Positions 1 through 64,000 of a stretch of DNA of 64,000 nt are shown piece after piece. This stretch comes from Ferrovibrio sp. Its GTDB lineage: Bacteria; Pseudomonadota; Alphaproteobacteria; Ferrovibrionales; Ferrovibrionaceae. Both the position numbers and the translations under genes were made by a program. The DNA lies in assembly GCF_017994015.1 (NCBI RefSeq), contig NZ_JAGOLP010000019.1, positions 1 to 64,000 of the forward strand. The letters are read 5' to 3'. Positions within the stretch are counted from its first letter, which is position 1, and each line of letters starts with the position of its first letter. The notes under the pieces are model-generated. The model saw only the letters and a list, made by a program, of their open reading frames with translations. It was not told where the DNA came from and ran no database searches.

Positions 1-1
1 G

Positions 2-892
2 AATGATGTGGTTGAGGAAAGCCTGGTCACGCTGCTGGCCGGCGGCCATGGCCTGCTGGTGGGCGTGCCCGGCCTGGCCAAGACCAAGCTGGTGGAAACC
101 CTGGCCAAGGTGCTGGGCCTGGATGCCCGCCGCGTGCAATTCACGCCCGACCTGATGCCGGCGGATATTGTCGGCTCGGAAGTGCTGGAGGAAAACGAGC
201 AGGGCCGCCGCTCGTTCCGCTTCATTTCCGGCCCGGTCTTCTGCCAGTTGCTGATGGCCGATGAAATCAACCGCGCCAGCCCGCGCACCCAATCCGCCCT
301 GTTGCAGGCGATGCAGGAGCGCCAGGTCAGCGTGGGCGGCACGCGGCATGATCTGCCGGCGCCGTTCCATGTGCTGGCAACGCAGAATCCGCTGGAGCAG
401 GAAGGCACCTATCCGCTGCCGGAAGCCCAGCTTGACCGTTTCCTGCTGCAAATTGACGTGCGCTACCCGGATCGCGAAGCCGAGCGCCGCATGCTGTTTG
501 CCACCACCGGCGCCGCCGAGGAGCCGGTGCCGACGGTGCTGAGCGCCACCGATCTGATCGCGGCGCAGCGCCTGGTGCGGCGCATCCCGGTGGGCGAAAG
601 TGTGGTGGATGCCATCCTGCATCTGGTGCGCGCCGGCCGGCCGGAAGAAACCGATATCGCCGAGATCAAGACCCTGGTGGCCTGGGGCCCCGGCCCGCGC
701 GCCAGCCAGGCGCTGATGCTGGCAGTGCGCGCCCGCGCCCTGCTGCAAGGCCGCCTCGCGCCCTCGATCGAAGATGTGCTGGCCCTGGCCGGGCCGGTGC
801 TGCGCCATCGCATGGCCCTCACCTTTGCCGCCCGCGCCGAAGGCGTCAGCGTGGGCGATGTGATCAATCGCCTGACCCAGCCGTTGCGCTAG
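2..892 (+). CDS. MoxR-family AAA+ ATPase (5' end outside the window)
   Basis: This is a MoxR-type AAA+ ATPase, a chaperone-like protein that usually works with VWA-domain partners in maturing or assembling complexes. The Walker A region reads GVPGLAKTK, Walker B reads LLMADEINRASPRTQSALLQAMQE in overlapping parts, and the sensor-1 region reads ATQNPLEQEGTYPLPEAQLD. The frame is open to the window edge, and residues N-D precede the first possible start codon (GTG at 8). Family members begin some 30-40 residues earlier, so the true start lies upstream of base 1. The stop is at 890-892 and the DUF58 gene begins 2 nt later, so the two are probably co-translated. Family assignment is firm; the specific client is unknown. 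Confidence 0.93.
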   Translation, partial: NDVVEESLVTLLAGGHGLLVGVPGLAKTKLVETLAKVLGLDARRVQFTPDLMPADIVGSEVLEENEQGRRSFRFISGPVFCQLLMADEINRASPRTQSALLQAMQERQVSVGGTRHDLPAPFHVLATQNPLEQEGTYPLPEAQLDRFLLQIDVRYPDREAERRMLFATTGAAEEPVPTVLSATDLIAAQRLVRRIPVGESVVDAILHLVRAGRPEETDIAEIKTLVAWGPGPRASQALMLAVRARALLQGRLAPSIEDVLALAGPVLRHRMALTFAARAEGVSVGDVINRLTQPLR

Positions 893-894
893 GC

Positions 895-1884
895 ATGACG
901 GCAGCGGCCGTTTCCCAGCAAAAGGCTGCGCAGAAAAGCAGCGCCACGGCAGGCAGCGTTATGCCGGGCAATGCGGATTCTGTGAACCGCGCGGAAAATT
1001 TCGCCGCCTTCCTGCCGCCTTTGCTGCTGGCCGCCGAACGGGTCGCCGCCACCGTGGAGCAAGGTGTGCATGGCCGCCGCCGCACCGGCGCCGGCGATGC
1101 CTTTTGGCAATTCCGCCGCTATAGCCCAGGCGACAGTATCGGCCGCATTGACTGGCGCCAGACTGCCAAGCGCATGCAGGCCTTTGTGCGCGAGAATGAA
1201 TGGGAAGCCGCAGAAAGTGTGTGGCTGTGGCGCGACCCCTCACCTTCGATGGCCTGGGCCTCGCCGCAGGCGCTGGAGCGCAAGGACCAGCGCGCCGATC
1301 TGCTGGTGCTGGCCTGCGCCAGCCTGTTGCTGCGCGGCGGCGAGCGGGTGGCCTTGCTGGGCGCGCCGGAACGCCCGAGTGCCGGCCGCCGCGTGCTGCC
1401 GCGTATGGCCGAACGCCTGGCCCTGCAACGCCAGAGCGTGCTGGCCGGCACTGACGCCGAACGCGCCGCTGCCAGCCTGCCGCCGCCGGCCGCCTTGCCG
1501 CGCCATGGCCAGGCGGTGTTGTTTGGCGATTTCCTGTATCCGTTGCCCGAGATTGCAGCGCGGCTGCGCGGGCTGGCCGATCAGGGTGTGAAGGGCTGCG
1601 TGGTGCGCATTGTTGATCCGGCCGAGGAAGACTTTCCCTATAAGGGCCGCACGCGCTTTCTGGGCCTGGAAGGCGAAGGCGAAATGCTGGCGCCACGCGC
1701 CGAAACCCTGGCCGATGACTGGCGCGCCGCCTTTGCCGCGCATCAGGCCGGCCTGGCTGATATCTGCCGCCGCCTGGGCTGGCATCATATCAAACACCGC
1801 ACCGACAAGCCGGCGGAAGCCTTGCTGATGGCGCTGTATCTGGCGCTGGAAGGCGGCAATATGCGGGAAGGCAGGCGGCGCTGA
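895..1884 (+). CDS. DUF58 domain-containing protein (MoxR partner)
   Basis: A 329-residue DUF58 protein. The diagnostic block is near residues 61-85: RRTGAGDAFWQFRRYSPGD followed by an IDWRQTAK motif, which is the family signature. The rest has the VWA-like layout seen in DUF58 proteins, with a DPSPS motif near residue 113 in a MIDAS-like position. The gene lies 2 nt after the moxR stop, and its TGA overlaps the ATG of the next gene (TGATG), which indicates translational coupling. In known families the DUF58 protein is the adaptor or target of the MoxR ATPase. The role in this organism is not known. Confidence 0.9.
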   Translation: MTAAAVSQQKAAQKSSATAGSVMPGNADSVNRAENFAAFLPPLLLAAERVAATVEQGVHGRRRTGAGDAFWQFRRYSPGDSIGRIDWRQTAKRMQAFVRENEWEAAESVWLWRDPSPSMAWASPQALERKDQRADLLVLACASLLLRGGERVALLGAPERPSAGRRVLPRMAERLALQRQSVLAGTDAERAAASLPPPAALPRHGQAVLFGDFLYPLPEIAARLRGLADQGVKGCVVRIVDPAEEDFPYKGRTRFLGLEGEGEMLAPRAETLADDWRAAFAAHQAGLADICRRLGWHHIKHRTDKPAEALLMALYLALEGGNMREGRRR

Positions 1885-4679
1885 TGTTGTCTCTCGGCTT
1901 CCTGGCTTTTGCCACCCCCTGGGCGCTGGCCGCGCTGGCCAGCCTGCCGGCCTTGTGGTGGCTGCTGCGCATCACGCCGCCGCGCCCCAAACAGGTGCAG
2001 TTCCCGCCGCTGCGGCTGCTGCTGGCATTGCGGCCCAAGGAAGAGACCCCGGCGCATACGCCGCTATGGCTGTTGCTGCTGCGGCTGTTGATTGCCGCGC
2101 TGGTGATCCTGGGCCTGGCCGAGCCGTTGCTGAACCCTGACCGCGCCCGCACCACCACTGGCCCGCTGGTTTTGGTGCTGGATGACGGCTGGGCCGCCGC
2201 GCCGCGCTGGCGCGAGAAGCTCGAACGCGCCAATGCGCTGCTGGATCGTGCCGAACGCGAAGGCCGTGGCGCCATGCTGATCACCACGGCGCCGCCGGCC
2301 AATGCCGAGCCGATGGCGCCCGGGCCGTTGCTGCCGGCCAATGACCTGCGGCCGCTGCTGAATGGCCTGCAACCAAAACCCTGGCCCAGTGACCGCGCTC
2401 AACTGGCCGCCGCGCTGAACCGCGCCAAGCTGCCGGAAAATGCCGAAGTGGCCTGGCTCAGCGATGGCCTGGCCGAAGATGGCAATGGCGAAGCCGCCTT
2501 CACCCTGGCGGAAAAGCTGCTCTGGCTTGGCGGTGTGACGGTGACGCAGCCGCGCGCCGGCGACACGGCCCTGGCCTTGCTGCCGCCGCAGACCGATGCC
2601 CAGGGCGATACCCTGCTGCTGCGCCGCGCCGCACCAGCCAATGGCGCCGCCACGGCGCAGAGCTATACCTTGCGGGCTGTGAGCGACCAGGGCCGCGTGC
2701 TGGCGCGTCAGCCGATCAGCTTTGCCGATGGCGCGCTGGAAGCCACGGCGCAGCTCAACCTGCCGACCGAATTGCGCAACACGCTGGCGCGGCTGGAGAT
2801 TGAGGAACAGCATGGCGCCGGTGCTGTGCAATTGCTGGATGATCGCTGGCGCCGCCGACCCGTCGGGCTGATTTCCGGCGCTGGCCTGGAACAGCGCCAG
2901 CCTTTGCTGGCCGATCTGTTTTATCTCGACCGCGCCTTGTCGCCGTTTGCCGAATTGCGCCAGGGCAATGTGAGCCAGTTGCTGGAACGCGAAATCGCCA
3001 TGATCGTGCTGGCCGATGTGGGCACCATCGTGGCCGGCGAGGCGCGGCAATTGAGCGAATGGCTGGAACGCGGCGGCGTGCTGCTGCGTTTTGCCGGCCC
3101 GCGCATGGCCGAAACCGGCGACAATCTGTTGCCGGTGAAACTGCGCCAGGGTTCGCGCCAACTGGGCGGCGCGCTGTCCTGGGCGCAGCCGCTGAAACTG
3201 GGGCCGATCCCGGAGCATAGCCCGTTGCAGGGCCTGACCGTCAGCCCGGAAGTGACCGTGAGCCGCCAGGTGCTGGCCGATCCAGACCCCAATCTGGGCG
3301 ACAAGACCTGGCTGCGGCTGGAAGACGGCACACCGCTGATCACCGCCGAGCGGCGCGGCAAGGGCTGGCTGATCCTGGTGCATACCACCGCCAACAGCCT
3401 GTGGAGCGATCTGCCGCTTTCCGGCTTTTTTGTTGACCTGCTGCGCAAGGTGGTGGACCTGTCGCAAGGCGTGGGCGCCGATGCCGGCGGCGAGGCACAG
3501 CCGGCTTTGCCGCCACTCAGCATGCTGGATGGCTTTGGCCGCGCCAGCGAACCCGGCCCGGCGGTGTTGCCGCTGAATCCGCGCCAGCCGGCGCAGCTTG
3601 GGCCGCGCCAGCCGCCGGGTTATTACGGCCGCTGGGATGCGCGCCAGGCGATCAACTTGGCCAATGCCGAAACCAAACCGCTGGCGATCACCCGCTGGCC
3701 GAATGATGTGCGGCTGCAAAATCTGGATCAGGCCGGCCAGGAAACCCGCCTGATGCCCTGGCTGATGGCGCTGGCCGTGCTGCTCTTCCTGGCCGATTGG
3801 CTGATCGGCCTGTGGCTGCGCGGCCTGCTGCCGCGCCTGCCCGGCCGCACCGCCACCGCCGGCCTGCTGCTGGCTTTGCTTTGCGCCGCTGCCGCCGAGG
3901 CACAGCAGCGCCGGCCCGGTGTTGAACGCGCTCCGCCGGCGATGGCAAACAATCCGGCCGAGGATTTTGTGCTGCGCGCTGCGATGGATCTGCGCCTGGC
4001 CTATGTCATCACCGGCGATGCCGTGACCGACAATCTGAGCCGCGCCGGGCTTTATGGCCTGACCGAAGTGCTGTTCCGCCGCACCTCGATCGAGGCCGCC
4101 GAACCGATCGGCGTCAATCTGGAAAGCGACGACATTTCACTGCTGCCGTTCCTCTACTGGCCGATGACCGCCACCCAGCCGCTGCTTTCCGACCAGGCTT
4201 TGCGCCGGCTGGATACCTTCATGAAAACCGGCGGCCTGATCCTGTTTGACACCCGCGACCAGGGCCTGCCCTTTGCCGGCACCGCGGCCAGCCCCGGCAC
4301 CGAGAAGCTGCGGCAATTGCTCGGCCGGCTGGATATTCCGCCGCTGATGGCGGTGCCGGATGACCATGTGCTGACCAAGGCGTTTTATCTGTTGCAGGAT
4401 TTTCCCGGCCGTTATGGCGGCGGGCCGATCTGGGTGGAGCGTAATCCGGGCGGCGACAAGGATGGTGTCACCTCATTTGTGATCGGCGGCAATGACTGGG
4501 CTGCGGCCTGGGCGGTGGACCCGCAAGGCCGCCCGCTGGCGCCGACCCAGCCCAACACGCCGCGCCAGCGCGAACTGGCCTATCGCTTCGGCGTCAATCT
4601 GCTGATGTATACCCTGACCGGCAATTACAAGGCCGACCAGGTGCATATCCCGGCCCTGCTGGAACGCTTGGGCAATTAG
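1884..4679 (+). CDS. BatA N-terminal / DUF4159 membrane protein
   Basis: A 931-residue membrane protein. Residues 1-85 carry the paired hydrophobic segments of the BatA (aerotolerance-type) N-terminal domain, including a leucine-rich second helix LWLLLLRLLIAALVILGLAE. A large soluble region follows, with another membrane pair at about 625-675. Residues about 695-925 match DUF4159, including stretches such as DFVLRAAMDLRLAYVITGD and the terminal YTLTGNYKADQVH. The ATG overlaps the DUF58 stop, and the next gene starts 1 nt after this stop. It probably forms a membrane complex with the flanking gene products and is energised or remodelled by MoxR (inference from family context). Biochemical function is unknown. 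Confidence 0.85.
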   Translation: MLSLGFLAFATPWALAALASLPALWWLLRITPPRPKQVQFPPLRLLLALRPKEETPAHTPLWLLLLRLLIAALVILGLAEPLLNPDRARTTTGPLVLVLDDGWAAAPRWREKLERANALLDRAEREGRGAMLITTAPPANAEPMAPGPLLPANDLRPLLNGLQPKPWPSDRAQLAAALNRAKLPENAEVAWLSDGLAEDGNGEAAFTLAEKLLWLGGVTVTQPRAGDTALALLPPQTDAQGDTLLLRRAAPANGAATAQSYTLRAVSDQGRVLARQPISFADGALEATAQLNLPTELRNTLARLEIEEQHGAGAVQLLDDRWRRRPVGLISGAGLEQRQPLLADLFYLDRALSPFAELRQGNVSQLLEREIAMIVLADVGTIVAGEARQLSEWLERGGVLLRFAGPRMAETGDNLLPVKLRQGSRQLGGALSWAQPLKLGPIPEHSPLQGLTVSPEVTVSRQVLADPDPNLGDKTWLRLEDGTPLITAERRGKGWLILVHTTANSLWSDLPLSGFFVDLLRKVVDLSQGVGADAGGEAQPALPPLSMLDGFGRASEPGPAVLPLNPRQPAQLGPRQPPGYYGRWDARQAINLANAETKPLAITRWPNDVRLQNLDQAGQETRLMPWLMALAVLLFLADWLIGLWLRGLLPRLPGRTATAGLLLALLCAAAAEAQQRRPGVERAPPAMANNPAEDFVLRAAMDLRLAYVITGDAVTDNLSRAGLYGLTEVLFRRTSIEAAEPIGVNLESDDISLLPFLYWPMTATQPLLSDQALRRLDTFMKTGGLILFDTRDQGLPFAGTAASPGTEKLRQLLGRLDIPPLMAVPDDHVLTKAFYLLQDFPGRYGGGPIWVERNPGGDKDGVTSFVIGGNDWAAAWAVDPQGRPLAPTQPNTPRQRELAYRFGVNLLMYTLTGNYKADQVHIPALLERLGN

Positions 4680-4680
4680 C

Positions 4681-6786
4681 ATGGAAATCGCCCCCGCCAC
4701 CACGCTGATCCTGTCGCCGCTGCTGCCCGAGGCGGTGCTGTGGGTTTTGGCCGGCGCGGCTTTGCTGCTGACCGGCTATGGCCTGCTGCGGCGCGCGCGC
4801 GGCACCTTGCTGCGCAGCCTTGTCGCCCTGCTGCTGCTGGGTGTGCTGGCCAATCCGGTGGCGCGCAAGGAAGAGCGCGATGCGCTGCCCGATATTGCCG
4901 TGGTGGTGAGCGATGAAAGCCCGAGCCAGCAGATCGGCGAGCGCCGGCAGCAGACCGAGCAGGCGCTGGCGGCGCTGACCGACAAGCTGAATGCGCTGCC
5001 CAATCTGGAACTGCGTGTGGTGCGCGCCGGCGCCGCCGATGCCGACAGCGCCCGGCGCGACGAAGGCACGCGGCTGTTTTCGGCACTCAATCAGGCGCTG
5101 ACCGATGTGCCGCGCCACCGCCTGGCCGGCAGTTTCCTGCTCACCGATGGCCAGGTGCATGACATCCCCGAGCTTGCCGCTGCCGGCGAGCTGACGCGCG
5201 CGCCGCTGCATGTGCTGCTGTCAGGCCGGCCGGATGAACGCGACCGCCGGCTGGTGGTGAAAAACGCGCCGACCTTCGGCATGCTGAACCAGCCGCTGAC
5301 CCTGACTTTGCGGGTGGAAGACAGCAGCATATTGCCGGGCGAGATGGCCGAATTACGTTTCCGCCAGCAGGATGGGCCAAGCTTTTCGCAGAGTGTGCCG
5401 GTGGGCCGCGATGTCACCATCCCGTTCAAGCTTGAACGCGCCGGCCGCAGCCTGATCGAACTGGATGTGCCGCCGGTGCCGGGCGAATTGACGCCGCTCA
5501 ACAACCGCGCCGCTTTATCGATCAACGGCATCCGTGATCGCCTGCGTGTGCTGCTGGTGACCGGCGAGGCGCATGCCGGCGAACGGGTGTGGCGCAACCT
5601 GCTGAAAGCCGATCCGAATGTTGATCTGGTGCACTTCACCATTCTGCGGCCGCCGGACAAGCAGGATGGCACGCCGATCCGCGAACTCTCGCTCATCGCC
5701 TTTCCGATCCGCGAGCTGTTTGAGATCAAGCTGAATGAATTCGACCTGGTGATCTTTGATCGCTATCGGCGGCGCGGCATTCTGCCGACGGCGTATTTTG
5801 AGAATATCGGCCGTTATGTCGAACGCGGCGGCGCGCTTTTGGAAGTGTCCGGCCCGGCCTATGCAACGCCGCTGTCGCTCTACCGCACGCCGCTTTCAGA
5901 GGTTTTCCCCGGCCGCCCGACCGGCCAGGTGCGCAACGAACCCTTTGTGCCGCGGCTTTCCGATATCGGGCGGCGCCATCCGGTCACTGCCAATCTGAGC
6001 GGTGCCGGCGAGCCGGGCGGTATCCCGAATTGGAGCCGCTGGTTCCGCGCCGTGATGGTGGAAGCCAAACGCGGCGAAACCCTGATGCAGACACCGAATA
6101 ACGAACCGCTGCTGCTGCTCGACCGGGTGGAAAAAGGCCGCGTGGCGCAGGTCTATTCCGATCATATCTGGCTCTGGTCGCGCGGCTTCGAGGGCGGCGG
6201 GCCGCAGGCCGAATTGCTGCGCCGGCTGGCGCATTGGCTGATGAAGGAACCCGATCTGGAGGAAGAAGCCCTGCGCGCCGAAGCCCGCGATGGCCGCATC
6301 GAGGTGGAACGCCGCAGCCTGAAACCACGCAGCGAGCCGGTGACGGTGCAGCGCCCCGATGGCGTGGAACAGCCCTTGCAGCTTGAGGAACGCGGCGATG
6401 GCCTGGCCACCGGCGCTGTGGGCGCCACCCTGCCCGGCATCTGGCGCATCCGCGACGGCCAGCGCGAGGCTTTGGCCACTGTGGGCGCGGTCAACCCGCG
6501 TGAATTCGCCGATGTGCGCGCCACGCCCGACAAGCTGCGCCCGATCAGCAGCGCATCCGGCGGCGGCGTGGTCTGGCAGCGCGACGGCATGCCGGATATC
6601 CGCCTGCTCGACAAGGGCCGCAATGGCAGCCTGCGCGAAGCCGCCGGGCGCAACTGGCTCGGCCTGATCCGGCAGCAGGATTACGTTGTCACCGGCCTTG
6701 TGCTGACCCCGCTCGCCCCCGCTTTGCTGATGCTGGCACTCGGCATCGCCGGCCTGATGCTGATGTGGCGCCGGGAGAGCCGGTGA
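4681..6786 (+). CDS. Membrane protein with VWA-like and GATase1-like regions
   Basis: A 701-residue protein closing the MoxR operon. Two N-terminal hydrophobic segments (about residues 8-30 and 40-60) are followed by a region that looks like a divergent VWA domain. It has a DESPS motif near residue 80 that fits the DxSxS MIDAS pattern and a later LLTDGQ motif. Residues about 285-420 resemble the class I glutamine-amidotransferase-like fold found in these cluster proteins, with the stretch LRVLLVTGEAHAGERVWRNL. A final membrane helix lies at about 675-697, just before the basic end WRRESR. It is likely the VWA partner of the MoxR ATPase. No catalytic Cys-His-Glu triad is obvious. Confidence 0.8.
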   Translation: MEIAPATTLILSPLLPEAVLWVLAGAALLLTGYGLLRRARGTLLRSLVALLLLGVLANPVARKEERDALPDIAVVVSDESPSQQIGERRQQTEQALAALTDKLNALPNLELRVVRAGAADADSARRDEGTRLFSALNQALTDVPRHRLAGSFLLTDGQVHDIPELAAAGELTRAPLHVLLSGRPDERDRRLVVKNAPTFGMLNQPLTLTLRVEDSSILPGEMAELRFRQQDGPSFSQSVPVGRDVTIPFKLERAGRSLIELDVPPVPGELTPLNNRAALSINGIRDRLRVLLVTGEAHAGERVWRNLLKADPNVDLVHFTILRPPDKQDGTPIRELSLIAFPIRELFEIKLNEFDLVIFDRYRRRGILPTAYFENIGRYVERGGALLEVSGPAYATPLSLYRTPLSEVFPGRPTGQVRNEPFVPRLSDIGRRHPVTANLSGAGEPGGIPNWSRWFRAVMVEAKRGETLMQTPNNEPLLLLDRVEKGRVAQVYSDHIWLWSRGFEGGGPQAELLRRLAHWLMKEPDLEEEALRAEARDGRIEVERRSLKPRSEPVTVQRPDGVEQPLQLEERGDGLATGAVGATLPGIWRIRDGQREALATVGAVNPREFADVRATPDKLRPISSASGGGVVWQRDGMPDIRLLDKGRNGSLREAAGRNWLGLIRQQDYVVTGLVLTPLAPALLMLALGIAGLMLMWRRESR

Positions 6787-6790
6787 GGCT

Positions 6791-7582
6791 TCAAAACCCC
6801 CAGCGGCGGTAGAAGGCGAGCAATTCTGCCGCGCATTCGGCCGGGCGGATGAAGAGCAGGCCGTGGCGCAGGCCGGGGAAGACGCGGATTTCGGCGCGTG
6901 GCTGCAACGCCTTGATTTCCGCGCCGGTGCTGAGCGGCACAAACGGGCTGGCATCCGGCAACAGCACCAGCAGCGGCGCCGCCAATTGCCGCAAGCCGTC
7001 GCTGAGATCAACGGCGACCAGCATTTCGCCGATGCCGGCGGTGACATCGGGATCGCTGGCGCCCTGCACCTGGCTGAACCAGGCAAGCGCGGCCTGATCC
7101 AATGCCGGATCATTGGCATAATCATCGCCGAAGCGGCGCTGCATCATGCTCTGGTTCCACGCCGCCACGCCATCGCGGGCAAATACCTGGCGCCAGGCCG
7201 CCACATTGGTGATGCTGCCGCCGCGATAGCCGGCATTGCTCATCGCCACGCTGGCGACCCGATCCGGATGCCGGATTGCGGCGGCCAAAGCGATGGTGCC
7301 GCCGACCGATTCACCAACCAGATGCGCCCGCGCGATAGCGAGACGATCAAGCTGGCCGATCAGATCGGCCACCAGATCGTCGAGCCGCCAGGGCGCATCG
7401 GCGGCCGGGCGCGGCGCTTCGCCATAGCCGCGCAGATCATAAGCGATGCAGCGATGCCGTGCGGCTACATGCGGCAGCCAGCCGCTCCAGACATGGCGAT
7501 TGGTGCCGATGCCGTGATTGAACACAATCGGCAGGGTTTGCTCGGCCTGCCAGGGCGCGCGCAGATCGGTTATCGACAGCAT
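6791..7582 (-). CDS. Alpha/beta-hydrolase fold protein
   Basis: A serine hydrolase of about 263 residues. The oxyanion-hole segment is NHGIGTN, the nucleophile elbow is GESVGG, a candidate acid is in LLPDASPF, and the catalytic His is in LRHGLLF near the C-terminus. The sequence resembles 3-oxoadipate enol-lactonase-like hydrolases, but the substrate cannot be read from it. I place the start at the ATG at 7582, which overlaps the stop of the upstream MscS gene as TGATG; an in-frame GTG lies one codon earlier. The gene is thus the second cistron of an mscS-hydrolase operon. It converges on the MoxR operon with only 4 bp between stop codons. Confidence 0.88.
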   Translation of the reverse strand: MLSITDLRAPWQAEQTLPIVFNHGIGTNRHVWSGWLPHVAARHRCIAYDLRGYGEAPRPAADAPWRLDDLVADLIGQLDRLAIARAHLVGESVGGTIALAAAIRHPDRVASVAMSNAGYRGGSITNVAAWRQVFARDGVAAWNQSMMQRRFGDDYANDPALDQAALAWFSQVQGASDPDVTAGIGEMLVAVDLSDGLRQLAAPLLVLLPDASPFVPLSTGAEIKALQPRAEIRVFPGLRHGLLFIRPAECAAELLAFYRRWGF

Positions 7583-9945
7583 CACTTTTCGCCCTCGCCG
7601 CTTTCCGCCTTGGGCGGCCGTGTGTCGCGCAGATTGCGCAGCATCGCCTCGATCCGGTCAAGATCGGCGAGATGCACGTCGGTCTGGCGGTAGGGGATGC
7701 TGATATCGTTGCGCAGGCAGGCTTTGTAGATCGCCTTGCGGATTTCGCCTTCCACGCCCATGCGGCGTTCCACATTGGCGATATGGCCGCGTATGGCAAA
7801 ATTCAGCGCGCTTTCGCCGAAATTGCGAAACACCACATAGGGCGGCGGATAAGCCAGGATTTCCGGATGTGATTTGACGCATTCGAGCAGCACCTGTTCG
7901 GCCTTGTCCACATCCGAGCCATAGGCGAGGCCGATCTCGATATCGATGCGGCCGAATTTGTCGCGATGCGTCCAGTTCATCACCGACGAGGCGATCAATT
8001 CCGAATTCGGGATGATCACCGAGGCGCGCGGGAAAGTTTCCAGTTCGGTGGAGCGCACATTGATGCGGCGGACATAGCCTTCCTTGCCGCCCACCACCAC
8101 CCAATCGCCGACCTTGACCGGCCGTTCGATCAGCAGGATCAGGCCGGAGACAAAGTTGTTGACGATATTCTGCAAGCCAAAACCGATACCGACCGACAAA
8201 GCACCGGCGATGATCGCCAGGTTGGAGAGATCGAGGCCGAGCGTGGCCACTGCCAGGATGCCGGCCAGCAGATAGCCGAGATAGGACACGCCGGTGACGA
8301 TGGAATTGCGCACGCCGACATCAATCTGGGTCTGCCCTTCCAGCCGCGCATTCAAGCCGCCGCTGATGAAGCGGGTGAGCGCCACGCCAAGCGACAGCAG
8401 CACAATCGCCGCCATTACATTGAGCAGCGACAAGGTGACCGAGCCGATCGTGATGCCATAGATCAGTTGCAGCCCGTAGGAGCCGAGCGTGACGGTATCC
8501 ATGCCCCAGGCCAGCAGCAACGCGCCGATCAGGCCCAGCAGCAACGCCATGTCGATGAACAGGCCGGCCATGAAACGCCCGGTGGAGCCAAGCTGGCGGG
8601 CGGTTTCACTGCCCGGCTTCTGCCCATCGCTCAGATCAAGCGGCGGCGGCGGCGGCGCCAGTTTCAGCGCATCGCGGCAGCCAATCCGCAGCAGCAGGTA
8701 GGTATCCAGCGCCAGCAGCGACAGCAGCATACCGCTGGCCAGGAAACGCCCGGCGGTGAAATAGCCGAGCAGCAGCGCCAGCAGCGACAGGATGCCTATG
8801 CCAATCACGGCATACCAGATCACGCCCAGGCGGCGCAGATTGGATTGCAGCGGCCGCCACAGCCCACGATCCGCCACCGCCATGGCAAAGCCGACAAAAT
8901 ATAGCGTGGTGAGGCCAATCACCAGGTCGCGCCCGGCCGCGCCGGCATAAGGGCCGGCCAGCAAACCCGCCAGCGGCGCGCCCAGCAAAGCTACCAGGGC
9001 AAAACCGCGCACCCGGCGCAGCAGGCGCTGCTTTTCCGGCCCCGGCAGCGGCAGCAAGGCCCAGGCCGGATGGCGCCGCGCCAGCGCCGCATTGGCCAGG
9101 CCGGTGGTGAGCAGGCCAAGGCTGAGGCCATAGCCCAGATTGGCCACCAGCACGCCAAACGGCCCGGCATCCAGCCAGCCATTGGCATTCACCACGGCAT
9201 AAGCCGCCCACAAAGCCACCACCGGCAGGGCGGCGCGGCGCAGCCATTCAATCAGCGCGGCAACATTGCGCTGATCATCCGGCGGCGCGATCACATTGCC
9301 ATGAATGCCGCGTTTGCGCCGCAGCCAGGCCACCATCGGCACGCCGAGCAGCAGCACAACGCCGCTGACCAAGGCCGATTGGATCAGCGTGGTGCGGCCG
9401 GGCAACGCCTCTGGCGCCAGGCCCAGCATTGCCTCCTGCCAGGCAGCCGGCAGGTCGGCCAGGGCATTGCCCCAGAATTCCGGCACCAGGGGCGAGGTGC
9501 CGCGATAGGCCAGCCGGCGGGTGAATTGCTCACGCGATTCGGCGCCGAGTTTTTCCTGCAGGGCGGTAACCCGGACCAGGCCCAGATCGGCCTGTTTCAG
9601 CGCATCCTGGGCGCGCTGCACGCGCTGGGTCAGCTGGCGCCGGGTTTCCGCCACAGCGGCACTTTCGCGCGGCTGGCCTTCGGCCGGGGCCGGCCCCAGC
9701 GCATCCAGCAGGCTTTGCGCTGCGGTGGCCTCATCGCGCTGGGTGGCGCGCAGCTTGGTGATACTGTCACGCTGGGCTTCGATCGCCTTACGCAGCCGGT
9801 CAAAATCCGCATCATCCAGGCGCGGATCATTGAGCTGGCGTTCGATACGATCCAGGTCACGGGCCGGATCGTCTGGCGCCTGGGCCAAAGCCGGGCCGGC
9901 AAGCTGAAAAACAACAAGCAGCAACAGTAATAACAAGCGCATCAT
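7582..9945 (-). CDS. DUF3772 / MscS-type mechanosensitive channel
   Basis: A 787-residue inner-membrane channel of the large MscS class. A signal peptide (residues 1-21, LLLLLLLVV core ending ALAQA) precedes a periplasmic DUF3772 region (about 25-180) rich in coiled-coil-like sequence. About ten hydrophobic segments follow between 190 and 600. The MscS pore and beta domains occupy about 560-760, with a GIGFGLQNIVNNFVSGLILL stretch and the following ERPVKVGDWV typical of MscS. It releases solutes on hypo-osmotic shock. ATGs lie at 9945 and 9942, and a GAGG sits 6 nt upstream of the second, which may be the true start. The downstream hydrolase is translationally coupled. Confidence 0.92.
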   Translation of the reverse strand: MMRLLLLLLLVVFQLAGPALAQAPDDPARDLDRIERQLNDPRLDDADFDRLRKAIEAQRDSITKLRATQRDEATAAQSLLDALGPAPAEGQPRESAAVAETRRQLTQRVQRAQDALKQADLGLVRVTALQEKLGAESREQFTRRLAYRGTSPLVPEFWGNALADLPAAWQEAMLGLAPEALPGRTTLIQSALVSGVVLLLGVPMVAWLRRKRGIHGNVIAPPDDQRNVAALIEWLRRAALPVVALWAAYAVVNANGWLDAGPFGVLVANLGYGLSLGLLTTGLANAALARRHPAWALLPLPGPEKQRLLRRVRGFALVALLGAPLAGLLAGPYAGAAGRDLVIGLTTLYFVGFAMAVADRGLWRPLQSNLRRLGVIWYAVIGIGILSLLALLLGYFTAGRFLASGMLLSLLALDTYLLLRIGCRDALKLAPPPPPLDLSDGQKPGSETARQLGSTGRFMAGLFIDMALLLGLIGALLLAWGMDTVTLGSYGLQLIYGITIGSVTLSLLNVMAAIVLLSLGVALTRFISGGLNARLEGQTQIDVGVRNSIVTGVSYLGYLLAGILAVATLGLDLSNLAIIAGALSVGIGFGLQNIVNNFVSGLILLIERPVKVGDWVVVGGKEGYVRRINVRSTELETFPRASVIIPNSELIASSVMNWTHRDKFGRIDIEIGLAYGSDVDKAEQVLLECVKSHPEILAYPPPYVVFRNFGESALNFAIRGHIANVERRMGVEGEIRKAIYKACLRNDISIPYRQTDVHLADLDRIEAMLRNLRDTRPPKAESGEGEK

Positions 9946-10056
9946 AAACCTCGACGGTGCGGCTCAAGCCGGCCAATAGTCGCCCCGGGGGGTGCAATCC
10001 ACCCTGAATGCTGTCAAAATTGGGCGAAATCAAGACCACGCCCTATGTAACACGAC

Positions 10057-11523
10057 ATGACAGTGTCGGATACGCAGCCACCACAGACGGAGCAGCTTAC
10101 CACACACCAGCCGGCCGGAACCAAACCGGCGGGCATGGCCAGCCCGCGTTTTGGCCTGTCGCGCCGGCTGCTGGTGCTGACGCTGTTTTTTGTCATGCTG
10201 GCCGAAGTGATGCTCTACCTGCCTTCGGCGGCGCGGTTCCGGGTGTCGTATTTTGAAGCCAAGATCGAATTGGCCAGCCTGGCGGCCTTGTCGCTGGTGG
10301 CGGCGCCCGATGCCATGGTGAGCGAGGAACTGGAAGACGAATTGCTGCGCGGCGTGGATGCCAAGCTGGTGGCGATGCGGCGCAATTCCACCCGTGCGCT
10401 GATGCTGTCGGATCGCCAGGATCTGCCGATGCTGGGGCCGGCCTTTGATCTCAGCCATTGGATGTGGTGGGAAGCCATTGGCGATGCGCTGATGCTGCTG
10501 GCCGGCCAGGTTGATCCCTATTTGCGCGTGGTTGGGCCGGCGCCGCGTTATCCCGATACCGAGATCGAGGTGGTGTTGCCTTCGGCGCCGCTGGTGCAGG
10601 CGATGCGTGATTTCTCCGGCCGCATCTTCTGGGTGTCGCTGGCGATATCCGGCTTTGCCGCCATGCTGGTTTATTGCGCGCTGCAATGGCTGCTGGTGGC
10701 GCCGATGCAGCGGCTGACGCGCAGTATTGTCGGCTTCCGCGCCGCGCCCGAGGATGTGCGCCAGATCATCGAGCCGTCAACCCGGCAGGACGAGCTTGGC
10801 CTGGCCGAACGCGAATTGCGCGCCATGCAGCAGGATCTGCGCCAGGCCCTCACCCAGCGCCAGCGCCTGGCCCAGCTTGGCATCGCGGTGAGCAAGATCA
10901 GCCATGATCTGCGTAACATGCTGGCCTCGGCGCAGCTGGTGTCTGACCGCCTGGCGGAATCCGACGATCCGATTGTGCGCCAGGCTGCGCCGCGGCTGGT
11001 GGACAGCCTGGATCGCGCCATTGCGCTCTGCGCCCAGACCCTGCGCTATGGCAAGGCCGAGGAACGCCCACCGCAGCCGGAAGCCTTGCCGCTCCATGAT
11101 TTCTGCGAGGATGTGGCTGCCGCGCTCGGCCTGCCGGAACAAACTGCTTTGGCCTGGAAAAACCGCGTGCCGGGCGATCTGGTGCTGCGGGTGGACCCGG
11201 AGCAATTCTACCGTATCATGCTCAACCTGCTGCGTAATGCCTTGCAGGCAATGCCGCAGGGCGGTGAAATCCGCCTCAATGCCACGGTGCATGATGGCCG
11301 CGTGGCGATTGAGATCGCCGATACCGGCGGCGGCCTGAGCGAGCCGGCCCGCGCCCATCTGTTCGAAGCGTTTCGCGGCGGTGCGCGCCAGGGCGGCACC
11401 GGGCTGGGCCTGGCGATTGCGCGGGAACTGGCGCGCGGCCATGGCGGCGAACTGGAACTGGCGCGCACCGGGCCGCTGGGCACCACTTTCCGCATCCTGC
11501 TGCCGCATGACGGGCAGAATTAA
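10057..11523 (+). CDS. Membrane sensor histidine kinase (HAMP-HisKA-HATPase)
   Basis: A 488-residue class I histidine kinase. One membrane helix lies at about residues 37-58 and a second at about 195-217, with a periplasmic sensor region of about 135 residues between them. A HAMP linker follows (about 220-270). The H-box is ISHDLRN with the phospho-acceptor at His283. The ATPase domain has an N-box LLRNALQAMP, a G1 box DTGGGLS and a G2 box GGTGLGLAIA. No response regulator gene is adjacent, so the partner is unknown and may be encoded elsewhere. It diverges from mscS across 111 bp. No convincing ribosome-binding site precedes the ATG chosen; an in-frame ATG 26 codons later is an alternative. 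Confidence 0.93.
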   Translation: MTVSDTQPPQTEQLTTHQPAGTKPAGMASPRFGLSRRLLVLTLFFVMLAEVMLYLPSAARFRVSYFEAKIELASLAALSLVAAPDAMVSEELEDELLRGVDAKLVAMRRNSTRALMLSDRQDLPMLGPAFDLSHWMWWEAIGDALMLLAGQVDPYLRVVGPAPRYPDTEIEVVLPSAPLVQAMRDFSGRIFWVSLAISGFAAMLVYCALQWLLVAPMQRLTRSIVGFRAAPEDVRQIIEPSTRQDELGLAERELRAMQQDLRQALTQRQRLAQLGIAVSKISHDLRNMLASAQLVSDRLAESDDPIVRQAAPRLVDSLDRAIALCAQTLRYGKAEERPPQPEALPLHDFCEDVAAALGLPEQTALAWKNRVPGDLVLRVDPEQFYRIMLNLLRNALQAMPQGGEIRLNATVHDGRVAIEIADTGGGLSEPARAHLFEAFRGGARQGGTGLGLAIARELARGHGGELELARTGPLGTTFRILLPHDGQN

Positions 11524-11582
11524 GTGCCGGTTAACCTTGTCGCTTAACCTTCGATTCAGCGGCGTGGGCTAGGATGCCGGGC

Positions 11583-12056
11583 ATGATGATCCAACGTCTC
11601 GCCCTTCTGCTGCTTCTGCCGCTGGCGCTTGCCGCCTGCGCCTCCCCGCTGCCCCCTGCCGGCACCACCGGCGCGGTGGGCCTTGGCGCCGAATATCTGG
11701 TGAAGAAGGTTGAGAAGCGCTACGACGTGGAATGCGGCTTTTTCAACTTCCTGGAAGCCGGCGAATTCTGCTCCAGCAAATACAAACCCACCGACCGCGA
11801 ACAGGTGCATTGTTTCAAGACCCTGGGCGGCGTGGATTGTTACAGCGAACGCGACCCCTACATGCTGGCCGGCCGCTCATTGCCCACAGCGCCGCGTGAA
11901 CTGGCCGATCCGCCCATGCCGATGCAGCCGCCCGAAAACCGCTGGAATGCCGTGGTGGAGAGCTTTGATAAGAAGCCGCAGCCGCAGCAAAGCACCGCCA
12001 AGCCGATGGACATCTCGCCCTCCCTGCTGCCGCAGCAACCGCAACAGGCGCAGTAA
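11583..12056 (+). CDS. Small predicted lipoprotein
   Basis: A protein of about 157 residues with a clear lipoprotein signal: hydrophobic core LALLLLLPLALAAC with lipobox LAAC, which predicts lipidation of that Cys and outer- or inner-membrane anchoring in the periplasm. The mature part has several cysteines (ECGFF, EFCSS, VHCF, VDCYS) that could form disulfides, and a Pro/Gln-rich tail. I recognise no family. An AGGA lies 8 nt before the ATG at 11583; in-frame ATGs at 11574 and 11586 are alternatives. Upstream is a TTAACC direct repeat (11531-11549), and the stop codon sits inside an inverted repeat. Confidence 0.8.
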   Translation: MMIQRLALLLLLPLALAACASPLPPAGTTGAVGLGAEYLVKKVEKRYDVECGFFNFLEAGEFCSSKYKPTDREQVHCFKTLGGVDCYSERDPYMLAGRSLPTAPRELADPPMPMQPPENRWNAVVESFDKKPQPQQSTAKPMDISPSLLPQQPQQAQ

Positions 12057-12081
12057 TCATCGCGTCACAAGCGAGTGATTA
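12054..12081 (+). terminator. Inverted repeat at lipoprotein stop, weak terminator candidate
   Basis: TAATCATCGC (12054-12063) pairs with GCGAgTGATTA (12071-12081) around a 7-nt loop, with one bulged G. The stop codon TAA forms the 5' edge of the stem. There is no run of T directly after it, so termination would be weak or the hairpin may only protect the mRNA 3' end. Confidence 0.35.
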
Positions 12082-12120
12082 AGGGCTGGATTTGGCGCCG
12101 CCCATGCTATTTTCCCCGGT

Positions 12121-13974
12121 ATGATCACTAGCCCGCCAGGCAAGGCGCAGGAATGGGTGTGGCATCTGCCGGTGCCGCCAGACATCCTGTGGCCGCTGCT
12201 CTCCGATACTGCCCGCTTCAACGAAGCCGCCGGCACGCCGCGCTACACCGTGACAGAAAGCCCCAATGCCGATGGTTCGGTGCGCCGGCTGGCGCAAGCG
12301 GAATACAAGGGCATCCGGGTTTCCTGGGATGAGGAACCCTATGAATGGCTTGCCGGGCAGTGGTTTCAGCAGCGCCGGCTGTTTCGCAGCGGACCGCTGC
12401 GCCATCTGGCGGTGCGGTTTGTGCTGGCGCCGGAACAGGGCGGCAGCCGCATCACCTATCGCCTGGCCGCCGCACCGCGCGGGCTGCTCGGGCAATTGCT
12501 GTTTCTCAGCGGCTTCATGCGCAAATCCGGCGTGGCTATCGAAGCCATGCTGCGCCAGGCGGCGGCCTTTGCCCAGCACAGCCGGCCGCTGGTTTTTGAC
12601 TACACACCGCCGCCCGCCCCGCCCGGCGCTGCGGAAAGATTGCGCAGCCTGACCCAGGCGCTGGCCAGCGGCGGCTATGGCCATGGCCTGGCGGAAAAGC
12701 TGGCGCAGGAAATCGAAACGGCGCAGGAAGTGGACCTGGTGCGGATGCGACCGCGCCGGCTGGCCACTGCTTGGCAAGCGCCGTTGCGCCATGTGCTGGA
12801 ACTCTGCCTGGATGCCACCAAACGCGGCATGCTGAGCATGAGCTGGAACCTGCTCTGCCCACGCTGCGGCGGCGCCAAGAGCCAGGTTTCCACTCTGGCC
12901 GAATTGCCGGGCCAGGCGCATTGCCCATCCTGCAACATTGTTTATGACGGCGATTTTGCCCGCAATGTGGAAATCGCCTTCCAGCCGGCGCTCAACCTGC
13001 GGCCGCTGGCAATCGGCGAATTCTGCATGGGCGGGCCGCATGTTTCGCGCCATATCCTGGTGCAGCAAATCCTCGATCCCGGCGAAAGCCGCGAACTGGC
13101 CGCCGACCTGCCGCCCGGCGATTATCGCCTGCGCGCGCTGGAGCCGGGTGGCGAAGCCAGCATCAGCCTTGGCGCTGGCAGCGGCTTCCCGGCCCTGCTG
13201 GCCTTGCCGGGGCCGGGCAATGGCAGTTTCACGATCACGCCCGGGCCGCCTGCGCCAGCCGGTTGCCTGCGCCTGGAAAACCGCACAACCCGCCGGCTGA
13301 CCCTGGTGATCGAGGATCGGGGCTGGCGCAACGAAGCGGTGACGGCGCATGAAGTGACAACCTTGCAGGCCTTCCGCGACCTGCTGCCCAACCAGGTGCT
13401 GCGGCCCGGCGAAACCGTGGCGATTGAGCATGTGACTTTGCTGTTCACCGACCTGGAAGGCTCCACCGCGCTCTATGAACGCATCGGCGACGGCGCCGCC
13501 TATCGCATGGTGCGGCGGCATTTTGCCTTTCTGGCCGAGGAAGTGCGCGCCTGCGACGGCACATTGGTGAAAACCATCGGTGATGCGGTGATGGCGGCCT
13601 TTGCCGATCCGGCCCAGGCTTTGCGCGCCGCCATCGGCGTGCAGCGCGGCATCCATCGCTTCAACACCAAGTTCCATGCCAAGACCGCGCGCGAGGGCCG
13701 CCCGACGCTGGAAGCCGTGACCCTGAAAATGGGCCTGCATGCCGGCCGCTGCATCGCGGTGAATCTCAACGACCGGCTGGATTATTTCGGCTCGGCGGTG
13801 AACCTGGCCGCCCGCCTGCAAGGCCGTTGCCGTGGCGGCGAGATTGTGCTGTCGCAAAGCCTGAGCCAGGACCCTGCTGTGCGGCCGGTGCTGGATGGTA
13901 TCAGCCAGAGTGAGGAAGTGGCCGAACTGAAAGGCTTTGACCAGCCGGTGCCATTCCTGCGCCTGCGGCCATAG
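12121..13974 (+). CDS. SRPBCC / zinc-ribbon / class III adenylate-guanylate cyclase
   Basis: A 617-residue soluble signalling enzyme. Residues about 1-165 look like an SRPBCC (START-like) domain, which usually binds a hydrophobic ligand. Residues about 170-430 correspond to the DUF5939-type linker and contain a CPRCGG...HCPSCN four-cysteine zinc ribbon near 243-270. The C-terminal class III cyclase domain starts at about 440: metal Asp in LLFTDLEGST, second metal Asp in VKTIGDAVMAAF, and the transition-state pair Asn/Arg in VNLAARLQ. The Lys in LVKTIGD and Asp in LDYFG favour ATP, so cAMP is the likely product. The gene converges on the APH/P-loop gene, stops 6 bp apart. The ligand is unknown. 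Confidence 0.88.
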   Translation: MITSPPGKAQEWVWHLPVPPDILWPLLSDTARFNEAAGTPRYTVTESPNADGSVRRLAQAEYKGIRVSWDEEPYEWLAGQWFQQRRLFRSGPLRHLAVRFVLAPEQGGSRITYRLAAAPRGLLGQLLFLSGFMRKSGVAIEAMLRQAAAFAQHSRPLVFDYTPPPAPPGAAERLRSLTQALASGGYGHGLAEKLAQEIETAQEVDLVRMRPRRLATAWQAPLRHVLELCLDATKRGMLSMSWNLLCPRCGGAKSQVSTLAELPGQAHCPSCNIVYDGDFARNVEIAFQPALNLRPLAIGEFCMGGPHVSRHILVQQILDPGESRELAADLPPGDYRLRALEPGGEASISLGAGSGFPALLALPGPGNGSFTITPGPPAPAGCLRLENRTTRRLTLVIEDRGWRNEAVTAHEVTTLQAFRDLLPNQVLRPGETVAIEHVTLLFTDLEGSTALYERIGDGAAYRMVRRHFAFLAEEVRACDGTLVKTIGDAVMAAFADPAQALRAAIGVQRGIHRFNTKFHAKTAREGRPTLEAVTLKMGLHAGRCIAVNLNDRLDYFGSAVNLAARLQGRCRGGEIVLSQSLSQDPAVRPVLDGISQSEEVAELKGFDQPVPFLRLRP

Positions 13975-13980
13975 AGTGTT

Positions 13981-15513
<1,533 letters not shown>

Positions 15514-15592
15514 GGGGCCACTCTACCCCACAACCATGACACGGCCTTGACTTGGCTCAAAACACATGGGCTCAAAAAACACCGGCCTTGCG

Positions 15593-15772
15593 TTACGGCA
15601 TCGGCGGGCGCCGCCCGGTGAGCAGGCTGTAAACCAGCGAGATCAGGAACAGCACCAGGAAGATGAAGAACAGGATTTGCGCAATGCCGCCCGCCGTGGC
15701 GGCCAGGCCGCCAAAACCGAACAGGCCGGCGACCAGCGCCAGAATGAAAAACACCACAGCCCAGTACAACAT
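15593..15772 (-). CDS. DUF1328 (YtjA-like) small membrane protein
   Basis: A 59-residue protein beginning [20 protein letters not shown], with two hydrophobic helices separated by a Gly/Ala-rich turn and a basic tail (TGRRPPMP). This is the standard length and sequence of DUF1328 membrane peptides, which are commonly stress-associated. An AGGAG lies 7 nt upstream of this ATG, which sets the start at 15772; the frame extends further upstream without family similarity. Function is not known. Confidence 0.87.
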
Positions 15773-15972
15773 GGCTCGTCTCCTTTGTCGGATTTCAGAT
15801 CGGATAACGCAGCCATGGGGCACCGACATTGCGGCACCGATAGGGGCATTCCAGGGCAAAACAGCCTTATTACTTAAGCCGGGGCAAAACGCGCGGGGCG
15901 TGTTTGATGCAAAACGTCTCGGAAATATTGCCGCTTTGCCATACTCGCGCCGGCATGGTGGTTGAGGGATTT

Positions 15973-16056
15973 ATGCAGCATGACTGGCTAGGCTGGCTGA
16001 CAGGATTGCTGCAAGCTTCGCCCTTTTCCGGCTGCTGCGGAGCTGCCCGGCGCTAA
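15973..16056 (+). CDS. Candidate 27-codon small ORF
   Basis: ATG at 15973 is preceded by GAGGGA three nt upstream. It encodes 27 residues, including a DWLGWL motif and a CCGAARR end, and stops at TAA 16054-16056. The stop is within a GCGCT-AAT-AGCGC stem-loop. It could be a small amphipathic or membrane-active peptide, or chance. No downstream gene on this strand would make it a leader peptide. Codon evidence is too short to decide. Confidence 0.25.
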   Translation: MQHDWLGWLTGLLQASPFSGCCGAARR

Positions 16057-16148
16057 TAGCGCAGGCGCGGGTGGGCAAAAAAGAGGGAAGGCATCAAAAC
16101 TAACAAAAAACGCACTTAAAACGAACGCTTTATGAACAAATAAGCCTG

Positions 16149-16168
16149 AAGCGTTTCAATAAACGCTT
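16149..16168. terminator. Candidate terminator hairpin downstream of ubiG
   Basis: AAGCGTTT (16149-16156) and AAACGCTT (16161-16168) form a perfect 8-bp stem with a 4-nt loop, 17 bp beyond the ubiG stop. On the ubiG transcript the stem is followed by a T-rich stretch (CTTATTTGTT), which fits a weak intrinsic terminator. A competing stem is possible with AACGCTT at 16124-16130. Confidence 0.45.
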
Positions 16169-16184
16169 GTTTCGTGATCCAAAT

Positions 16185-16925
16185 CTACCGCCGCACAGCC
16201 ACCATCAGGTAATTCACCCCGGTATCGCGGGTGATTGACCATTTTTCGCTTAAGGGATCGTAGCTGGCGCCGGCCACGGCGCTGACATTGAGGCCTGCAT
16301 CGCGCATCAGCTTGGCGAGCTCATGGGGTTTTAGGAATTTTTTCCAGTCATGCGTGCCTTTCGGCAGCCAGCGCAGGATATATTCGGCGCCCACAATCGC
16401 CAGGGCATAGGCCTTGGGCGTGCGGTTGAGGGTGGCGCCGATGAGAATCCCGCCGGGCTTGAGCATCTGGCCGAGGCAGCGGAAGAAGCCGGCCGGATCG
16501 GCGACATGCTCCACCACTTCCAGCGCCAGGATGACATCAAATTGTGCGCCTGAGGCGGCCAGGGCTTCCGCCGAGGTGCAGCGGTAATCGATGGCCAGGC
16601 CGGATTCGGCGGCATGGTGGCGGGCGACGCCGATATTCTTTTCCGACGCATCAACCCCGACCACGGCGGCGCCGAGCCGCGCCATCGGCTCGGCCGCCAG
16701 GCCGCCGCCGCAGCCGATATCGAGCAGGCCGAGGCCGGCAAGCGGGCTTGGCGCCAGCGGGTCACGGCGATAATGCGCGGCCACCGCATCGCGGATATAG
16801 CCGAGCCGCACCGGATTGAACCGATGCAATGGCCGGAAGCTGCCGGCGGGGTTCCACCACTCGGCTGAAAGAGCGGAAAACCGGGCGATTTCCTCGGGGT
16901 CTATACTCGCGGCCTGGATGCTCAT
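16185..16925 (-). CDS. ubiG: Ubiquinone biosynthesis O-methyltransferase UbiG
   Basis: A 246-residue SAM-dependent methyltransferase that performs both O-methylation steps of ubiquinone synthesis. The N-terminal signature includes EEIARFSALSAEWWNPAGSF and PLHRFNPVRLGYI, the SAM-binding motif I is LLDIGCGGGLAAEPMARLG, and later motifs include EVVEHV and GGILIGATLNRTPK. The C-terminal DTGVNYLMV ending is typical of the family. I choose the ATG at 16925 over a TTG three codons upstream, because it gives the usual short N-terminus. The gene diverges from lysC across a region that holds a perfect 14-bp palindrome. Confidence 0.95.
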   Translation of the reverse strand: MSIQAASIDPEEIARFSALSAEWWNPAGSFRPLHRFNPVRLGYIRDAVAAHYRRDPLAPSPLAGLGLLDIGCGGGLAAEPMARLGAAVVGVDASEKNIGVARHHAAESGLAIDYRCTSAEALAASGAQFDVILALEVVEHVADPAGFFRCLGQMLKPGGILIGATLNRTPKAYALAIVGAEYILRWLPKGTHDWKKFLKPHELAKLMRDAGLNVSAVAGASYDPLSEKWSITRDTGVNYLMVAVRR

Positions 16926-16974
16926 GCTGGGCAACTTTATCTCGCCTCTCGGCTTGCTTTAACGGACGGCGCAA

Positions 16975-16988
16975 GCGTATTAATACGC
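16975..16988. promoter_or_regulatory. Perfect 14-bp palindrome between ubiG and lysC
   Basis: GCGTATTAATACGC is a perfect 14-bp palindrome, 50 bp upstream of the ubiG start and 124 bp upstream of lysC. Its position in a divergent promoter region suggests an operator, but I cannot assign a regulator. Confidence 0.4.
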
Positions 16989-17112
16989 GCCTTTTTCCGC
17001 CCGTCACCCGCTATGGGCACTCGCCTCGGGCGATGGCCCTGGGGAGGGGCCCCTGGCGAGAGGGACGGAACCGGGGCAGTCTATAACGGAACAGCATACG
17101 GGATCGAGCCGC

Positions 17113-18333
17113 ATGGCGCGCTTGGTAATGAAATTCGGCGGCACCTCGGTCGGCTCGGTGGAGCGGATCAAGAATGTTGCGCAAAAGGTGAAGCGCGAGG
17201 TTGAGGCCGGCCATCAGGTGGCGGTGGTGGTCTCGGCCATGTCGGGTGAAACCAACAAACTGGTGGATCTGTGCAAGCAGATCGATCCGGTGCATGACCA
17301 GCGTGAATATGACGTGGTGGTGGCATCGGGCGAACAGGTCACCACCGGCCTGCTCAGCATCGCCTTGCAGGCGGTGGGGGTGAAGGCGCGGTCGTGGCAG
17401 GGCTGGCAGATCCCGATCCGCACCGATGGCATGCATGGCCGGGCGCGCATCGAGGGCATTGATGCCGAGGCGTTGCTGAAGGCGATGAGCGACGGCACCG
17501 TGGCCGTGGTGGCCGGTTTCCAGGGTGTTGGCCCGGAAAGCCGCGTCGCCACTTTGGGCCGCGGCGGTTCGGATACCTCGGCGGTGGCCTTGGCCGCAGC
17601 CCTGGGCGCCGAACGCTGCGACATCTACACCGATGTGGACGGGGTTTACACCGCCGATCCGCGCATCGTGAAAAAAGCCCGCAAACTGGATAAGATCACC
17701 TACGAGGAAATGCTGGAACTGGCGTCGCTGGGCGCCAAGGTGCTGCAAACCCGCTCGGTTGAGATGGCGATGAACCATCGGGTGCGCACGCAGGTTCTGT
17801 CGAGCTTTGCCGATCAGCCCGGCACGCTCGTTGTGGATGAGGAAGAGATCGTGGAAAAGCAGATCGTTTCAGGTGTCACCTATTCCGCCGACGAGGCCAA
17901 GATCACGCTGATCGGCGTGGCCGACCGCCCCGGCATTGCCGCCGCGATCTTCGGCCCGCTGTCGGAAGGCGGCATCAATGTTGACATGATCGTGCAGAAC
18001 ATCTCGGAAGACGGCAAAAAGACCGACATGACCTTCACGCTCGGCCGCGCTGATCTGGATCGCGCCGTGGCGCAGCTTGAGAAGCTGAAAGGCTCGCTCG
18101 ACTGGGCCAAGCTGGTGCCGGACAAGAATGTGGTGAAGGTGAGCGTGGTGGGCGTGGGCATGCGCAGCCATGCCGGCGTGGCGCATACCATGTTTCAGGC
18201 TTTGGCCGACAAGGGCATCAATATCCAGGCCATCACCACCTCGGAAATCAAGGTGAGCGTGCTGATCGCCGCTGAATATACCGAACTGGCGGTGCGCTCG
18301 CTGCACACCGCTTTTGGCCTCGACGCCGACTGA
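17113..18333 (+). CDS. lysC: Aspartate kinase
   Basis: A 406-residue aspartokinase, catalysing the first step of the aspartate pathway to Lys, Thr and Met. The N-terminal motif KFGGTSVGS, the GRGGSDTSAVALAAALGAERC stretch in parts, and the substrate loop TDVDGVYTADPR define the catalytic domain (about 1-245). Two ACT domains follow (about 265-405), with the allosteric signature GVADRPGIAAAIF and the second GVGMRSHAGVA. Length and domains match the alphaproteobacterial lysine/threonine-regulated form. It heads the run toward ptsP, 91 bp upstream of that gene. Confidence 0.96.
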   Translation: MARLVMKFGGTSVGSVERIKNVAQKVKREVEAGHQVAVVVSAMSGETNKLVDLCKQIDPVHDQREYDVVVASGEQVTTGLLSIALQAVGVKARSWQGWQIPIRTDGMHGRARIEGIDAEALLKAMSDGTVAVVAGFQGVGPESRVATLGRGGSDTSAVALAAALGAERCDIYTDVDGVYTADPRIVKKARKLDKITYEEMLELASLGAKVLQTRSVEMAMNHRVRTQVLSSFADQPGTLVVDEEEIVEKQIVSGVTYSADEAKITLIGVADRPGIAAAIFGPLSEGGINVDMIVQNISEDGKKTDMTFTLGRADLDRAVAQLEKLKGSLDWAKLVPDKNVVKVSVVGVGMRSHAGVAHTMFQALADKGINIQAITTSEIKVSVLIAAEYTELAVRSLHTAFGLDAD

Positions 18334-18424
18334 GCGGGGCTGGGCAATGTGGGGGCCTGATGTATCGAGGGGGCGCTGAGCAAGCCTGCGATGCGATCCG
18401 GGATAACATCCTGGATGGTGTGGC

Positions 18425-20692
18425 ATGATTGCGCGCGCGCCCTCGCCCGGTCCCCGCGGCCTGCTGCGCCGCCTGCGCGAGGTGATGGCGGATGCCGGCA
18501 GCGTTGACGAACGCCTGGCCAAAGTGGTGCGCTCCATCGCCGCCAACATGGTGGCGGAAGTCTGCTCGGTCTATCTGCTGCGCAATGACGAGCTTGAGCT
18601 TTACGCCACCGAGGGTTTGAACCCCGAAGCGGTGCACAAGACCCGGCTGAAAGTGGGCGAAGGCCTGGTGGGCGACATTGCCGCCCATGCTCGCCCGCTG
18701 GCGCTGGCCGATGCGCAGAACCATCCGCAATTCGCCTACAAGCCGGAAACCGGCGAAGAAATCTATCATTCGCTGCTCGGCGTGCCGTTGCAGCGCGATG
18801 CCCGCGTGATCGGCGTGCTGGTGGTGCAGAACAAGACCCGCACGCAGTATTCCGAGGAAGAGGTCGAAGTTCTCGAAACCATCGCCATGGTGCTGGCCGA
18901 GATGGTGGCTTCCGGCCAGTTGCTCGGTGCCGACGATGTGGCGGCGGTGGCGCGGGCGCCGTCGCTGCCATTCCGCGCCGATGGCCGCACGCTGTCGGAA
19001 GGTCTGGCGATCGGCCAGGCGGTGCTGCACGAGCCGCGCATCCATATCGAAAAGACCATCGCCGACGACATTCCGCTGGAGAAAAGCCGGCTCGATGCCG
19101 CCGTGGCCTCGATGCGCGATCATGTCAACCAGATGCTGGAAGCGCCGGATAACGACATTGTAGGCGAAAGCCGCGACGTGCTTGAAACCTACAAGATGTT
19201 TGCGCATGACACCGGCTGGCTGCACAAGCTGCATGTGGCGGTGGAATCCGGCCTGACCGCCGAAGCCGCCGTGCTGCGCGTGCAGGGCGATACGCGCCAT
19301 CGCATGCAGGCGATCACCGATCCGTATTTGCGCGAACGCCTGGCCGATCTCGACGATCTGGCCAACCGGCTGCTGCTGCATCTTTCCGGCAAGAGCGGCA
19401 AGAGCGCAGCGGAAAACCTGCCCGATAACGCGATCCTGTTCGCCCGCGCCATGGGGCCGGCGGAATTGCTGGATTATGACCGCCGCCGCTTGCAGGGCCT
19501 GGTGCTGGAGGAAGGCTCCAGTGTCAGCCATGTCGCCATCGTGGCACGCGCGCTGGGCATTCCGGTGATCGGCGGCATCGGCGGTGTGATTGCGCGTGTG
19601 GAACCCGGCGACCAGGTGGTGGTGGATGGCGACCATGCGCAGATTTTTGTGCGCCCCGGCCCGGATGTGGTGCGCGCCTTTGAACAGAGCCTGTCACTGC
19701 GCCAGGCCCGGCTGGCAAAATATGCCGCACAGCGCGACGAACCGCCGCTGACCCGCGATGGCAAACGGGTGGCGCTGCTGGTCAATGCCGGCCTGCTGAT
19801 TGATCTGGCGCATCTGGATGAAACCAATGCCGATGGCATCGGGCTTTACCGCACCGAATTGCAGTTCCTGGTGCGCCCGACCATGCCCAAGGCGGAAGCG
19901 CAACAGCAGATTTATCGCCGCGTGATGGAGCATGCCGGCGACCGGCCGGTGGTGTTCCGCACCCTGGATGTGGGCGGCGACAAGGTGCTGCCCTATCTGG
20001 CCAAACACCCGGAGGAAAATCCGGCGATGGGCTGGCGCGCCATCCGCATCTCGCTGGATCGCCCGGCCTTGCTGAAAGTGCAGTTGCGCGCGCTGTTGCA
20101 GGCAGCGGAAGACCGCGTGCTGCATGTCATGTTTCCGATGATTGCAGAAGTTGACGAATTTAGACGGGCGCGCAAATTGCTCGACCGCGAAGTGGCGCGA
20201 CTGAAGGCGCTGAAGAAGCCGGTGGCGCGTGAGATCAAGGTCGGCACCATGCTGGAAGTGCCGTCCCTGGCCTGGCAATTGCCCGCCCTACTACCTTTGG
20301 TGGATTTCGTCTCGGTAGGCTCTAACGATCTGATGCAATTTCTATTCGCTACTGACCGGGGCAATCCGCGCATGATGGATCGCTATGATCCGCTTAGCCC
20401 CAGCCTGCTCAGCTTCCTGCGCTGGGTGGTGCAGCAATGCAAAAGCCATGACAAGCCGCTCACCCTCTGCGGCGAGATGGGCGGCCGTCCGCTGGAAGCT
20501 ATGGCTTTGATCGGATTGGGCTTTGATCGGCTTTCCATGCCGGCCAATGCAATCGGCCCGGTGAAGGAGATGCTGCGCAGCCTGGATGTGCTCTCGCTTG
20601 CGGAATTTCTGGAAGGGCTTTATTATCTGCCCGACCACAGCCTGCGCGGCAGATTAGAAGAATATGCGCGCGAAAATGGTGTAATCGTCTAG
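18425..20692 (+). CDS. ptsP: PEP-protein phosphotransferase of the nitrogen PTS (EI-Ntr)
   Basis: A 755-residue enzyme I of the nitrogen-related PTS, which moves phosphate from phosphoenolpyruvate to NPr and EIIA-Ntr. An N-terminal GAF domain (about residues 20-165) senses small ligands such as glutamine in characterised members. Next is the PEP-utiliser N-domain, and the swivelling phosphohistidine domain with His369 in EEGSSVSHVAIVARALGIPV. The C-terminal PEP-binding barrel (about 420-740) includes IGLYRTELQFL, SVGSNDLMQF and LCGEMGGRP. The lysC-ptsP pairing is common in alphaproteobacteria. Confidence 0.95.
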   Translation: MIARAPSPGPRGLLRRLREVMADAGSVDERLAKVVRSIAANMVAEVCSVYLLRNDELELYATEGLNPEAVHKTRLKVGEGLVGDIAAHARPLALADAQNHPQFAYKPETGEEIYHSLLGVPLQRDARVIGVLVVQNKTRTQYSEEEVEVLETIAMVLAEMVASGQLLGADDVAAVARAPSLPFRADGRTLSEGLAIGQAVLHEPRIHIEKTIADDIPLEKSRLDAAVASMRDHVNQMLEAPDNDIVGESRDVLETYKMFAHDTGWLHKLHVAVESGLTAEAAVLRVQGDTRHRMQAITDPYLRERLADLDDLANRLLLHLSGKSGKSAAENLPDNAILFARAMGPAELLDYDRRRLQGLVLEEGSSVSHVAIVARALGIPVIGGIGGVIARVEPGDQVVVDGDHAQIFVRPGPDVVRAFEQSLSLRQARLAKYAAQRDEPPLTRDGKRVALLVNAGLLIDLAHLDETNADGIGLYRTELQFLVRPTMPKAEAQQQIYRRVMEHAGDRPVVFRTLDVGGDKVLPYLAKHPEENPAMGWRAIRISLDRPALLKVQLRALLQAAEDRVLHVMFPMIAEVDEFRRARKLLDREVARLKALKKPVAREIKVGTMLEVPSLAWQLPALLPLVDFVSVGSNDLMQFLFATDRGNPRMMDRYDPLSPSLLSFLRWVVQQCKSHDKPLTLCGEMGGRPLEAMALIGLGFDRLSMPANAIGPVKEMLRSLDVLSLAEFLEGLYYLPDHSLRGRLEEYARENGVIV

Positions 20693-20729
20693 GCACACAC
20701 CCCCTCAATTTTCGGTTGTGTACGGTCTT

Positions 20730-20758
20730 TTGACAATGATATGGTCCCTGTATTCTAG
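20730..20758 (+). promoter_or_regulatory. Candidate sigma-70 promoter for the RodZ-like gene
   Basis: A perfect TTGACA (20730-20735) is followed by TATTCT at a 15-bp spacing (20751-20756) or TTCTAG at 17 bp (20753-20758). It sits in the only AT-rich part of the ptsP/rodZ-like gap. The -35 is excellent; the -10 is poor. Confidence 0.5.
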
Positions 20759-20785
20759 TTCAAAGGGATAAGTTCAAAAGGATAA
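20758..20785 (+). repeat. Tandem 14-bp duplication carrying the Shine-Dalgarno
   Basis: GTTCAAAGGGATAA (20758-20771) is followed immediately by GTTCAAAAGGATAA (20772-20785), differing at one base. Both copies carry a purine-rich ribosome-binding-like core. The start codon lies 7 nt after the second copy. Confidence 0.75.
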
Positions 20786-20792
20786 GGCCGCG

Positions 20793-21977
20793 ATGAGCAG
20801 CGATGCGGGCGAGAGCCCGGTGCAAGTTTCGTCCGGCGCCTATGAGGGCGTTGGCAACAGCCTGAAGGTTGTGCGGGAGCGGCAGGGATTGTCGCTCGTG
20901 GACGTAGCTGCGCGCACACGCATCCGGCGCAAGCATCTTCAGGCCATCGAGGAAGGCCGCTTCATCGAGCTGCCCGGCCCGGTCTATATCACCGGCTTCC
21001 TGCGCACCTATGCCGAAATGCTGGGCGTGGATGCCGAGCAGGTGGTGAACGGTTTCCAGCAGGAAAGCGATCTGGCACGGCAACGTCAGGATCTGGTGTT
21101 TCCGATGCCGCGCCCGGAAGCGCGCACGCCGCGCTTTGTGCTGGTGCTGGCTGCCCTGGCGGTGGCTGTGGGCGCCTATGCCCTATGGTATCGTTATCAG
21201 GAAACTTTCCGCAGCGGCGCCGAGCTGGTGAAGGCGGTGCCAAGCCGGCTGGCCAATCTGGTGCCGCCGCCCACCCCGATCATGGCCACGCCGCGCCCGG
21301 CGCCACAAATCGCCACGGCTCCCGCTGCGGCCCCCGCCACGTCGCCGGCTCCGACTACAGCTCCCGCCGCGCCCCCGGCGCCGATGATTGCCGCCGCGCC
21401 CGTAGCCCCGGCCGCTGCCGCCACGATCCCGGCGCCGCTGCCGGCCCAGGCCCCGGCTTCTGCGCCTGCCCCGGCACCAACGCCGGCCCCGGCACAGCTT
21501 TCGGTTGGCCCGGCCCCCGCGGCTTTGCCAACCGCGCCGATGCCGCCCAGCACACAGGCCCAGGCGGCCAGTCCGGCCCCGGCTGCTGCCCCGGCCCAGA
21601 CCTCAGCCCCGGCCACAAACCTGGCCAGCACCACCATATCGATCCCTATCAGCGCCCCGGCAACAACAGGCCTGGCGCCCACCCCGGCCCGTTTCGGCGG
21701 CAATGATGCCGGCCGGCTGGTGATCCGCGCCGATACCATGAGCTGGGTACAGGTGCGCGGCCCCAATAATGAGGCCCTGTTCACCCGGCTGATGGCGCCG
21801 GGCGAAACCTACAGCGTGCCGAACCGCGACGGGCTGACCCTGGCCACCGGCAACGCCGGCGGGGTGAGCGTGCTGCTGGATGGCACCGCCCTGCCCCGGC
21901 TGGGCGAAACCGGCGAAGTGAAGCGTGGCCTGCCGCTTGATCCGGCGGCGCTCAAAGGGGCGCTCAAAGTCGAATAG
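20793..21977 (+). CDS. RodZ-like HTH / DUF4115 membrane protein
   Basis: A 394-residue bitopic protein of the RodZ type. The cytoplasmic HTH_25 domain lies at about residues 22-90 (LKVVRERQGLSLVDVAARTRIRRKHLQ in parts, then GPVYITGFLRTYA). One membrane helix lies at about 110-130. A long Pro/Ala/Thr-rich periplasmic linker (about 155-300) leads to a DUF4115 domain with an SWVQVRGPNNEALFTRLM core. RodZ links the MreB cytoskeleton to the cell-wall machinery in rods; that role is inferred here. It starts the ispG-hisS-prfA-prmC run, directly behind a tandem duplicated ribosome-binding segment. Confidence 0.88.
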   Translation: MSSDAGESPVQVSSGAYEGVGNSLKVVRERQGLSLVDVAARTRIRRKHLQAIEEGRFIELPGPVYITGFLRTYAEMLGVDAEQVVNGFQQESDLARQRQDLVFPMPRPEARTPRFVLVLAALAVAVGAYALWYRYQETFRSGAELVKAVPSRLANLVPPPTPIMATPRPAPQIATAPAAAPATSPAPTTAPAAPPAPMIAAAPVAPAAAATIPAPLPAQAPASAPAPAPTPAPAQLSVGPAPAALPTAPMPPSTQAQAASPAPAAAPAQTSAPATNLASTTISIPISAPATTGLAPTPARFGGNDAGRLVIRADTMSWVQVRGPNNEALFTRLMAPGETYSVPNRDGLTLATGNAGGVSVLLDGTALPRLGETGEVKRGLPLDPAALKGALKVE

Positions 21978-22022
21978 CGCGGCTTGCCAGTCTGGCGCAA
22001 AGGCGCCATGTTACGCCCCATC

Positions 22023-23171
22023 ATGAGCATCCGGCCCTATCGCGATATAATGCGGCGCAAGTCGCGGCAGATTTTTGTCGGCAAGGTGCCGGTGGGCGGC
22101 AATGCGCCGATCACCGTGCAGACCATGACCAACACGCTGACCAGCGACGTGGCTGCCACGGTGGAGCAGATCCGCCGCTGCGAGGAGGCCGGCGCCGATA
22201 TCGTGCGGGTTTCCTGCCCCGACGAGGCATCCACCGCCGCGCTGAAAGAGATTGTGCGCCAGGCCCGGGTGCCGATCGTGGCCGATATCCATTTCCACTA
22301 TAAACGCGCCATCGAGGCGGCCCGGGCCGGCGCTGCCTGCCTGCGCATCAATCCGGGCAATATCGGCTCGGCGGCGCGGGTGCGCGAGGTGGTGCAGGCG
22401 GCGAAAGACCATGGCTGCTCGATGCGCATCGGCGTCAATGCCGGCTCGCTGGAGCGCCACCTGCTGGAAAAATACGGCGAGCCCTGCCCGGAAGCCATGG
22501 TGGAAAGCGCCATGGACCATGCCCGCATCCTGGAAGACCATGATTTCCGCGAATTCAAGATCAGCGTGAAGGCTTCGGATGTGTTCCTGGCCGTGGCCGC
22601 CTATCAGGGCCTGGCCGAAGCCTGCGACTATCCGCTGCATATCGGCATCACCGAAGCCGGCGGCCAGCGTATCGGCACGGTGAAATCCTCCATCGGCCTG
22701 GGCATGCTGCTGTGGTCTGGCATCGGCGACACCTTGCGCGTTTCACTCTCGGCGGCGCCCGAGGAAGAAGTGCGGGTCGGTTTCGACATGCTGAAATCGA
22801 TGAACCTGCGCCATCGCGGCGTGAACGTGATTTCCTGCCCGTCCTGTGCGCGCCAGCAATTTGACGTGATCAAGACCGTGGAAGTGCTGGAACAGCGCCT
22901 GGGCCATATCACCACGCCGATGACCCTGAGCGTGATCGGCTGCGTGGTGAACGGCCCCGGCGAGGCACGCGAAACCGATATCGGCTTCACCGGCGGCGGC
23001 AAGGGTTCGCATCAGGTCTACCTGGCCGGCCAGCCGGCACACCGGCTGCAAAACGAGGATATCGTGCAGCATCTGGTGCGCCTGGTTGAGGCCAAGGCGC
23101 GCGAGATCGAGGCCGCCCAGGCCGATAAAGATTCGTCCAACAAGGACACGGCTGCCGACGCAGCCGATTAG
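22023..23171 (+). CDS. ispG: 4-hydroxy-3-methylbut-2-enyl diphosphate synthase IspG (GcpE)
   Basis: A 382-residue [4Fe-4S] enzyme of the MEP isoprenoid pathway, converting MEcPP to HMBPP. Recognisable blocks are SIRPYRDI at the N-terminus, [37 protein letters not shown] and LRINPGNIG. The cluster-binding cysteines lie in [12 protein letters not shown] and [12 protein letters not shown]. Family members start MS-RPYR, which fits the ATG at 22023. An ATG at 22008 with AAAGG four nt upstream is the alternative. It is in the compact bacterial one-piece form. Confidence 0.95.
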
Positions 23172-23201
23172 CTGAAATCCGTCTATCCCAAGGAGCGACC
23201 C

Positions 23202-24437
23202 GTGGCCCAGTTTCAGCCCGTGCGCGGCACGCATGATCTTCTGCCCGATGATTTCGCCCGTTTCCGCAAAGTGGTGGAAACCGCGCGCGATGCCGCCGCG
23301 CTGTATGGCTATCGCGAAATGGCAACGCCGATCTTCGAATTCACCGACGTATTCGCCCGTTCGATGGGCGAAACCTCGGATGCGGTGTCGAAGGAGATGT
23401 ATGCCATCAATGATCGCGGCGGCGAAAATCTCGCGCTGCGGCCGGAATACACTGCCGGCATCTGCCGCGCCTTCATCTCCAACGGCCAGCAGCAGAATGT
23501 GCCGTTCAAGGCTTTTGCCTGGGGGCCGATGTTCCGCTATGAGCGGCCGCAGAAGGGCCGCCAGCGCCAGTTCCACCAGATCGATGTGGAAGTGATCGGT
23601 TCGCCTGAGCCGCAGGCCGATGTGGAAGTGATCACCCTGGCCGCCGATATCCTGCGCCGGCTCGGCATCCTGGATAAATGCACCTTGCTGCTCAACACGC
23701 TGGGCGATCCGGAAAGCCGCGCTGCCTATCGCGATGCCCTGGTGGCGTATTTCTCGGCGCATAAGGACAAGCTTTCGGAAGACAGCCTGAAACGGCTGGA
23801 GAAAAACCCGCTGCGGATTCTGGATTCCAAGGATGCCGGCGACCGCGAATTGGTGGCAAACGCGCCGCTGATCGACGATTACCTGACGCCGGGCGCTTTG
23901 GCCTTCTTCACCGCCGTGAAGCAGGGCCTGACTTTGGCCGGCGTGCCGTTCCAGGTTGATCCGCGCCTGGTGCGTGGCCTGGATTACTACACCCACACGG
24001 CGTTTGAATTTGTCACCACGCATCTCGGCGCCCAGGGCGCGGTGATTGCCGGCGGGCGTTATGACGGCCTGATCCAGCAGCTTGGCGGCCCGGCCACCCC
24101 GGGCATCGGCTGGGCCGGCGGCATCGAACGCCTGGTGCTGCTGAGCGATCCGCAGCCGCAGGAAGCCGAAATCGTTGCCATCGTGCCGATTGGCGAGGCC
24201 GCCGAGGCCGAAGCCGTGAAGCTGGCCGCCGAATTGCGCGCCGCCAATATCGCCGTGGAACTGGCCTATAAGGGCAATGCCGGCAAGCGCCTGAAACGCG
24301 CCGACAAGCTGGGTTGCGCCAAGGCGGTGATCTTCGGCGATGACGAAATTGCCAAGGGCATCGTCAAGCTGAAAGACCTCAAGGCCGGCAGCGAAACCGA
24401 ACTGGCGCGCAGCGATCTGGCAGCAAAGCTGGCATAA
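23202..24437 (+). CDS. hisS: Histidyl-tRNA synthetase
   Basis: A 411-residue class II aminoacyl-tRNA synthetase charging tRNA-His. Motif 1 is near [10 protein letters not shown], motif 2 near [20 protein letters not shown], the histidine-A signature is [15 protein letters not shown], and motif 3 is [13 protein letters not shown]. The C-terminal anticodon-binding domain begins near residue 325. Translation starts at GTG 23202, with a strong AAGGAG six nt upstream. Its stop is 1 nt before prfA. The length is in the short alphaproteobacterial range. Confidence 0.96.
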
Positions 24438-24438
24438 C

Positions 24439-25524
24439 ATGGACCTGCCCGCGCTGCCCGAAGCCAAGCTCGAAAAGGTGCTTGAGCGGTTCGACCGGCT
24501 GCAATCCGAGATGGCCTCGGGCAGCAGCGGCGAAGCTTTTGTCAAACTATCCAAGGAATATGCCGAGCTGGAGCCTTTGGTTGCCGGCATTCGGCATTGG
24601 CAGGCCAAACGCGCCGAACTGGCCGAGCTGGCGGCGCTGAAGGACGATGCCGGCAGCGATGCCGAGATGCGCAGCTTTGCCGAGGAGGAATGGAAGGCGG
24701 CGCAGGCGGCGATGCCGGAAATCGAGCGCGGCATGCTGATCCTGCTGCTGCCGAAGGACGAGGCCGACGAAAAGAACGCCATCCTGGAAGTGCGCGCCGG
24801 CACCGGCGGCGACGAGGCGGCTTTGTTTGCGGCCGAGTTATTTGCCATGTATCGCGGCTATGCGGCGCAGAAGGGCTGGCGCTTCGAGGTGATGAACCTG
24901 GCCGAAACCGAATTGGGCGGCCTGCGCGAAGGCGTTGCCACCATCACCGGGCGCAGCGTTTATGCCCGGCTGAAATTTGAAAGCGGCGTGCATCGGGTGC
25001 AGCGTGTGCCGGCCACCGAAGCTTCGGGCCGCATCCACACCTCGGCAGCCACCGTGGCGGTGCTGCCGGAAGCCGAGGATGTGGACATCCATATCAACGA
25101 AAGCGACCTGCGCATTGATGTGTATCGTTCGTCGGGTGCCGGCGGCCAGCATGTCAACACCACCGACAGTGCGGTGCGGATCACACATCTGCCCACCGGC
25201 ATCGTGGTGGCGCAGCAGACCGAGCGCAGTCAGCACAAAAACAAGGCGCAGGCGATGAAGCTGCTGCGCGCCAAGATGTATGAAGTGGAACGCGAGAAGC
25301 TGGCTTCGGCACGCGCCGCCGACCGCAAGGGCCAGGTTGGCTCGGGCGACCGTTCGGAGCGTATCCGCACCTATAACTTCCCGCAGGGCCGCGTCACCGA
25401 CCACCGCATCAACCTGACGCTCTACAAGATCGAACAGGTGATAACCGGCGAGGCGCTGGACGAAGTGATCGAGGCGCTGATCGCCGAGGATCAGGCCGGC
25501 CGCCTGGCGGCGCTGAACGATTGA
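24439..25524 (+). CDS. prfA: Peptide chain release factor 1
   Basis: A 361-residue class I release factor recognising UAA and UAG. The stop-codon-reading PAT tripeptide appears in [16 protein letters not shown], and the catalytic GGQ is at residues 235-237 ([20 protein letters not shown] in parts). The PAT motif distinguishes it from RF2. It follows hisS by 1 nt and its stop overlaps the TTG start of prmC, whose product methylates the GGQ glutamine. The coupling is therefore functional as well as positional. Confidence 0.97.
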
Positions 25525-26372
25525 GCAGCATCGGCGATAACCTGCGCGCTGCCACGGCGCAATTACGCGCCGCCGGCTGCGACAGCCCGCGCCTGGATGC
25601 CGTGCTGCTGCTGGCGGAATGCCTGGGCTGGAGCGCCGATCGCGTGCGCATCGATGGCGACCAGGCGATGCCGCCCGCTGCCGCTGCGCGTTTTGCAACC
25701 CTGCTGGCGGCACGCGCGGCACGCCAGCCGATGGCGCAGATACTGGGCCGGCGCGAATTCTGGAGCCTGGAATTCCGTGTCAGCCCCGCTGTGCTCGACC
25801 CGCGCCCGGATAGCGAAACCCTGGTGGCCGCCGTGCTGGAGCAATGTGCCGAGCGCGGCGCAAAGCTGCGGCTGCTGGATTTCGGCACCGGCTCGGGCTG
25901 TTTGCTGCTGAGCCTGCTGCATGAATTGCCGCAGGCTGAAGGGCTTGGCATCGACCGCTCCGAGGCCGCCCTCCTGGTGGCGCGGGACAATGCCGAACGC
26001 CTCGGCCTGGCCGAACGCGCCGGCTTCAAACACGGCGATTGGGGCCAGGGCCTGGCCGGGTCGTTTGATATCGTGCTGAGCAACCCGCCCTATATCGAAA
26101 GCGCCGCCATTGCCGGGCTGGCGCCGGAAGTGGCGGCGCATGAACCGCTCGGCGCGCTGGATGGCGGCCAGGATGGCCTGGATGCCTATCGCCGCCTGAT
26201 CCCGGATGCCTGGCGCCTGCTGGCAAATAATGGCCTGCTGGCGCTGGAGATCGGCCAGGGCCAACAGGCCGCCGTGGCCGGGCTGCTGGCCGCTGCCGGC
26301 TTTGCAGGCTTGGTGGAAAAGCCTGATCTGGGCGGCATCATCCGGGTGCTGCTGGCGCGCAAGCCCGCTTAA
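25521..26372 (+). CDS. prmC: Release factor glutamine methyltransferase PrmC (HemK)
   Basis: A 283-residue SAM-dependent N5-glutamine methyltransferase acting on the GGQ motif of release factors. SAM motif I is [16 protein letters not shown], and the substrate-Gln binding NPPY is at residues 188-191 (LSNPPYIES). The N-terminal helical domain is normal ([12 protein letters not shown]). The start is a TTG at 25521 overlapping the prfA TGA (TTGA), giving the usual family length; the unusual start may keep expression low. It ends the compact part of the operon, and a 374-bp gap follows. Confidence 0.95.
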
Positions 26373-26746
26373 AAAAACGCAAATTGGCTATTGGCAGGCC
26401 GTGCGGCACGGCTTATCCTGTGAATCAGGGGTGGTGCTGCCCCCCGGGAATGTCCTTCCGCTCGAACCCACCTTATGGTTGGAGCCGGCTTACAGGTGAA
26501 AACCGGTTGGCTGGGAAACGAAGGGCCAAAAATCTCAGCAGCGCCACCGCCTCCTCGATGCAGACTCCTCCGGCGTTAGACCCGCCCTGGTATCGAAGCC
26601 TCGGACAGCGTGCGCTTTAACGGCGCCGCCGACGCGGACGTATCGAAAGGCCGACCCCGTATCGTTGCGCCCCGGCAAACCGCCTGGGCCGGCGCCATGG
26701 CCGCCATAGCTGAAACGCCTCTTATGCGATTGCGATATATAGCGAG
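26373..26746. other. 374-bp intergenic region with candidate structured RNA
   Basis: The gap lies between prmC and the DUF4167 gene. It begins with an A-rich run just after the prmC stop, then a 15-bp dyad GCCGTGCGGCACGGC (26398-26412), then a block of nested complementary segments (26417-26548). The last 60 bp contain GCGATATATAGCGAG just before the next start, which is a plausible promoter/RBS region. Short open frames here look like chance. Confidence 0.5.
26417..26548 (+). ncRNA. Candidate structured RNA (rod-like, unassigned)
   Basis: GGTGGTGCTGC (26430-26440) pairs with GCAGCGCCACC (26538-26548) over 11 bp, with one G-U. Inside, CCTTC (26454-26458) can pair with GAAGG (26520-26524). 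Two further hairpins are CTCgAACC/GGTTgGAG (26461-26484) and AGCCGG paired with CCGGTTGGCT (26483-26512). A long imperfect rod with internal loops recalls 6S-like RNAs, but I cannot confirm any family. The strand is assumed from the flanking genes. It could also be a long 5' leader of the DUF4167 gene. Confidence 0.3.
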
Positions 26747-27265
26747 ATGACCCCTGTGAACAAAAATCGTCAACGCGGTGGCCGTCCCCAAGGCCGCCGG
26801 CCCCATAATAATAGTGGCGGTGGCGGCGGCGGTGGTGGCGGCGGCATGAATAGCGGCAACGCCCACCGCAATTTTGACAGCAACGGCCCCGATGTAAAAA
26901 TCCGCGGCACTGCCAGTCATATTTTCGAACGCTACTGCCAGCTTGCCCGCGATGCCAATTCGTCGGGCGACCGCGTCGCCGCCGAAAGCTTCCTGCAACA
27001 TGCCGAACATTATTACCGCATCATGCTGGCCCAGGGCATCGCCCCGGTGCAGCGCGCGGCCAATGGCGGCCAGCCCAACGGCAATGGCAACGGTAACGGT
27101 AACGGCCAGCCGCAGACCCAGCAGAACCAGCCGCAACCCGGCGCCCCCTTCTCCGAAGGCGAGCCGCAGCCCAGCCTGGAGCTGGAACTGGAACAGGCGC
27201 TGGAAACCACCCCGGCAGCCGAACCAGGCCGCGAAACCGAGCGCGACGAAGCCCCGGCAAACTGA
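26747..27265 (+). CDS. DUF4167 domain-containing protein
   Basis: A 172-residue basic-then-acidic protein. An Arg/Gln/Asn- and Gly-rich disordered N-terminus (NRQRGGRPQGRRP, then a ten-glycine run) precedes the conserved DUF4167 core at about residues 50-95, with KIRGTASHIFERYCQLARDA and FLQHAEHYYRIM. The rest is Asn/Gly/Gln/Glu-rich and probably disordered. The Arg-Gly-rich N-terminus and helical core suggest RNA or ribosome association, but no function is established that I know of. It normally follows prmC in alphaproteobacteria, as here, and is closed by a strong terminator. Confidence 0.9.
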   Translation: MTPVNKNRQRGGRPQGRRPHNNSGGGGGGGGGGMNSGNAHRNFDSNGPDVKIRGTASHIFERYCQLARDANSSGDRVAAESFLQHAEHYYRIMLAQGIAPVQRAANGGQPNGNGNGNGNGQPQTQQNQPQPGAPFSEGEPQPSLELELEQALETTPAAEPGRETERDEAPAN

Positions 27266-27291
27266 GCCGGCCAAGCGCAAGTGCTTTGAAG

Positions 27292-27320
27292 AAGCCGCCG
27301 GACCACCCGGCGGCTTTTTT
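27292..27320 (+). terminator. Intrinsic terminator after the DUF4167 gene
   Basis: AAGCCGCCGG (27292-27301) pairs perfectly with CCGGCGGCTT (27307-27316) over a 5-nt loop, and the U-tract covers 27315-27320. It lies 27 bp after the DUF4167 stop and closes the lysC-to-DUF4167 gene run. Confidence 0.9.
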
Positions 27321-27351
27321 CATGGGCTGGGGGAAGCAGGGGAAAAAACGC

Positions 27352-27634
27352 GATGCCCGCTCCCCCGGAAAGTCGCCATGCCCACACAAGCGGGCATCCC
27401 ATTTTTTTGCAAAATATGTCTGAATTCCCGGGAAAATGGGATGCCCGGGTCAAGCCCGGGCATGACGAGTGCGGTGGAGGTGCTAACAGCCCCATCGGAT
27501 TAGACCGGACAGCACCGGCCCCGGTTCCTCCCCCTCTCGTCATGCGCGGACTTGATCCGCGCATCTCTCCTTGCCCGATAATTCATGGAAAAAGGAGAAA
27601 AACGAGATGCGCGGATCAAGTCCGCGCATGACGA
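27352..27634. repeat. Cluster of REP/BIME-like palindromic elements
   Basis: Three elements share the plan ATGC-core, 5-nt TCAAG/CTTGA loop, core-GCAT with 9-bp stems: 27441-27463 (ATGCCCGGG/CCCGGGCAT), 27542-27564 (ATGCGCGGA/TCCGCGCAT) and 27607-27629 (same stem, opposite orientation). The last two, with flanks 27538-27568 and 27604-27634, are exact reverse complements. A looser pair GATGCCCGC/GCGGGCATC spans 27352-27398. GGGCATCCCATTTT (27392-27405) is exactly complementary to 27433-27446. These resemble the intergenic palindromes common in alphaproteobacterial chromosomes. Confidence 0.8.
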
Positions 27635-27703
27635 CGGGGAGCAAGGCCACAGGCCATTGCGCGCTAGGTAATTCCTGCCGGGCGGCGCTGATCCGGCGCC
27701 AGG

Positions 27704-27718
27704 CGGCAAAAGCTGCCG
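27704..27718. promoter_or_regulatory. Candidate enhancer site for the flgE sigma-54 promoter
   Basis: CGGCAAAAGCTGCCG is a quasi-palindrome (CGGCA/TGCCG arms) centred about 90 bp upstream of the predicted flgE transcription start. This is the usual distance for an NtrC/FlbD-type activator. Sequence and place resemble flagellar enhancer elements, but the regulator is inferred. Confidence 0.4.
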
Positions 27719-27773
27719 AGCGACGCGCTCAAAAATAAACATTACTTTTCATATGCTTAATTGAAAAAACGGC

Positions 27774-27790
27774 TTGGCACAGGCTTTGCT
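27774..27790 (+). promoter_or_regulatory. Sigma-54 (-24/-12) promoter of flgE
   Basis: TTGGCACAGGCTTTGCT has GG at 27776-27777 and GC at 27788-27789, separated by exactly 10 nt, as RpoN promoters require. The predicted start is near 27801, giving a 31-nt leader with GGAGG five nt before the flgE ATG. Hook genes of many polarly flagellated alphaproteobacteria use RpoN. Confidence 0.85.
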
Positions 27791-27831
27791 TCCATACCGC
27801 CAAACCGTTTACTACATGCCTGGAGGCAACA

Positions 27832-29181
27832 ATGTCGATTAGTGGCGCCCTGCAAACCGCGATTACCGGCCTGAACGGTCAGTCGACCGCCATCGGCTTC
27901 ATTTCAGACAACGTGGCCAATGCCACCACCAATGGCTACAAGAAGGTGGAATCGCGCTTCGCCACGCTGGTGACGCAGTCTTCCGCGCAGGCCAACACGC
28001 ATTCCCCGGGCGGTGCGCTGAACTCGCCGTTTTTTGCCAACAATGCCCAGGGCGCCATCCAGCAGGTGAATTCCACCACCTCGGTGGCGGTGAGCGGCCA
28101 GGGTTTCATCCCGGTATCGAAGAAAACCGGTGTGGATGCCAATACCGGCCTGCCGACCTTTGAAACCACCTCCTACTTCACCCGGGTAGGCGATTTCATC
28201 CAGAACGAGGATGGCTATCTGGTCAATTCCTCGGGCTACTTCCTGCGCGGCTTCGCCATCACCGAAGACCCCACCACCGGCGCGCTGACCACCTCGGCCA
28301 CCGCCACCGAAGTGCGCGTTTCCAACCTGCTCGACAGCCCGGTGGCCACCACCACGGTGGAATACTCGGCCAACCTGCCGTCCAACGTGCTGGACCCGAA
28401 CGGCGCCCTGCCGGCGACGCTGCCGGCCAGCTCGATCCAGATTTTTGACGCGCTGGGCAATGCCCAGACTTTGGACCTGGAATGGACCCGCACCGCCACC
28501 AATAGCTGGGACCTGACGGTCAATGCCGCCGGCGGCACGCCGGCCACCTATGGCCCGATCACCGTGACTTTCGGCGGCACCATCGGCGCCGACACGGTGA
28601 CCCCCGGCACGATCAGCGACATGACCACGGCAGACGGCAATATCACCCTGGTGGCGCCCGCCGCCATTGGCGACAACGCCGCCTTCACCCTGGCGATGGA
28701 TTTCGGCTCTGGCGCCCAGTCTGTGGCGCTGGATTTTGGTTCCTATGGTGAGACCATCGGCACCACGCAGTTTGCCGGCACCACGCTGAGCCTGAACGAT
28801 TTCAGCCAGAACGGCGTGCCGCGCGGCAATTTCAAGAGCCTTGCCGTTGATAACAACGGCCAGGTTTCGGTGACGTTCGACAACGGCAACGTGAAGCCGT
28901 TCTACCAGATCCAGCTCGCCAAATTCCGCGACCCGACCGAGCTTGACCGCGTGGACGGCAACGCTTTCCTGGAAACCCCCGGTTCCGGTTCACCGGTGCT
29001 GACCCAGGTGGGTGGTTCCGGCGTCGGCACCCTGGTTTCGGCCGCCATCGAGCAATCCAACGTGGATATCGCGGAGGAATTCTCGAAGATGATCGTGGCG
29101 CAGCGTGCCTATTCGGCCAATGCCCGCCTGATCACAGTGGCCGACGAGCTGCTGCAAGAAACCATCAATATCCGCCGCTGA
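27832..29181 (+). CDS. flgE: Flagellar hook protein FlgE
   Basis: A 449-residue hook subunit. The N-terminal D0 domain reads SGALQTAITGLNGQSTAIGF with the rod/hook signature ISDNVANATTNGYKK. The C-terminal D0 helix includes QSNVDIAEEFSKMIVAQRAYSANARLI in parts. The variable middle domains (about 90-380) are rich in Thr/Ala/Gly. It is exported by the flagellar type III apparatus and joins the basal body to the filament junction proteins encoded next. It is the first gene of flgE-flgK-flgL behind a sigma-54 promoter. Confidence 0.95.
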   Translation: MSISGALQTAITGLNGQSTAIGFISDNVANATTNGYKKVESRFATLVTQSSAQANTHSPGGALNSPFFANNAQGAIQQVNSTTSVAVSGQGFIPVSKKTGVDANTGLPTFETTSYFTRVGDFIQNEDGYLVNSSGYFLRGFAITEDPTTGALTTSATATEVRVSNLLDSPVATTTVEYSANLPSNVLDPNGALPATLPASSIQIFDALGNAQTLDLEWTRTATNSWDLTVNAAGGTPATYGPITVTFGGTIGADTVTPGTISDMTTADGNITLVAPAAIGDNAAFTLAMDFGSGAQSVALDFGSYGETIGTTQFAGTTLSLNDFSQNGVPRGNFKSLAVDNNGQVSVTFDNGNVKPFYQIQLAKFRDPTELDRVDGNAFLETPGSGSPVLTQVGGSGVGTLVSAAIEQSNVDIAEEFSKMIVAQRAYSANARLITVADELLQETINIRR

Positions 29182-29189
29182 TCCGAACC

Positions 29190-29216
29190 GGCGGCAGCCC
29201 AGAACGGGTTGCCGCC
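29190..29216 (+). other. Intercistronic hairpin between flgE and flgK
   Basis: GGCGGCA (29190-29196) pairs with TGCCGCC (29210-29216) over a 13-nt loop. There is no T-run, so it is more likely an mRNA-processing or stability hairpin that lets flgE be expressed above flgK than a full terminator. Confidence 0.5.
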
Positions 29217-29234
29217 TGACCAGGGATTACCGCC

Positions 29235-30689
29235 ATGTCACTCACTGCCGCCCTTTCCTCTTCGGTTTCCGCGCTTGCCACCCTGCAATCGCAGACCCGG
29301 CTGCTATCGGCCAACGTGGCCAATGCGCAGAACGAGAATTACACGCGCAAAGTGGCATCGCTGACCACGCCGGCGATCGACGGCCTGCCCGGCTCGCCAC
29401 TGATTTCGCAGATTGTGCGGGTGGCCGCGCCCGAAGTGCAGCAAGACCTCTACACCGCCCAGGCCACCTACGGCAAACTCAACACCCAGAAGCTGCTGAG
29501 CGCCGATCTGGCGGAAATTCTTGACACCACCACCACCACCGGCGAGCAGCCGGCTTTGGCCAAGCTGGTATCGGAATTTGAGCTGGCCTGGAAAAACCTG
29601 GAAGCCAATCCGGAGAATGCGGCGCTGAGCAGCGAAGTGATCCGGCGCGGCCAGGACCTGGCGGTGAAGATCAACCAGCTCAATGCCAAGCAGACCCAGC
29701 TGCGCACCCGCGCCGATGACACGGTGCAGAATGCCATCAACACCATCAACGACGCCTCGATCCAGATTCAGAAGCTGAATGTGCAGATTTCCTCCACGCT
29801 GGGCTCGGGGCAGCCGACCGGCGACCTGGAGGATTTGCGCGATTTGCAGGTGGCGCGGATTTCCGAAATGGTCGGCGTGCGTACGCTGACCAATGATCGC
29901 GGCGAGATGACGGTGTATACCGAGGCCGGGGTGCAGATCACCGGCACCATCGCGCAGCAATTCACCTACACCCCCAGCACCACCGGCAATGCCGGCACCA
30001 TCACCTATCAGGGTGCCACCACGACGCTGAATGGCGGTTTCCTCAACGGCTCGATCCGCGCCGCGCTGGATTATCTTGATCCCACCACTGCCGCAGTGAA
30101 TTCGCCCGATCCGAATGTCGGCACGCTGGCGAAATACGTCAACCAGCTCGACAGCTTCGCCTATAACCTGATCAATATCGTGAACACGGCCTATAATGCC
30201 GCCGAGGCTGCCGTGCCGGCGCCGACACCGGCCGAAGGCACGGATTTTTTCACTTTCGGCGGCCTGACCAGCGAAGAAGCCCAGGGCATCACGGTGAATA
30301 CCGATCTGATCAATGGCAATGCCAGCCTGAAGCTGCTGGCCGCCGGCGATGTGCAGCAGGCAATGCGCAACACCCAGATCACGCTCAACGACATCAACCG
30401 CCAGGGCGCCGAGGGCAACGGCCTGCTCACCGGCAATCTCACCATCTTCGGGCTGGTGGATACCGTGCTGGCCTATCACGCCCGCAATGCCGATGTGAAT
30501 GCCACCAATGCCGATAGTGCCGAGCAGGTGCAGCACACGCTGGATCAGAAATACCGCAACCTGACCGGCGTTGATATCGACACCGAACTGGCCAATCTGC
30601 AAATCCTGCAAAACAATTATGCCGCCATGGCCAATGTGCTGAACAGCATCACCACGATGTTTGATCAGCTGGTCAATATCGGGAGGTAA
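29235..30689 (+). CDS. flgK: Flagellar hook-associated protein 1 FlgK
   Basis: A 484-residue hook-filament junction protein. The N-terminus has the shared rod/hook motif LSANVANAQNENYTRKV, a coiled-coil-prone D0/D1 region follows (to about residue 200), and the C-terminus has the heptad-like NLQILQNNYAAMANVLNSI. It is shorter than enteric FlgK, mostly through a reduced central domain, as is usual in this group. It lies 53 bp after flgE and 6 bp before flgL. Confidence 0.94.
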   Translation: MSLTAALSSSVSALATLQSQTRLLSANVANAQNENYTRKVASLTTPAIDGLPGSPLISQIVRVAAPEVQQDLYTAQATYGKLNTQKLLSADLAEILDTTTTTGEQPALAKLVSEFELAWKNLEANPENAALSSEVIRRGQDLAVKINQLNAKQTQLRTRADDTVQNAINTINDASIQIQKLNVQISSTLGSGQPTGDLEDLRDLQVARISEMVGVRTLTNDRGEMTVYTEAGVQITGTIAQQFTYTPSTTGNAGTITYQGATTTLNGGFLNGSIRAALDYLDPTTAAVNSPDPNVGTLAKYVNQLDSFAYNLINIVNTAYNAAEAAVPAPTPAEGTDFFTFGGLTSEEAQGITVNTDLINGNASLKLLAAGDVQQAMRNTQITLNDINRQGAEGNGLLTGNLTIFGLVDTVLAYHARNADVNATNADSAEQVQHTLDQKYRNLTGVDIDTELANLQILQNNYAAMANVLNSITTMFDQLVNIGR

Positions 30690-30695
30690 TTCATC

Positions 30696-31736
30696 ATGGT
30701 TGCGATCTCCGGCTCTACCCAATATGCCCGCATCCTGGATCAGACCCGCCTGATCCGCAATCTGAACCAGGCGCTGACCCAGCAGCAGCAGCAATTATCC
30801 TCGGGCCGCATCATCGGCGGCATGGTTGGGGTTTCCGCCCGCGCCCAGGAACTCGGCGACCTGAAGGCCGAATTGTCAACGGTGGAAACCTACAAGAGCG
30901 GCATCACCACGGCGCAGAACCGGGTGCGGCTTTATGGCCTGACGCTGGAACAGATCATCGATACCGCCACCGAGGCGCAGGATATGATGATCAAGAACCG
31001 CGACTCTTTCTTCGCCTCCACCTCGTCGCCGACGGCGCAGGTGAATGTGCTGCTGGATCGCATCGGCACGCTGCTGCAAACCAAGGATTCAGACCGCTAT
31101 ATCTTTGCCGGGCGGAATTACAATGTGAACCCGATCCTGGCGCCGCTGTCGCAGGTGGTGCAGGACACCCCGGCCGGCGCCGTGCCGGCCGGCTTCACGC
31201 CCTCCAACGAAGGCGATGGCGTGGGCGGCCAGCCGCTCTGGCTCAACGTGATCGATGCCGATCAGCTCGATAATTATTATCTCGATGCCGCCGGCACCAA
31301 TGGCGCGTCCGAGGTCAACCTGGTCTCGGTTTATGCCGACGATAACGAGCGGGTGGAATATGGCGTGGTGGCGACCGATCCGGGCATCCAGCAACTGGTC
31401 GATTCCCTCACCCGCTTCCGCTCGGCGATCCAGGATATTGCCGATCCGGTGACCTTCCAGGCCCGCGTGGATGATGCCCTTGTCGCCCTGCGCACCTCGC
31501 TGCAAAACCTCAAGAGCACCGCCTCCACCAATGGCCATGCGGAACAGCGGCTGAAGGAATTGCAGGCCCGCCATGACCGCAGCATGGACGTGCTGAAAAC
31601 CCGCATCGGCAGCATCGAGGATGCCGACCCGGCGGAAACCGCCACGCTGATCAAGGCGTTGCAGACTTCGCTGGAAGCCACCTACACCATCACCCGCGAT
31701 ACATTGCAGCTCTCGCTGGTGAATTTCCTGCGGTAA
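30696..31736 (+). CDS. flgL: Flagellar hook-associated protein 3 FlgL
   Basis: A 346-residue flagellin-like junction protein between FlgK and the filament. The N-terminal helix reads [26 protein letters not shown], and the C-terminal helix closes with [25 protein letters not shown] in parts. A GGGAGG ribosome-binding site lies upstream of the ATG. No further flagellar genes follow, so hook and junction genes form an isolated three-gene unit here and the rest of the flagellar regulon is elsewhere. Confidence 0.93.
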
Positions 31737-31803
31737 TGCCGGGCCAACAACCCCGCCTCCGGGCGGTTGCGCCCCGGCGCAGCCGCTTTATATTCCCGGG
31801 GCC

Positions 31804-33186
31804 ATGGCAATACAGCTTTACAATACCCTGAGCCGCCGCAAGGAAGCCTTTGTCCCGCTCGCCCCGAACCGGGTGACAATGTATGTCTGCGGGCCGACGG
31901 TGTACAACTTTGCCCATATCGGCAATGCCCGCCCGGCTGTGGCCTTCGATGTGCTGTACCGGCTGCTGCAAAAGACCTACCCGCAGGTGGTCTATGTGCG
32001 CAACGTCACCGATGTGGACGACAAGATCAACAATGCCGCCAAGGCCGAGGGCGTGCCGATCGGCACCATCACCGAGCGCTATCTGGTGGCCTATCACGCC
32101 GATATGGCCGCGCTGGCTGTGCTGCCGCCGGGGATCGAACCCAAGGTGACGCAGCATATCGGCGCCATCATCAGCATGATCGAACGGCTGATCGGCAACG
32201 GCCATGCCTATGCCGCCGAAGGCCATGTGCTGTTTAACGTGCCGAGCTTCAAGGAATATGGCGGCCTGTCGCGGCGCGACCGCGACGAGATGATTGCCGG
32301 CGCACGGGTGGATGTGGCGCCCTACAAGCAGGATCCCTCCGACTTTGTGCTGTGGAAACCATCCTCTGCCGAGATGCCGGGCTGGGACAGCCCCTGGGGC
32401 CGTGGCCGGCCGGGCTGGCATATCGAATGCTCGGCGATGATCGACCACAATCTCGGCTCCGGCCCGATCGACATCCATGGCGGCGGGCATGACCTGATCT
32501 TCCCGCATCATGAGAATGAAATCGCCCAGAGCACCTGCGCCAACAAGGGCAGCCTGGGCGGCCAGCCCTTTGCGCGCTACTGGCTGCATAACGGCTTCGT
32601 CAATGTTGATGCCGAGAAGATGTCAAAATCGCTCGGCAATGTGCTGCTGGTGCGCGACCTGATCGGCATCGCGCCGGGCGAGGCGATCCGCCTGGCGCTG
32701 CTGGCGGCGCATTACCGCCAGCCGCTGGACTGGACCGAGGCCGGCATGCGCGAGGCCAAGGCGCAGCTTGACCGGCTGTATCGCGCCCTGGACAGCCTGA
32801 AGGATGTGGCCGCCGCCGAACTGCCGGCGCCGCAGGCTTTCATCGAGGCGCTGTCGGATGACCTCAATACGCCGAAAGCCCTGGCCGAATTGCACGCCAT
32901 CGCCAATGCCGCCAACAAGGCCACCGTGCCGGCCGAGCGGGCGCGGCTCAAGGGCGAGCTGCTGGCCGCCGGCTGGCTGATCGGCCTGTTGCAGCAGGAA
33001 CCGGCGCAATGGCTGCAAGGCGGCAGCAGTGATGAAACCGCCGAGATCGAAGCCGCCATCGCCGCGCGCAAGGCGGCCCGCGCCGCCAAGAACTGGGCCG
33101 AGAGCGACCGCATCCGCGATGAATGGGCAGCGCGTGGCATCCTGCTGGAAGACAAGGGCGGCGAAACCACCTGGCGGCGGGCCTGA
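31804..33186 (+). CDS. cysS: Cysteinyl-tRNA synthetase
   Basis: A 460-residue class I synthetase. The HIGH-type motif is in [13 protein letters not shown], zinc ligands include the first-motif Cys (YVCGPT), the GWHIECSAM stretch and HHENEIAQS, and the KMSKS loop is [10 protein letters not shown]. The C-terminal helical domain (about 340-460) binds the anticodon arm. It charges tRNA-Cys. It sits 2 bp upstream of sufE, a cysteine-sulfur handling protein, so the pair probably forms a cysteine-related operon. Confidence 0.96.
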
Positions 33187-33188
33187 GC

Positions 33189-33614
33189 ATGACAGATCAG
33201 CCCGATATCAAGGCGGCACAGGAAGAGATCGTTGACGACTTCGCGCTGTTTGACGACTGGATGGACCGCTACCGCTTCCTGATCGATCTGGGCCGCGCCC
33301 TGCCGCCCTATCCTGACGATCTGCGCATCGACGATTGGCGTGTCAAAGGCTGCATCAACCGCGCCTGGCTGCATGGCGAGGCGCGCGACGGCCGGGTGTA
33401 TTACCAGGCCAGCAGCGAAAGCGAGATCGTGGCCGGGCTGATCGCCCTGCTGCTTAAGGTTTATTCCGGCCGCACGCCGCGCGAGATCATCGACAATCCG
33501 CCGGATTTCCTGGAACGCATCGGCGTGTGGGAGAATATCACCTCCAACCGCATCAACGGCCTGAAAGGCATGATCGGGCTGATCCAGGGCGTGGCCGCCA
33601 AGGCGGCGGGCTGA
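33189..33614 (+). CDS. SufE-family sulfur acceptor
   Basis: A 141-residue SufE protein. The sulfur-accepting cysteine is Cys55 in WRVKGCINRAWL, and the family N-terminus EEIVDDFALFDDWMDRYRFLIDLG is intact. SufE takes persulfide from the cysteine desulfurase SufS and passes it to the Fe-S scaffold. The start is the ATG at 33189, 2 bp after the cysS stop; an open frame continues upstream inside cysS without family similarity. It converges on the methyltransferase gene, stops 3 bp apart. Confidence 0.93.
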   Translation: MTDQPDIKAAQEEIVDDFALFDDWMDRYRFLIDLGRALPPYPDDLRIDDWRVKGCINRAWLHGEARDGRVYYQASSESEIVAGLIALLLKVYSGRTPREIIDNPPDFLERIGVWENITSNRINGLKGMIGLIQGVAAKAAG

Positions 33615-33617
33615 GCC

Positions 33618-34643
33618 TCAGCTGCGGCGCAGGGCGAAGACCAGGCCGGGGACCGGCTTGCCGTCTTCCTGGCGCAAGGCGGCCTGCTGCAATGACGACA
33701 CAGCAAAACCCGCCGCCTCGGCCTGCTGGCGCAGATAGCTTTCGCTATGGGCGAAGCGGCCGCTTTTGCCGCCGATGAAACCGGTGCCGGCATGTTGTTC
33801 CACCGTGGCGACCAGCAGGCCGCCGGCCAGCAAGGCGGCATGGGCGGCGGCAAATACCTCGTCCAGCTTGCCGAAATAAGCCAGCACATCGGCGGCCAGC
33901 AGCAGATCGTAGCGCCCGGTGCGCGGCCGCAGATAGGCCACGATCTCGGCCACCTCCAGATGATCGTAGAGCTTACGCGCCGCCGCCTTTTCCACCATGC
34001 GCGGCGCCAGGTCGATGCCATCCAGCCGCAGCACATGCGGGCGGATTTCCGGGCCAAGCAAGCCGGTGCCGCAGCCCAGATCCAGCGCCGCCTGGGCCTT
34101 GCCGCCACCCAAAGCCTGGGCTGCCGCCGCCGCCACCAGTTGCGGTGCGCGATAATCCAGCCAATGCGTCAGCGTGCGGTCGAAGTTATCGGCAAAGGCA
34201 TCAAACAGCCGCGCCACATAGGCGGCATCGGCCTGTTCCGGCGTGGTGCCGGCCAGGATCGCCGCCATATGGCCGGCCTCGGGATGATCCGGCGCCAGGC
34301 GCAGCAATTGGCGATAAGTGATCAGCGCATCGGCGCGGCGCTCCAGGCGCAATTGCAGCCGCGCCACGCTGCGCAACAGCAATTCCGAGTCCGGCTGCAA
34401 GGCCAGCGCACGCTGCTGCCGCGCCAGTTCGTCGGCCAGTTCGCGCTGCTGCTTGCCACGCGCCAGCAATGCCTGGATCGGATCGGCCTGGATAACCAGC
34501 GGCGCGGCGGCTGCGGCGGGCGCGGCGGCCTGCCCGGCCAAGCCCATCAGCATGGCGCTGACGGAGGCCGGCGCAGCAGCAGCGGAAGCAGGCGCAGCCG
34601 CCTGCCCGCCAGATTGCTGCCGGCGCCGCTCGCGGCGGTTCAT
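33618..34643 (-). CDS. TPR-like / class I methyltransferase protein
   Basis: A 341-residue protein. A basic start (MNRRERRRQQ) leads into an Ala/Pro-rich low-complexity stretch. A short helical repeat region with TPR character follows (about 60-125), and a class I SAM-dependent methyltransferase domain covers about 135-340, with motif I LDLGCGTGLLGPEI. The later EVAEIVAYLRPRTGRYDLLLAADVLAY stretch is seen in parts. The combination resembles a family of TPR-linked methyltransferases with unknown substrate. The ATG at 34643 lies 1 nt after the EttA stop, so the two are translationally linked. Confidence 0.82.
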   Translation of the reverse strand: MNRRERRRQQSGGQAAAPASAAAAPASVSAMLMGLAGQAAAPAAAAAPLVIQADPIQALLARGKQQRELADELARQQRALALQPDSELLLRSVARLQLRLERRADALITYRQLLRLAPDHPEAGHMAAILAGTTPEQADAAYVARLFDAFADNFDRTLTHWLDYRAPQLVAAAAAQALGGGKAQAALDLGCGTGLLGPEIRPHVLRLDGIDLAPRMVEKAAARKLYDHLEVAEIVAYLRPRTGRYDLLLAADVLAYFGKLDEVFAAAHAALLAGGLLVATVEQHAGTGFIGGKSGRFAHSESYLRQQAEAAGFAVSSLQQAALRQEDGKPVPGLVFALRRS

Positions 34644-34644
34644 C

Positions 34645-36327
34645 TTACGTGCGCACCAGCGGCTTGTACTTGATGCGGTGCGGCTGGTCGGCATCGGCGC
34701 CGAGCCGTTTCTTCTTGTCGGCTTCGTAATCCTGGAAATTGCCCTCGAACCACTCAACATGGCTATCGCCTTCAAACGCCATGATATGGGTGGCGATGCG
34801 ATCCAGGAACCAGCGGTCATGGCTGATGACGATGGCGCAGCCGGCAAAATCCAGCAACGCCTCTTCCAGCGCGCGCAGCGTATCCACGTCGAGATCGTTG
34901 GTCGGCTCGTCGAGCAGCAGCAGGTTGGCGCCTTCCTTCAGCATCTTGGCCAGATGCAGCCGGTTGCGCTCACCGCCCGAAAGCATGCCCACCTTCTTCT
35001 GCTGGTCGGCGCCCTTGAAGTTGAACCACGAGCAATAGGCGCGGCTCGGCACCTCGCGCTTGCCCAGCAGGATCATGTCGTTGCCGTCGGAAAGTTCTTC
35101 CCACACGGTCTTCTTGTCGTTCAGGCTGTCGCGGCTCTGATCGACATAGCCCAGCTTCACGCTCTCGCCGACGCGCAAGGAGCCGGCATCGGGCTGTTCG
35201 CCGCCGGTGAGCATGCGGAACAAGGTGGTCTTGCCGGCGCCGTTCGGGCCGATGATGCCGACAATGCCGTTGGGCGGCAGTTTGAAATTCAGATTCTCGA
35301 TCAGCAGGCGGTCGCCGAAGCCCTTGGTCAGCCCCTCGGCCTCGATCACCACATTGCCCAGGCGCGGCCCGGGCGGAATCGTGATGGTGACCTGATCACT
35401 GGCCTTGTCCTGCTCCTGCGACAGCATCTCCTCATAAGCATTGAGGCGGGCTTTTGACTTGGCCTGGCGGGCGCGCGGGCTCTGGCGCACCCATTCCAGT
35501 TCGTTCTTGAGCGTGCGGCGGCGGGCATCCTCGGCCTTGCCCTCCTGCTCCATGCGCTTTTCCTTCTGCTCCAGCCAGGAGGAGTAATTGCCCTCCCACG
35601 GGATACCGGCGCCGCGATCCAGCTCCAGAATCCAGCCGGCCACATTGTCGAGGAAGTAACGGTCATGGGTCACCGCCACCACGGTGCCGGGATATTCATG
35701 CAGGAAACGCTCAAGCCAGGCCACCGATTCGGCGTCGAGATGGTTGGTCGGCTCGTCGAGCAGCAGCATGTCAGGCTTGGACAGCAGCAGGCGGCAAAGC
35801 GCCACGCGGCGGCGCTCACCGCCGGAAAGTTTGGTCACCTCGGCCTCACCCGGCGGGCAGCGCAGCGCGTCCATGGCGATTTCCACATTGCGCTGCAAAT
35901 CCCAGGCATCGGCGGCGTCGATCTTTTCCTGCAACTCGGCCTGCTCGGCGATCAGCGCATTCATCTCGTCGTCGTCGGTCACCTCGCCGAACTTCATCGA
36001 GACTTCCTCGAAGCGGTCCAGCAACGCCTTGGTCTCGGCCACGCCTTCCATCACATTGCCCAGCACATCCTTGGCCGGATCAAGCGCCGGCTCCTGCGCC
36101 AGATAGCCCACCTTCACGCCATCGGCGGCCCAGGCCTCGCCGGTGAATTCGCTGTCCAGGCCGGCCATGATCTTGAGCAGGGTGGATTTGCCGCTGCCAT
36201 TGAGGCCCAGCACGCCGATCTTGGCGCCCGGCAGGAAGCTGAGCCAGATATTCTTCAGCACCTGCTTGCCGCCCGGATAGGTCTTGTTCAGACCCTTCAT
36301 CACGTAAATATATTGGTAGGCGGCCAT
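34645..36327 (-). CDS. ettA: Energy-dependent translational throttle protein EttA (ABC-F)
   Basis: A 560-residue ABC-F ATPase with two nucleotide-binding domains and no membrane segment. The Walker A motifs are GLNGSGKST and GPNGAGKTT. The signature and Walker B stretches are [16 protein letters not shown]...[11 protein letters not shown] and [15 protein letters not shown]...[11 protein letters not shown]. The linker with the charged region [19 protein letters not shown] is the ribosome-contacting P-site interaction motif. Length and linker fit EttA, which gates the first elongation step according to the ADP/ATP ratio. Confidence 0.94.
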
Positions 36328-36419
36328 GGCTTTGCTCCGGTAAAGCGATAAACGAAAGTCGGCGGATTTGTACAGAAATGGCGGCCCCGGCGCAATGTCG
36401 GGCGCCCGGCCCGACTGAC

Positions 36420-37349
36420 CTACCCCGCCATCAGCGCCCGCACATGGGCGGCGCTGGCGCTGGCCAGGGCGCCGAGATCATAGCCGCCTTCCAGCGTCGA
36501 GACGACACGGCCTTTGGCGCAGGCATCGGCCAGATGCAGTAGATGCTCGGTGATCCAGTAATAATCCTCATCCAGCAGATTGAGTTGCGCCAGCGGATCG
36601 CGCGCATGGGCATCGAAGCCGGCCGAGATCAGCAGCATTTCCGGCTTGAAATGCCGCAGGGCAGGCAGCAGCCGGTCGGTCACCTGGCCGCGGAATTCGG
36701 CCGAGCCGGCAAACGGCCTGAGCGGCAGGTTCATGATATTGTTGGCGATGCCATGTTCATGCGCCTGCCCGGTGCCGGGATAAAGCGGCGATTGGTGCGT
36801 CGAGGCATAAAACAGGTCCGGGTCATCGGCAAAGCTGCTCTGCGTGCCGTTGCCGTGATGCACATCAAAATCGATCACAGCAATGCGCCGCAGGCCCCAG
36901 CGGGCGCGGGCATGCAGGGCGCCGATAGCCACATTGTTGAACAGGCAGAAGCCCATCGCCTGGTCCGGCTCGGCATGATGGCCCGGCGGGCGCACGGCGC
37001 AGAAGGCATTACGCACCTCGCCGGCCAGCACCGCATCCACCGCCGCGCAGACCGCGCCGGCCGCGCGCAAGGCGGCTTCGCCCGAGCCGGGCGACAGCAC
37101 AGTATCGCCATCCACGGCGGCATAGCCCTGGGCCGGCACGGCGCCGAGCAGGGCCTGGACATAGGCTGCCGGATGCACCCGGGCGATCTGCTCCAGGCTG
37201 GCTTGCGGTGCCTCGCGGCGATCGAGCCAGGAAAATTCTTCGGTTTCGAGGCGGGCCAGCACAGCGCGCAACCTATCCGGGCATTCCGGATGCCCCGGGC
37301 CGGTATCGTGGCGCAGGCAGGCGCCGTGACTGAACAGGGCCGTGGTCAT
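36420..37349 (-). CDS. Histone-deacetylase-family (acetylpolyamine-type) amidohydrolase
   Basis: A 309-residue zinc amidohydrolase of the HDAC superfamily. Key blocks are [13 protein letters not shown], the [19 protein letters not shown] catalytic His pair, the zinc-site [13 protein letters not shown] with Asp-x-His, and the second zinc Asp in [19 protein letters not shown] block closes the site. Bacterial members deacylate acetylpolyamines or related small molecules. The substrate is not evident from context. It diverges from the efflux operon across about 190 bp. Confidence 0.92.
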
Positions 37350-37542
37350 GGCTGGCGTCAGCTATCGGCTCTCAAGGCTATCGGATGTCATGGTCCGGGG
37401 TTTCCTCCGATCCGGCAACGCAGGAAAACGCTGGCCGGGCCGTGTGCTTGTCCTAATTCTGTCACGCCAATACATCACTAGGCAACGCTCGGGCGGCATG
37501 TGTATTCTGCTGGCTCGGTGCGATATGGGGTTGCGAGAGCCA

Positions 37543-38658
37543 ATGAAAATCTGGAGTCAGGTCGTAGTCACCGGCATCATCCTGGCCGGCGCCGGGGCCG
37601 GTTACGTTTACCGCGACAAACTGCCGTTCATCGGCCTCAGCTCACAACCGGTGGCCGTGCAGGCCCGCGCCGCCCCCGCCCTGCCGGTGGAAAGCCAGCC
37701 GGTGCGCCGCATGGATGTGGCGCGCAGCCTGGAAGCCGTGGGCACGGCACAATCCAATGAAGCCGTGACCATCACCGCCAAGGCCAACGGCACCATCGAG
37801 CGGATCAATTTCCAGGAAGGCCAGCTGGTGAAGGCCGGCAGCATCCTGGTGGAACTGGAAGCCGGCGAGTCGAATGCCAAACTGGCCGAATTGCGCGCCG
37901 CCCGCGATGCCGCACGCCTGGCCTATGACCGCGCCGCCTCGCTGCTTGACAGCAAGAATGTGGCCCAGGCGCGGGTGGATGAATTGTCGAAAGCCTTTGA
38001 AGCCGCCGAGGCGCGGCTGCGCGGCGAGCAGGCGAAATTCGCCGACAGCGTGATCCGCGCGCCATTCTCCGGCCGGCTTGGTTTGCGGCGGGTTTCGCTC
38101 GGCGCCCTGGTGCGGCCGGGTGATGCCATCACCACGCTGGATGACAGCACGGTGATCAAGCTGGAATTCGAAGTGCCGGAAACCGCCCTGGCCGGCATCA
38201 GCATCGGCAACGCCGTGACCGCCACCGCCACCGCGATTCCGGGCCGCAAATTCCAGGGTAACGTGGCCACCATCAACACCCGCATCGACCCCACCACACG
38301 CAGCGTGCGGGTGCGCGCCCTGATCCCCAATCCGGAAGACCAGATCAAGCCCGGCATGTTCATGACCGTGGCGCTCGGCATCGGCTCCACCCCGAATGCC
38401 ATCGTGGTGCCGGAGGAAGCCTTGCTGGCGCAGGGCGGCGAGCAGTTTGTGTATGTGATCCGCGATGGCAAGGCCAACCGCACCAAGGTGCAGGTGGGCC
38501 AGCGCCTGCCCGGCCTGGCGCAGATTGTCAGCGGTGTTGAGGCCGATGCCCGCGTGGCGGTTACCGGCTTGCAGCAATTGCGCGACGGCATGGCGGTGCG
38601 CAATCCCGGCCCGCCGCCGGGACAAGGCCCCGCCCCCGCCGCCAAGCCGGCAAGCTAA
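37543..38658 (+). CDS. RND efflux periplasmic adaptor (membrane fusion protein)
   Basis: A 371-residue adaptor with one N-terminal membrane anchor (residues 3-24, VVVTGIILAGAGAGYVY). The lipoyl/barrel-sandwich halves are seen at VTITAKANGTIERINFQEGQLVKAG and VIRAPFSGRLGLRRVS in parts, with an alpha-helical hairpin between them and beta-barrel and membrane-proximal domains after. It links the inner-membrane pump to an outer-membrane channel. I place the start at ATG 37543, because only from here does the sequence resemble family N-termini. The pump follows 20 bp downstream; no outer-membrane factor gene is present. Confidence 0.93.
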   Translation: MKIWSQVVVTGIILAGAGAGYVYRDKLPFIGLSSQPVAVQARAAPALPVESQPVRRMDVARSLEAVGTAQSNEAVTITAKANGTIERINFQEGQLVKAGSILVELEAGESNAKLAELRAARDAARLAYDRAASLLDSKNVAQARVDELSKAFEAAEARLRGEQAKFADSVIRAPFSGRLGLRRVSLGALVRPGDAITTLDDSTVIKLEFEVPETALAGISIGNAVTATATAIPGRKFQGNVATINTRIDPTTRSVRVRALIPNPEDQIKPGMFMTVALGIGSTPNAIVVPEEALLAQGGEQFVYVIRDGKANRTKVQVGQRLPGLAQIVSGVEADARVAVTGLQQLRDGMAVRNPGPPPGQGPAPAAKPAS

Positions 38659-38678
38659 GCGCAGCAACGGAGCGCCCC

Positions 38679-41600
38679 ATGGTCCTCTCAGACGTTTCGA
38701 TCAAGCGCCCGGTCTTCGCCACGGTGATGTCGCTGGTGCTGATCATTTTCGGCCTGTTTGCGCTGCGCGGCATGGCGGTGCGCGAATATCCCGATATCGA
38801 CCCGCCGGTGGTGACGGTCAACACCATCTATCGCGGCGCCTCGGCCGAGATCATCGAAAGCAAGATCACCCAGATCATCGAGGATAGTGTTGCCGGCATC
38901 GAGGGCATCCGTTCGATCACCTCGGCCAGCCGCGAGGAATCCTCCTCGGTCAGCGTGGAATTCAACCTCAACCGCAAAGTGGATGAAGCCGCCAATGACG
39001 TGCGCGACCGTGTCGCCCGCGTGCTGTCGCGCCTGCCGGTGGAAGCCGATGCGCCCACAGTGGTGAAAACCGAGGCCGATGCGCGGCCGATTGTCTACCT
39101 GTCGCTGACCAGCGACCGGCTCGGGTTCCTCGACCTGACCGACTATGCCGACCGCTTCCTGGTAGACCAATTCTCCATCGTCGATGGCGTGGCCAGCGTG
39201 AATATCTACGGCGCGCGCAAATATTCCATGCGGGTCTATCTCGACCGGCTGGCAATGGCGGCGCGCAACATCACCGTGCAGGATGTGGAAAGTGCCATTG
39301 CGCGGCAGAATGTGGAACTGCCCTCCGGCCGCGTGGAAAGCAGCATGCGCGAATTCACCGTGCGCGCCGAAAGCGGCCTGCGCACGCCGGAGCAGTTCCG
39401 CAATATCGTGGTGCGGCAGCAGGATGGTTATCTGGTGCGGCTCGGCGAAGTGGCCAGCGTGGAACTCGGCGCCGAGGATGAACGCACCGAGCAGCGCACC
39501 AACGGCAAATCCTCCATCGGCCTGGGCATCATCCGCCAGTCCAAGGCCAATGCGATGGAGATTTCCGATGGCGTGACCCGGGCGGTTGAGCGGGTGAAGG
39601 ATTCGCTGCCGGCCGGCGTCAACCTGGAAATCACCTACGACCAGTCGAAATTCATCAGCCAGTCGATCTACGAAGTGTTCCATGCGCTTTCGGTGGCGCT
39701 GGGCCTGGTGATCGGCGTGATCTTCCTGTTCCTGCGCTCGTGGCGCGCCACGCTGATCCCGGCGGTGGCGATTCCGGTTTCGGTGATCGGCTCGTTCATT
39801 GTGCTCGGCGCCCTGGGCTATTCGCTCAATGTGCTGACCCTGCTGGCCCTGGTGCTGGCCATCGGCCTGGTGGTGGACGACGCCATCGTGGTGCTGGAAA
39901 ACATCCATCGCCGCATCGAATCTGGCGAGCCGCCGCTGCTGGCCTCTTTACGTGGCGCGCGCCAGATCGGCTTTGCCGTGATCGCCACCACGGTGGTGCT
40001 GATCGCGGTCTTTGTGCCGATCTCGCTGATGGAAGGCAATACCGGGCGGCTGTTCCGCGAATTCGGCATGAGCGTGGCAGCCAGCGTGCTGTTCTCGGGC
40101 TTTGTCGCCCTGACACTGACGCCGATGATGTGCTCCAAACTGCTGCAGGAACATTCCGACGATAGCTGGTTCTACCGCGTGACGGAGAAATTCTTCGTCG
40201 GCATGACCAATGGCTATAACTGGATGCTGAAGGCAGCGCTCGGTGCGCCGATGGTGGTGCTGGCTTTGGGCCTGCTGGTGTCGCTGGCGGCCTATCTGAT
40301 GTTCCTGGCGCTGCCGCGTGAATTTGCGCCGACGGAAGACCGCGGCGTGTTCTTTGTCTCGGTGACCGGGCCGGAAGGTTCCAGCTTCGACTACACCAAG
40401 CGCAATGTGGTGCAAGTGGAAAAAACCTTGCAGCCGTTGCTCGATTCCGGCGACGTAACCCGCATCCTGGCCAATGTGGCGCCCAATTGGGGCGGCCGCC
40501 CGGCGCCGGTGAATACCGGCTTTGTGGTGGTGCGCCTGAAGGATTGGGGCGACCGCGAGCGCAAGCAGCAGGATCTGGTGAAGGACGTGTTCCCCAAATT
40601 GCTGGCTCAGACCGGCGTGCGCGCCTTTGCCATCAATCCGCCCAGCCTGGGCCTGCCCGGCGGCCAGGCCCCGGTGCAATTCATCCTCGGCGGCCCAACC
40701 TATCCGGTGCTGGATGAGTGGGCCGACAAGATCATCGAACGCGCGGCGCAGAATCCGCGCCTGCTGAATGTGAACAAAAGCTACCTGCCAAGCCGGCCGG
40801 AATTGCGCGTGGATATCGACCGCAACCGCGCCGCCGATCTGGGTGTGCCGATTGAAACCATCGGCCGCACGCTGGAAACCATGCTCGGCTCACGCGAGGT
40901 GACCAACTTCCAGCGCGAGGGCAAACAATATAAGGTGCTGGTGCAGGCGCGGCCGAATGACCGCGTGACGCCCAATGACCTCAACAACATCTATGTGCGC
41001 ACTGCCAACGGCACCCTGATCCCGTTGCAGAATCTGGTGACGATCAAGGAAGGCGCCAGCGCCCGCGAACTGAACCGCACCGACCGGCTGCGCTCGGTCA
41101 CCATCGCCGCCTCCCTGGCGCCGGATTACACATTGGGTGAAGCCCTCACCTTCCTGGAGGATGCCGCTGCCCAGGTGCTGCCGCCCGAAGCGCGCATTTC
41201 CTATGGCGGCCAGAGCCGCGAATTCAAGGATTCCTCGGCGGCGATCTACCTGACTTTCGGCCTTGCCCTGCTGATCGTGTTCCTGGTGCTGGCGGCGCAG
41301 TTTGAAAGCTGGATTCACCCCACCATCATCATCTTCTCGGTGCCGCTGGCGATCACCGGCGCGCTTGGCGCCTTGCTGGCTTCCGGCATCTCGCTGAATG
41401 TGTATAGCCAGATCGGCATCATCATGCTGATCGGCCTGATTGCCAAAAACGCCATCCTGATCGTGGAATTCGCCAATCAATTGCGCGACGAGGGCCGCGA
41501 TGTGTACGAAGCCGTGCGCGAGGCATCGGTGGTGCGGCTGCGGCCGATCCTGATGACAACCATCGCCACCATCTTCGGCGCCGTGCCGCTGGCCTATGCC

Positions 41601-41813
41601 CATGGCGCCGGTGCCGAAAGCCGCCAGGCCCTGGGCTGGGTGATTGTGGGCGGCATGAGCTTCGCCACCCTGCTCAGTCTGTTTGTGGTGCCGGCGTTGT
41701 ATCTGCTGCTGGCGCGCTTCACCAAGCCCGCCGGCTTCATCGCCCGCAAACTATCTGATATGGAAAGGAAGCGGCCCGATCTGGAGGCCGGCAAGGCGGA
41801 GGCGGCTGAGTGA
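38679..41813 (+). CDS. RND-family efflux transporter permease (AcrB/HAE1-like)
   Basis: A 1044-residue resistance-nodulation-division pump. The start SDVSIKRPVFATVMSLVLIIFGLFAL is typical. Twelve membrane segments flank two large periplasmic loops (about 30-335 and 560-865). The proton-relay acids lie in LAIGLVVDDAIVVLENIHR, and the second-half RND motif is GLIAKNAILIVEFANQLRDEG in parts. It exports hydrophobic or amphiphilic compounds; specificity is unknown. The last codons overlap the GTG start of the Hpt gene (GTGA), which suggests the phosphotransfer protein is made with the pump. Confidence 0.95.
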   Translation: MVLSDVSIKRPVFATVMSLVLIIFGLFALRGMAVREYPDIDPPVVTVNTIYRGASAEIIESKITQIIEDSVAGIEGIRSITSASREESSSVSVEFNLNRKVDEAANDVRDRVARVLSRLPVEADAPTVVKTEADARPIVYLSLTSDRLGFLDLTDYADRFLVDQFSIVDGVASVNIYGARKYSMRVYLDRLAMAARNITVQDVESAIARQNVELPSGRVESSMREFTVRAESGLRTPEQFRNIVVRQQDGYLVRLGEVASVELGAEDERTEQRTNGKSSIGLGIIRQSKANAMEISDGVTRAVERVKDSLPAGVNLEITYDQSKFISQSIYEVFHALSVALGLVIGVIFLFLRSWRATLIPAVAIPVSVIGSFIVLGALGYSLNVLTLLALVLAIGLVVDDAIVVLENIHRRIESGEPPLLASLRGARQIGFAVIATTVVLIAVFVPISLMEGNTGRLFREFGMSVAASVLFSGFVALTLTPMMCSKLLQEHSDDSWFYRVTEKFFVGMTNGYNWMLKAALGAPMVVLALGLLVSLAAYLMFLALPREFAPTEDRGVFFVSVTGPEGSSFDYTKRNVVQVEKTLQPLLDSGDVTRILANVAPNWGGRPAPVNTGFVVVRLKDWGDRERKQQDLVKDVFPKLLAQTGVRAFAINPPSLGLPGGQAPVQFILGGPTYPVLDEWADKIIERAAQNPRLLNVNKSYLPSRPELRVDIDRNRAADLGVPIETIGRTLETMLGSREVTNFQREGKQYKVLVQARPNDRVTPNDLNNIYVRTANGTLIPLQNLVTIKEGASARELNRTDRLRSVTIAASLAPDYTLGEALTFLEDAAAQVLPPEARISYGGQSREFKDSSAAIYLTFGLALLIVFLVLAAQFESWIHPTIIIFSVPLAITGALGALLASGISLNVYSQIGIIMLIGLIAKNAILIVEFANQLRDEGRDVYEAVREASVVRLRPILMTTIATIFGAVPLAYAHGAGAESRQALGWVIVGGMSFATLLSLFVVPALYLLLARFTKPAGFIARKLSDMERKRPDLEAGKAEAAE

Positions 41814-42220
41814 GCCAGCAAGATGAATTCGCTGCAGCATTGGCGCAGGCGCAAGCTGCCGTGGCGTCGATGGCAGACCAGTATATTGGCTGGGTGACTG
41901 CCGATCTGGAGCGGCTGGACAAGGCCGTGGCCGGCATCGATGCGACCAATCCGGCGCCCGGGCTGAACGCAGCCTATGGCGTGGCGCATGACATCAAGGG
42001 CCAGGGCGCCACATTTGGTTATCGCCTGGTGACGGATATCGGCGCCCTGCTCTGCCGCTATTTGCAGGAAGCAGCCAAGGCCAATGCTTATGAGCCGGCA
42101 GTGATCGAAGCCTTCCAGCAGGCGCTAACCACCGTGGTGGAAAACCGCGTGCAGGGTGATGCCGGCGAATTGGGCCAGGAAATCCTCGCCAGCCTGCAAG
42201 CCGCCGCCAAGCTGGCCTGA
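41810..42220 (+). CDS. Stand-alone histidine phosphotransfer (Hpt) protein
   Basis: A 136-residue all-helical protein. The motif VAHDIKGQGATFGY matches the Hpt consensus, with the phospho-acceptor at His60. It starts at a GTG that overlaps the RND permease stop by 4 nt. It converges on the gene for a degenerate receiver, stops 3 bp apart. Being coupled to an efflux pump gene is unusual for an Hpt protein; it may simply be transcribed along. Partner kinase and regulator are unknown. Confidence 0.82.
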   Translation: MSQQDEFAAALAQAQAAVASMADQYIGWVTADLERLDKAVAGIDATNPAPGLNAAYGVAHDIKGQGATFGYRLVTDIGALLCRYLQEAAKANAYEPAVIEAFQQALTTVVENRVQGDAGELGQEILASLQAAAKLA

Positions 42221-42223
42221 GCG

Positions 42224-42718
42224 TTATTTCCTGTCGCTCTGGCGCCGAAACGGCCCGGCATAATCCGGCCGCGGCTGGCGCCGTCGATCCGGGCCGAAAT
42301 AACTCGCCACGCGGATAAATTTGCGCGGCGTCTCTATCACTTCCAGCAATTTGCGGCGCAGGGATTGCGGTGCCAGCGGCGGCACCAGAATGCCATGCAC
42401 GCCGGCATCCAGCGCCGCCCGGGCGCGTTCGCGGGTCAGCGCCGCGATCACCGCCAGGCAGGGCAGGAACGGATTGGGCGAGGCAGCATCGCGCCGCAGC
42501 CGCTGCAACAAATCGGCGCCACGCCCTGCATCATCCCAACGTAGCAGCAGTGCATCCGCCGCACCCGCGCCGCCCAGCAGGGGCCACACCTTGGCCGGCT
42601 CGGCCAGCACGGTCAGGGTTTTAACCCCGGCGGCCAGGCCAAGCTGGCGCCAGAGCGGCGCCGCGCCCGGCTCGGCATCGAGCACCACCAGGCAAATACG
42701 GGCAAGATCAAACGGCAT
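42224..42718 (-). CDS. Degenerate (pseudo-) receiver domain protein
   Basis: A 164-residue CheY-like protein whose active site is not conserved. In the third-strand segment DALLLRWDD the phosphorylated Asp position aligns with Arg60, and the conserved Lys-Pro near the end is replaced in ILVPPLAP. The fold otherwise follows receiver periodicity (LARICLVVLDAEPG at the start, AALDAGVHGILV later). The basic tail contains FGPDRRRQPRPDY, a motif I associate with small alphaproteobacterial receiver proteins. Phosphorylation is unlikely, so a binding or decoy role is plausible. It diverges from hemA. Confidence 0.7.
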   Translation of the reverse strand: MPFDLARICLVVLDAEPGAAPLWRQLGLAAGVKTLTVLAEPAKVWPLLGGAGAADALLLRWDDAGRGADLLQRLRRDAASPNPFLPCLAVIAALTRERARAALDAGVHGILVPPLAPQSLRRKLLEVIETPRKFIRVASYFGPDRRRQPRPDYAGPFRRQSDRK

Positions 42719-42845
42719 CGCAGCAGTTTACCACAGCCCTGCGGCGCCCAACACCGTTGACACAAGTGTGAAAGCCCCTGCGACGATCCGCCCCGCAAGA
42801 CCCCCTAGTCAGGCCGGCCTGTTGGCCGCTAAGATGGCAACCACC

Positions 42846-42863
42846 AGCAATTCAAGCAATTCA
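42846..42863. repeat. Tandem 9-bp repeat upstream of hemA
   Basis: AGCAATTCA occurs twice in direct tandem (42846-42854, 42855-42863), about 50 bp before the hemA start. It may be a regulator site or a replication-slippage duplication. A TTGACA at 42757-42762 lies further upstream but lacks a matching -10. Confidence 0.4.
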
Positions 42864-42915
42864 AGGCCTTGGCCGCCAAGACGGCGATAACCCGGGCCAC
42901 CGGGAGTATTGCCCC

Positions 42916-44130
42916 ATGGATTACGAAGCCGAATTCGGCCGTGCCGTCGATGCGCTCCGCGCCGAGAAGCGCTATCGCGTGTTCACCGAACTGGCGCGTC
43001 AGGCCGGCACTTTCCCGGTGGCCGAGAATTATTCCGGCATTGGCCCCGAGCGCATCACCATCTGGTGCTCCAACGATTATCTTGGCATGGGCCAGCATCC
43101 GGTAGTGACCGAAGCGATGATTGATGCGGTGCGGCGCTATGGCGCCGGCGCCGGCGGCACGCGCAACATCTCGGGTAACCACCACGCCATTGTTGATCTG
43201 GAAAACGAGCTGGCCGACCTGCATGGCATGGCTGCGGCGCTGGCTTTCGGCTCCGGCTATGTCGCCAACCAGGCCACGCTTTCCACCCTGGGCAAGCTGC
43301 TGCCCGGCTGCATCATCCTGTCGGATGCCGATAACCACAATTCGATGATCGAAGGCATCCGCCAGAGCGGCTGCGAGCGCAAAATCTGGCGCCATAACGA
43401 TGTGGCGCATCTGGAGGAATTGCTGCGCGCCCTGCCGCTCGACCGGCCCAAGCTGATCGCCTTTGAGAGTGTGTATTCCATGGATGGCGATATCGCGCCG
43501 ATCCACACCATCTGCGACCTGGCCGACAAATACGGCGCCATGACCTATCTGGATGAAGTGCATGCCGTGGGGCTTTATGGCGATCATGGCGGCGGCGTGG
43601 CCGAGCGCGACGGCGCCATGCAGCGGCTGACCGTGATCCAGGGCACCTTGGGCAAGGCTTTTGGCGTGGTGGGCGGCTATATCGCCGGCTCACGCAATCT
43701 GGTGGATGCGATCCGCTCCTATGCCGCCGGCTTCATTTTCACCACCACCATGCCGCCGGCCGTGGCCGCCGCCGCCGCCGCCAGCGTGCGCTATCTCAAG
43801 CAGAGCCAGGTGGAACGCGCCCGGCATCAGGAACGCGCCGCCAGCCTGCGCCGCCTGCTGCTGAATAGCGGCCTGCCGGTGCTGGTCAACAAAAGCCATA
43901 TCGTGCCGGTGATGGTGGGCGATCCGGCCTTGTGCAAACAGGCCAGCGACCTGCTGCTCAGCGACCACGGCATCTACATCCAGCCGATCAACTATCCCAC
44001 CGTGCCGCGCGGCACCGAGCGGCTGCGCATCACCCCCACCCCGGTGCATAGCGACGCGATGATGCAGGAACTGGCGCATGCCCTGCTCAGCGTGTGGGAA
44101 AAACTCGGCCTGCGCCGCCAAGCGGCCTGA
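42916..44130 (+). CDS. hemA: 5-aminolevulinate synthase
   Basis: A 404-residue PLP enzyme joining glycine and succinyl-CoA to give 5-aminolevulinate, the alphaproteobacterial route into tetrapyrroles. The Schiff-base lysine is Lys247 in [13 protein letters not shown]. Glycine-rich and cofactor motifs include [21 protein letters not shown] in parts, [16 protein letters not shown], and [17 protein letters not shown] with the PLP-nitrogen Asp. The full-length match starts at ATG 42916. It lies alone between divergent and convergent neighbours. A chlorite-dismutase-family haem protein and HemW are encoded nearby. Confidence 0.97.
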
Positions 44131-44273
44131 GCGTTTTTAGCTTGCCTGCTGTATAAATCCGGCAGCAACAGCCTTGCGCATACGATCATTCCTGGTCAGG
44201 ATCAACAACCTGCGGGGCGTGCCACATCGGCCTGGAACCGCGACAGATTGTTGTCTGGTTAGGCTTGGGGGCT

Positions 44274-44780
44274 ATGGTATCTCGCGTTTTCAAGTCACTG
44301 CCTGATTTCGGCTTTTCTGCCGCCGATGCCCAGCAAATGGCGCAACGGCTGCGCTATTCGCATATTGTGTTCATTGCCGGCCCGCCGGGCGGCGGCAAGA
44401 CCGCCTGCGCCACCATGCTGGGCTGGTTTCTGTTTCAGGGCGTGAAGCGGCCATTCCGTGCCGATGGTGCGCAATTGACCAATGAGGGCGTGCGCGATGC
44501 GGCGCGTCAGGGCACCCATGGCATCTTTTTCAACGAAGTGGCGACCCAGGCCGATCTGACCAAGGTGGTATATGCCGCCGATTGCCGCATGGTGTCGCTG
44601 GCCACCAGCGTGATCGCGGAATCAAAAGTGCCGCAGATTTTCCAGATTCTGAATTTCTTCAACCCCACCGTGGCGGCGCGCAAGGATATCATCATCCTGG
44701 GGGTTGAGCCCGATCCCGATGCGCCGGAAGAGCGTTTCAAGATCGATTGCAAATTCCCCGCAACGCCGATTCCGGCCTAA
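44274..44780 (+). CDS. Compact PilT/GspE-like P-loop NTPase, orphan
   Basis: A 168-residue protein with a Walker A motif AGPPGGGKTAC near residue 40. Its downstream pattern resembles the core of secretion/twitching ATPases: an EGVRDAARQGTHGIFFNEV segment in the place of the PilT Walker B (ALRxDPDxIxxGExRD) and a VYAADCRMVSLATSV segment in the place of the ATLHT region. The usual N-terminal PAS-like domain and the C-terminal helical domain of PilT are absent. No pilus or secretion genes are near. It could be a minimal family member or a decayed remnant. Its stop abuts the convergent gene with zero spacing. Confidence 0.6.
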   Translation: MVSRVFKSLPDFGFSAADAQQMAQRLRYSHIVFIAGPPGGGKTACATMLGWFLFQGVKRPFRADGAQLTNEGVRDAARQGTHGIFFNEVATQADLTKVVYAADCRMVSLATSVIAESKVPQIFQILNFFNPTVAARKDIIILGVEPDPDAPEERFKIDCKFPATPIPA

Positions 44781-45392
44781 TCAATAGCGGCTCAGGCGGA
44801 TATCCACTTCGCGGTCGATATAACGCCATTCCGGGGTCTGGCGCAGGCGCTGCAACATGGCGTCAAACGCCGTCTCATGCTCAGGCGCAAATTCAAACCA
44901 GGTCAGGAAATCAAACGGCTCGGCCAGTTCGCGGCTGTGATGCAGGCGTCGCGCCACGGCCGGCAGGTAATCCATGCCGATGGCAATATGGCGCGATTGT
45001 TCTTCAAAAATCGCCCGGCGCTCATCCTGCGCCATGGCCCACCAGCTTTCGGTCTTGCGGATCGGGATCAGTGCGGCGCGGCTGGCTTCCGGCCGGCGCA
45101 GGCCCTGCTGCCGTGCCGCCAAGCCATTCAGTTCGGCGCGCTGTGTGTAGCGCGGATTACTGATGACGCCGCGCAAGGCCCAGCTCGCCGCCAGCACCGG
45201 CTTGGGGCTTGCCGCTTCCACCACACGCAGGCGTTCGGCAGGCTCCAGTCCTTCGCCGCACAGGGCGTCGATCCGGTCGATACGCCACGGGCCTTCCGGG
45301 CCGGCGGCAAAGGTGACATGCAGAGGGGCTGGCACAGGAAAAGTATGCCGGGCCGCATTTTGCGACGCAACAGAAATTCTATTGCGACGCAA
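44781..45392 (-). CDS. Chlorite dismutase family haem protein (short, dimeric type)
   Basis: A protein of up to 203 residues of the Cld family. The block ESWWAMAQDERRAIF then RHIAIGMDYLPAVARRLHHS contains His135 and Arg148, 13 residues apart. This equals the spacing of proximal haem His and distal catalytic Arg in short dimeric chlorite dismutases. The C-terminal EPFDFLTWFEFAPEHE and EWRYIDREVDIRL also fit. I see no (per)chlorate reductase genes, so detoxification or another haem role is open. Starts are uncertain: TTG 45392 (overlapping the L,D-transpeptidase gene by 14 nt) or GTG 45335. Confidence 0.8.
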   Translation of the reverse strand: MRRNRISVASQNAARHTFPVPAPLHVTFAAGPEGPWRIDRIDALCGEGLEPAERLRVVEAASPKPVLAASWALRGVISNPRYTQRAELNGLAARQQGLRRPEASRAALIPIRKTESWWAMAQDERRAIFEEQSRHIAIGMDYLPAVARRLHHSRELAEPFDFLTWFEFAPEHETAFDAMLQRLRQTPEWRYIDREVDIRLSRY

Positions 45393-45906
45393 TAATCAGG
45401 GCGGTATCGGCTTCGATGCGGCCCAGCAGGGTCAGCAGATCGGGCAAGGCCAGCGCCACGCAGCCTTCCGTGGGGCTGAAATCCGGCCGCGCCACATGCA
45501 GGAAAATCGCGCTGCCCAGGCCCGGCACCGGCGGATCGTCATTATGCCCCAGCACCACGATCAGGTCGTAGACATGATCCTCGCGCCACAGTTTTTCATG
45601 GCTGGCGGCAAATGGCAGCCGCACCGGGCGGTTATAGGCCGGATCGGCCGGATCGTCGCACCAGCCCATGCCGGTATCCAGCGGCACCAGCGGCAGGGCG
45701 CAACGCGGCGGCGGCACGCGGTCCTGCCGGATGAAGGCCAGCCGCAACGGCCAGCGCCCCAGCGGCGTGGCGCCATCGCCCTCGCGTTTATCCGCTGCCG
45801 GCTTGCAGCCGCCCTTGCCCAAAGCACAGCGCACGCGCCAGCCATCATGGTCCAGCCAGCCGGCGCGGCCCGTCTCAATATCGGGTGTCACAATGATGTC
45901 GCTCAT
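45379..45906 (-). CDS. L,D-transpeptidase family (YkuD domain) protein
   Basis: A 175-residue protein covering a compact YkuD domain. The catalytic signature is FLHVARPDFSPTEGCVAL, with His137 and catalytic Cys149. Such enzymes crosslink peptidoglycan or attach proteins to it from the periplasm. I see no clear signal peptide at the chosen start, as in the related single-domain cytosol-annotated group, so localisation is open. It overlaps hemW by 4 nt (ATGA) upstream and the Cld-family gene downstream. Confidence 0.87.
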   Translation of the reverse strand: MSDIIVTPDIETGRAGWLDHDGWRVRCALGKGGCKPAADKREGDGATPLGRWPLRLAFIRQDRVPPPRCALPLVPLDTGMGWCDDPADPAYNRPVRLPFAASHEKLWREDHVYDLIVVLGHNDDPPVPGLGSAIFLHVARPDFSPTEGCVALALPDLLTLLGRIEADTALIIASQ

Positions 45907-47111
45907 GCCAGCAACCGCGCCAGCAGGCCATCCAGCACCGCGCGGCCCTCGGCTGTCGCCACCAGCCGCGCTGCATCGCGCCGCAGCAGCCCGGCCTGTT
46001 CCAGCGGCTGGCTGCGTGCCGGCGGCACCAGATCATCCAGCCCCAGGCCGCAGGCGGCGCGCAGATTGGCGTCGTAGATGCCTTCCGTAAGCCGCAAGCC
46101 CATCATCAGCGCTTCCTCGGCCCGCTCATGCAGTGGCACCGGCAGCATCGCCTCGCGGCCATGGCCGGTGGCCGCCACCTGCTCCAGCCAGGCTTCCGGC
46201 TTGCGCCGCGCCTGGGTGGCAAACCAGGCGCCATCGCCATCCTGGCAGCGGCCATGCGCGCCCGGGCCGATGCCGATATAGCTGCCGCTGCGCCAGTAAA
46301 CCAGATTATGCCGGCTTTCGCCGCCAAGCCTACCATGCTGGGCGGGCCGGGCATGATTGGAAATCTCATAGGCCGGCAGGCCGGCAGCCTGCATCACATC
46401 CTGCGTCAGATCATAGAGCGCCGCCTGCTCGTCCGCCGGCATCGGCAGCAATGCGCCGCGCGCCACGGCGCCGGCAAAGCCGGTATTCGGCTCGATGGTC
46501 AGGGTATAGAGCGACAGATGATCGCCGGCCAGTTCAAGCGCCGCGCCAAGCTCATCGCGCCAGGCCGTGGCGGTCTGTTCCGGCCGGGCGTAGATCAGGT
46601 CAAAGGAATACCGCGGCACGGCAGCCCGCGCCGCCAGGATGGCGCGGCGCGCCTCGCCGGCATCATGGGCGCGGCCGAGAAAACGCAGCACATCGGCATC
46701 AAAACTCTGCACGCCGATCGACAGGCGATTGACCCCGGCAGCCGCAAAGCCGGCGAATTTCGCGGCTTCGGCGGAATTCGGATTGGCTTCCAGCGTGATC
46801 TCGATATCCGGGGCAAAGCCCCAAAGCCGCTCAGCTTCCGCCAGCAGGGCGGCCACGGTTTCAGGCGGCATCAAGGATGGTGTGCCGCCGCCGAAAAACA
46901 CCGAAGTGAGCTTTTCGCCCTGGCCGAAGCCAGCCTCGGCATAGCTTGCCAGTTCACGCAACAACGCAACGCGCCATTGCGCCGCATCCACCTGCTGGCG
47001 CACATGCGAATTGAAATCGCAATACGGGCATTTCGAAACACAGAACGGCCAATGCACATAAAGGCCGAAGCCGCGCCGGGGAATAACCAAAGTGTCAGCC
47101 GAAACAGGCAT
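45903..47111 (-). CDS. hemW: Radical SAM haem chaperone HemW
   Basis: A 402-residue radical SAM protein formerly annotated as oxygen-independent coproporphyrinogen oxidase-like. The N-terminus has [21 protein letters not shown] with the CxxxCxxC cluster motif, followed by [28 protein letters not shown] and the later ISNHARP and GIGPGAHGR blocks. HemW lacks the extra N-terminal residues of true HemN and delivers haem to target enzymes. The start overlaps rdgB by 17 nt and the stop overlaps the next gene by 4 nt, showing an operon. Confidence 0.93.
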
Positions 47112-47700
47112 CGATCAAGTGGCGGAAAGCCATGGCGCGATGGCTGATGGCATGTTTGGCCGCCGGCTCCATTTCGCCGAAACTCAAATCCTGGCCATCG
47201 GCGATGAACATCGGATCGTAACCAAAGCCCTTGTCGCCACGCGGCGGCCAGACCAGACGGCCGGGCAGGATACCCTGGAAAGTTTCCACATGCCCATCCG
47301 GCCAGGCCAGGCTGAGCGCACAGACAAACTGCGCCTTCACCGTGCCGCTGATGCCAGTAGCCTGCACGGCATCCCACACTTTGCGCATCGCCAGGGCAAA
47401 ATCCTTTTCCGGCCCGGCCCAGCGCGCCGAATAGATCCCGGGATCGCCGCCCAGGCAATCCACGCTCATGCCGGAATCATCGGCCAAAGCCGGCAGATTG
47501 GCGCCGGTGGCCGAGGCCAGCGCCTTCAATTCCGCATTGGCGATGAAGGTGCTGCCGGTTTCTTCCGGCTCTGGCAGGCCAAGCGCGCCGGCCGAAACGG
47601 TTTCAACATGAAAGGGCGCCAGCAGGTCAGCGATTTCGCGCAGCTTGCCCTTGTTATGGCTGGCAATCACCAGCCGGCCGCCCTGGAAACGCCGCGCCAT
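47095..47700 (-). CDS. rdgB: Non-canonical purine NTP pyrophosphatase RdgB
   Basis: A 201-residue house-cleaning pyrophosphatase for ITP, dITP and XTP. The N-terminal [12 protein letters not shown], the [26 protein letters not shown] region in parts, and the C-terminal [10 protein letters not shown] motif are all intact. It lies 2 bp after rph, an arrangement conserved in many proteobacteria. Confidence 0.96.
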
Positions 47701-47702
47701 GG

Positions 47703-48419
47703 TTACTTGCCAATCGCCTGGCGCTGCAACACCAGCAATTCGCCAACGCCCTTCTTGGCCAGCCGCAGCATCGACAGGAACATATCTTCCGGGAAAGCCT
47801 GCTTTTCAGCGGTGCCCTGGATTTCGACGATATTGCCGGTATCGGTCAGCACAAAATTGGCATCGGCCTCGGCGCCGCTATCCTCGATGTAATCCACATC
47901 CAGCACCGGCACGCCCTGCACCAGACCGCAGCTTACCGCCGCCACCTGGCCGGTGAGCGGGATCGCCGGGATCGCCCCGGCCTTGACCAGCTTGTCAAAA
48001 GCCAGATACAGCGCCACCCAGCTGCCGGTGATGGCCGCCGTGCGGGTGCCGCCATCGGCCTGCAACACATCGCAATCCAGCCGGATCTGGCGCTCGCCGA
48101 AGCCATCCAGCTTGGTGACGGCGCGCAAGCTGCGGCCCACCAGGCGCTGGATTTCCTGGGTGCGACCGGATTGTTTGCCCTTGGCCGCCTCGCGCTCGGT
48201 GCGGCTATGGGTGGAACGCGGCAGCATGCCGTATTCCGCCGTCACCCAGCCACGGCCGGTATTACGCAGGAAGGGCGGCACACGTTCTTCCACCGTGGCG
48301 GCGCAGAGCACATGGGTTTCACCGAATTTCACCAGGCAGGAGCCTTCGGCATATTTGGCAAAACCCGGTTCCAGCCGGACAGGCCGCAATTGATCGGGGG
48401 TGCGGCCGCTCGGGCGCAT
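47703..48419 (-). CDS. rph: Ribonuclease PH
   Basis: A 238-residue phosphorolytic 3'-5' exoribonuclease that trims tRNA 3' ends. Typical segments are [50 protein letters not shown] and [16 protein letters not shown]. The start is ATG 48419 with an AAGGAG seven nt upstream; the frame stays open further upstream without similarity. It is the first gene of rph-rdgB-hemW-L,D-transpeptidase-Cld and diverges from the zinc receptor gene. Confidence 0.96.
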
Positions 48420-48519
48420 GGGCGAACTCCTTGGCTGGATAGGATGATCACAGGTTCTAGTGGACCCCCCGGTCAGGGGCAAGCCTTGTTGCGGCGCCAG
48501 CCCTTGCCAGCCCTCATAA

Positions 48520-48552
48520 TGTTATAATATATCGTTATGTTATATTATAACT
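48520..48552 (+). promoter_or_regulatory. Double Zur-box-like operator upstream of the zinc receptor gene
   Basis: GTTATATTATAAC (48539-48551) is a perfect dyad with a central T. Just upstream, GTTATAATATATC (48521-48533) is the same dyad with one mismatch. The centres are 18 bp apart. The core equals the known Zur consensus type TGTTATANTATAACA. The element overlaps a TATAAT at 48523-48528 and ends 14 bp before the ATG, a position that suits zinc-dependent repression. Confidence 0.8.
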
Positions 48553-48565
48553 CTCGAGGCCAACC

Positions 48566-50509
48566 ATGACCCCCTCCCCCCGCAAGTTGCTTGCCGCCCC
48601 CCTGCTTGCCACACCGCTGCTGGTCGCCCTTCTGGCTGCCCCGGCCCTGGCACAAACCGCATTGCCGCCTGTGGTGGTGAGTGCCCCGCTGCCAACCAAT
48701 ACCGACGACTTGGTGGAAGGCAGCACCGTGCTGGAGGGCCAGCGGCTGGAGCGGCAGCGTGCCGCCACTTTGGGCGAGACCTTGGACAACACCCCCGGCC
48801 TGGCTGCCACCGGCTTCGGCCCGGGCGCCAGCCGGCCGGTGATCCGCGGCCAGGGCGGGCCACGTGTGCGCGTGCTGCAAAATGGCCTGGATACGTTTGA
48901 TGCTTCCGGCCTCAGCCCGGATCATGCCGTGGTGGCACCGATGGGCAGCGCCCGGCGTATCGAGGTTTTGCGCGGGCCGGCCACGCTGCTTTATGGCAGT
49001 TCAGCCATCGGCGGCGTGGTGAATGTGATTGATGGCCGGATTCCGGACGCCATGCCGAAGGATGGCCTGGCCGGCCAGGCTCGGCTGCAAAACAGCCTGG
49101 GCCGCAGCGACCATGATGCTTTTGCCGCCGTGGATACCGCTATCGGCCCGAATATCGCGCTGCATGCCGAGGGCGGCCTGCTGAATGCCGAGGATTACCG
49201 CGCCGCCACCGGCAGGGTGGATAACAGCGCCATGCGCAGCCGCAATGGCGCCCTCGGCGCGGCCTGGTTTGGCGATGCCGGTCATGCCGGCCTGGCGGTT
49301 TCGCGCTTCCACAGTTACTACGGCGTGCCGGGCGCCGATCCGGTGCATATCGCCATGCGGCAGACCCGGCTGGACGGCAAATTCGGCATCTACGATCCGC
49401 TGTCCAATGTCAGCGAAATCCGTGGCAAATTCGGCTATGCCGATTACAAGCATGACGAAATAGAACCCAGCGCCGAGATCGGCACCCGCTTCAACAGCGA
49501 TAGCTGGGAAGGCCGCCTGGAAGCCCTGCATACTCTTGGCGGCCTGGAAGGTGTGCTGGGTGTGCAAAGCAACCGGCGTGACTTCACGGCTCTGGGCGCG
49601 GAAGCCTTCCTGCCGCAGAATGTGACCGATAATCATGCGCTGTTTGCATTGGAGCGTTATGAGTTAGGGCCATGGCAATTCGCGCTGGGCGGCCGGTTGG
49701 AATACCAGAAGATCGAGGTGCCGGCGCAGGCGCAGCAGCGTGATTTCACCAGCGGCAGCCTGTCGGCCAGCGCCACCTACCGCTTCAACAACACCTACTC
49801 CACCGGCCTGTCACTCTCGCGCACCGAACGCGCGCCAAGCGCCGAGGAATTGTTTTCCAACGGCTCGCATATCGCCACCCAATCCTTTGAGATCGGCAAT
49901 GCGGCACTGGGCAAGGAACAAGCTTGGCATGCCGAATGGTCGCTGCGCCGCAATGCCGGCGATGTGACCGGCGCCTTCAACCTGTTTGCCACACGCTATA
50001 ATGATTTCATCTATGGCGCTTTCACCGGGGCGCAGCAGGCCGGCCTCAATGAATTGCGCTACAGCCAGACCGATGCCGATTTTCGCGGTGTTGAGATCGA
50101 GGCCGCCTGGCGCTTCATGCAACTGGCGGGTTTCAATCTGAGCCTGGATGGCGGCTTGGATTATGTGCGCGCCCAGGATCGTGGCAACGGCCGCCCGCTG
50201 CCGCTGATCCCGCCGCTTGGCCTGCGTGCCGGCTTCAATGCCGAGGCCCAGGATGTCAGCCTGCGGGTTGAGATGGTGAGCCGCCTGGAACAGGACCGCA
50301 CTGGCGCCAATGAAACCGCCACCAGCGGCTATACTTTGCTCAACGCCTCGGCCAGCTATCGCCCCTTTGCCGACACTCCCGGCCTGCTGCTGCAATTGAA
50401 GGGCCGCAACCTGACGGATATGGCCGGCCGCAACCATGTGTCACTGTTGAAGAATAGCGCCCCGATCCGGGGCCGCGAGCTGCTGCTGGGGCTGGCGGTT
50501 ACTTTCTGA
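48566..50509 (+). CDS. znuD: ZnuD-type TonB-dependent outer-membrane zinc receptor
   Basis: A 647-residue TonB-dependent receptor. The signal peptide ends ALAQ near residue 30. The plug domain contains TPGLAATGFGPGASRPVIRG, GLSPDHAVVAPMGSARRIEVLRGPATLLYG and GVVNVIDGRIPD in parts, which closely follow the ZnuD plug including the SPDHA motif. The 22-strand barrel ends in the outer-membrane Phe (LAVTF). The C-terminal half has SHIATQSFEIGN, also ZnuD-like. The double Zur-like operator just upstream supports zinc rather than iron uptake. An outer-membrane barrel gene follows 79 bp downstream. Confidence 0.85.
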   Translation: MTPSPRKLLAAPLLATPLLVALLAAPALAQTALPPVVVSAPLPTNTDDLVEGSTVLEGQRLERQRAATLGETLDNTPGLAATGFGPGASRPVIRGQGGPRVRVLQNGLDTFDASGLSPDHAVVAPMGSARRIEVLRGPATLLYGSSAIGGVVNVIDGRIPDAMPKDGLAGQARLQNSLGRSDHDAFAAVDTAIGPNIALHAEGGLLNAEDYRAATGRVDNSAMRSRNGALGAAWFGDAGHAGLAVSRFHSYYGVPGADPVHIAMRQTRLDGKFGIYDPLSNVSEIRGKFGYADYKHDEIEPSAEIGTRFNSDSWEGRLEALHTLGGLEGVLGVQSNRRDFTALGAEAFLPQNVTDNHALFALERYELGPWQFALGGRLEYQKIEVPAQAQQRDFTSGSLSASATYRFNNTYSTGLSLSRTERAPSAEELFSNGSHIATQSFEIGNAALGKEQAWHAEWSLRRNAGDVTGAFNLFATRYNDFIYGAFTGAQQAGLNELRYSQTDADFRGVEIEAAWRFMQLAGFNLSLDGGLDYVRAQDRGNGRPLPLIPPLGLRAGFNAEAQDVSLRVEMVSRLEQDRTGANETATSGYTLLNASASYRPFADTPGLLLQLKGRNLTDMAGRNHVSLLKNSAPIRGRELLLGLAVTF

Positions 50510-50531
50510 CAACCCGGCCCTGCTCGGCTTT

Positions 50532-50592
50532 GCATGCGGGGCGAAAGCTTGGCAATTTACACTATCCGTTGCCAAGGATTCGCCCCGCATGC
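50532..50592 (+). promoter_or_regulatory. 61-nt two-part hairpin covering the start of the barrel gene
   Basis: GCATGCGGGGCGAA (50532-50545) pairs perfectly with 50579-50592, and inside it CTTGGCAA (50548-50555) pairs with TTGCCAAG (50569-50576). The AG/GA between the stems could form a tandem mismatch. The 13-nt loop is 50556-50568. The right arms contain the likely Shine-Dalgarno AAGGA (50574-50578) and the ATG (50589-50591), so the folded mRNA would hide the start site. Confidence 0.7.
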
Positions 50593-52055
50593 CCCGCCCC
50601 GCTGTCCGATTTGCCCTTGCCGCCCTGCTGTTGCTGCCGCCTGCCGCCTGGGCAGAGGATGACGCGCATGAGAAAAACGGCCTCAGCGTCGATCTGGGCA
50701 GTGCAAAACTGAGCCTGACTTTGGATGCCGGCTTTGGCGGCTTCTCCGTTGCCAATCCGCAATTCGGCGGCGCCAGCAACAGTCCGTCCGGCGAACGCGG
50801 CGGCAAACGCAGCTGGTTTGAAGGATTTGCCAAGCCCGGCCTGGGGCTGGAACAGCCGCTTGGCGATAGCAGCCTTTATGCCGGCCTGTCTGCCATTGCC
50901 AGTTTCACGCGCGGCAATGGCGAGGCGCAGGCCACCGCCGGCACCGCGCGGCAACCGGATCATCTGGCGCTGGAAGATGCCTATATCGGCTGGCGCTCTG
51001 GCCTGACCCTGCCAAGCTGGGGCGAGGATGCGGTTGATCTGTCGCTTGGCAACCAGGGTTTCAGCATCGGTGATGGTTTCCTGCTGGTGGACGGCACCGC
51101 CGAGGGCTGGCGCCGCGCCGCCTATGTGATGGGGCCGCGCGCCGCGTTTGAACGCACTGCCATCCTGCGGCTGAATACCGACCCGGTGCGTGCCGATCTG
51201 TTTCATCTGGCCGGCCGGGTGGATCAGAAGCGCATGCTGGGCAATGACTCGCCCGCCACCAGCCTGTATGGCGCCAATCTGGAATGGTTCGGTTCGGCGC
51301 ATAAAGATCATGGCCGCAGCGAGTATGCCGAACGCGCCTGGTATCTCGGCGCCACCTGGCTGCATCTTTATGATGCGGACCGCAGCGTTGCCGGCAATCA
51401 GGCCGGCGCTAACCGTGATGGCTTGCAGGTTTATGCCCTGCGCCTGGGCGGCAGCCTGCCGGCCCTGCCGGATTTTGGCCTTTATGGCGAATATGCCGTG
51501 CAGCGCAATGACAGCAGCAACACCAAGGTGCGGGCACGCGCCTGGTATATTGAGCCGCAATACACGGCAGCCGCTTTGCCCTGGCAGCCCAAGCTGGCCT
51601 ATCGCTTCAGCCGGTTCAGCGGCGATGACAATACCGGCGACAATACCGACCGCTCATGGGATGCGCTGTTCAGCGGCGGCGGCCCACGCGGCCTGGGCAG
51701 TTGGGATCAGGGCGAAATCTATGCCCGCTATGTCGGCGGCAACAGCAACCTGCGCAGCCAGATGCTGCATCTATCAATGCAGCCCGATACGGCGCTGACT
51801 GTGGGCGCAATCTACTACCGGCATGATTTTGACGTGACGCCGACCGGCGCCAGCTCGAAGCGGCTGATGGACGAAGTTGATATTTATGCGCAATGGCAAA
51901 CGCCGCTTGACGGCCTGAGCCTGACCGCATTGGCGGCTTTCGGCAAACCGGCTGCGGGGCAGGAGCAATCGGCGCGGGCCAATAATGCCGGCAACAACGA
52001 AGCCGTGGGCCGCACCACCTGGCTCGGCCAGTTTGTGCTGGCCTACAGTTTCTGA
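50589..52055 (+). CDS. Outer-membrane beta-barrel, alginate-export (AlgE)-like
   Basis: A 488-residue outer-membrane protein. The signal peptide ends PAAWAEDD near residue 21. Alternating amphipathic strands fill the rest, and the protein ends YSF as outer-membrane barrels do. Segments such as PKLAYRFSRFSGDD, WDALFSGGGPRGLGSWDQGEIY in parts and the final strands recall the alginate-export family, which has anionic-polymer or small-solute channels. There is no polysaccharide gene nearby. Being just downstream of znuD it may share the Zur control, but the hairpin over its start suggests separate regulation. It ends directly against the convergent giant gene. Confidence 0.7.
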   Translation: MPRPAVRFALAALLLLPPAAWAEDDAHEKNGLSVDLGSAKLSLTLDAGFGGFSVANPQFGGASNSPSGERGGKRSWFEGFAKPGLGLEQPLGDSSLYAGLSAIASFTRGNGEAQATAGTARQPDHLALEDAYIGWRSGLTLPSWGEDAVDLSLGNQGFSIGDGFLLVDGTAEGWRRAAYVMGPRAAFERTAILRLNTDPVRADLFHLAGRVDQKRMLGNDSPATSLYGANLEWFGSAHKDHGRSEYAERAWYLGATWLHLYDADRSVAGNQAGANRDGLQVYALRLGGSLPALPDFGLYGEYAVQRNDSSNTKVRARAWYIEPQYTAAALPWQPKLAYRFSRFSGDDNTGDNTDRSWDALFSGGGPRGLGSWDQGEIYARYVGGNSNLRSQMLHLSMQPDTALTVGAIYYRHDFDVTPTGASSKRLMDEVDIYAQWQTPLDGLSLTALAAFGKPAAGQEQSARANNAGNNEAVGRTTWLGQFVLAYSF

Positions 52056-55000
52056 TCAGAGTTCGCGGAAGGCGCTGAAATCGTAGGTCCAGGGCGTGGT
52101 GCCGTCGGTGGTGACGGTGCCGATCAGCGACACGCTGCCGCTGAAGAAATCGCCATTGGCCTCGTAATAAAGCTCGCCCGTATCCTGCTGATAGACAAAG
52201 CCGCCTTCGCCCAGCGACGTGGCAGTGCGCGCCAGTTCATCCGTCACCAGCTTGATATTCACGTTGTCCACCAGGATATCCGCCAGCACAAAGGCATTGC
52301 CGGCCATGGTGCTGTTATTGTTGGTGTCGAAGGCGATCTTGTCGCCCGCGCTCATATCCAGGATCGTGGTATTGCCAGCGGCGCTGTCAAACACAAAGCG
52401 ATCATTGCCGCTGCCGCCGGTGATCGAATTGTTGCCGGAGCCGCCGGCCAAAGTATCGGCGCCGATGCTGCCATTGATACTGTCATTGCCATCGCCGGCC
52501 GCGATCCACACTGCCTGCGTGCCGCCCACGGTGATCAAATCGGCGCCGCTGCCGCCGGTGATGGTTTCGGCGCCCGAGATGGTGACGCTGCTGCCGCCAT
52601 CGCCCAGTTTCAGCGTGTCGCTGCCGGCACCCAGGTCGATCTCGCCGGTCATGGCGCCGGTCAGGGTCACGGCATCGTTGCCGCTGCCGCCCACCAATGT
52701 GCCCACCGCGCTCATGGTGATGCTGGTGCCGCCATCGGCCAGGGTGATCCAATCGTCGCCATCGCCGCCGGTCACGGTCTCAACATTGGTGACGGTGAGC
52801 ATGTTGCTGCCGCTGGCGAGAGCCAGGCTGTCATTGCCGGCGCCGAGATCAAGCTGTGCGCCCGGATCGAGCGGCGCGGCCAGCGTGACCGCATCATTGC
52901 CGCTGCCGCCAAGCAGGGTTTCAACACCGCTCAGCGTGATGGCATTGCCGCCATCGGCCAGGGTGACGATATCGCTGCCGGTGCCGCCAACCAGGGTTTC
53001 GATATTACCCAGCGTGATGGTGCTGCCGGTATCCACCAGGGTGACGGCATCATTGCCGGCACTGCCGGTGAGGGTTTCGATGCCGCCCACGGTAATGGCG
53101 GCACTGGCATTGCCCAGCACAACCGCATCATTGCCGCTGCCGCCGGTGAGCAAGGCCAAGCCGGAAGCGGTCAGGCTGTTATCGCCATCGGCCAGCACCA
53201 GGCTGTTGCTGCCGCTGCCCAGATCAATCGCCGCGCCAGTGAGTGTGTAAAGCAGCGTGATGGCATCATCGCCGATGCCGCCTGCCAGGCTTTCCACATT
53301 GGCGATGGTGGCATTGCCGCCAAAATCGCCCAGCACCAAGCTGTCGCTGCCATCGCCCAGGTCAACCACCAGATCGGTATAGGCGGCGCCCAGGATCACA
53401 CTGTCATTGCCGGTGCCGCCGGTGATGCTTTCAACATTGCTGGCGGTGAGCCGGTTGGCGCCATCGGCCAGCACCAGCACATCATTGCCAAGGCCCAGAT
53501 CGATGCTGACATTGCTGGCTGTGGCCGAGAGCGTGATTTCGTCGTTGAGCGCGCCGCCAACCAGGGTTTCGATATTGGCCAGGGTCAGGCTGTTGGCGCT
53601 GTCGGCCAGGGTGAGGCTATCATTGCCGGCACCGAGATCCAGCACCGCGCCCGCCGCCAGGCTGCCGCCCAGCGTGATGAGATCGGCGCCGCTGCCGCCG
53701 GTGAGGGTTTCAACATTGAAGACCTGCAACGTGCCGCCAGCCGCCGACAAGGTGATGCTGTCATTGCCATCGCCCAGATCAATCCGTCCGCTGGCGGCGG
53801 CGGTGCCATAGGTGACTTCATCATCGCCGCTGCCGCCGATGATGGTTTCAATGTAATTCACGGTCAGGCTGTTGGCGCCATCGGCCAGGGTGAGCGCATC
53901 GCTGCCGGCACCCAGCGACACCGAGCCATTATCCAGCAGTGTATCCAGCGTGATCGTGTCGCTGCCGCCGCTGCCGGTGATGGTTTCAACATTGCTCAAG
54001 GTCACGGTATTATCGGCACCGGCCAGCACCAGCGTATCGGCGCCATCCCAGAGATCAATAACGGCATTGCTGCCCAGGGCGCTGAGCAGCGTGATCTTGT
54101 CCACCCCGGTGCCGCCGAGCAGGGTTTCAACCTCGGCCACGGTGATGGTGTTGCCGCCATTGGCCAGGGTCAGGCTGTCATTGCCGCCATTGAGATCGAT
54201 ATTGCCCGCCGCCAGCGTGCCGGTGAGTGTGATGGTGTCTGCGCCCGTGCCGCCCACCACTGATTCGGCATTGGTCAGCGTGATGCTGTTGCCGCCATCG
54301 GCCAGGGTGAGGCGATCACTGCCGGCGCCCAGATCGATCAGCCCGTCATAGGTATTGGCCAGGGCAACCAGATCGGCGCCGCTGCCGCCGGTCAGCGTTT
54401 CGACATTGCTGAGCGTGATGTTGTTGCCGCCGGCGCCCAAAGTGACGACATCCTGCCCGGCGCCACCATGCAGCGTTTCAACGCCGGCAATGGTGAGGAT
54501 ATTGCTGCCATTCGCCAGAGTGAGTGTATCCACCCCGGTGCCTAATGAAAAACTGCCATTGGTCACCGCCGTGGTCAGCACAATATCGTCTGTGCCGGTG
54601 CCGCCGGTGACGGTTTCAACATTGCCAAGCGTCAGCGCATTATCGCCATTCGCCAGCAGAATGCGGTCGTCGCCGGCCCCAAGGTCAACCTGACCAATCT
54701 GCGCCATGGTGAATTTCAGGCTGTCGGCACCATTGCCGCCGGTTACGGTTTCGATATCGGCCAGGGTAACGTTATTGCCGCCATCGGCCAGCACCAGACT
54801 ATCGGCGCCGCCACCCAGGGTCACTTGCAGCCGGGTCTGCGCTGTGGTCAATGTCACGCTATCGGCGCCGAAGCTGCCGGTGATGGTTTCCACATTGGCC
54901 GCTGTCAGCGTGTTGCCGCCATCGGCCAGGGTCAGCTTGTCATTGCCGCCATTCAGATCAATCTGGCCGGCCGTCAATGCCGTGGTCAGGGTCAGGGCAT

Positions 55001-58000
55001 CGGCGCCGGCATTGCCGGTGATGCTTTCCACATTGGCAATCAACAGTGTGTTGCTGCCATTGCCCAGCACCAGCGTATTGGCGCCAGCGCCCAGATCAAC
55101 ACTGCCCTTGCCAATTGCGGCATTCATGCTGATCAGGTCGTCGCCGCTGCCACCCAGCACGGTTTCGATATTGCCCAAGGTCAGCGTATTGCCGCCATCG
55201 GCCAGTTTCAGGCTGTCGCTGCCATTGCCGAGTTCAATATCCATTGCCGTGGCGGCGGTGGCCAGGGTGATGCTGTCATTGGCGCTGCCGCCAACCAGGG
55301 TTTCCACATTGGCGATGGTGAACTGGTTGGTGCCGGCAAACAGCACCAGCTTGTCGGCCCCGGCGCCCAGATCAACCGAGCCGCTGCTGCTGACCGCGCT
55401 TTGCAGCGTCACACTATCGGCGCCAGTACCGCCCAGCACGGTTTCGGCATTGGCGATGCTGATCACATTGCCGCCATCGGCCAGGGCCAGGGAATCGCGG
55501 CCCAGGCCGAGATCAGCCACCATCCTGGTGCCGGCGGTGGTGAGCGTCACATCGTCATTGCCGCTGCCGGAAAACACGGTTTCGATATTCGCCAGCGTAA
55601 CCGTGTTGCCGCCATTGGCCAGCGCCAGCCGATCATTGCCGCCGCCCAGATCAACACTGCCGGTCAGCGCATCGGTAAGCGTGATATTGTCGTTGCCGCT
55701 ATTGCCGGTCAGGGTTTCAACGCCGCTGATGGTGAGCACATTGGCGCCCGCGCCGAGCGCCAGGCTGTCACTGCCGGCGCCCAGGTCAACACTGCCCTTG
55801 GCGATGCCGCCGGTCAGCGTGATCAGATCGTCGCCGCTGCCGCCCAGCACGGTTTCAACATTGGTCAGCGTAACCGTGTTGCCGCCATGCGCCAGTTTCA
55901 GGCTGTCATTGCCGGCACCCAGATCGATATTGCCGCTGATTGTGCTGCCCAGCGTTACGGTATCGGCGCCGCTGGCGCCCACGATGGTTTCCACATTGGT
56001 CAGCGTTACGGTGTTGACACCGGAGGCCAGCACCAGCTTGTCGGCGCCAGCACCGAGATCGACACTGCCGGCCGTGCCGATGGCGCTGATCAGGGTGATG
56101 CTGTCATCACCGCTGCCGGCAATCAGGGTTTCAACGCCGCCCAGCGTGATATTGTTGGTGCCGTTAGCCAGCACCAGCTTATCCTGACCAAGGCCGAGAT
56201 CAATGCGGCCAGCGGCCAGCGCGCCGCCCAAAACAACACTATCGTTGCCGCTGCCGCCGGTCAGGGTTTCAATGCCGCTGACGGTGAGCGTGTTGCCGCC
56301 ATTGCCCAGCGTCAGCTTGTCATTGCCAAGGCCGAGATCAACCTGGCCGCTGACCCCGGTGGTGAACACCACGGTATCATCGCCGCTGCCGCCGATCAGG
56401 GTTTCGACATTGCCGATGGTCAGGAGCTGCGTGCCATCGGCCAGCACCAGCTTGTCGGCGCCGGCACCGAGGTCGATGCTGCCGCGCGCCAGATTGGTGC
56501 TGAGCGTGATGAGATCGCTGCCGCTGCCGCCGATCAGGGTTTCGATATTGCCCAAAGTCAGCGTGTTGCCGCCATTGGCCAGCACCAGCTTGTCGCCGGC
56601 CGCGCCCAGATCAATGGTCACGCCGGTAACGGCCTGACCCAGCGTCACCGTATCATTGCCGCCGGCTGCCAGGATGGTTTCGGCATTGCTGACCGTCAGG
56701 CTGTTATTGCCCAGCGCCAGCACCAGCTTGTCATTGCCGGCGCCGAGATCGTAGCTGCCGCCGCTGACCGCGCCGGTCATGGTCAGATCGTCGTTGCCGC
56801 TGCCGGCCAGCAGGGTTTCCACCCCGCCAATGGTCATGCTGTTATTGCCATTGGCCAGCACCAGCTTGTCCTTGCCGGTGCTGAGATCGATGCGGCTGGT
56901 GTTGGTGTCGGTCAGCACCACCGTATCGTTGCCGATATTGCCGGTGATGGTTTCCACATTGGCGATGGTGAAGCTGTTATCGCCGCGCCCGAAAATGATT
57001 TTATCCGCACCGGCGCCGAGATCGACCTGGGCCGATGGCGCATTGGTGGCATAGGTGATGGCATCGGCGCCGCTATTGCCGATCAGGGTTTCCACCCCGG
57101 CCACCAGGAAGGAATTGTCGCCGGCCGCCAAAGTCAGCTTGTCGGCGCCGCCAACCAGATCAACACTGCCCTTGGTGACGGCGCTGGCCAGCGTGATGGC
57201 ATCATCGGTGGCACCGGTGACAACGGTTTCAACCCCGCTCAGGGTCAGCGCGCCGCCATTTTGCAGCGTCAGCTTGTCCATGCCGCCGCCCAGATCGATC
57301 ACGGCGCTGCTGGCAATCGCTGAATTGACGATCACCACATCATTGCCGGTGCCGCCGGTCAGGGTTTCGATACTGGCGATGGTGATGCTGTTGGCGCCAT
57401 TGGCCAGGGTGAGCGAATCCTGGCCGCCGCCGAGATCAATGCTGGCCTTGGCTACCGCCGAAAGCGTGACGCTATCGTTGCCGCTGCCGCCCGTGAGGGT
57501 TTCAACCCCGGCCACGCTGAGGCTGTTGCTACCATCGGCCAATTTCAGCGTGTCATTGCCGCCCGCAAGATCAACCTTGCCGCCGCTGATGGTGCTGCCC
57601 AGCGTGACGTTATCAACGCTGCTGCTGCCGGTCAGGGTTTCAACATTGCTGGCGGTGAGGCTGTTGCCAGCGCCGGCAAGTTTCAATGTGTCACTGCCGG
57701 CGCCCAGATCGATACTGGCATTGCTCAGCTTGCTGCTGATGCTGACCGTATCGGCGCCGCTGCCGCCGGTGATGGTTTCAACATTGCCCACAGTGAGCGT
57801 GTTGGCGCCATCGGCCAGCTTCAGCGTGTCGTTGCCGGCGCCCAGATCAACATTGGCGCGGCTGGCCGCTTCGCCCAGCGTGATCTGATCGGCGCCAACG
57901 CCGCCGGTGATGGTTTCAACATTCGAAATTGTGGCGCTGTTGGCGCCATTGACCAGCACCAGCTTGTCGGCCCCGGCGCCAAGATCAATCTTGCTGCCGG

Positions 58001-59627
58001 CGCCCAATGTGGTGCTGAGGCTGACAATATCGGTGCCGGCCGAACCCTGGATGGTTTCAACATTGCCCAGCGTAGCGCTGCTGGCACTGATCAGGGTGAC
58101 ACTATCGGCCCCGGCGCCAAGATCGGCCTTGAAATTGCCGCTCATGCTGAGCGTATCGGCACCGCTGCCGCCGGTCACGGTTTCAACATTGACCACGCTG
58201 CCGTTATTGCCGCCATCGGCCAGTTTCAGCGTGTCGTTGCCGGCGCCCAGATCAACCTTGCCGCCATTCAGATCGGTGGTGAGGGTGACATTATCCACGC
58301 CGGCAGAGCCGGTCACGGTTTCAACATTGGCCACAGTCAGCACATTATTGGCGACGGTGAGCTTGAGCGTATCGGCGCCAGCGCCCAGATCGATCTTGCC
58401 GGAAGGGGTGGCCGAGCCGAGCGACACCGTATCGGCGCCGCTGCCGCCCTGGATGGTTTCAGTATTGCTGACGGTCAGCGTGTTGCCGCCATCAGCCAGG
58501 GTCAGCTTGTCGTTGCCGCCGCCCAGATTGACGCTGCCGCGGCTTTGCGCATCGCCCAGCGTGATGGTGTCGGCGCCCAGGCTGCCGGTGATGGTTTCGG
58601 CCGCCGTGATGGTGGCGCTGTTGCCGGCATTGTTGCTGAGCGCAACGCTGTCATTGCCGGCGCCGAGATTGATGCTCTGGCTGCCATTCAGCGCCTGGCT
58701 GAAGGTGATCTTGTCAGTGCCGGCACCACCCTGCACAGTCTCCACATTGGCGATGGTGAGCGTGGCGCCAGTATCCAGCGTGGTGACGCTATCACTGCCG
58801 GCGCCAAGATCGATGCTGCCGGTGCCCGATACGGTGAGCAGATCGGCGCCGCTGCCGCCAGTGATCTGCTCAACATTCTGCACTGTGCCGCTGTTGCCGC
58901 CATTGCCCAGCTTGAGGCTGTCAATGCCGGCGCCAAGATCCACCTTGCCGCCGGACAGGCTGTCGGTGAGCGTGACAACATCAACGCCCGAATTGCCGGT
59001 GATGATTTCAACATTAGCGATGCTGACAATATTGCCGCCCGCCGCCAGGGCGAAACTGTCATTGCCGGCGCCGAGGTCGACCTGCCCATTGATGATCTTG
59101 CTGCTGGCAGTGATGCTATCGGCGCCGCTGCCGCCGGTCAGGGTGTCCACGCCGCTGACCGTGATGGTGTTGGTGCCATTGGCCAGGGTCAGCTTGTCGG
59201 CGCCCTCGCCGAGCGTGACGCTGCCACGCGACAGCGCCTGATCCAGCGTCAGGTTATCGGCGCCAATGCCGCCTAGAATGGTTTCGACATTCAGCAGCGT
59301 GATGCTGTTGCCGCTGTTGCTGAGGGTGAGCTTGTCATTGCCGGTACCGAGATCAATGCGGCCGCCAGACAGGCCGGTGCCGAGCGTGAGCGTGTCACTG
59401 CCGCTGCCGCCGGTGATGCTTTCGATATTCTTGACCGTGAGCGTATTGCCATTGCCTTGCAGCACCAGGCTGTCCTGCCCGCCGCCCAGATCAATGGTGG
59501 CGCCCGCCGCCGGCGAGGTGATCGTGATGGAATCAGCGCCGGCGCCACTGACAAGGCTGTCCACCTTGCCGTAGGTCTCCGTGTTGCCGCCATCACCGAG
59601 GGTGATCACCACTGGCACAATAAACAT
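52056..59627 (-). CDS. Giant RTX-like calcium-binding repeat protein (type I secretion substrate)
   Basis: A protein of about 2,523 residues built almost wholly of some fifty units of about 45 residues. A typical unit runs NVETITGGSGADTITL, then a short variable strand, VDLGAGNDKLTLADGGNTLTV, so each carries two RTX-type nonapeptides (GGSGADxIx, LGAGNDxLx) spaced about 20 residues apart. I see no Cys, no N-terminal signal peptide and no enzymatic domain. The last 130 residues look like an RTX C-terminus with a type I secretion signal: SGNDRFVFDSAAGNTTI, then DTGELYYEANGDFF. No exporter genes are in the window. The start is ATG 59627, or GTG 59618 (better spaced from AGAGG). A sigma-54 promoter lies upstream. 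Confidence 0.88.
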   Translation of the reverse strand: MFIVPVVITLGDGGNTETYGKVDSLVSGAGADSITITSPAAGATIDLGGGQDSLVLQGNGNTLTVKNIESITGGSGSDTLTLGTGLSGGRIDLGTGNDKLTLSNSGNSITLLNVETILGGIGADNLTLDQALSRGSVTLGEGADKLTLANGTNTITVSGVDTLTGGSGADSITASSKIINGQVDLGAGNDSFALAAGGNIVSIANVEIITGNSGVDVVTLTDSLSGGKVDLGAGIDSLKLGNGGNSGTVQNVEQITGGSGADLLTVSGTGSIDLGAGSDSVTTLDTGATLTIANVETVQGGAGTDKITFSQALNGSQSINLGAGNDSVALSNNAGNSATITAAETITGSLGADTITLGDAQSRGSVNLGGGNDKLTLADGGNTLTVSNTETIQGGSGADTVSLGSATPSGKIDLGAGADTLKLTVANNVLTVANVETVTGSAGVDNVTLTTDLNGGKVDLGAGNDTLKLADGGNNGSVVNVETVTGGSGADTLSMSGNFKADLGAGADSVTLISASSATLGNVETIQGSAGTDIVSLSTTLGAGSKIDLGAGADKLVLVNGANSATISNVETITGGVGADQITLGEAASRANVDLGAGNDTLKLADGANTLTVGNVETITGGSGADTVSISSKLSNASIDLGAGSDTLKLAGAGNSLTASNVETLTGSSSVDNVTLGSTISGGKVDLAGGNDTLKLADGSNSLSVAGVETLTGGSGNDSVTLSAVAKASIDLGGGQDSLTLANGANSITIASIETLTGGTGNDVVIVNSAIASSAVIDLGGGMDKLTLQNGGALTLSGVETVVTGATDDAITLASAVTKGSVDLVGGADKLTLAAGDNSFLVAGVETLIGNSGADAITYATNAPSAQVDLGAGADKIIFGRGDNSFTIANVETITGNIGNDTVVLTDTNTSRIDLSTGKDKLVLANGNNSMTIGGVETLLAGSGNDDLTMTGAVSGGSYDLGAGNDKLVLALGNNSLTVSNAETILAAGGNDTVTLGQAVTGVTIDLGAAGDKLVLANGGNTLTLGNIETLIGGSGSDLITLSTNLARGSIDLGAGADKLVLADGTQLLTIGNVETLIGGSGDDTVVFTTGVSGQVDLGLGNDKLTLGNGGNTLTVSGIETLTGGSGNDSVVLGGALAAGRIDLGLGQDKLVLANGTNNITLGGVETLIAGSGDDSITLISAIGTAGSVDLGAGADKLVLASGVNTVTLTNVETIVGASGADTVTLGSTISGNIDLGAGNDSLKLAHGGNTVTLTNVETVLGGSGDDLITLTGGIAKGSVDLGAGSDSLALGAGANVLTISGVETLTGNSGNDNITLTDALTGSVDLGGGNDRLALANGGNTVTLANIETVFSGSGNDDVTLTTAGTRMVADLGLGRDSLALADGGNVISIANAETVLGGTGADSVTLQSAVSSSGSVDLGAGADKLVLFAGTNQFTIANVETLVGGSANDSITLATAATAMDIELGNGSDSLKLADGGNTLTLGNIETVLGGSGDDLISMNAAIGKGSVDLGAGANTLVLGNGSNTLLIANVESITGNAGADALTLTTALTAGQIDLNGGNDKLTLADGGNTLTAANVETITGSFGADSVTLTTAQTRLQVTLGGGADSLVLADGGNNVTLADIETVTGGNGADSLKFTMAQIGQVDLGAGDDRILLANGDNALTLGNVETVTGGTGTDDIVLTTAVTNGSFSLGTGVDTLTLANGSNILTIAGVETLHGGAGQDVVTLGAGGNNITLSNVETLTGGSGADLVALANTYDGLIDLGAGSDRLTLADGGNSITLTNAESVVGGTGADTITLTGTLAAGNIDLNGGNDSLTLANGGNTITVAEVETLLGGTGVDKITLLSALGSNAVIDLWDGADTLVLAGADNTVTLSNVETITGSGGSDTITLDTLLDNGSVSLGAGSDALTLADGANSLTVNYIETIIGGSGDDEVTYGTAAASGRIDLGDGNDSITLSAAGGTLQVFNVETLTGGSGADLITLGGSLAAGAVLDLGAGNDSLTLADSANSLTLANIETLVGGALNDEITLSATASNVSIDLGLGNDVLVLADGANRLTASNVESITGGTGNDSVILGAAYTDLVVDLGDGSDSLVLGDFGGNATIANVESLAGGIGDDAITLLYTLTGAAIDLGSGSNSLVLADGDNSLTASGLALLTGGSGNDAVVLGNASAAITVGGIETLTGSAGNDAVTLVDTGSTITLGNIETLVGGTGSDIVTLADGGNAITLSGVETLLGGSGNDAVTLAAPLDPGAQLDLGAGNDSLALASGSNMLTVTNVETVTGGDGDDWITLADGGTSITMSAVGTLVGGSGNDAVTLTGAMTGEIDLGAGSDTLKLGDGGSSVTISGAETITGGSGADLITVGGTQAVWIAAGDGNDSINGSIGADTLAGGSGNNSITGGSGNDRFVFDSAAGNTTILDMSAGDKIAFDTNNNSTMAGNAFVLADILVDNVNIKLVTDELARTATSLGEGGFVYQQDTGELYYEANGDFFSGSVSLIGTVTTDGTTPWTYDFSAFREL

Positions 59628-59665
59628 CCTCTCATTCTGAGATACATCTCCGCAGCACCAGTACC

Positions 59666-59681
59666 GCAAGCCCTGTGCCAA
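59666..59681 (-). promoter_or_regulatory. Sigma-54 (-24/-12) promoter of the giant repeat-protein gene
   Basis: On the minus strand TTGGCACAGGGCTTGC has GG at 59679-59678 and GC at 59667-59666, exactly 10 nt apart. It differs little from the flgE promoter TTGGCACAGGCTTTGC. The predicted start is near 59654, giving a leader of about 27 nt. This also rules out the TTG at 59681 as the translation start, since it is part of the promoter. Confidence 0.82.
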
Positions 59682-59747
59682 GTATGGAGATACGAAACTC
59701 CCAACATCCTGTCGGGGTCGGGTGATATTGTGCTGGCCCGGGAAACC

Positions 59748-59761
59748 GCCAATTAATTGGC
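59748..59761. promoter_or_regulatory. Perfect 14-bp palindrome, candidate enhancer-binding site
   Basis: GCCAATTAATTGGC is a perfect palindrome centred 100 bp upstream of the predicted sigma-54 transcription start. This is where NtrC-type activators usually bind. It differs from the flgE-side candidate, so the activator may be different. Confidence 0.5.
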
Positions 59762-59898
59762 AACAGACACGGGCCTGACCACACCGACATCAAGCAGTTA
59801 ACCATGAAAAACACCAGTCGGCAAACGAATCCTGCAACCGGAGGCGGCAGTTCTGGCCGGGTGGCGGCAAATATTACCGGGCGCGTTTATTGTAAAAA

Positions 59899-59948
59899 GC
59901 GCTACTATCACGGGTCGCAATAAAACCCGATCACGCTCATAGTAGCGC
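59899..59948. promoter_or_regulatory. Nested inverted repeat upstream of the hybrid kinase gene
   Basis: GCGCTACTAT (59899-59908) is exactly complementary to ATAGTAGCGC (59939-59948). Within it CGGGT (59911-59915) pairs with ACCCG (59925-59929). The element ends 27 bp before the kinase ATG. It may be an operator or a 5'-leader hairpin. Confidence 0.5.
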
Positions 59949-59975
59949 CGCTATTCAACCGAAAGATATGCGCCG

Positions 59976-62900
59976 ATGCGGTCGTTGCCATCCATCGCCA
60001 AACTGGTTCTGGCCATCGCCGTTATCGGCCTGAGTTTTTCGGCCGGTATTCTGCACCTCTATAACGAACAGCGCGACCTGCTGCTGCAAGGCGGCCTGAC
60101 CGATGCTGCCGATTCCGCCGGCGCCGTGCGGCAACAAACCGACCGCCGCTTCGAAGGCCTGCTGATCACCACCAATTTCATCCGCGACCTGGCGCGCGAA
60201 GTGCCCGACCGCGAAGCCTTCCTGGCGCTGTTCATGCCGATGGCCGATGCGCTGATGCGGCGCAACAGTTTCCTCAATGGTGTTTATGTCGGGCTGCCGG
60301 ATGGTTCCTTCTACGCGGTGCAGGCTTTCTCGCCGCTTGATTCCGCCTTTGTCGGGTTTGACCTGACCGCCAAGCGCAATATCCTGCTGCGCGAACTGGT
60401 GCGCGATGCAGCCGGCGAGCAGATCATGCGCAACGAATTCCTGCTGCCCGATGCTGAGGGGCGCGGCTATCTGCGCTCGGAACAGCCGGCGCCGAGCTAC
60501 GATCCACGCAGCCGGCCGTGGTATGTCGGCGCGGTGGAACGCGCCCAGCCGATCTGGACCAAGCCCTACACCTTTGCAACATCCGGTAATCTTGGCATCA
60601 CCTATGCCGTGCCGGTCAGCGATGCCGCCGGCCAATTACGCGCCGTGATCGGCGTGGATATCGAATTGAGCGACATGGCCCGGCTGATGGATGCGGAATC
60701 AAAACGCATCGGCGGCACGGTTTTTATCGCCAGCCGCGACGGCGAAGTGCTGGGCCATACCGCGCTGATGCGGCGCCATCGCGAAGTGGCCAAGGTGCGC
60801 TCCGGCGGCGTGGCTGATCTGGGCGATAATGATGCCACCGCGTTGTATGATGCGCTGCGCCAGGGCGTGGAAACCGCCCTGATTGAAACTCCGCGCGGCC
60901 TGCTGATCGGCGCACTGAGCCGCTCGGAAATCCCCGGTTCACCCTTTGTCAGTTATGTCGGCCTGCCGGAATCCGGCGTGATCCGCGATGCCAGCGCCAG
61001 GCTGCGGCGCAATATGGTGCTGGCCCTGGCGGCGCTGGCATTGCTGGTCCTGGGCGCCTTCTACACCGTGAAGCTGCGTGAGAAATCCGTGGCGCTGGCC
61101 GCGGCGGAAGCCGAGTCACGCCAGGCGCGGCAGGTGGCAGAAGATGCCACCAAGGCGAAGTCGAATTTCCTGGCGACCATGAGCCATGAAATCCGCACGC
61201 CGATGAATGGCGTGATGAGCATGGCGGAAATGCTGGAACTGACGCCGCTGGATGGCGAACAGCGCCGCATGTCGAAAGTGATCCGTGAATCGGCGCTGGC
61301 GCTGCTGACCGTGATCAACGACATCCTGGATTTTTCCAAGATCGAGGCCGGCAAGCTGGATATTGAAAGCGTGCCCTTCTCGCTCGGCGACCTGGCCGAT
61401 GGCGTGGGCGAATTGCTGGCGCCGCGCATTGACGACAAGATGCTGGACCTGGTGATCGAGGTTGATCCGGCTTTGCCGGACCAGCGCCTGGGCGACCCGA
61501 CACGCCTGCGCCAGGTGCTGCTCAATCTGGGCGGCAATGCGGTGAAATTCACCCATGAAGGCGGCGTTACATTGCGTATTATGGCCTTGCCGGAAGCCGA
61601 ATATGGTGCCGGCTGGCTGCGCTTTGAAGTGCAGGATAGCGGCATCGGCTTGACCGAGGAACAGCAGGCCAAGCTGTTTCAGCCCTTCCAGCAGGCCGAT
61701 AGTTCCACGGCGCGCAAATATGGCGGTACCGGGCTTGGCCTGTCGATCTGCCAGCGGCTCTGCGAATTGATGGGCGGCCGCATCGGCGCCAGCAGCCAAT
61801 CAGGCCAGGGTTCGGTTTTCTGGTTTGAATTGCCGCTGCCGGCAGCCGAGAATGCAGCGCCGCCACAGCCGCGCCATGATATCGCGGCCTGCCGCGTGTT
61901 GCTGGCCGGCCTGCCGCCGGAGCAATCGCGCCTGGCGGCACTTTATCTGCGCGCTGCCGGCATTGATCAGATTGAACTGATGCCCAGCATCGCCAATGCC
62001 CGCGCCCGGCTGGCCAAAGGGGGTCTTGATCTGGTGCTGGTGGATGCGCGGATTGATGGTGGCCATGCCCTGGAACTGCCGGCGCGGGCGGCAGCCGATG
62101 GCGCCCCGGCCTTGCGCTACGGCCTGCTGGCGCCGCGCAGCCTGGTTTCCACCCTGGATGCCGCCGCGCGTGCCCATTTCACCCTGGCGCTGACCTATCC
62201 ACTGAGCCGCCATGGCCTGTGGCGGGCGGCCGCGATGGCGCTGGGCCTGGCCGATGCCGAGACCGCCGAGGGTGCCTTCCGCGAGGATATGGCCTGGGCG
62301 CCGCCATCGCTGGAAACCGCCCGCGCCAGCAATGCACTGATCCTGGTGGCGGAGGACAACGCCACCAATCAGATGGTGATCCGGCAAATGCTGGGCCGCA
62401 TGGGTTTTGCCTGCGAAATTGCCGATCATGGCGCAGCAGCGCTGGCGCTTTATCGCAACAACAGCGGCTATGGCCTGCTGCTGACCGATTTTCACATGCC
62501 GGAAATGGATGGTTTTGAGCTGACCGCCGCGATCCGCCAGAGCGAGGCCGCAGATGCGCCAAGGCTGCCAATCGTGGCATTGACCGCCGATGCCCTCACC
62601 GGCACCGAGCAGCAATGCCTGGATGCCGGCATGGATGGGTATCTGACCAAGCCGATCAACAGCCGCGCGCTGGGCGACATGCTGACCCATTGGCTGCCGC
62701 AGGCACTGCCGCTGCGGGTGCCGGCCAGTGCCGTAGCGTTGCAGCCGCCGACTGCGCCTGCTGCTGCCCAGGCTGCTGCGCCGGCTGAGACATGGGATCC
62801 GGATATTTTTGATCCGGCGCCGCTATGCGAGATGTTTGGCAGCCTGGATGACAGCGCCAAGGGTTTCCTGAAAAGTTTTGTTGCTGATGCCGAGGGCAAG

Positions 62901-63137
62901 GTGGCCGCTGTGACCGCGGCGATGCAAAGCAACGATCTGGCAGCGGCGCGTTTTGCCGCCCATATGCTGAAAGGCTCGGGCCGTTCGATGGGCTGCCTGC
63001 GGTTGGGCGATCTGGCATCCGATCTGCAAGATGCCTGCGATGCCAATGACAGTGATACCGCCGCGCTGATAGCCGAATTGCTGCCTGAGACCTGGCGCGA
63101 ATTGAACAACACCCTGCCCCTGATATTGCGTAGCTGA
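59976..63137 (+). CDS. Hybrid sensor histidine kinase (Cache-HisKA-HATPase-pseudoREC-REC-Hpt)
   Basis: A 1053-residue phosphorelay kinase. A membrane helix near residues 8-27 and another near 350-370 bound a periplasmic Cache-type sensor. The H-box is FLATMSHEIRTPMNG with His404, followed by the ATPase domain (N-box LNLGGNAVKF, G2 GGTGLGLSICQRL). A first receiver-like region (about 630-740) lacks the acidic pair. The second receiver has LLLTDFHMPEMDG with Asp838. The C-terminal Hpt has His996 in AAHMLKGSGRSMG. The relay H404-D838-H996 is complete. A single-domain response regulator follows 16 bp downstream, the obvious output. Confidence 0.94.
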   Translation: MRSLPSIAKLVLAIAVIGLSFSAGILHLYNEQRDLLLQGGLTDAADSAGAVRQQTDRRFEGLLITTNFIRDLAREVPDREAFLALFMPMADALMRRNSFLNGVYVGLPDGSFYAVQAFSPLDSAFVGFDLTAKRNILLRELVRDAAGEQIMRNEFLLPDAEGRGYLRSEQPAPSYDPRSRPWYVGAVERAQPIWTKPYTFATSGNLGITYAVPVSDAAGQLRAVIGVDIELSDMARLMDAESKRIGGTVFIASRDGEVLGHTALMRRHREVAKVRSGGVADLGDNDATALYDALRQGVETALIETPRGLLIGALSRSEIPGSPFVSYVGLPESGVIRDASARLRRNMVLALAALALLVLGAFYTVKLREKSVALAAAEAESRQARQVAEDATKAKSNFLATMSHEIRTPMNGVMSMAEMLELTPLDGEQRRMSKVIRESALALLTVINDILDFSKIEAGKLDIESVPFSLGDLADGVGELLAPRIDDKMLDLVIEVDPALPDQRLGDPTRLRQVLLNLGGNAVKFTHEGGVTLRIMALPEAEYGAGWLRFEVQDSGIGLTEEQQAKLFQPFQQADSSTARKYGGTGLGLSICQRLCELMGGRIGASSQSGQGSVFWFELPLPAAENAAPPQPRHDIAACRVLLAGLPPEQSRLAALYLRAAGIDQIELMPSIANARARLAKGGLDLVLVDARIDGGHALELPARAAADGAPALRYGLLAPRSLVSTLDAAARAHFTLALTYPLSRHGLWRAAAMALGLADAETAEGAFREDMAWAPPSLETARASNALILVAEDNATNQMVIRQMLGRMGFACEIADHGAAALALYRNNSGYGLLLTDFHMPEMDGFELTAAIRQSEAADAPRLPIVALTADALTGTEQQCLDAGMDGYLTKPINSRALGDMLTHWLPQALPLRVPASAVALQPPTAPAAAQAAAPAETWDPDIFDPAPLCEMFGSLDDSAKGFLKSFVADAEGKVAAVTAAMQSNDLAAARFAAHMLKGSGRSMGCLRLGDLASDLQDACDANDSDTAALIAELLPETWRELNNTLPLILRS

Positions 63138-63153
63138 CGATTGGACCGAAACG

Positions 63154-63561
63154 ATGAGCGAATCCCTTTTGGCCAAAATCCGCATCCTGGTGATCGAGGA
63201 TGAGGATTTCACCCGGCAGATGATCTGCGGCCTGCTGCGCCAGCTTGGCTTCCGCCTGATCAACGAGGCCGCCGATGGCGAAGCCGGCTTCAAGGAGCTG
63301 GTGCGCACCAAGCCTTTGCTGGTGCTGTGCGATGTGCATATGCAGCCGCTGGATGGCCTGGGTTTTCTGGCCAAGCTGCGCGGCCTGAGCAATGCCGTGC
63401 TGGCCGACACACCGGTGATTTTCCTGACCGCCGACAAGCAGCAGGAAACCGTGCTGACCGCCAAGAAGCTGCAAGCCGATGGCTATATCGTCAAGCCGGT
63501 ATCGCTGCAAATCCTCAAGCAGCGGCTTGATGTCCTGATGCAGAAACGCTCGATTATCTAA
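63154..63561 (+). CDS. Single-domain response regulator (CheY-like)
   Basis: A 135-residue receiver with no output domain. The acidic pair is in LVIEDEDFTR, the phospho-acceptor is Asp60 in LVLCDVHMQPLDG, the Thr is in IFLTADK, and the Lys-Pro is in YIVKPVS, so all phosphorylation residues are intact. It lies 16 bp after the hybrid kinase gene and probably takes phosphate from its Hpt domain. It would act through protein-protein contacts, for example on motility or a downstream regulator. The stop is 9 bp from the convergent PHB depolymerase gene. Confidence 0.93.
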   Translation: MSESLLAKIRILVIEDEDFTRQMICGLLRQLGFRLINEAADGEAGFKELVRTKPLLVLCDVHMQPLDGLGFLAKLRGLSNAVLADTPVIFLTADKQQETVLTAKKLQADGYIVKPVSLQILKQRLDVLMQKRSII

Positions 63562-63570
63562 ATACGAATA

Positions 63571-64000
63571 CTAATCGTGGGCCAGGATCAGGTTGCGCAC
63601 CAGCGGATAAATCTGGCTGTTCCAGCGCCGGCCGTTGAACACGCCATAATGGCCCACGCCGGGCTGCAAATGGTGTTTGCGCAAATACGGCTTCAGGCCG
63701 GTGCACAGATCATGTGCCGCCAGGGTCTGGCCCACTGAGCAGATATCATCCTTCTCACCTTCCACGGTGAGCAGAGCGGTGCGGCGGATGGCGCGCGGAT
63801 TGACCTTCTGACCATGCACCACCAGCCGGCCTTCGGCCAGATGATATTCCTGAAACACGCGCTGCACGGTTTCAATATAGAATTCCGCCGGCAGGTCGAG
63901 CACGGCAAAATACTCGTCGTAAAAGGTTTTGGTTGCTTCCGCCTTCTCGCTCTCGCCGGCGGCGAGATTTTCGTATAGCTCCATATGCGCCTTGATATGG
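63571..64000 (-). CDS. phaZ: Intracellular polyhydroxybutyrate depolymerase (C-terminal part only)
   Basis: The C-terminal 143 residues of a PHB depolymerase; the frame stays open through base 64000, so the 5' part lies outside. Segments HMELYENL, FYDEYFAVLDLPAEFYIETV, TVEGEKDDICSVGQT and HHLQPGVGHYGVFNGRRW belong to the conserved C-terminal PHB-depolymerase domain, with the catalytic Asp region EGEKDD and catalytic His in GVGHYG. The enzyme mobilises stored PHB granules. The lipase-box Ser is upstream, out of view. Confidence 0.9.
   Translation of the reverse strand, partial: HIKAHMELYENLAAGESEKAEATKTFYDEYFAVLDLPAEFYIETVQRVFQEYHLAEGRLVVHGQKVNPRAIRRTALLTVEGEKDDICSVGQTLAAHDLCTGLKPYLRKHHLQPGVGHYGVFNGRRWNSQIYPLVRNLILAHD

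Follow-up and report, generated by a model that had tools for sequence, protein, structure and literature searches.

Why should a long noncoding stretch separate prmC from the next gene in an operon whose genes are otherwise packed together? In the window, that is, the whole stretch of 64,000 nucleotides of Ferrovibrio sp. DNA analyzed here, prfA is followed by prmC, which encodes the release-factor glutamine methyltransferase (25,521–26,372; Pfam PrmC_N and methyltransferase domains; TAA stop codon at 26,370–26,372), and then by a gene for a DUF4167 protein with an N terminus rich in Arg, Gly, and Asn (26,756–27,265; PF13763, 101.3 bits). All features described here lie on the forward strand. 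The first-pass annotation placed a structured noncoding region in this gap and offered a 6S-like RNA or a long regulatory leader as its explanation. Sequence comparisons favor the anatomy of a leader, which appears to have a promoter of its own, conserved structure, no terminator ahead of DUF4167, and the same arrangement throughout the class. We are confident that the gap comprises a locus-specific promoter and a leader that is probably at least 140 nt long wherever a promoter was called, with a long-range helix at or near its predicted 5′ end in five well-sampled clades. That the gap is a promoter and a long, folded, class-conserved 5′ leader of the DUF4167 mRNA put to use in mRNA stability or feedback is a fuller statement, to which we give about even chances.

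The longest reading frame of the DUF4167 gene opens at ATG 26,747. In sister species this ATG falls outside the reading frame, and the genus comparison shows GTG 26,756 to be kept along with its GCGAGATG run, so that translation probably starts at GTG 26,756 rather than at ATG 26,747. The gap would therefore measure about 383 bp, not the 374 bp annotated, and the leader about 330 nt. As judged from the position of the −10 hexamer, the transcript should begin near 26,426 and continue into DUF4167, with the predicted 5′ leader occupying 26,424–26,755. The contrast with a packed operon, on which the annotation had remarked, is general: in the 78 loci with prfA placed, the median distance is 7 nt between prfA and prmC versus 265 nt between prmC and DUF4167, and a distance of at least 100 nt occurs in 2 of 78 and in 78 of 78 loci, respectively.

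Of 385 alphaproteobacterial genomes sampled, 321 encode PF13763; in a control set of 14 genomes, Caulobacter alone has it. Within the family, 16 of 18 genomes carry DUF4167, ten of these in the genus. These 16 loci, together with 30 and 60 from the wider class, make up a set of 106, in 97 of which prmC lies directly upstream on the same strand, at distances of 144–957 nt (median 276); the nine loci without a prmC match were left out of the gap counts.

The promoter predicted in the window consists of a −35 hexamer TTGGCA (26,391–26,396), supported by the genus comparison and corresponding to TTGGAA in the class motif, and a −10 hexamer TATCCT (26,414–26,419), which reads TATCTT in sister species and TAGGTT-like in the class. 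All ten genus gaps contain TTGGCAG and a TATCTT-like −10. An A-tract resembling an UP element (26,371–26,377) lies 13 nt before the −35 hexamer here and 2–6 nt before it in most of the class. The 15-bp GC dyad (26,398–26,412) that had been read as part of an RNA rod is indeed present in the sequence, but it sits between the −35 and −10 hexamers as part of the 17-bp spacer and thus belongs to promoter DNA, outside the rod; similar dyads occur in some sister species only. Several genus members, including the window, L011, L014, and L016, have a GC palindrome as their spacer (for example, GGGGGGC-GT-GCCCCCC), and this palindrome is absent from G007 and G008. It is possibly a genus-level operator; as a class-wide operator it was rejected, with arms of at least 5 in 4 of 77 loci compared with 3.3 expected.

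A promoter motif learned on 95 gaps, from which L012 and L022 were omitted as near-duplicates, reads TTGGAA, 17 nt, TAGGTT, mostly with a C before TAGGTT, and scores above the 99th percentile of shuffles in 77 of these gaps. The −35 element starts at a median of 17 nt past the prmC stop codon, and in some loci inside the end of prmC; the distance from the −10 element to the start codon is 140–575 nt (median 230) in loci with a called promoter. A strict promoter pattern was found in 36 of 97 gaps, compared with 0.92 ± 1.1 in shuffles and none in prmC coding sequence. Within the 25 nt upstream of the promoter, 67 of 77 loci have a run of at least four A residues (17.9 ± 3.1 after shuffling; 2 in the coding control), mostly 2–6 nt before the −35 element, the usual site of a proximal UP element. 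Since the matrix was scored on the same gaps from which it was learned, a genome-wide pattern search is the better test of specificity. The composite pattern AAAA-N3-5-TTGGA-N17-CTAGNNT matched 36 distinct sites, distributed over 35 of the 240 class genomes searched. Thirty-one of these precede DUF4167, 29 as recognized by a DUF4167 domain 166–372 nt downstream (34 sites read) and two, in G059 and G185, by coordinates; the other five lie elsewhere, several of them within reading frames. As a sequence pattern, the composite promoter thus seems almost private to the DUF4167 gene genome-wide. Six chosen genomes had 11 matches to a shorter pattern: the sole match in G213 is the prmC–DUF4167 gap, and the three in G006 are the gap, a lysyl-tRNA synthetase-like gene, and a site before another reading frame. 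It is rare for a promoter to be tied to one gene throughout a class, to have such unusual −35 (TTGG) and −10 (CTAG) letters, and to drive an RNA that keeps its architecture but not its sequence.

Exceptions to the usual layout were also inspected. In L068 and L069, where prmC and DUF4167 are about 0.7–1 kb apart, the promoter lies 529 and 637 nt after prmC and, like the leader, stays with DUF4167; the additional 0.5–0.6 kb or so on the prmC side of the promoter appears to be coding. By hand scan, three of the nine loci without a prmC match have a full-score promoter (TTGGAA, 17 nt, CTAGNNT; L049, L056, and L087), and five others have weaker TTGG matches. In six Bosea/Chelatococcus-type loci, simple scanning gave no convincing promoter. 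With respect to sigma factors, the 17-nt TTG..TA...T layout would fit the housekeeping factor best, in comparison with EcfG and RpoH consensus sequences; RpoH promoters of R. sphaeroides likewise need TTG, according to PMC3441632. In a sister species, TTGGAA-N17-TAGGTT precedes the lysyl-tRNA synthetase-like gene, which has a class II synthetase domain (L135; G006:C1:2650670-2650698), a hint of a small class of promoters linked to translation.

The 11-bp helix of the first-pass annotation (26,430–26,440 with 26,538–26,548) is exact, forms part of the best fold, and is extended by AGG/CCU (26,427–26,429 with 26,550–26,552) across a bulged G26,549. The closing helix so defined, P1, is found in both the window fold and the genus alignment; its 5′ arm spans 26,427–26,440 (AGG and GGTGGTGCTGC) and its 3′ arm 26,538–26,552 (GCAGCGCCACC, the bulged G, and CCT). 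The best fold of 26,420–26,560 also contains the inner helix, with 7 bp where 5 bp had been proposed (26,452–26,458 with 26,520–26,526), and both of the hairpins that had been noted (26,460–26,485 and 26,486–26,513), which together make up the P1 interior (26,452–26,526). The minimum energy of −58.4 kcal/mol compares with −48.7 ± 3.9 kcal/mol for 200 dinucleotide shuffles (z = −2.47), 4 of which were as low, so that this single-sequence z is only moderate evidence for structure. A second stem-closed domain, P2 (26,549–26,651), pairs GCCTC-N-TCGA (26,549–26,558) with TCGA-AAGGC (26,643–26,651). It adjoins P1 and overlaps its outer CCT, and the consensus of the ten genus sequences, all included, contains it as GCCUC-N-UCGA with UCGA...GAGGC.

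The alignment of orthologous gaps, which the annotation had named as a check, revealed compensatory changes in the leaders of the genus, in Rhizobium-type leaders, and in Phyllobacterium/Brucella leaders. RNAalifold recovered P1 on the alignment of the ten genus genomes, in which P1 and a CCC/GGG step are paired in 97.0% of 135 cells, and the letters of P1 change while pairing is kept, as in GGUGGUGC/GCGCCACC, GGUGACGC/GCGUCACC, GAUGACGU/ACGUCAUC, and GAUGGCGC/GCGCCAUC. Changes on both sides affect 4 pairs and 9 cells of P1 with this step (shuffle means, 1.9 and 2.9), values reached by 19 and 0 of 500 shuffles, respectively; versions of P1 that were slid along the alignment gave 0–5 both-sided cells. 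Pairing is lost at a single pair in G002 and at a few of the outer ones. The 3′ arm, GGCAGCGYCAYCGCC, varies hardly at all in the genus and continues without gaps into P2. The P1 interior forms different structures in the clade of the window and in the other genus members.

Among the loci from named genomes, only seven groups of related loci were used. Six Bosea/Chelatococcus-type loci were dropped for their unconvincing promoter, and L143, L174, L182, L203, L162, and L198 for a poor promoter match or for lack of a group; alignment A5 omits L197 and L214. In Rhizobiaceae, the Rhizobium-type leaders have an 11-bp P1 that begins 6–7 nt past the −10 element and was found by RNAalifold unprompted. 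It is paired in 97.5% of cells, with two both-sided pairs (reached by 68 of 500 shuffles; covariation score, 3 of 500), and the full fold has five covarying pairs and eight cells (0 of 500). In five Phyllobacterium/Brucella sequences, P1 is paired in 94.3% of cells and has three covarying pairs (33 of 500 shuffles) and five covarying cells (6 of 500). For the first 170 nt of the leader, alignment-fold z scores, determined with L170, L201, L211, L214, and L219 omitted, were −6.2 in the genus of the window (8 sequences), −5.0 in Rhizobium (10), −5.4 in Phyllobacterium/Brucella (6), −2.6 in Caulobacteraceae (7), and −5.9 in Devosia (4), and in each of these five clades 0 of 100 shuffles reached the observed score. 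By contrast, 15 equal-length upstream coding controls from the same clades gave a mean z of −0.01 (range, −1.9 to +1.25). The consensus folds of the five clades all have a helix that opens 2–9 columns after the −10 hexamer, the start site itself being predicted, and spans 111–148 columns. Results for 16 groups of two or three sequences were mixed, with z below −2 in two and above 0 in three.

Single sequences gave a weaker signal. In a class-wide test, pairing of the first 20 nt with downstream sequence was not significant (mean z of −0.25 and −0.29, versus +0.03 to −0.25 in other test windows), and the excess of folding in leaders over prmC coding sequence was small but significant (mean z, −0.89 versus −0.39; p = 0.004; 95 loci, again omitting L012 and L022). 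Of 289 genomes searched with a covariance model of the genus leader, 2 matched. Both belong to the genus, and each has one match, located in the gap; extra hits were at chance level. A Rhizobium model assigned 57.8 bits to a Ciceribacter leader outside its training set. Because the genus model does not reach past the genus, the case for homology of the RNA between clades is one of position and architecture rather than sequence. Across the class, the comparisons point to conservation of the promoter, the leader, and, in clades sampled well enough for testing, the 5′-closing helix, whereas the RNA sequence varies.

How the leader might act is constrained in part by its other properties. A terminator-like site between the promoter and DUF4167 was found in 1 of 77 leaders, and upstream open reading frames are depleted (7, versus 13.8 ± 2.4 by chance), leaving an upstream open reading frame or attenuator unsupported. 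Masking of the ribosome-binding site is likewise unsupported: its probability of being unpaired is slightly higher than with shuffled leaders (0.482 versus 0.461; p = 0.013; 75 leaders). Long 5′ leaders as such are described as common in Alphaproteobacteria in PMC3616915 and PMC7566282.

Known RNA families do not account for the gap in the searches made. At gathering score, Rfam 15 gave no match in the window or in 20 named loci, the latter including Bradyrhizobium, which bears on BjrC80, an RNA located upstream of hypothetical proteins according to PMC9549626. A permissive search (E ≤ 5) of 26,200–26,900 gave hits at chance level, 6S not among them. Among 14 related loci searched at E ≤ 1, only 6S at L001 reached its gathering score, and the strongest subthreshold match, to CsrC, fell on the end of DUF4167 together with the hairpin that follows. 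ar45 (RF02347), which like the leader is an alphaproteobacterial intergenic RNA, was rejected: the genome of the window has no match, and of the 13 of 385 class genomes that match (12 above the cutoff), none has prmC or DUF4167 near the ar45 locus; according to PMC2780559, the S. meliloti member likewise lies at another locus. DUF4167 received single mentions in the literature searched, none in a title or abstract. Searches for prmC and small RNA, for hemK, clpB, and sRNA, for long leaders, and for TTGGAA/CTAGG returned nothing on this locus, and the main texts of PMC2245857 and PMC2873474 contain no hemK, prmC, prfA, or clpB. So far as we can tell within Rfam 15 and this literature, the leader represents an RNA family that is of a known kind but has not been described.

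The 6S-like reading, either 6S RNA (RF00013) itself or a second RNA mimicking an open promoter, had some appeal in the rod-like window fold with its central internal loop, paired ends, and promoter of its own. Covariance models find no 6S match at the gap, and the sole 6S match of the genome lies elsewhere, at a contig edge (L001, G000:C124:1-161; 54.3 bits, cutoff 46.4), directly upstream of the 5-formyltetrahydrofolate cyclo-ligase gene (PF01812). The gap was thus rejected as 6S RNA, and with the P1 interior variable and replaced in sister species, the chance that a 6S-like RNA resides here is close to nil. Selection on the promoter alone, with leader folds as by-products, would be in keeping with the promoter being the most conserved part, with the differences in RNA sequence between clades, and with the weakness of the single-sequence tests. 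It is made very unlikely by the compensatory changes seen in three clades and by alignment-fold scores that are strong in five, against null coding controls.

Two further alternatives grant the RNA a structure of its own. A discrete noncoding RNA could be cut from the DUF4167 mRNA or end before it, comprising the P1-closed domain (about 125 nt here) and acting alone or perhaps with DUF4167. Stable RNAs typically have their 5′ and 3′ ends paired, and such a molecule would be well served by the strong UP-element-like promoter and by a self-contained domain with the ribosome site left open; yet no terminator follows the domain other than in the single leader noted above, the leader always runs on to DUF4167, and both interior sequence and size vary greatly among clades, so that we consider this reading unlikely. 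A switch responding to a ligand or a protein, by masking the ribosome-binding site or terminating transcription, could be expected from a long structured leader before a single gene, and P1 and P2 of the genus share 26,550–26,552 and could alternate. The scarcity of terminators argues against it, as do a ribosome site unmasked in the predicted ground state, the lack of an Rfam riboswitch match, and an interior that varies between clades, unlike a binding pocket; we regard a switch as rather improbable.

For a structured leader of the DUF4167 mRNA, the most likely use would be to set the lifetime and output of this mRNA, a mechanism that we put forward tentatively, at somewhat less than even chances. 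With transcription starting where P1 begins to pair, the 5′ end of the mRNA would be buried, and P1 would close the leader as a self-contained domain and leave the ribosome-binding site open. Such a paired 5′ end may resist 5′-end-dependent decay. In E. coli, a 5′-terminal stem of the ompA leader protects the mRNA from decay of this type. Both are long leaders, and they would be alike in a helix placed at the very 5′ end, a predicted end in the case of DUF4167; they differ in that the DUF4167-leader helix is long-range (111–148 alignment columns, as above) and encloses more structure.

The conserved bulk of the leader exceeds the needs of a stabilizer, which suggests that a protein may also dock on the folded domain and exert feedback. 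The DUF4167 protein itself is the foremost candidate for this possible role, on account of its Arg/Gly-rich N terminus and strict core. RNA-binding proteins with autogenous leaders, such as ribosomal proteins and RNase E, resemble this case in a structured leader and a product that, by its sequence, looks RNA-binding; the DUF4167 leader differs in having no Rfam match, and binding of leader by protein is conjectural here. DUF4167 is predicted to fold as two helices in a hairpin (mean pLDDT, 65.9), and a comparison with the PDB gave no solved relative, its one match (E = 0.069) being at chance level. Because there is no solved relative and the helical-hairpin model is of low confidence, RNA binding by DUF4167 is only a guess. 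A bolder and improbable extension would be that DUF4167 and the P1-closed RNA form a ribonucleoprotein across Alphaproteobacteria, in which a strong, locus-private promoter supplies an abundant RNA, kept stable by its paired ends, with DUF4167 as its dedicated partner and feedback regulator. OLE RNA is a structured RNA that acts with a partner protein encoded nearby, and it is likewise found beside a conserved small protein gene over a broad clade; it is far longer and conserved in sequence, whereas the DUF4167 leader keeps only promoter and architecture between clades. An RNA that keeps its architecture without its sequence offers a handle on an unknown core protein, DUF4167, and bears on how alphaproteobacteria hold chosen mRNAs stable or under feedback.

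On the other side of the gene, 3′ of DUF4167, the window contains a cluster of inverted and direct repeats of 19–36 nt (27,343–27,639), which looks like dispersed palindromic repeat elements.

What the first reader, a model, noticed from the sequence alone, without database searches (positions are those of the whole stretch)
59666..59681. Giant repeat-protein gene shares a near-identical sigma-54 promoter with flgE
TTGGCACAGGGCTTGC before the repeat gene and TTGGCACAGGCTTTGC before flgE both have GG-N10-GC. RpoN control of an RTX-like gene, with the same promoter as the flagellar hook gene, points to co-expression with motility or to a flagellum- or surface-attachment role.
Basis: partly seen in the sequence, partly recalled or inferred. 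Interest (0 to 1): 0.8.

Follow-up and report, generated by a model that had tools for sequence, protein, structure and literature searches.

The report
Flagellar-type promoter on giant secreted protein
In a Ferrovibrio genome, a giant calcium-binding repeat protein gene carries the same kind of switch as the flagellar hook gene (a sigma-54 promoter plus a FlbD-like enhancer motif conserved in related species), so it is probably made when the cell builds its flagellum; this is a sequence prediction, and what the protein does is unknown.

Summary
TTGGCACAGGGCTTGC lies at 59681-59666 (-), and TTGGCACAGGCTTTGC lies before flgE at 27774 (+). They are the only two window sites within one mismatch of the sigma-54 -24/-12 consensus. 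Similarity between two consensus sites alone is weak evidence: 26 exact TGGCAC-N5-TTGC sites exist in the genome, most inside genes. Three further tests make the flagellar link strong. (1) The site persists in orthologs from two other Ferrovibrio lineages, while most of the surrounding intergenic DNA diverged. (2) Most flgE promoters of the genus carry a palindrome, CCGGCA-N5-TGCCGG, upstream of the sigma-54 site; I read it as the FlbD enhancer. The repeat gene has it too, in all three lineages. (3) Of the 26 exact sites, only flgE, a second flgE and the repeat gene have this palindrome nearby. Paralogous giant genes with readable starts lack a nearby sigma-54 site. The product is about 2,520 residues of RTX-like units, probably exported by type I secretion. 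Best reading: a late flagellar (FlbD/RpoN class) gene for a secreted surface protein. Regulation is well supported by sequence but untested at the bench; an adhesin, coat or flagellum-associated role is inference. Precedent: Vibrio cholerae FrhA.

The parts
59666..59681 (-). sigma-54 -24/-12 promoter of the repeat gene, TTGGCACAGGGCTTGC
   Evidence: conserved in orthologs as CTGGCACGAGGTTTGC and ATGGCATGGGGCTTGC
59864..59880 (-). FlbD-like enhancer palindrome 1, CCGGTAATATTTGCCGC, 199 bp 5' of the -24 element
   Evidence: fourth best palindrome score in the window with a matrix trained on flgE only; counterparts in L089 and L091
59844..59860 (-). FlbD-like enhancer palindrome 2, CCGGCCAGAACTGCCGC, 179 bp 5' of the -24 element
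   Evidence: 2 mismatches; weaker matrix score of 9.8
59788..59800 (+). IHF-like site CATCAAGCAGTTA between enhancer and promoter, inside a conserved block (AAGCAGTTAACCATGAAA)
   Evidence: 1 mismatch to WATCAANNNNTTR; the block TTTCATGGTTAACTGCTT is identical in window and L089, but the IHF match itself is poor in L089; suggestive only
52056..59618 (-). giant repeat protein, about 2,520 aa, 46-residue RTX-like repeats, C-terminal RTX block and Ferrovibrio-specific C-terminal domain; GTG start
27774..27789 (+). sigma-54 promoter of flgE, TTGGCACAGGCTTTGC
   Evidence: comparable sites about 52-72 bp before the flgE genes examined in 10 Ferrovibrio genomes
27703..27719 (+). FlbD-like palindrome of flgE, GCGGCAAAAGCTGCCGA
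27665..27681 (+). second, weaker palindrome of flgE, TAGGTAATTCCTGCCGG
   Evidence: 3 mismatches
27832..29181 (+). flgE, flagellar hook protein, followed by flgK and an flgL-like gene
59976..63137 (+). divergent hybrid histidine kinase (dCache-HisKA-HATPase-REC-Hpt); shares the intergenic region
   Evidence: conserved next to the repeat gene in G004, G003 and G009

Best explanation
The repeat gene is a member of the FlbD/sigma-54 late flagellar regulon of Ferrovibrio. RNA polymerase with RpoN sits at -24/-12 (59681-59666). FlbD bound at the palindromes 180-200 bp upstream, perhaps helped by IHF bending, opens the promoter at the stage when the hook gene is switched on. The product is a long calcium-binding beta-roll protein, exported by a type I (PrtD-type) secretion system, that ends up on or around the motile cell, most likely as an adhesin or surface coat of swimming cells. 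Shown by sequence: promoter, palindromes, their conservation, rpoN, flbD, RTX repeats, a PrtD-type exporter. Inferred: that the palindrome is the FlbD site, that transcription follows it, the exporter used, and the role of the protein. The confidence given is for the regulatory part; the adhesin or coat role alone I would put near 0.5.
For: Conserved site in three independent lineages with a different spacing to the start codon. The flgE genes examined in 10 Ferrovibrio genomes have a sigma-54 site, and most have the palindrome. Matrices trained on flgE only put the repeat gene's sigma-54 site and palindrome each fourth in the 64 kb window. Of 26 exact sigma-54 sites, only flgE (17.7), a second flgE (27.0) and the repeat gene (15.0) have a good palindrome within 230 bp 5'; the next best is 5.9. 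The composite pattern gives 41 listed hits in 10 genus genomes and 0 for the reversed control, mostly before flgE or a few small proteins. Across the class it is commoner in genomes with FlbD (19 of 38) than without (5 of 32), Fisher p = 0.003. rpoN and an flbD next to flhA are present. The Caulobacter RpoN motif GGCNC-N4-CTTGC (PMC4287350) is matched exactly. PrtD-type exporter.
Against: The base after TTGC is G, not T or A as in the flgE promoters. The G007 ortholog site is weak (ATGGCATGGGGCTTGC). The palindromes lie farther upstream (147-199 bp) than at flgE (about 66-132 bp). No expression data exist. The published ftr consensus could not be checked in the open library, so FlbD identity rests on association. 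FlbD is truncated at a contig end in this assembly.
Confidence: 0.78

Rival explanations
1. The site is a real sigma-54 promoter but answers to another activator, such as NtrC, NtrX or the PAS-containing activator, so the gene responds to nutrients rather than to flagellar assembly.
For: NtrC, NtrX and a PAS-type activator are present, and other intergenic sigma-54 sites precede transporter substrate-binding proteins.
Against: Those transporter promoters lack the palindrome (scores -6.0 to 5.9), while the repeat gene has it (15.0).
Confidence: 0.12
2. The consensus match is a chance sequence and the gene is driven by another promoter.
For: About 19 of 26 exact matches in the genome lie inside coding sequence and are probably chance; alone is not significant.
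Against: Conserved in three lineages while flanks diverge; independent palindrome signal in each; simulated probabilities near 0.001 for each element.
Confidence: 0.06
3. The palindromes serve the divergent histidine kinase gene, and the repeat gene's promoter is not linked to flagella.
For: The palindromes lie about 100 bp upstream of the kinase start, and a kinase gene is divergent in all lineages.
Against: No sigma-54-like site points at the kinase. FlbD-type activators normally act on sigma-54 promoters. In G007 the kinase has a different sensor part, yet the palindrome remains upstream of the repeat gene.
Confidence: 0.08

Closest known systems
FlbD/ftr-controlled sigma-54 flagellar genes of Caulobacter crescentus (hook and flagellin class)
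   Same: RpoN promoter matching GGCNC-N4-CTTGC, a separate enhancer element, and an FlbD homolog in the genome.
   Different: The target here is not a flagellar structural gene but a giant repeat protein. The ftr consensus was not compared directly.
FrhA, flagellar-regulated RTX hemagglutinin of Vibrio cholerae
   Same: A giant RTX protein under the flagellar hierarchy (reported class 4 in strain O395; PMC6890996).
   Different: FrhA is a class 4 gene of a gammaproteobacterial cascade (FlrA, FlrBC, FliA), and FlrA represses it in El Tor. Here the control looks like direct sigma-54 with FlbD. No homology test between the two proteins was made.
Calcium-dependent flagellar sheath glycoprotein of magnetotactic strain MO-1
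   Same: A very large (>350 kDa) protein linked to flagella and assembled with calcium (PMC7175107).
   Different: No sequence comparison was made here, and nothing shows that the Ferrovibrio protein lies on a flagellum.
RTX / HemolysinCabind proteins, NCBIfam SMc04171-type calcium-binding repeat protein
   Same: RTX nonapeptide block and repeat units; solved relatives by sequence are RTX domains.
   Different: Far below the NCBIfam cut-off (202 against 625 bits). 46-residue repeat units and a C-terminal domain found only in Ferrovibrio in the scan made.

Membership tests
sigma-54-dependent promoter | GG-N10-GC with a TGGCAC-N5-TTGC core | tested here: met
sigma-54-dependent promoter | rpoN in the genome | tested here: met
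sigma-54-dependent promoter | transcription start about 12 nt after the GC, and RpoN dependence | not testable with these tools
   needs RNA work
FlbD (ftr) late flagellar regulon | flbD in the genome | tested here: met
   truncated copy beside flhA, best family FlbD, below the full-length cut-off; full-length copies in relatives
FlbD (ftr) late flagellar regulon | enhancer motif shared with flagellar sigma-54 promoters | tested here: met
FlbD (ftr) late flagellar regulon | the shared palindrome is the FlbD binding site | tested here: inconclusive
   association with FlbD presence across the class, p = 0.003; published ftr sequence not available to compare
RTX proteins exported by type I secretion | RTX nonapeptide repeats (HemolysinCabind) | tested here: met
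   PF00353, 25.8 bits against a cut-off of 23
RTX proteins exported by type I secretion | type I exporter in the genome | tested here: met
   TIGR01842, 653 bits, on C118 about 4.5 kb before the long open frame of a paralog; none was seen beside this gene
LapA-type retained RTX adhesins | N-terminal retention module | tested here: not met
   repeats begin at the N-terminus; no such Pfam domain reported
RTX adhesin | recognised ligand-binding domain | tested here: not met
   none reported by Pfam
RTX adhesin | measured attachment | not testable with these tools
   needs bench work

The most novel reading that the evidence does not exclude
The protein is a flagellum-associated giant calcium-dependent component (sheath-like, or coating the hook, filament or flagellar pole), timed by FlbD so that it is exported while the hook is built.
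Probability: 0.12. Interest if true: 0.85.

Novelty: new variant of a known kind. Interest (0 to 1): 0.58.

Why it matters
If true, a giant type I-secreted repeat protein is wired directly into the alphaproteobacterial hook-stage flagellar programme. That ties a surface protein to the motile stage of the cell and offers a concrete, easily tested entry to its role. It also gives a sequence signature (palindrome plus sigma-54 site) that lists candidate FlbD targets in Ferrovibrio, including small proteins of unknown function.

Tried and rejected
Near-identity of the two promoters as evidence by itself was rejected: both are simply close to consensus, and CTGGCACAGGCTTTGC also occurs inside an unrelated coding sequence (L016). 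Orthologs outside Ferrovibrio: none found with the C-terminal profile, and only weak repeat matches in other genera. The ftr consensus and a direct Ferrovibrio flagella paper were not found. A search for papers joining flagella, RpoN and 'RTX adhesin' found none. Foldseek gave only one match below 0.001, an RTX fragment, with low TM-scores, so the fold comparison adds little beyond beta-solenoid/RTX.

Full report
Setting. The window is contig C85 (65.1 kb) of a fragmented 4.27 Mb genome, 87% complete. Near relatives are named Ferrovibrio, so the genus is Ferrovibrio (Alphaproteobacteria). The window carries flgE, flgK and an flgL-like gene and, 30 kb away, the giant repeat gene on the minus strand.

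The observation. TTGGCACAGGGCTTGC is at 59681-59666 (-) and TTGGCACAGGCTTTGC at 27774-27789 (+). With GG and GC required, they are the only two sites in the window within one mismatch of TTGGCAC-N5-TTGC. Over the genome there are 26 exact TGGCAC-N5-TTGC sites against 5 for the reversed pattern. By a rough gene map about 19 lie inside coding sequence; the intergenic ones precede flgE, a second flgE, the repeat gene and transporter substrate-binding proteins. A consensus site alone therefore does not mean flagella.

Gene start. The mechanical ORF begins at a TTG that is the promoter itself. Orthologs share a leader TCTCAGAAGGAGAG followed by GTGCCnGTGGT, so GTG 59618 is the likely start. Two paralogs in other genomes (L093, L094) share this leader but have no sigma-54 site within about 300 bp at two mismatches or fewer, which argues that the promoter is specific to this ortholog group. 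For paralogs on C118, C79 and G007:C33 the start region was masked or cut off, so they were not informative.

Conservation. Orthologs occur in G004 (99% over the C-terminal part, a close relative, not independent), in G003 and G009 (76-77%, near each other) and in G007 (60%). Their upstream regions hold TTGGCACAGGGCTTGC, CTGGCACGAGGTTTGC and ATGGCATGGGGCTTGC. In the three-way alignment the block TGGCA...GG.TTGCG stands out, along with the leader, in a mostly diverged intergenic region, although the distance from promoter to start codon differs by about 30 bp. The other five genus genomes have no clear ortholog.

The enhancer. Reading the upstream regions of 25 flgE genes from the genus showed a shared palindrome CCGGCA-N5-TGCCGG about 60-130 bp before the sigma-54 site. 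A few flgE copies have it only weakly, and L123 lacks it. Weight matrices built only from flgE put the repeat gene's sigma-54 site and its palindrome each in fourth place in the window. Other high scorers exist, for example a palindrome at 19712 inside a coding ORF, so each element alone is not unique. Orthologs in L089 and L091 have palindromes of 16.2 and 16.6. Simulated chance levels are about 0.0005-0.0026 for the promoter and 0.0004-0.0008 for the palindrome in each lineage. Among the 26 exact sigma-54 sites only flgE, the second flgE and the repeat gene have a palindrome above 8 within 230 bp upstream.

Which activator. The genome has NtrC, NtrX, a PAS-containing activator and an FlbD, truncated at a contig end and followed by flhA. 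The composite of palindrome and sigma-54 site gives 41 listed places in ten genus genomes and none for the reversed control. Most of the 30 fetched places precede flgE genes; the rest precede a few small proteins, plus a few likely chance hits. In 70 genomes outside the genus the composite occurs in 19 of 38 with FlbD and 5 of 32 without, my own tally, p = 0.003; genome size may confound this. In Caulobacter FlbD activates hook and flagellin genes through ftr sites (PMC3930126), and IHF helps at such promoters (titles cited in PMC3096577). An IHF-like site lies between enhancer and promoter here but is not well kept in L089. I could not compare the palindrome with the published ftr sequence, so its identity as the FlbD site is inference.

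The protein. About 2,520 residues with a 46-residue period, a HemolysinCabind match near the C-terminus, weak similarity to other RTX families and to RTX domains of known structure. A model of the last 297 residues, made from seven sequences, shows a beta-solenoid at good confidence for the repeats and poor confidence for much of the last 90 residues. Structure search gave one match below 0.001, again an RTX fragment. A PrtD-type exporter is encoded on C118 about 4.5 kb before the long open frame of a paralogous giant gene. There is no N-terminal retention module, so it is not a LapA-type adhesin by architecture.

Conclusion. The regulatory claim is well supported by sequence: a sigma-54 promoter with a flagellar-type enhancer motif, conserved across lineages. 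That the gene is expressed with the hook is a prediction. The role as adhesin, coat or flagellum-associated protein is open. Flagellar control of giant RTX adhesins is known from V. cholerae FrhA (PMC6890996) and a huge calcium-dependent flagellar sheath protein from MO-1 (PMC7175107). I found no description of direct FlbD/sigma-54 control of such a gene in the open-access library searched, which does not cover most subscription journals.

Noticed in passing
L167 (G000:C3:132249), L181, L188, L164: A FlbD-like palindrome plus sigma-54 site precedes a conserved protein of roughly 340-390 aa with the motif GLFGPEGFSFSAFLDI; function unknown, a candidate new flagellar-regulon member.
   Followed up: partly
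L177 (G000:C35:2343), L174, L183, L185: The same composite promoter precedes a small protein (about 120 aa) lying upstream of a peptidase-like gene in several Ferrovibrio genomes.
   Followed up: partly
L176, L190: The same composite promoter precedes a roughly 180-aa protein beginning M(G/A)IALLSLRQAEKVEPQL in two Ferrovibrio genomes.
   Followed up: no
window 19712-19728: The best FlbD-like palindrome score of the window lies inside a coding ORF (18425-20692, +); meaning unknown.
   Followed up: no
G000:C118:64105-65709 and about 70196-79406: A PrtD-type type I exporter lies about 4.5 kb before the long open frame of a paralogous giant repeat gene.
   Followed up: partly
L093, L094 (starts of two paralogous giant genes): They share the 5' leader GGCATCTCAGAAGGAGAGG with the window gene although their promoters differ.
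   Followed up: partly
window 59976-63137: The divergent gene is a hybrid histidine kinase in every lineage, but in G007 its sensor part differs while the region matching window residues 377-610 is 79% identical.
   Followed up: partly
window 48566-52055: A TonB-dependent receptor and an Alginate_exp-type porin run tail to tail with the repeat gene, ending one base from its stop; conserved in G004 and G009.
   Followed up: partly
G000:C93:6883-8256: A second flgE with its own sigma-54 site and a perfect palindrome; several relatives have three flgE copies.
   Followed up: partly
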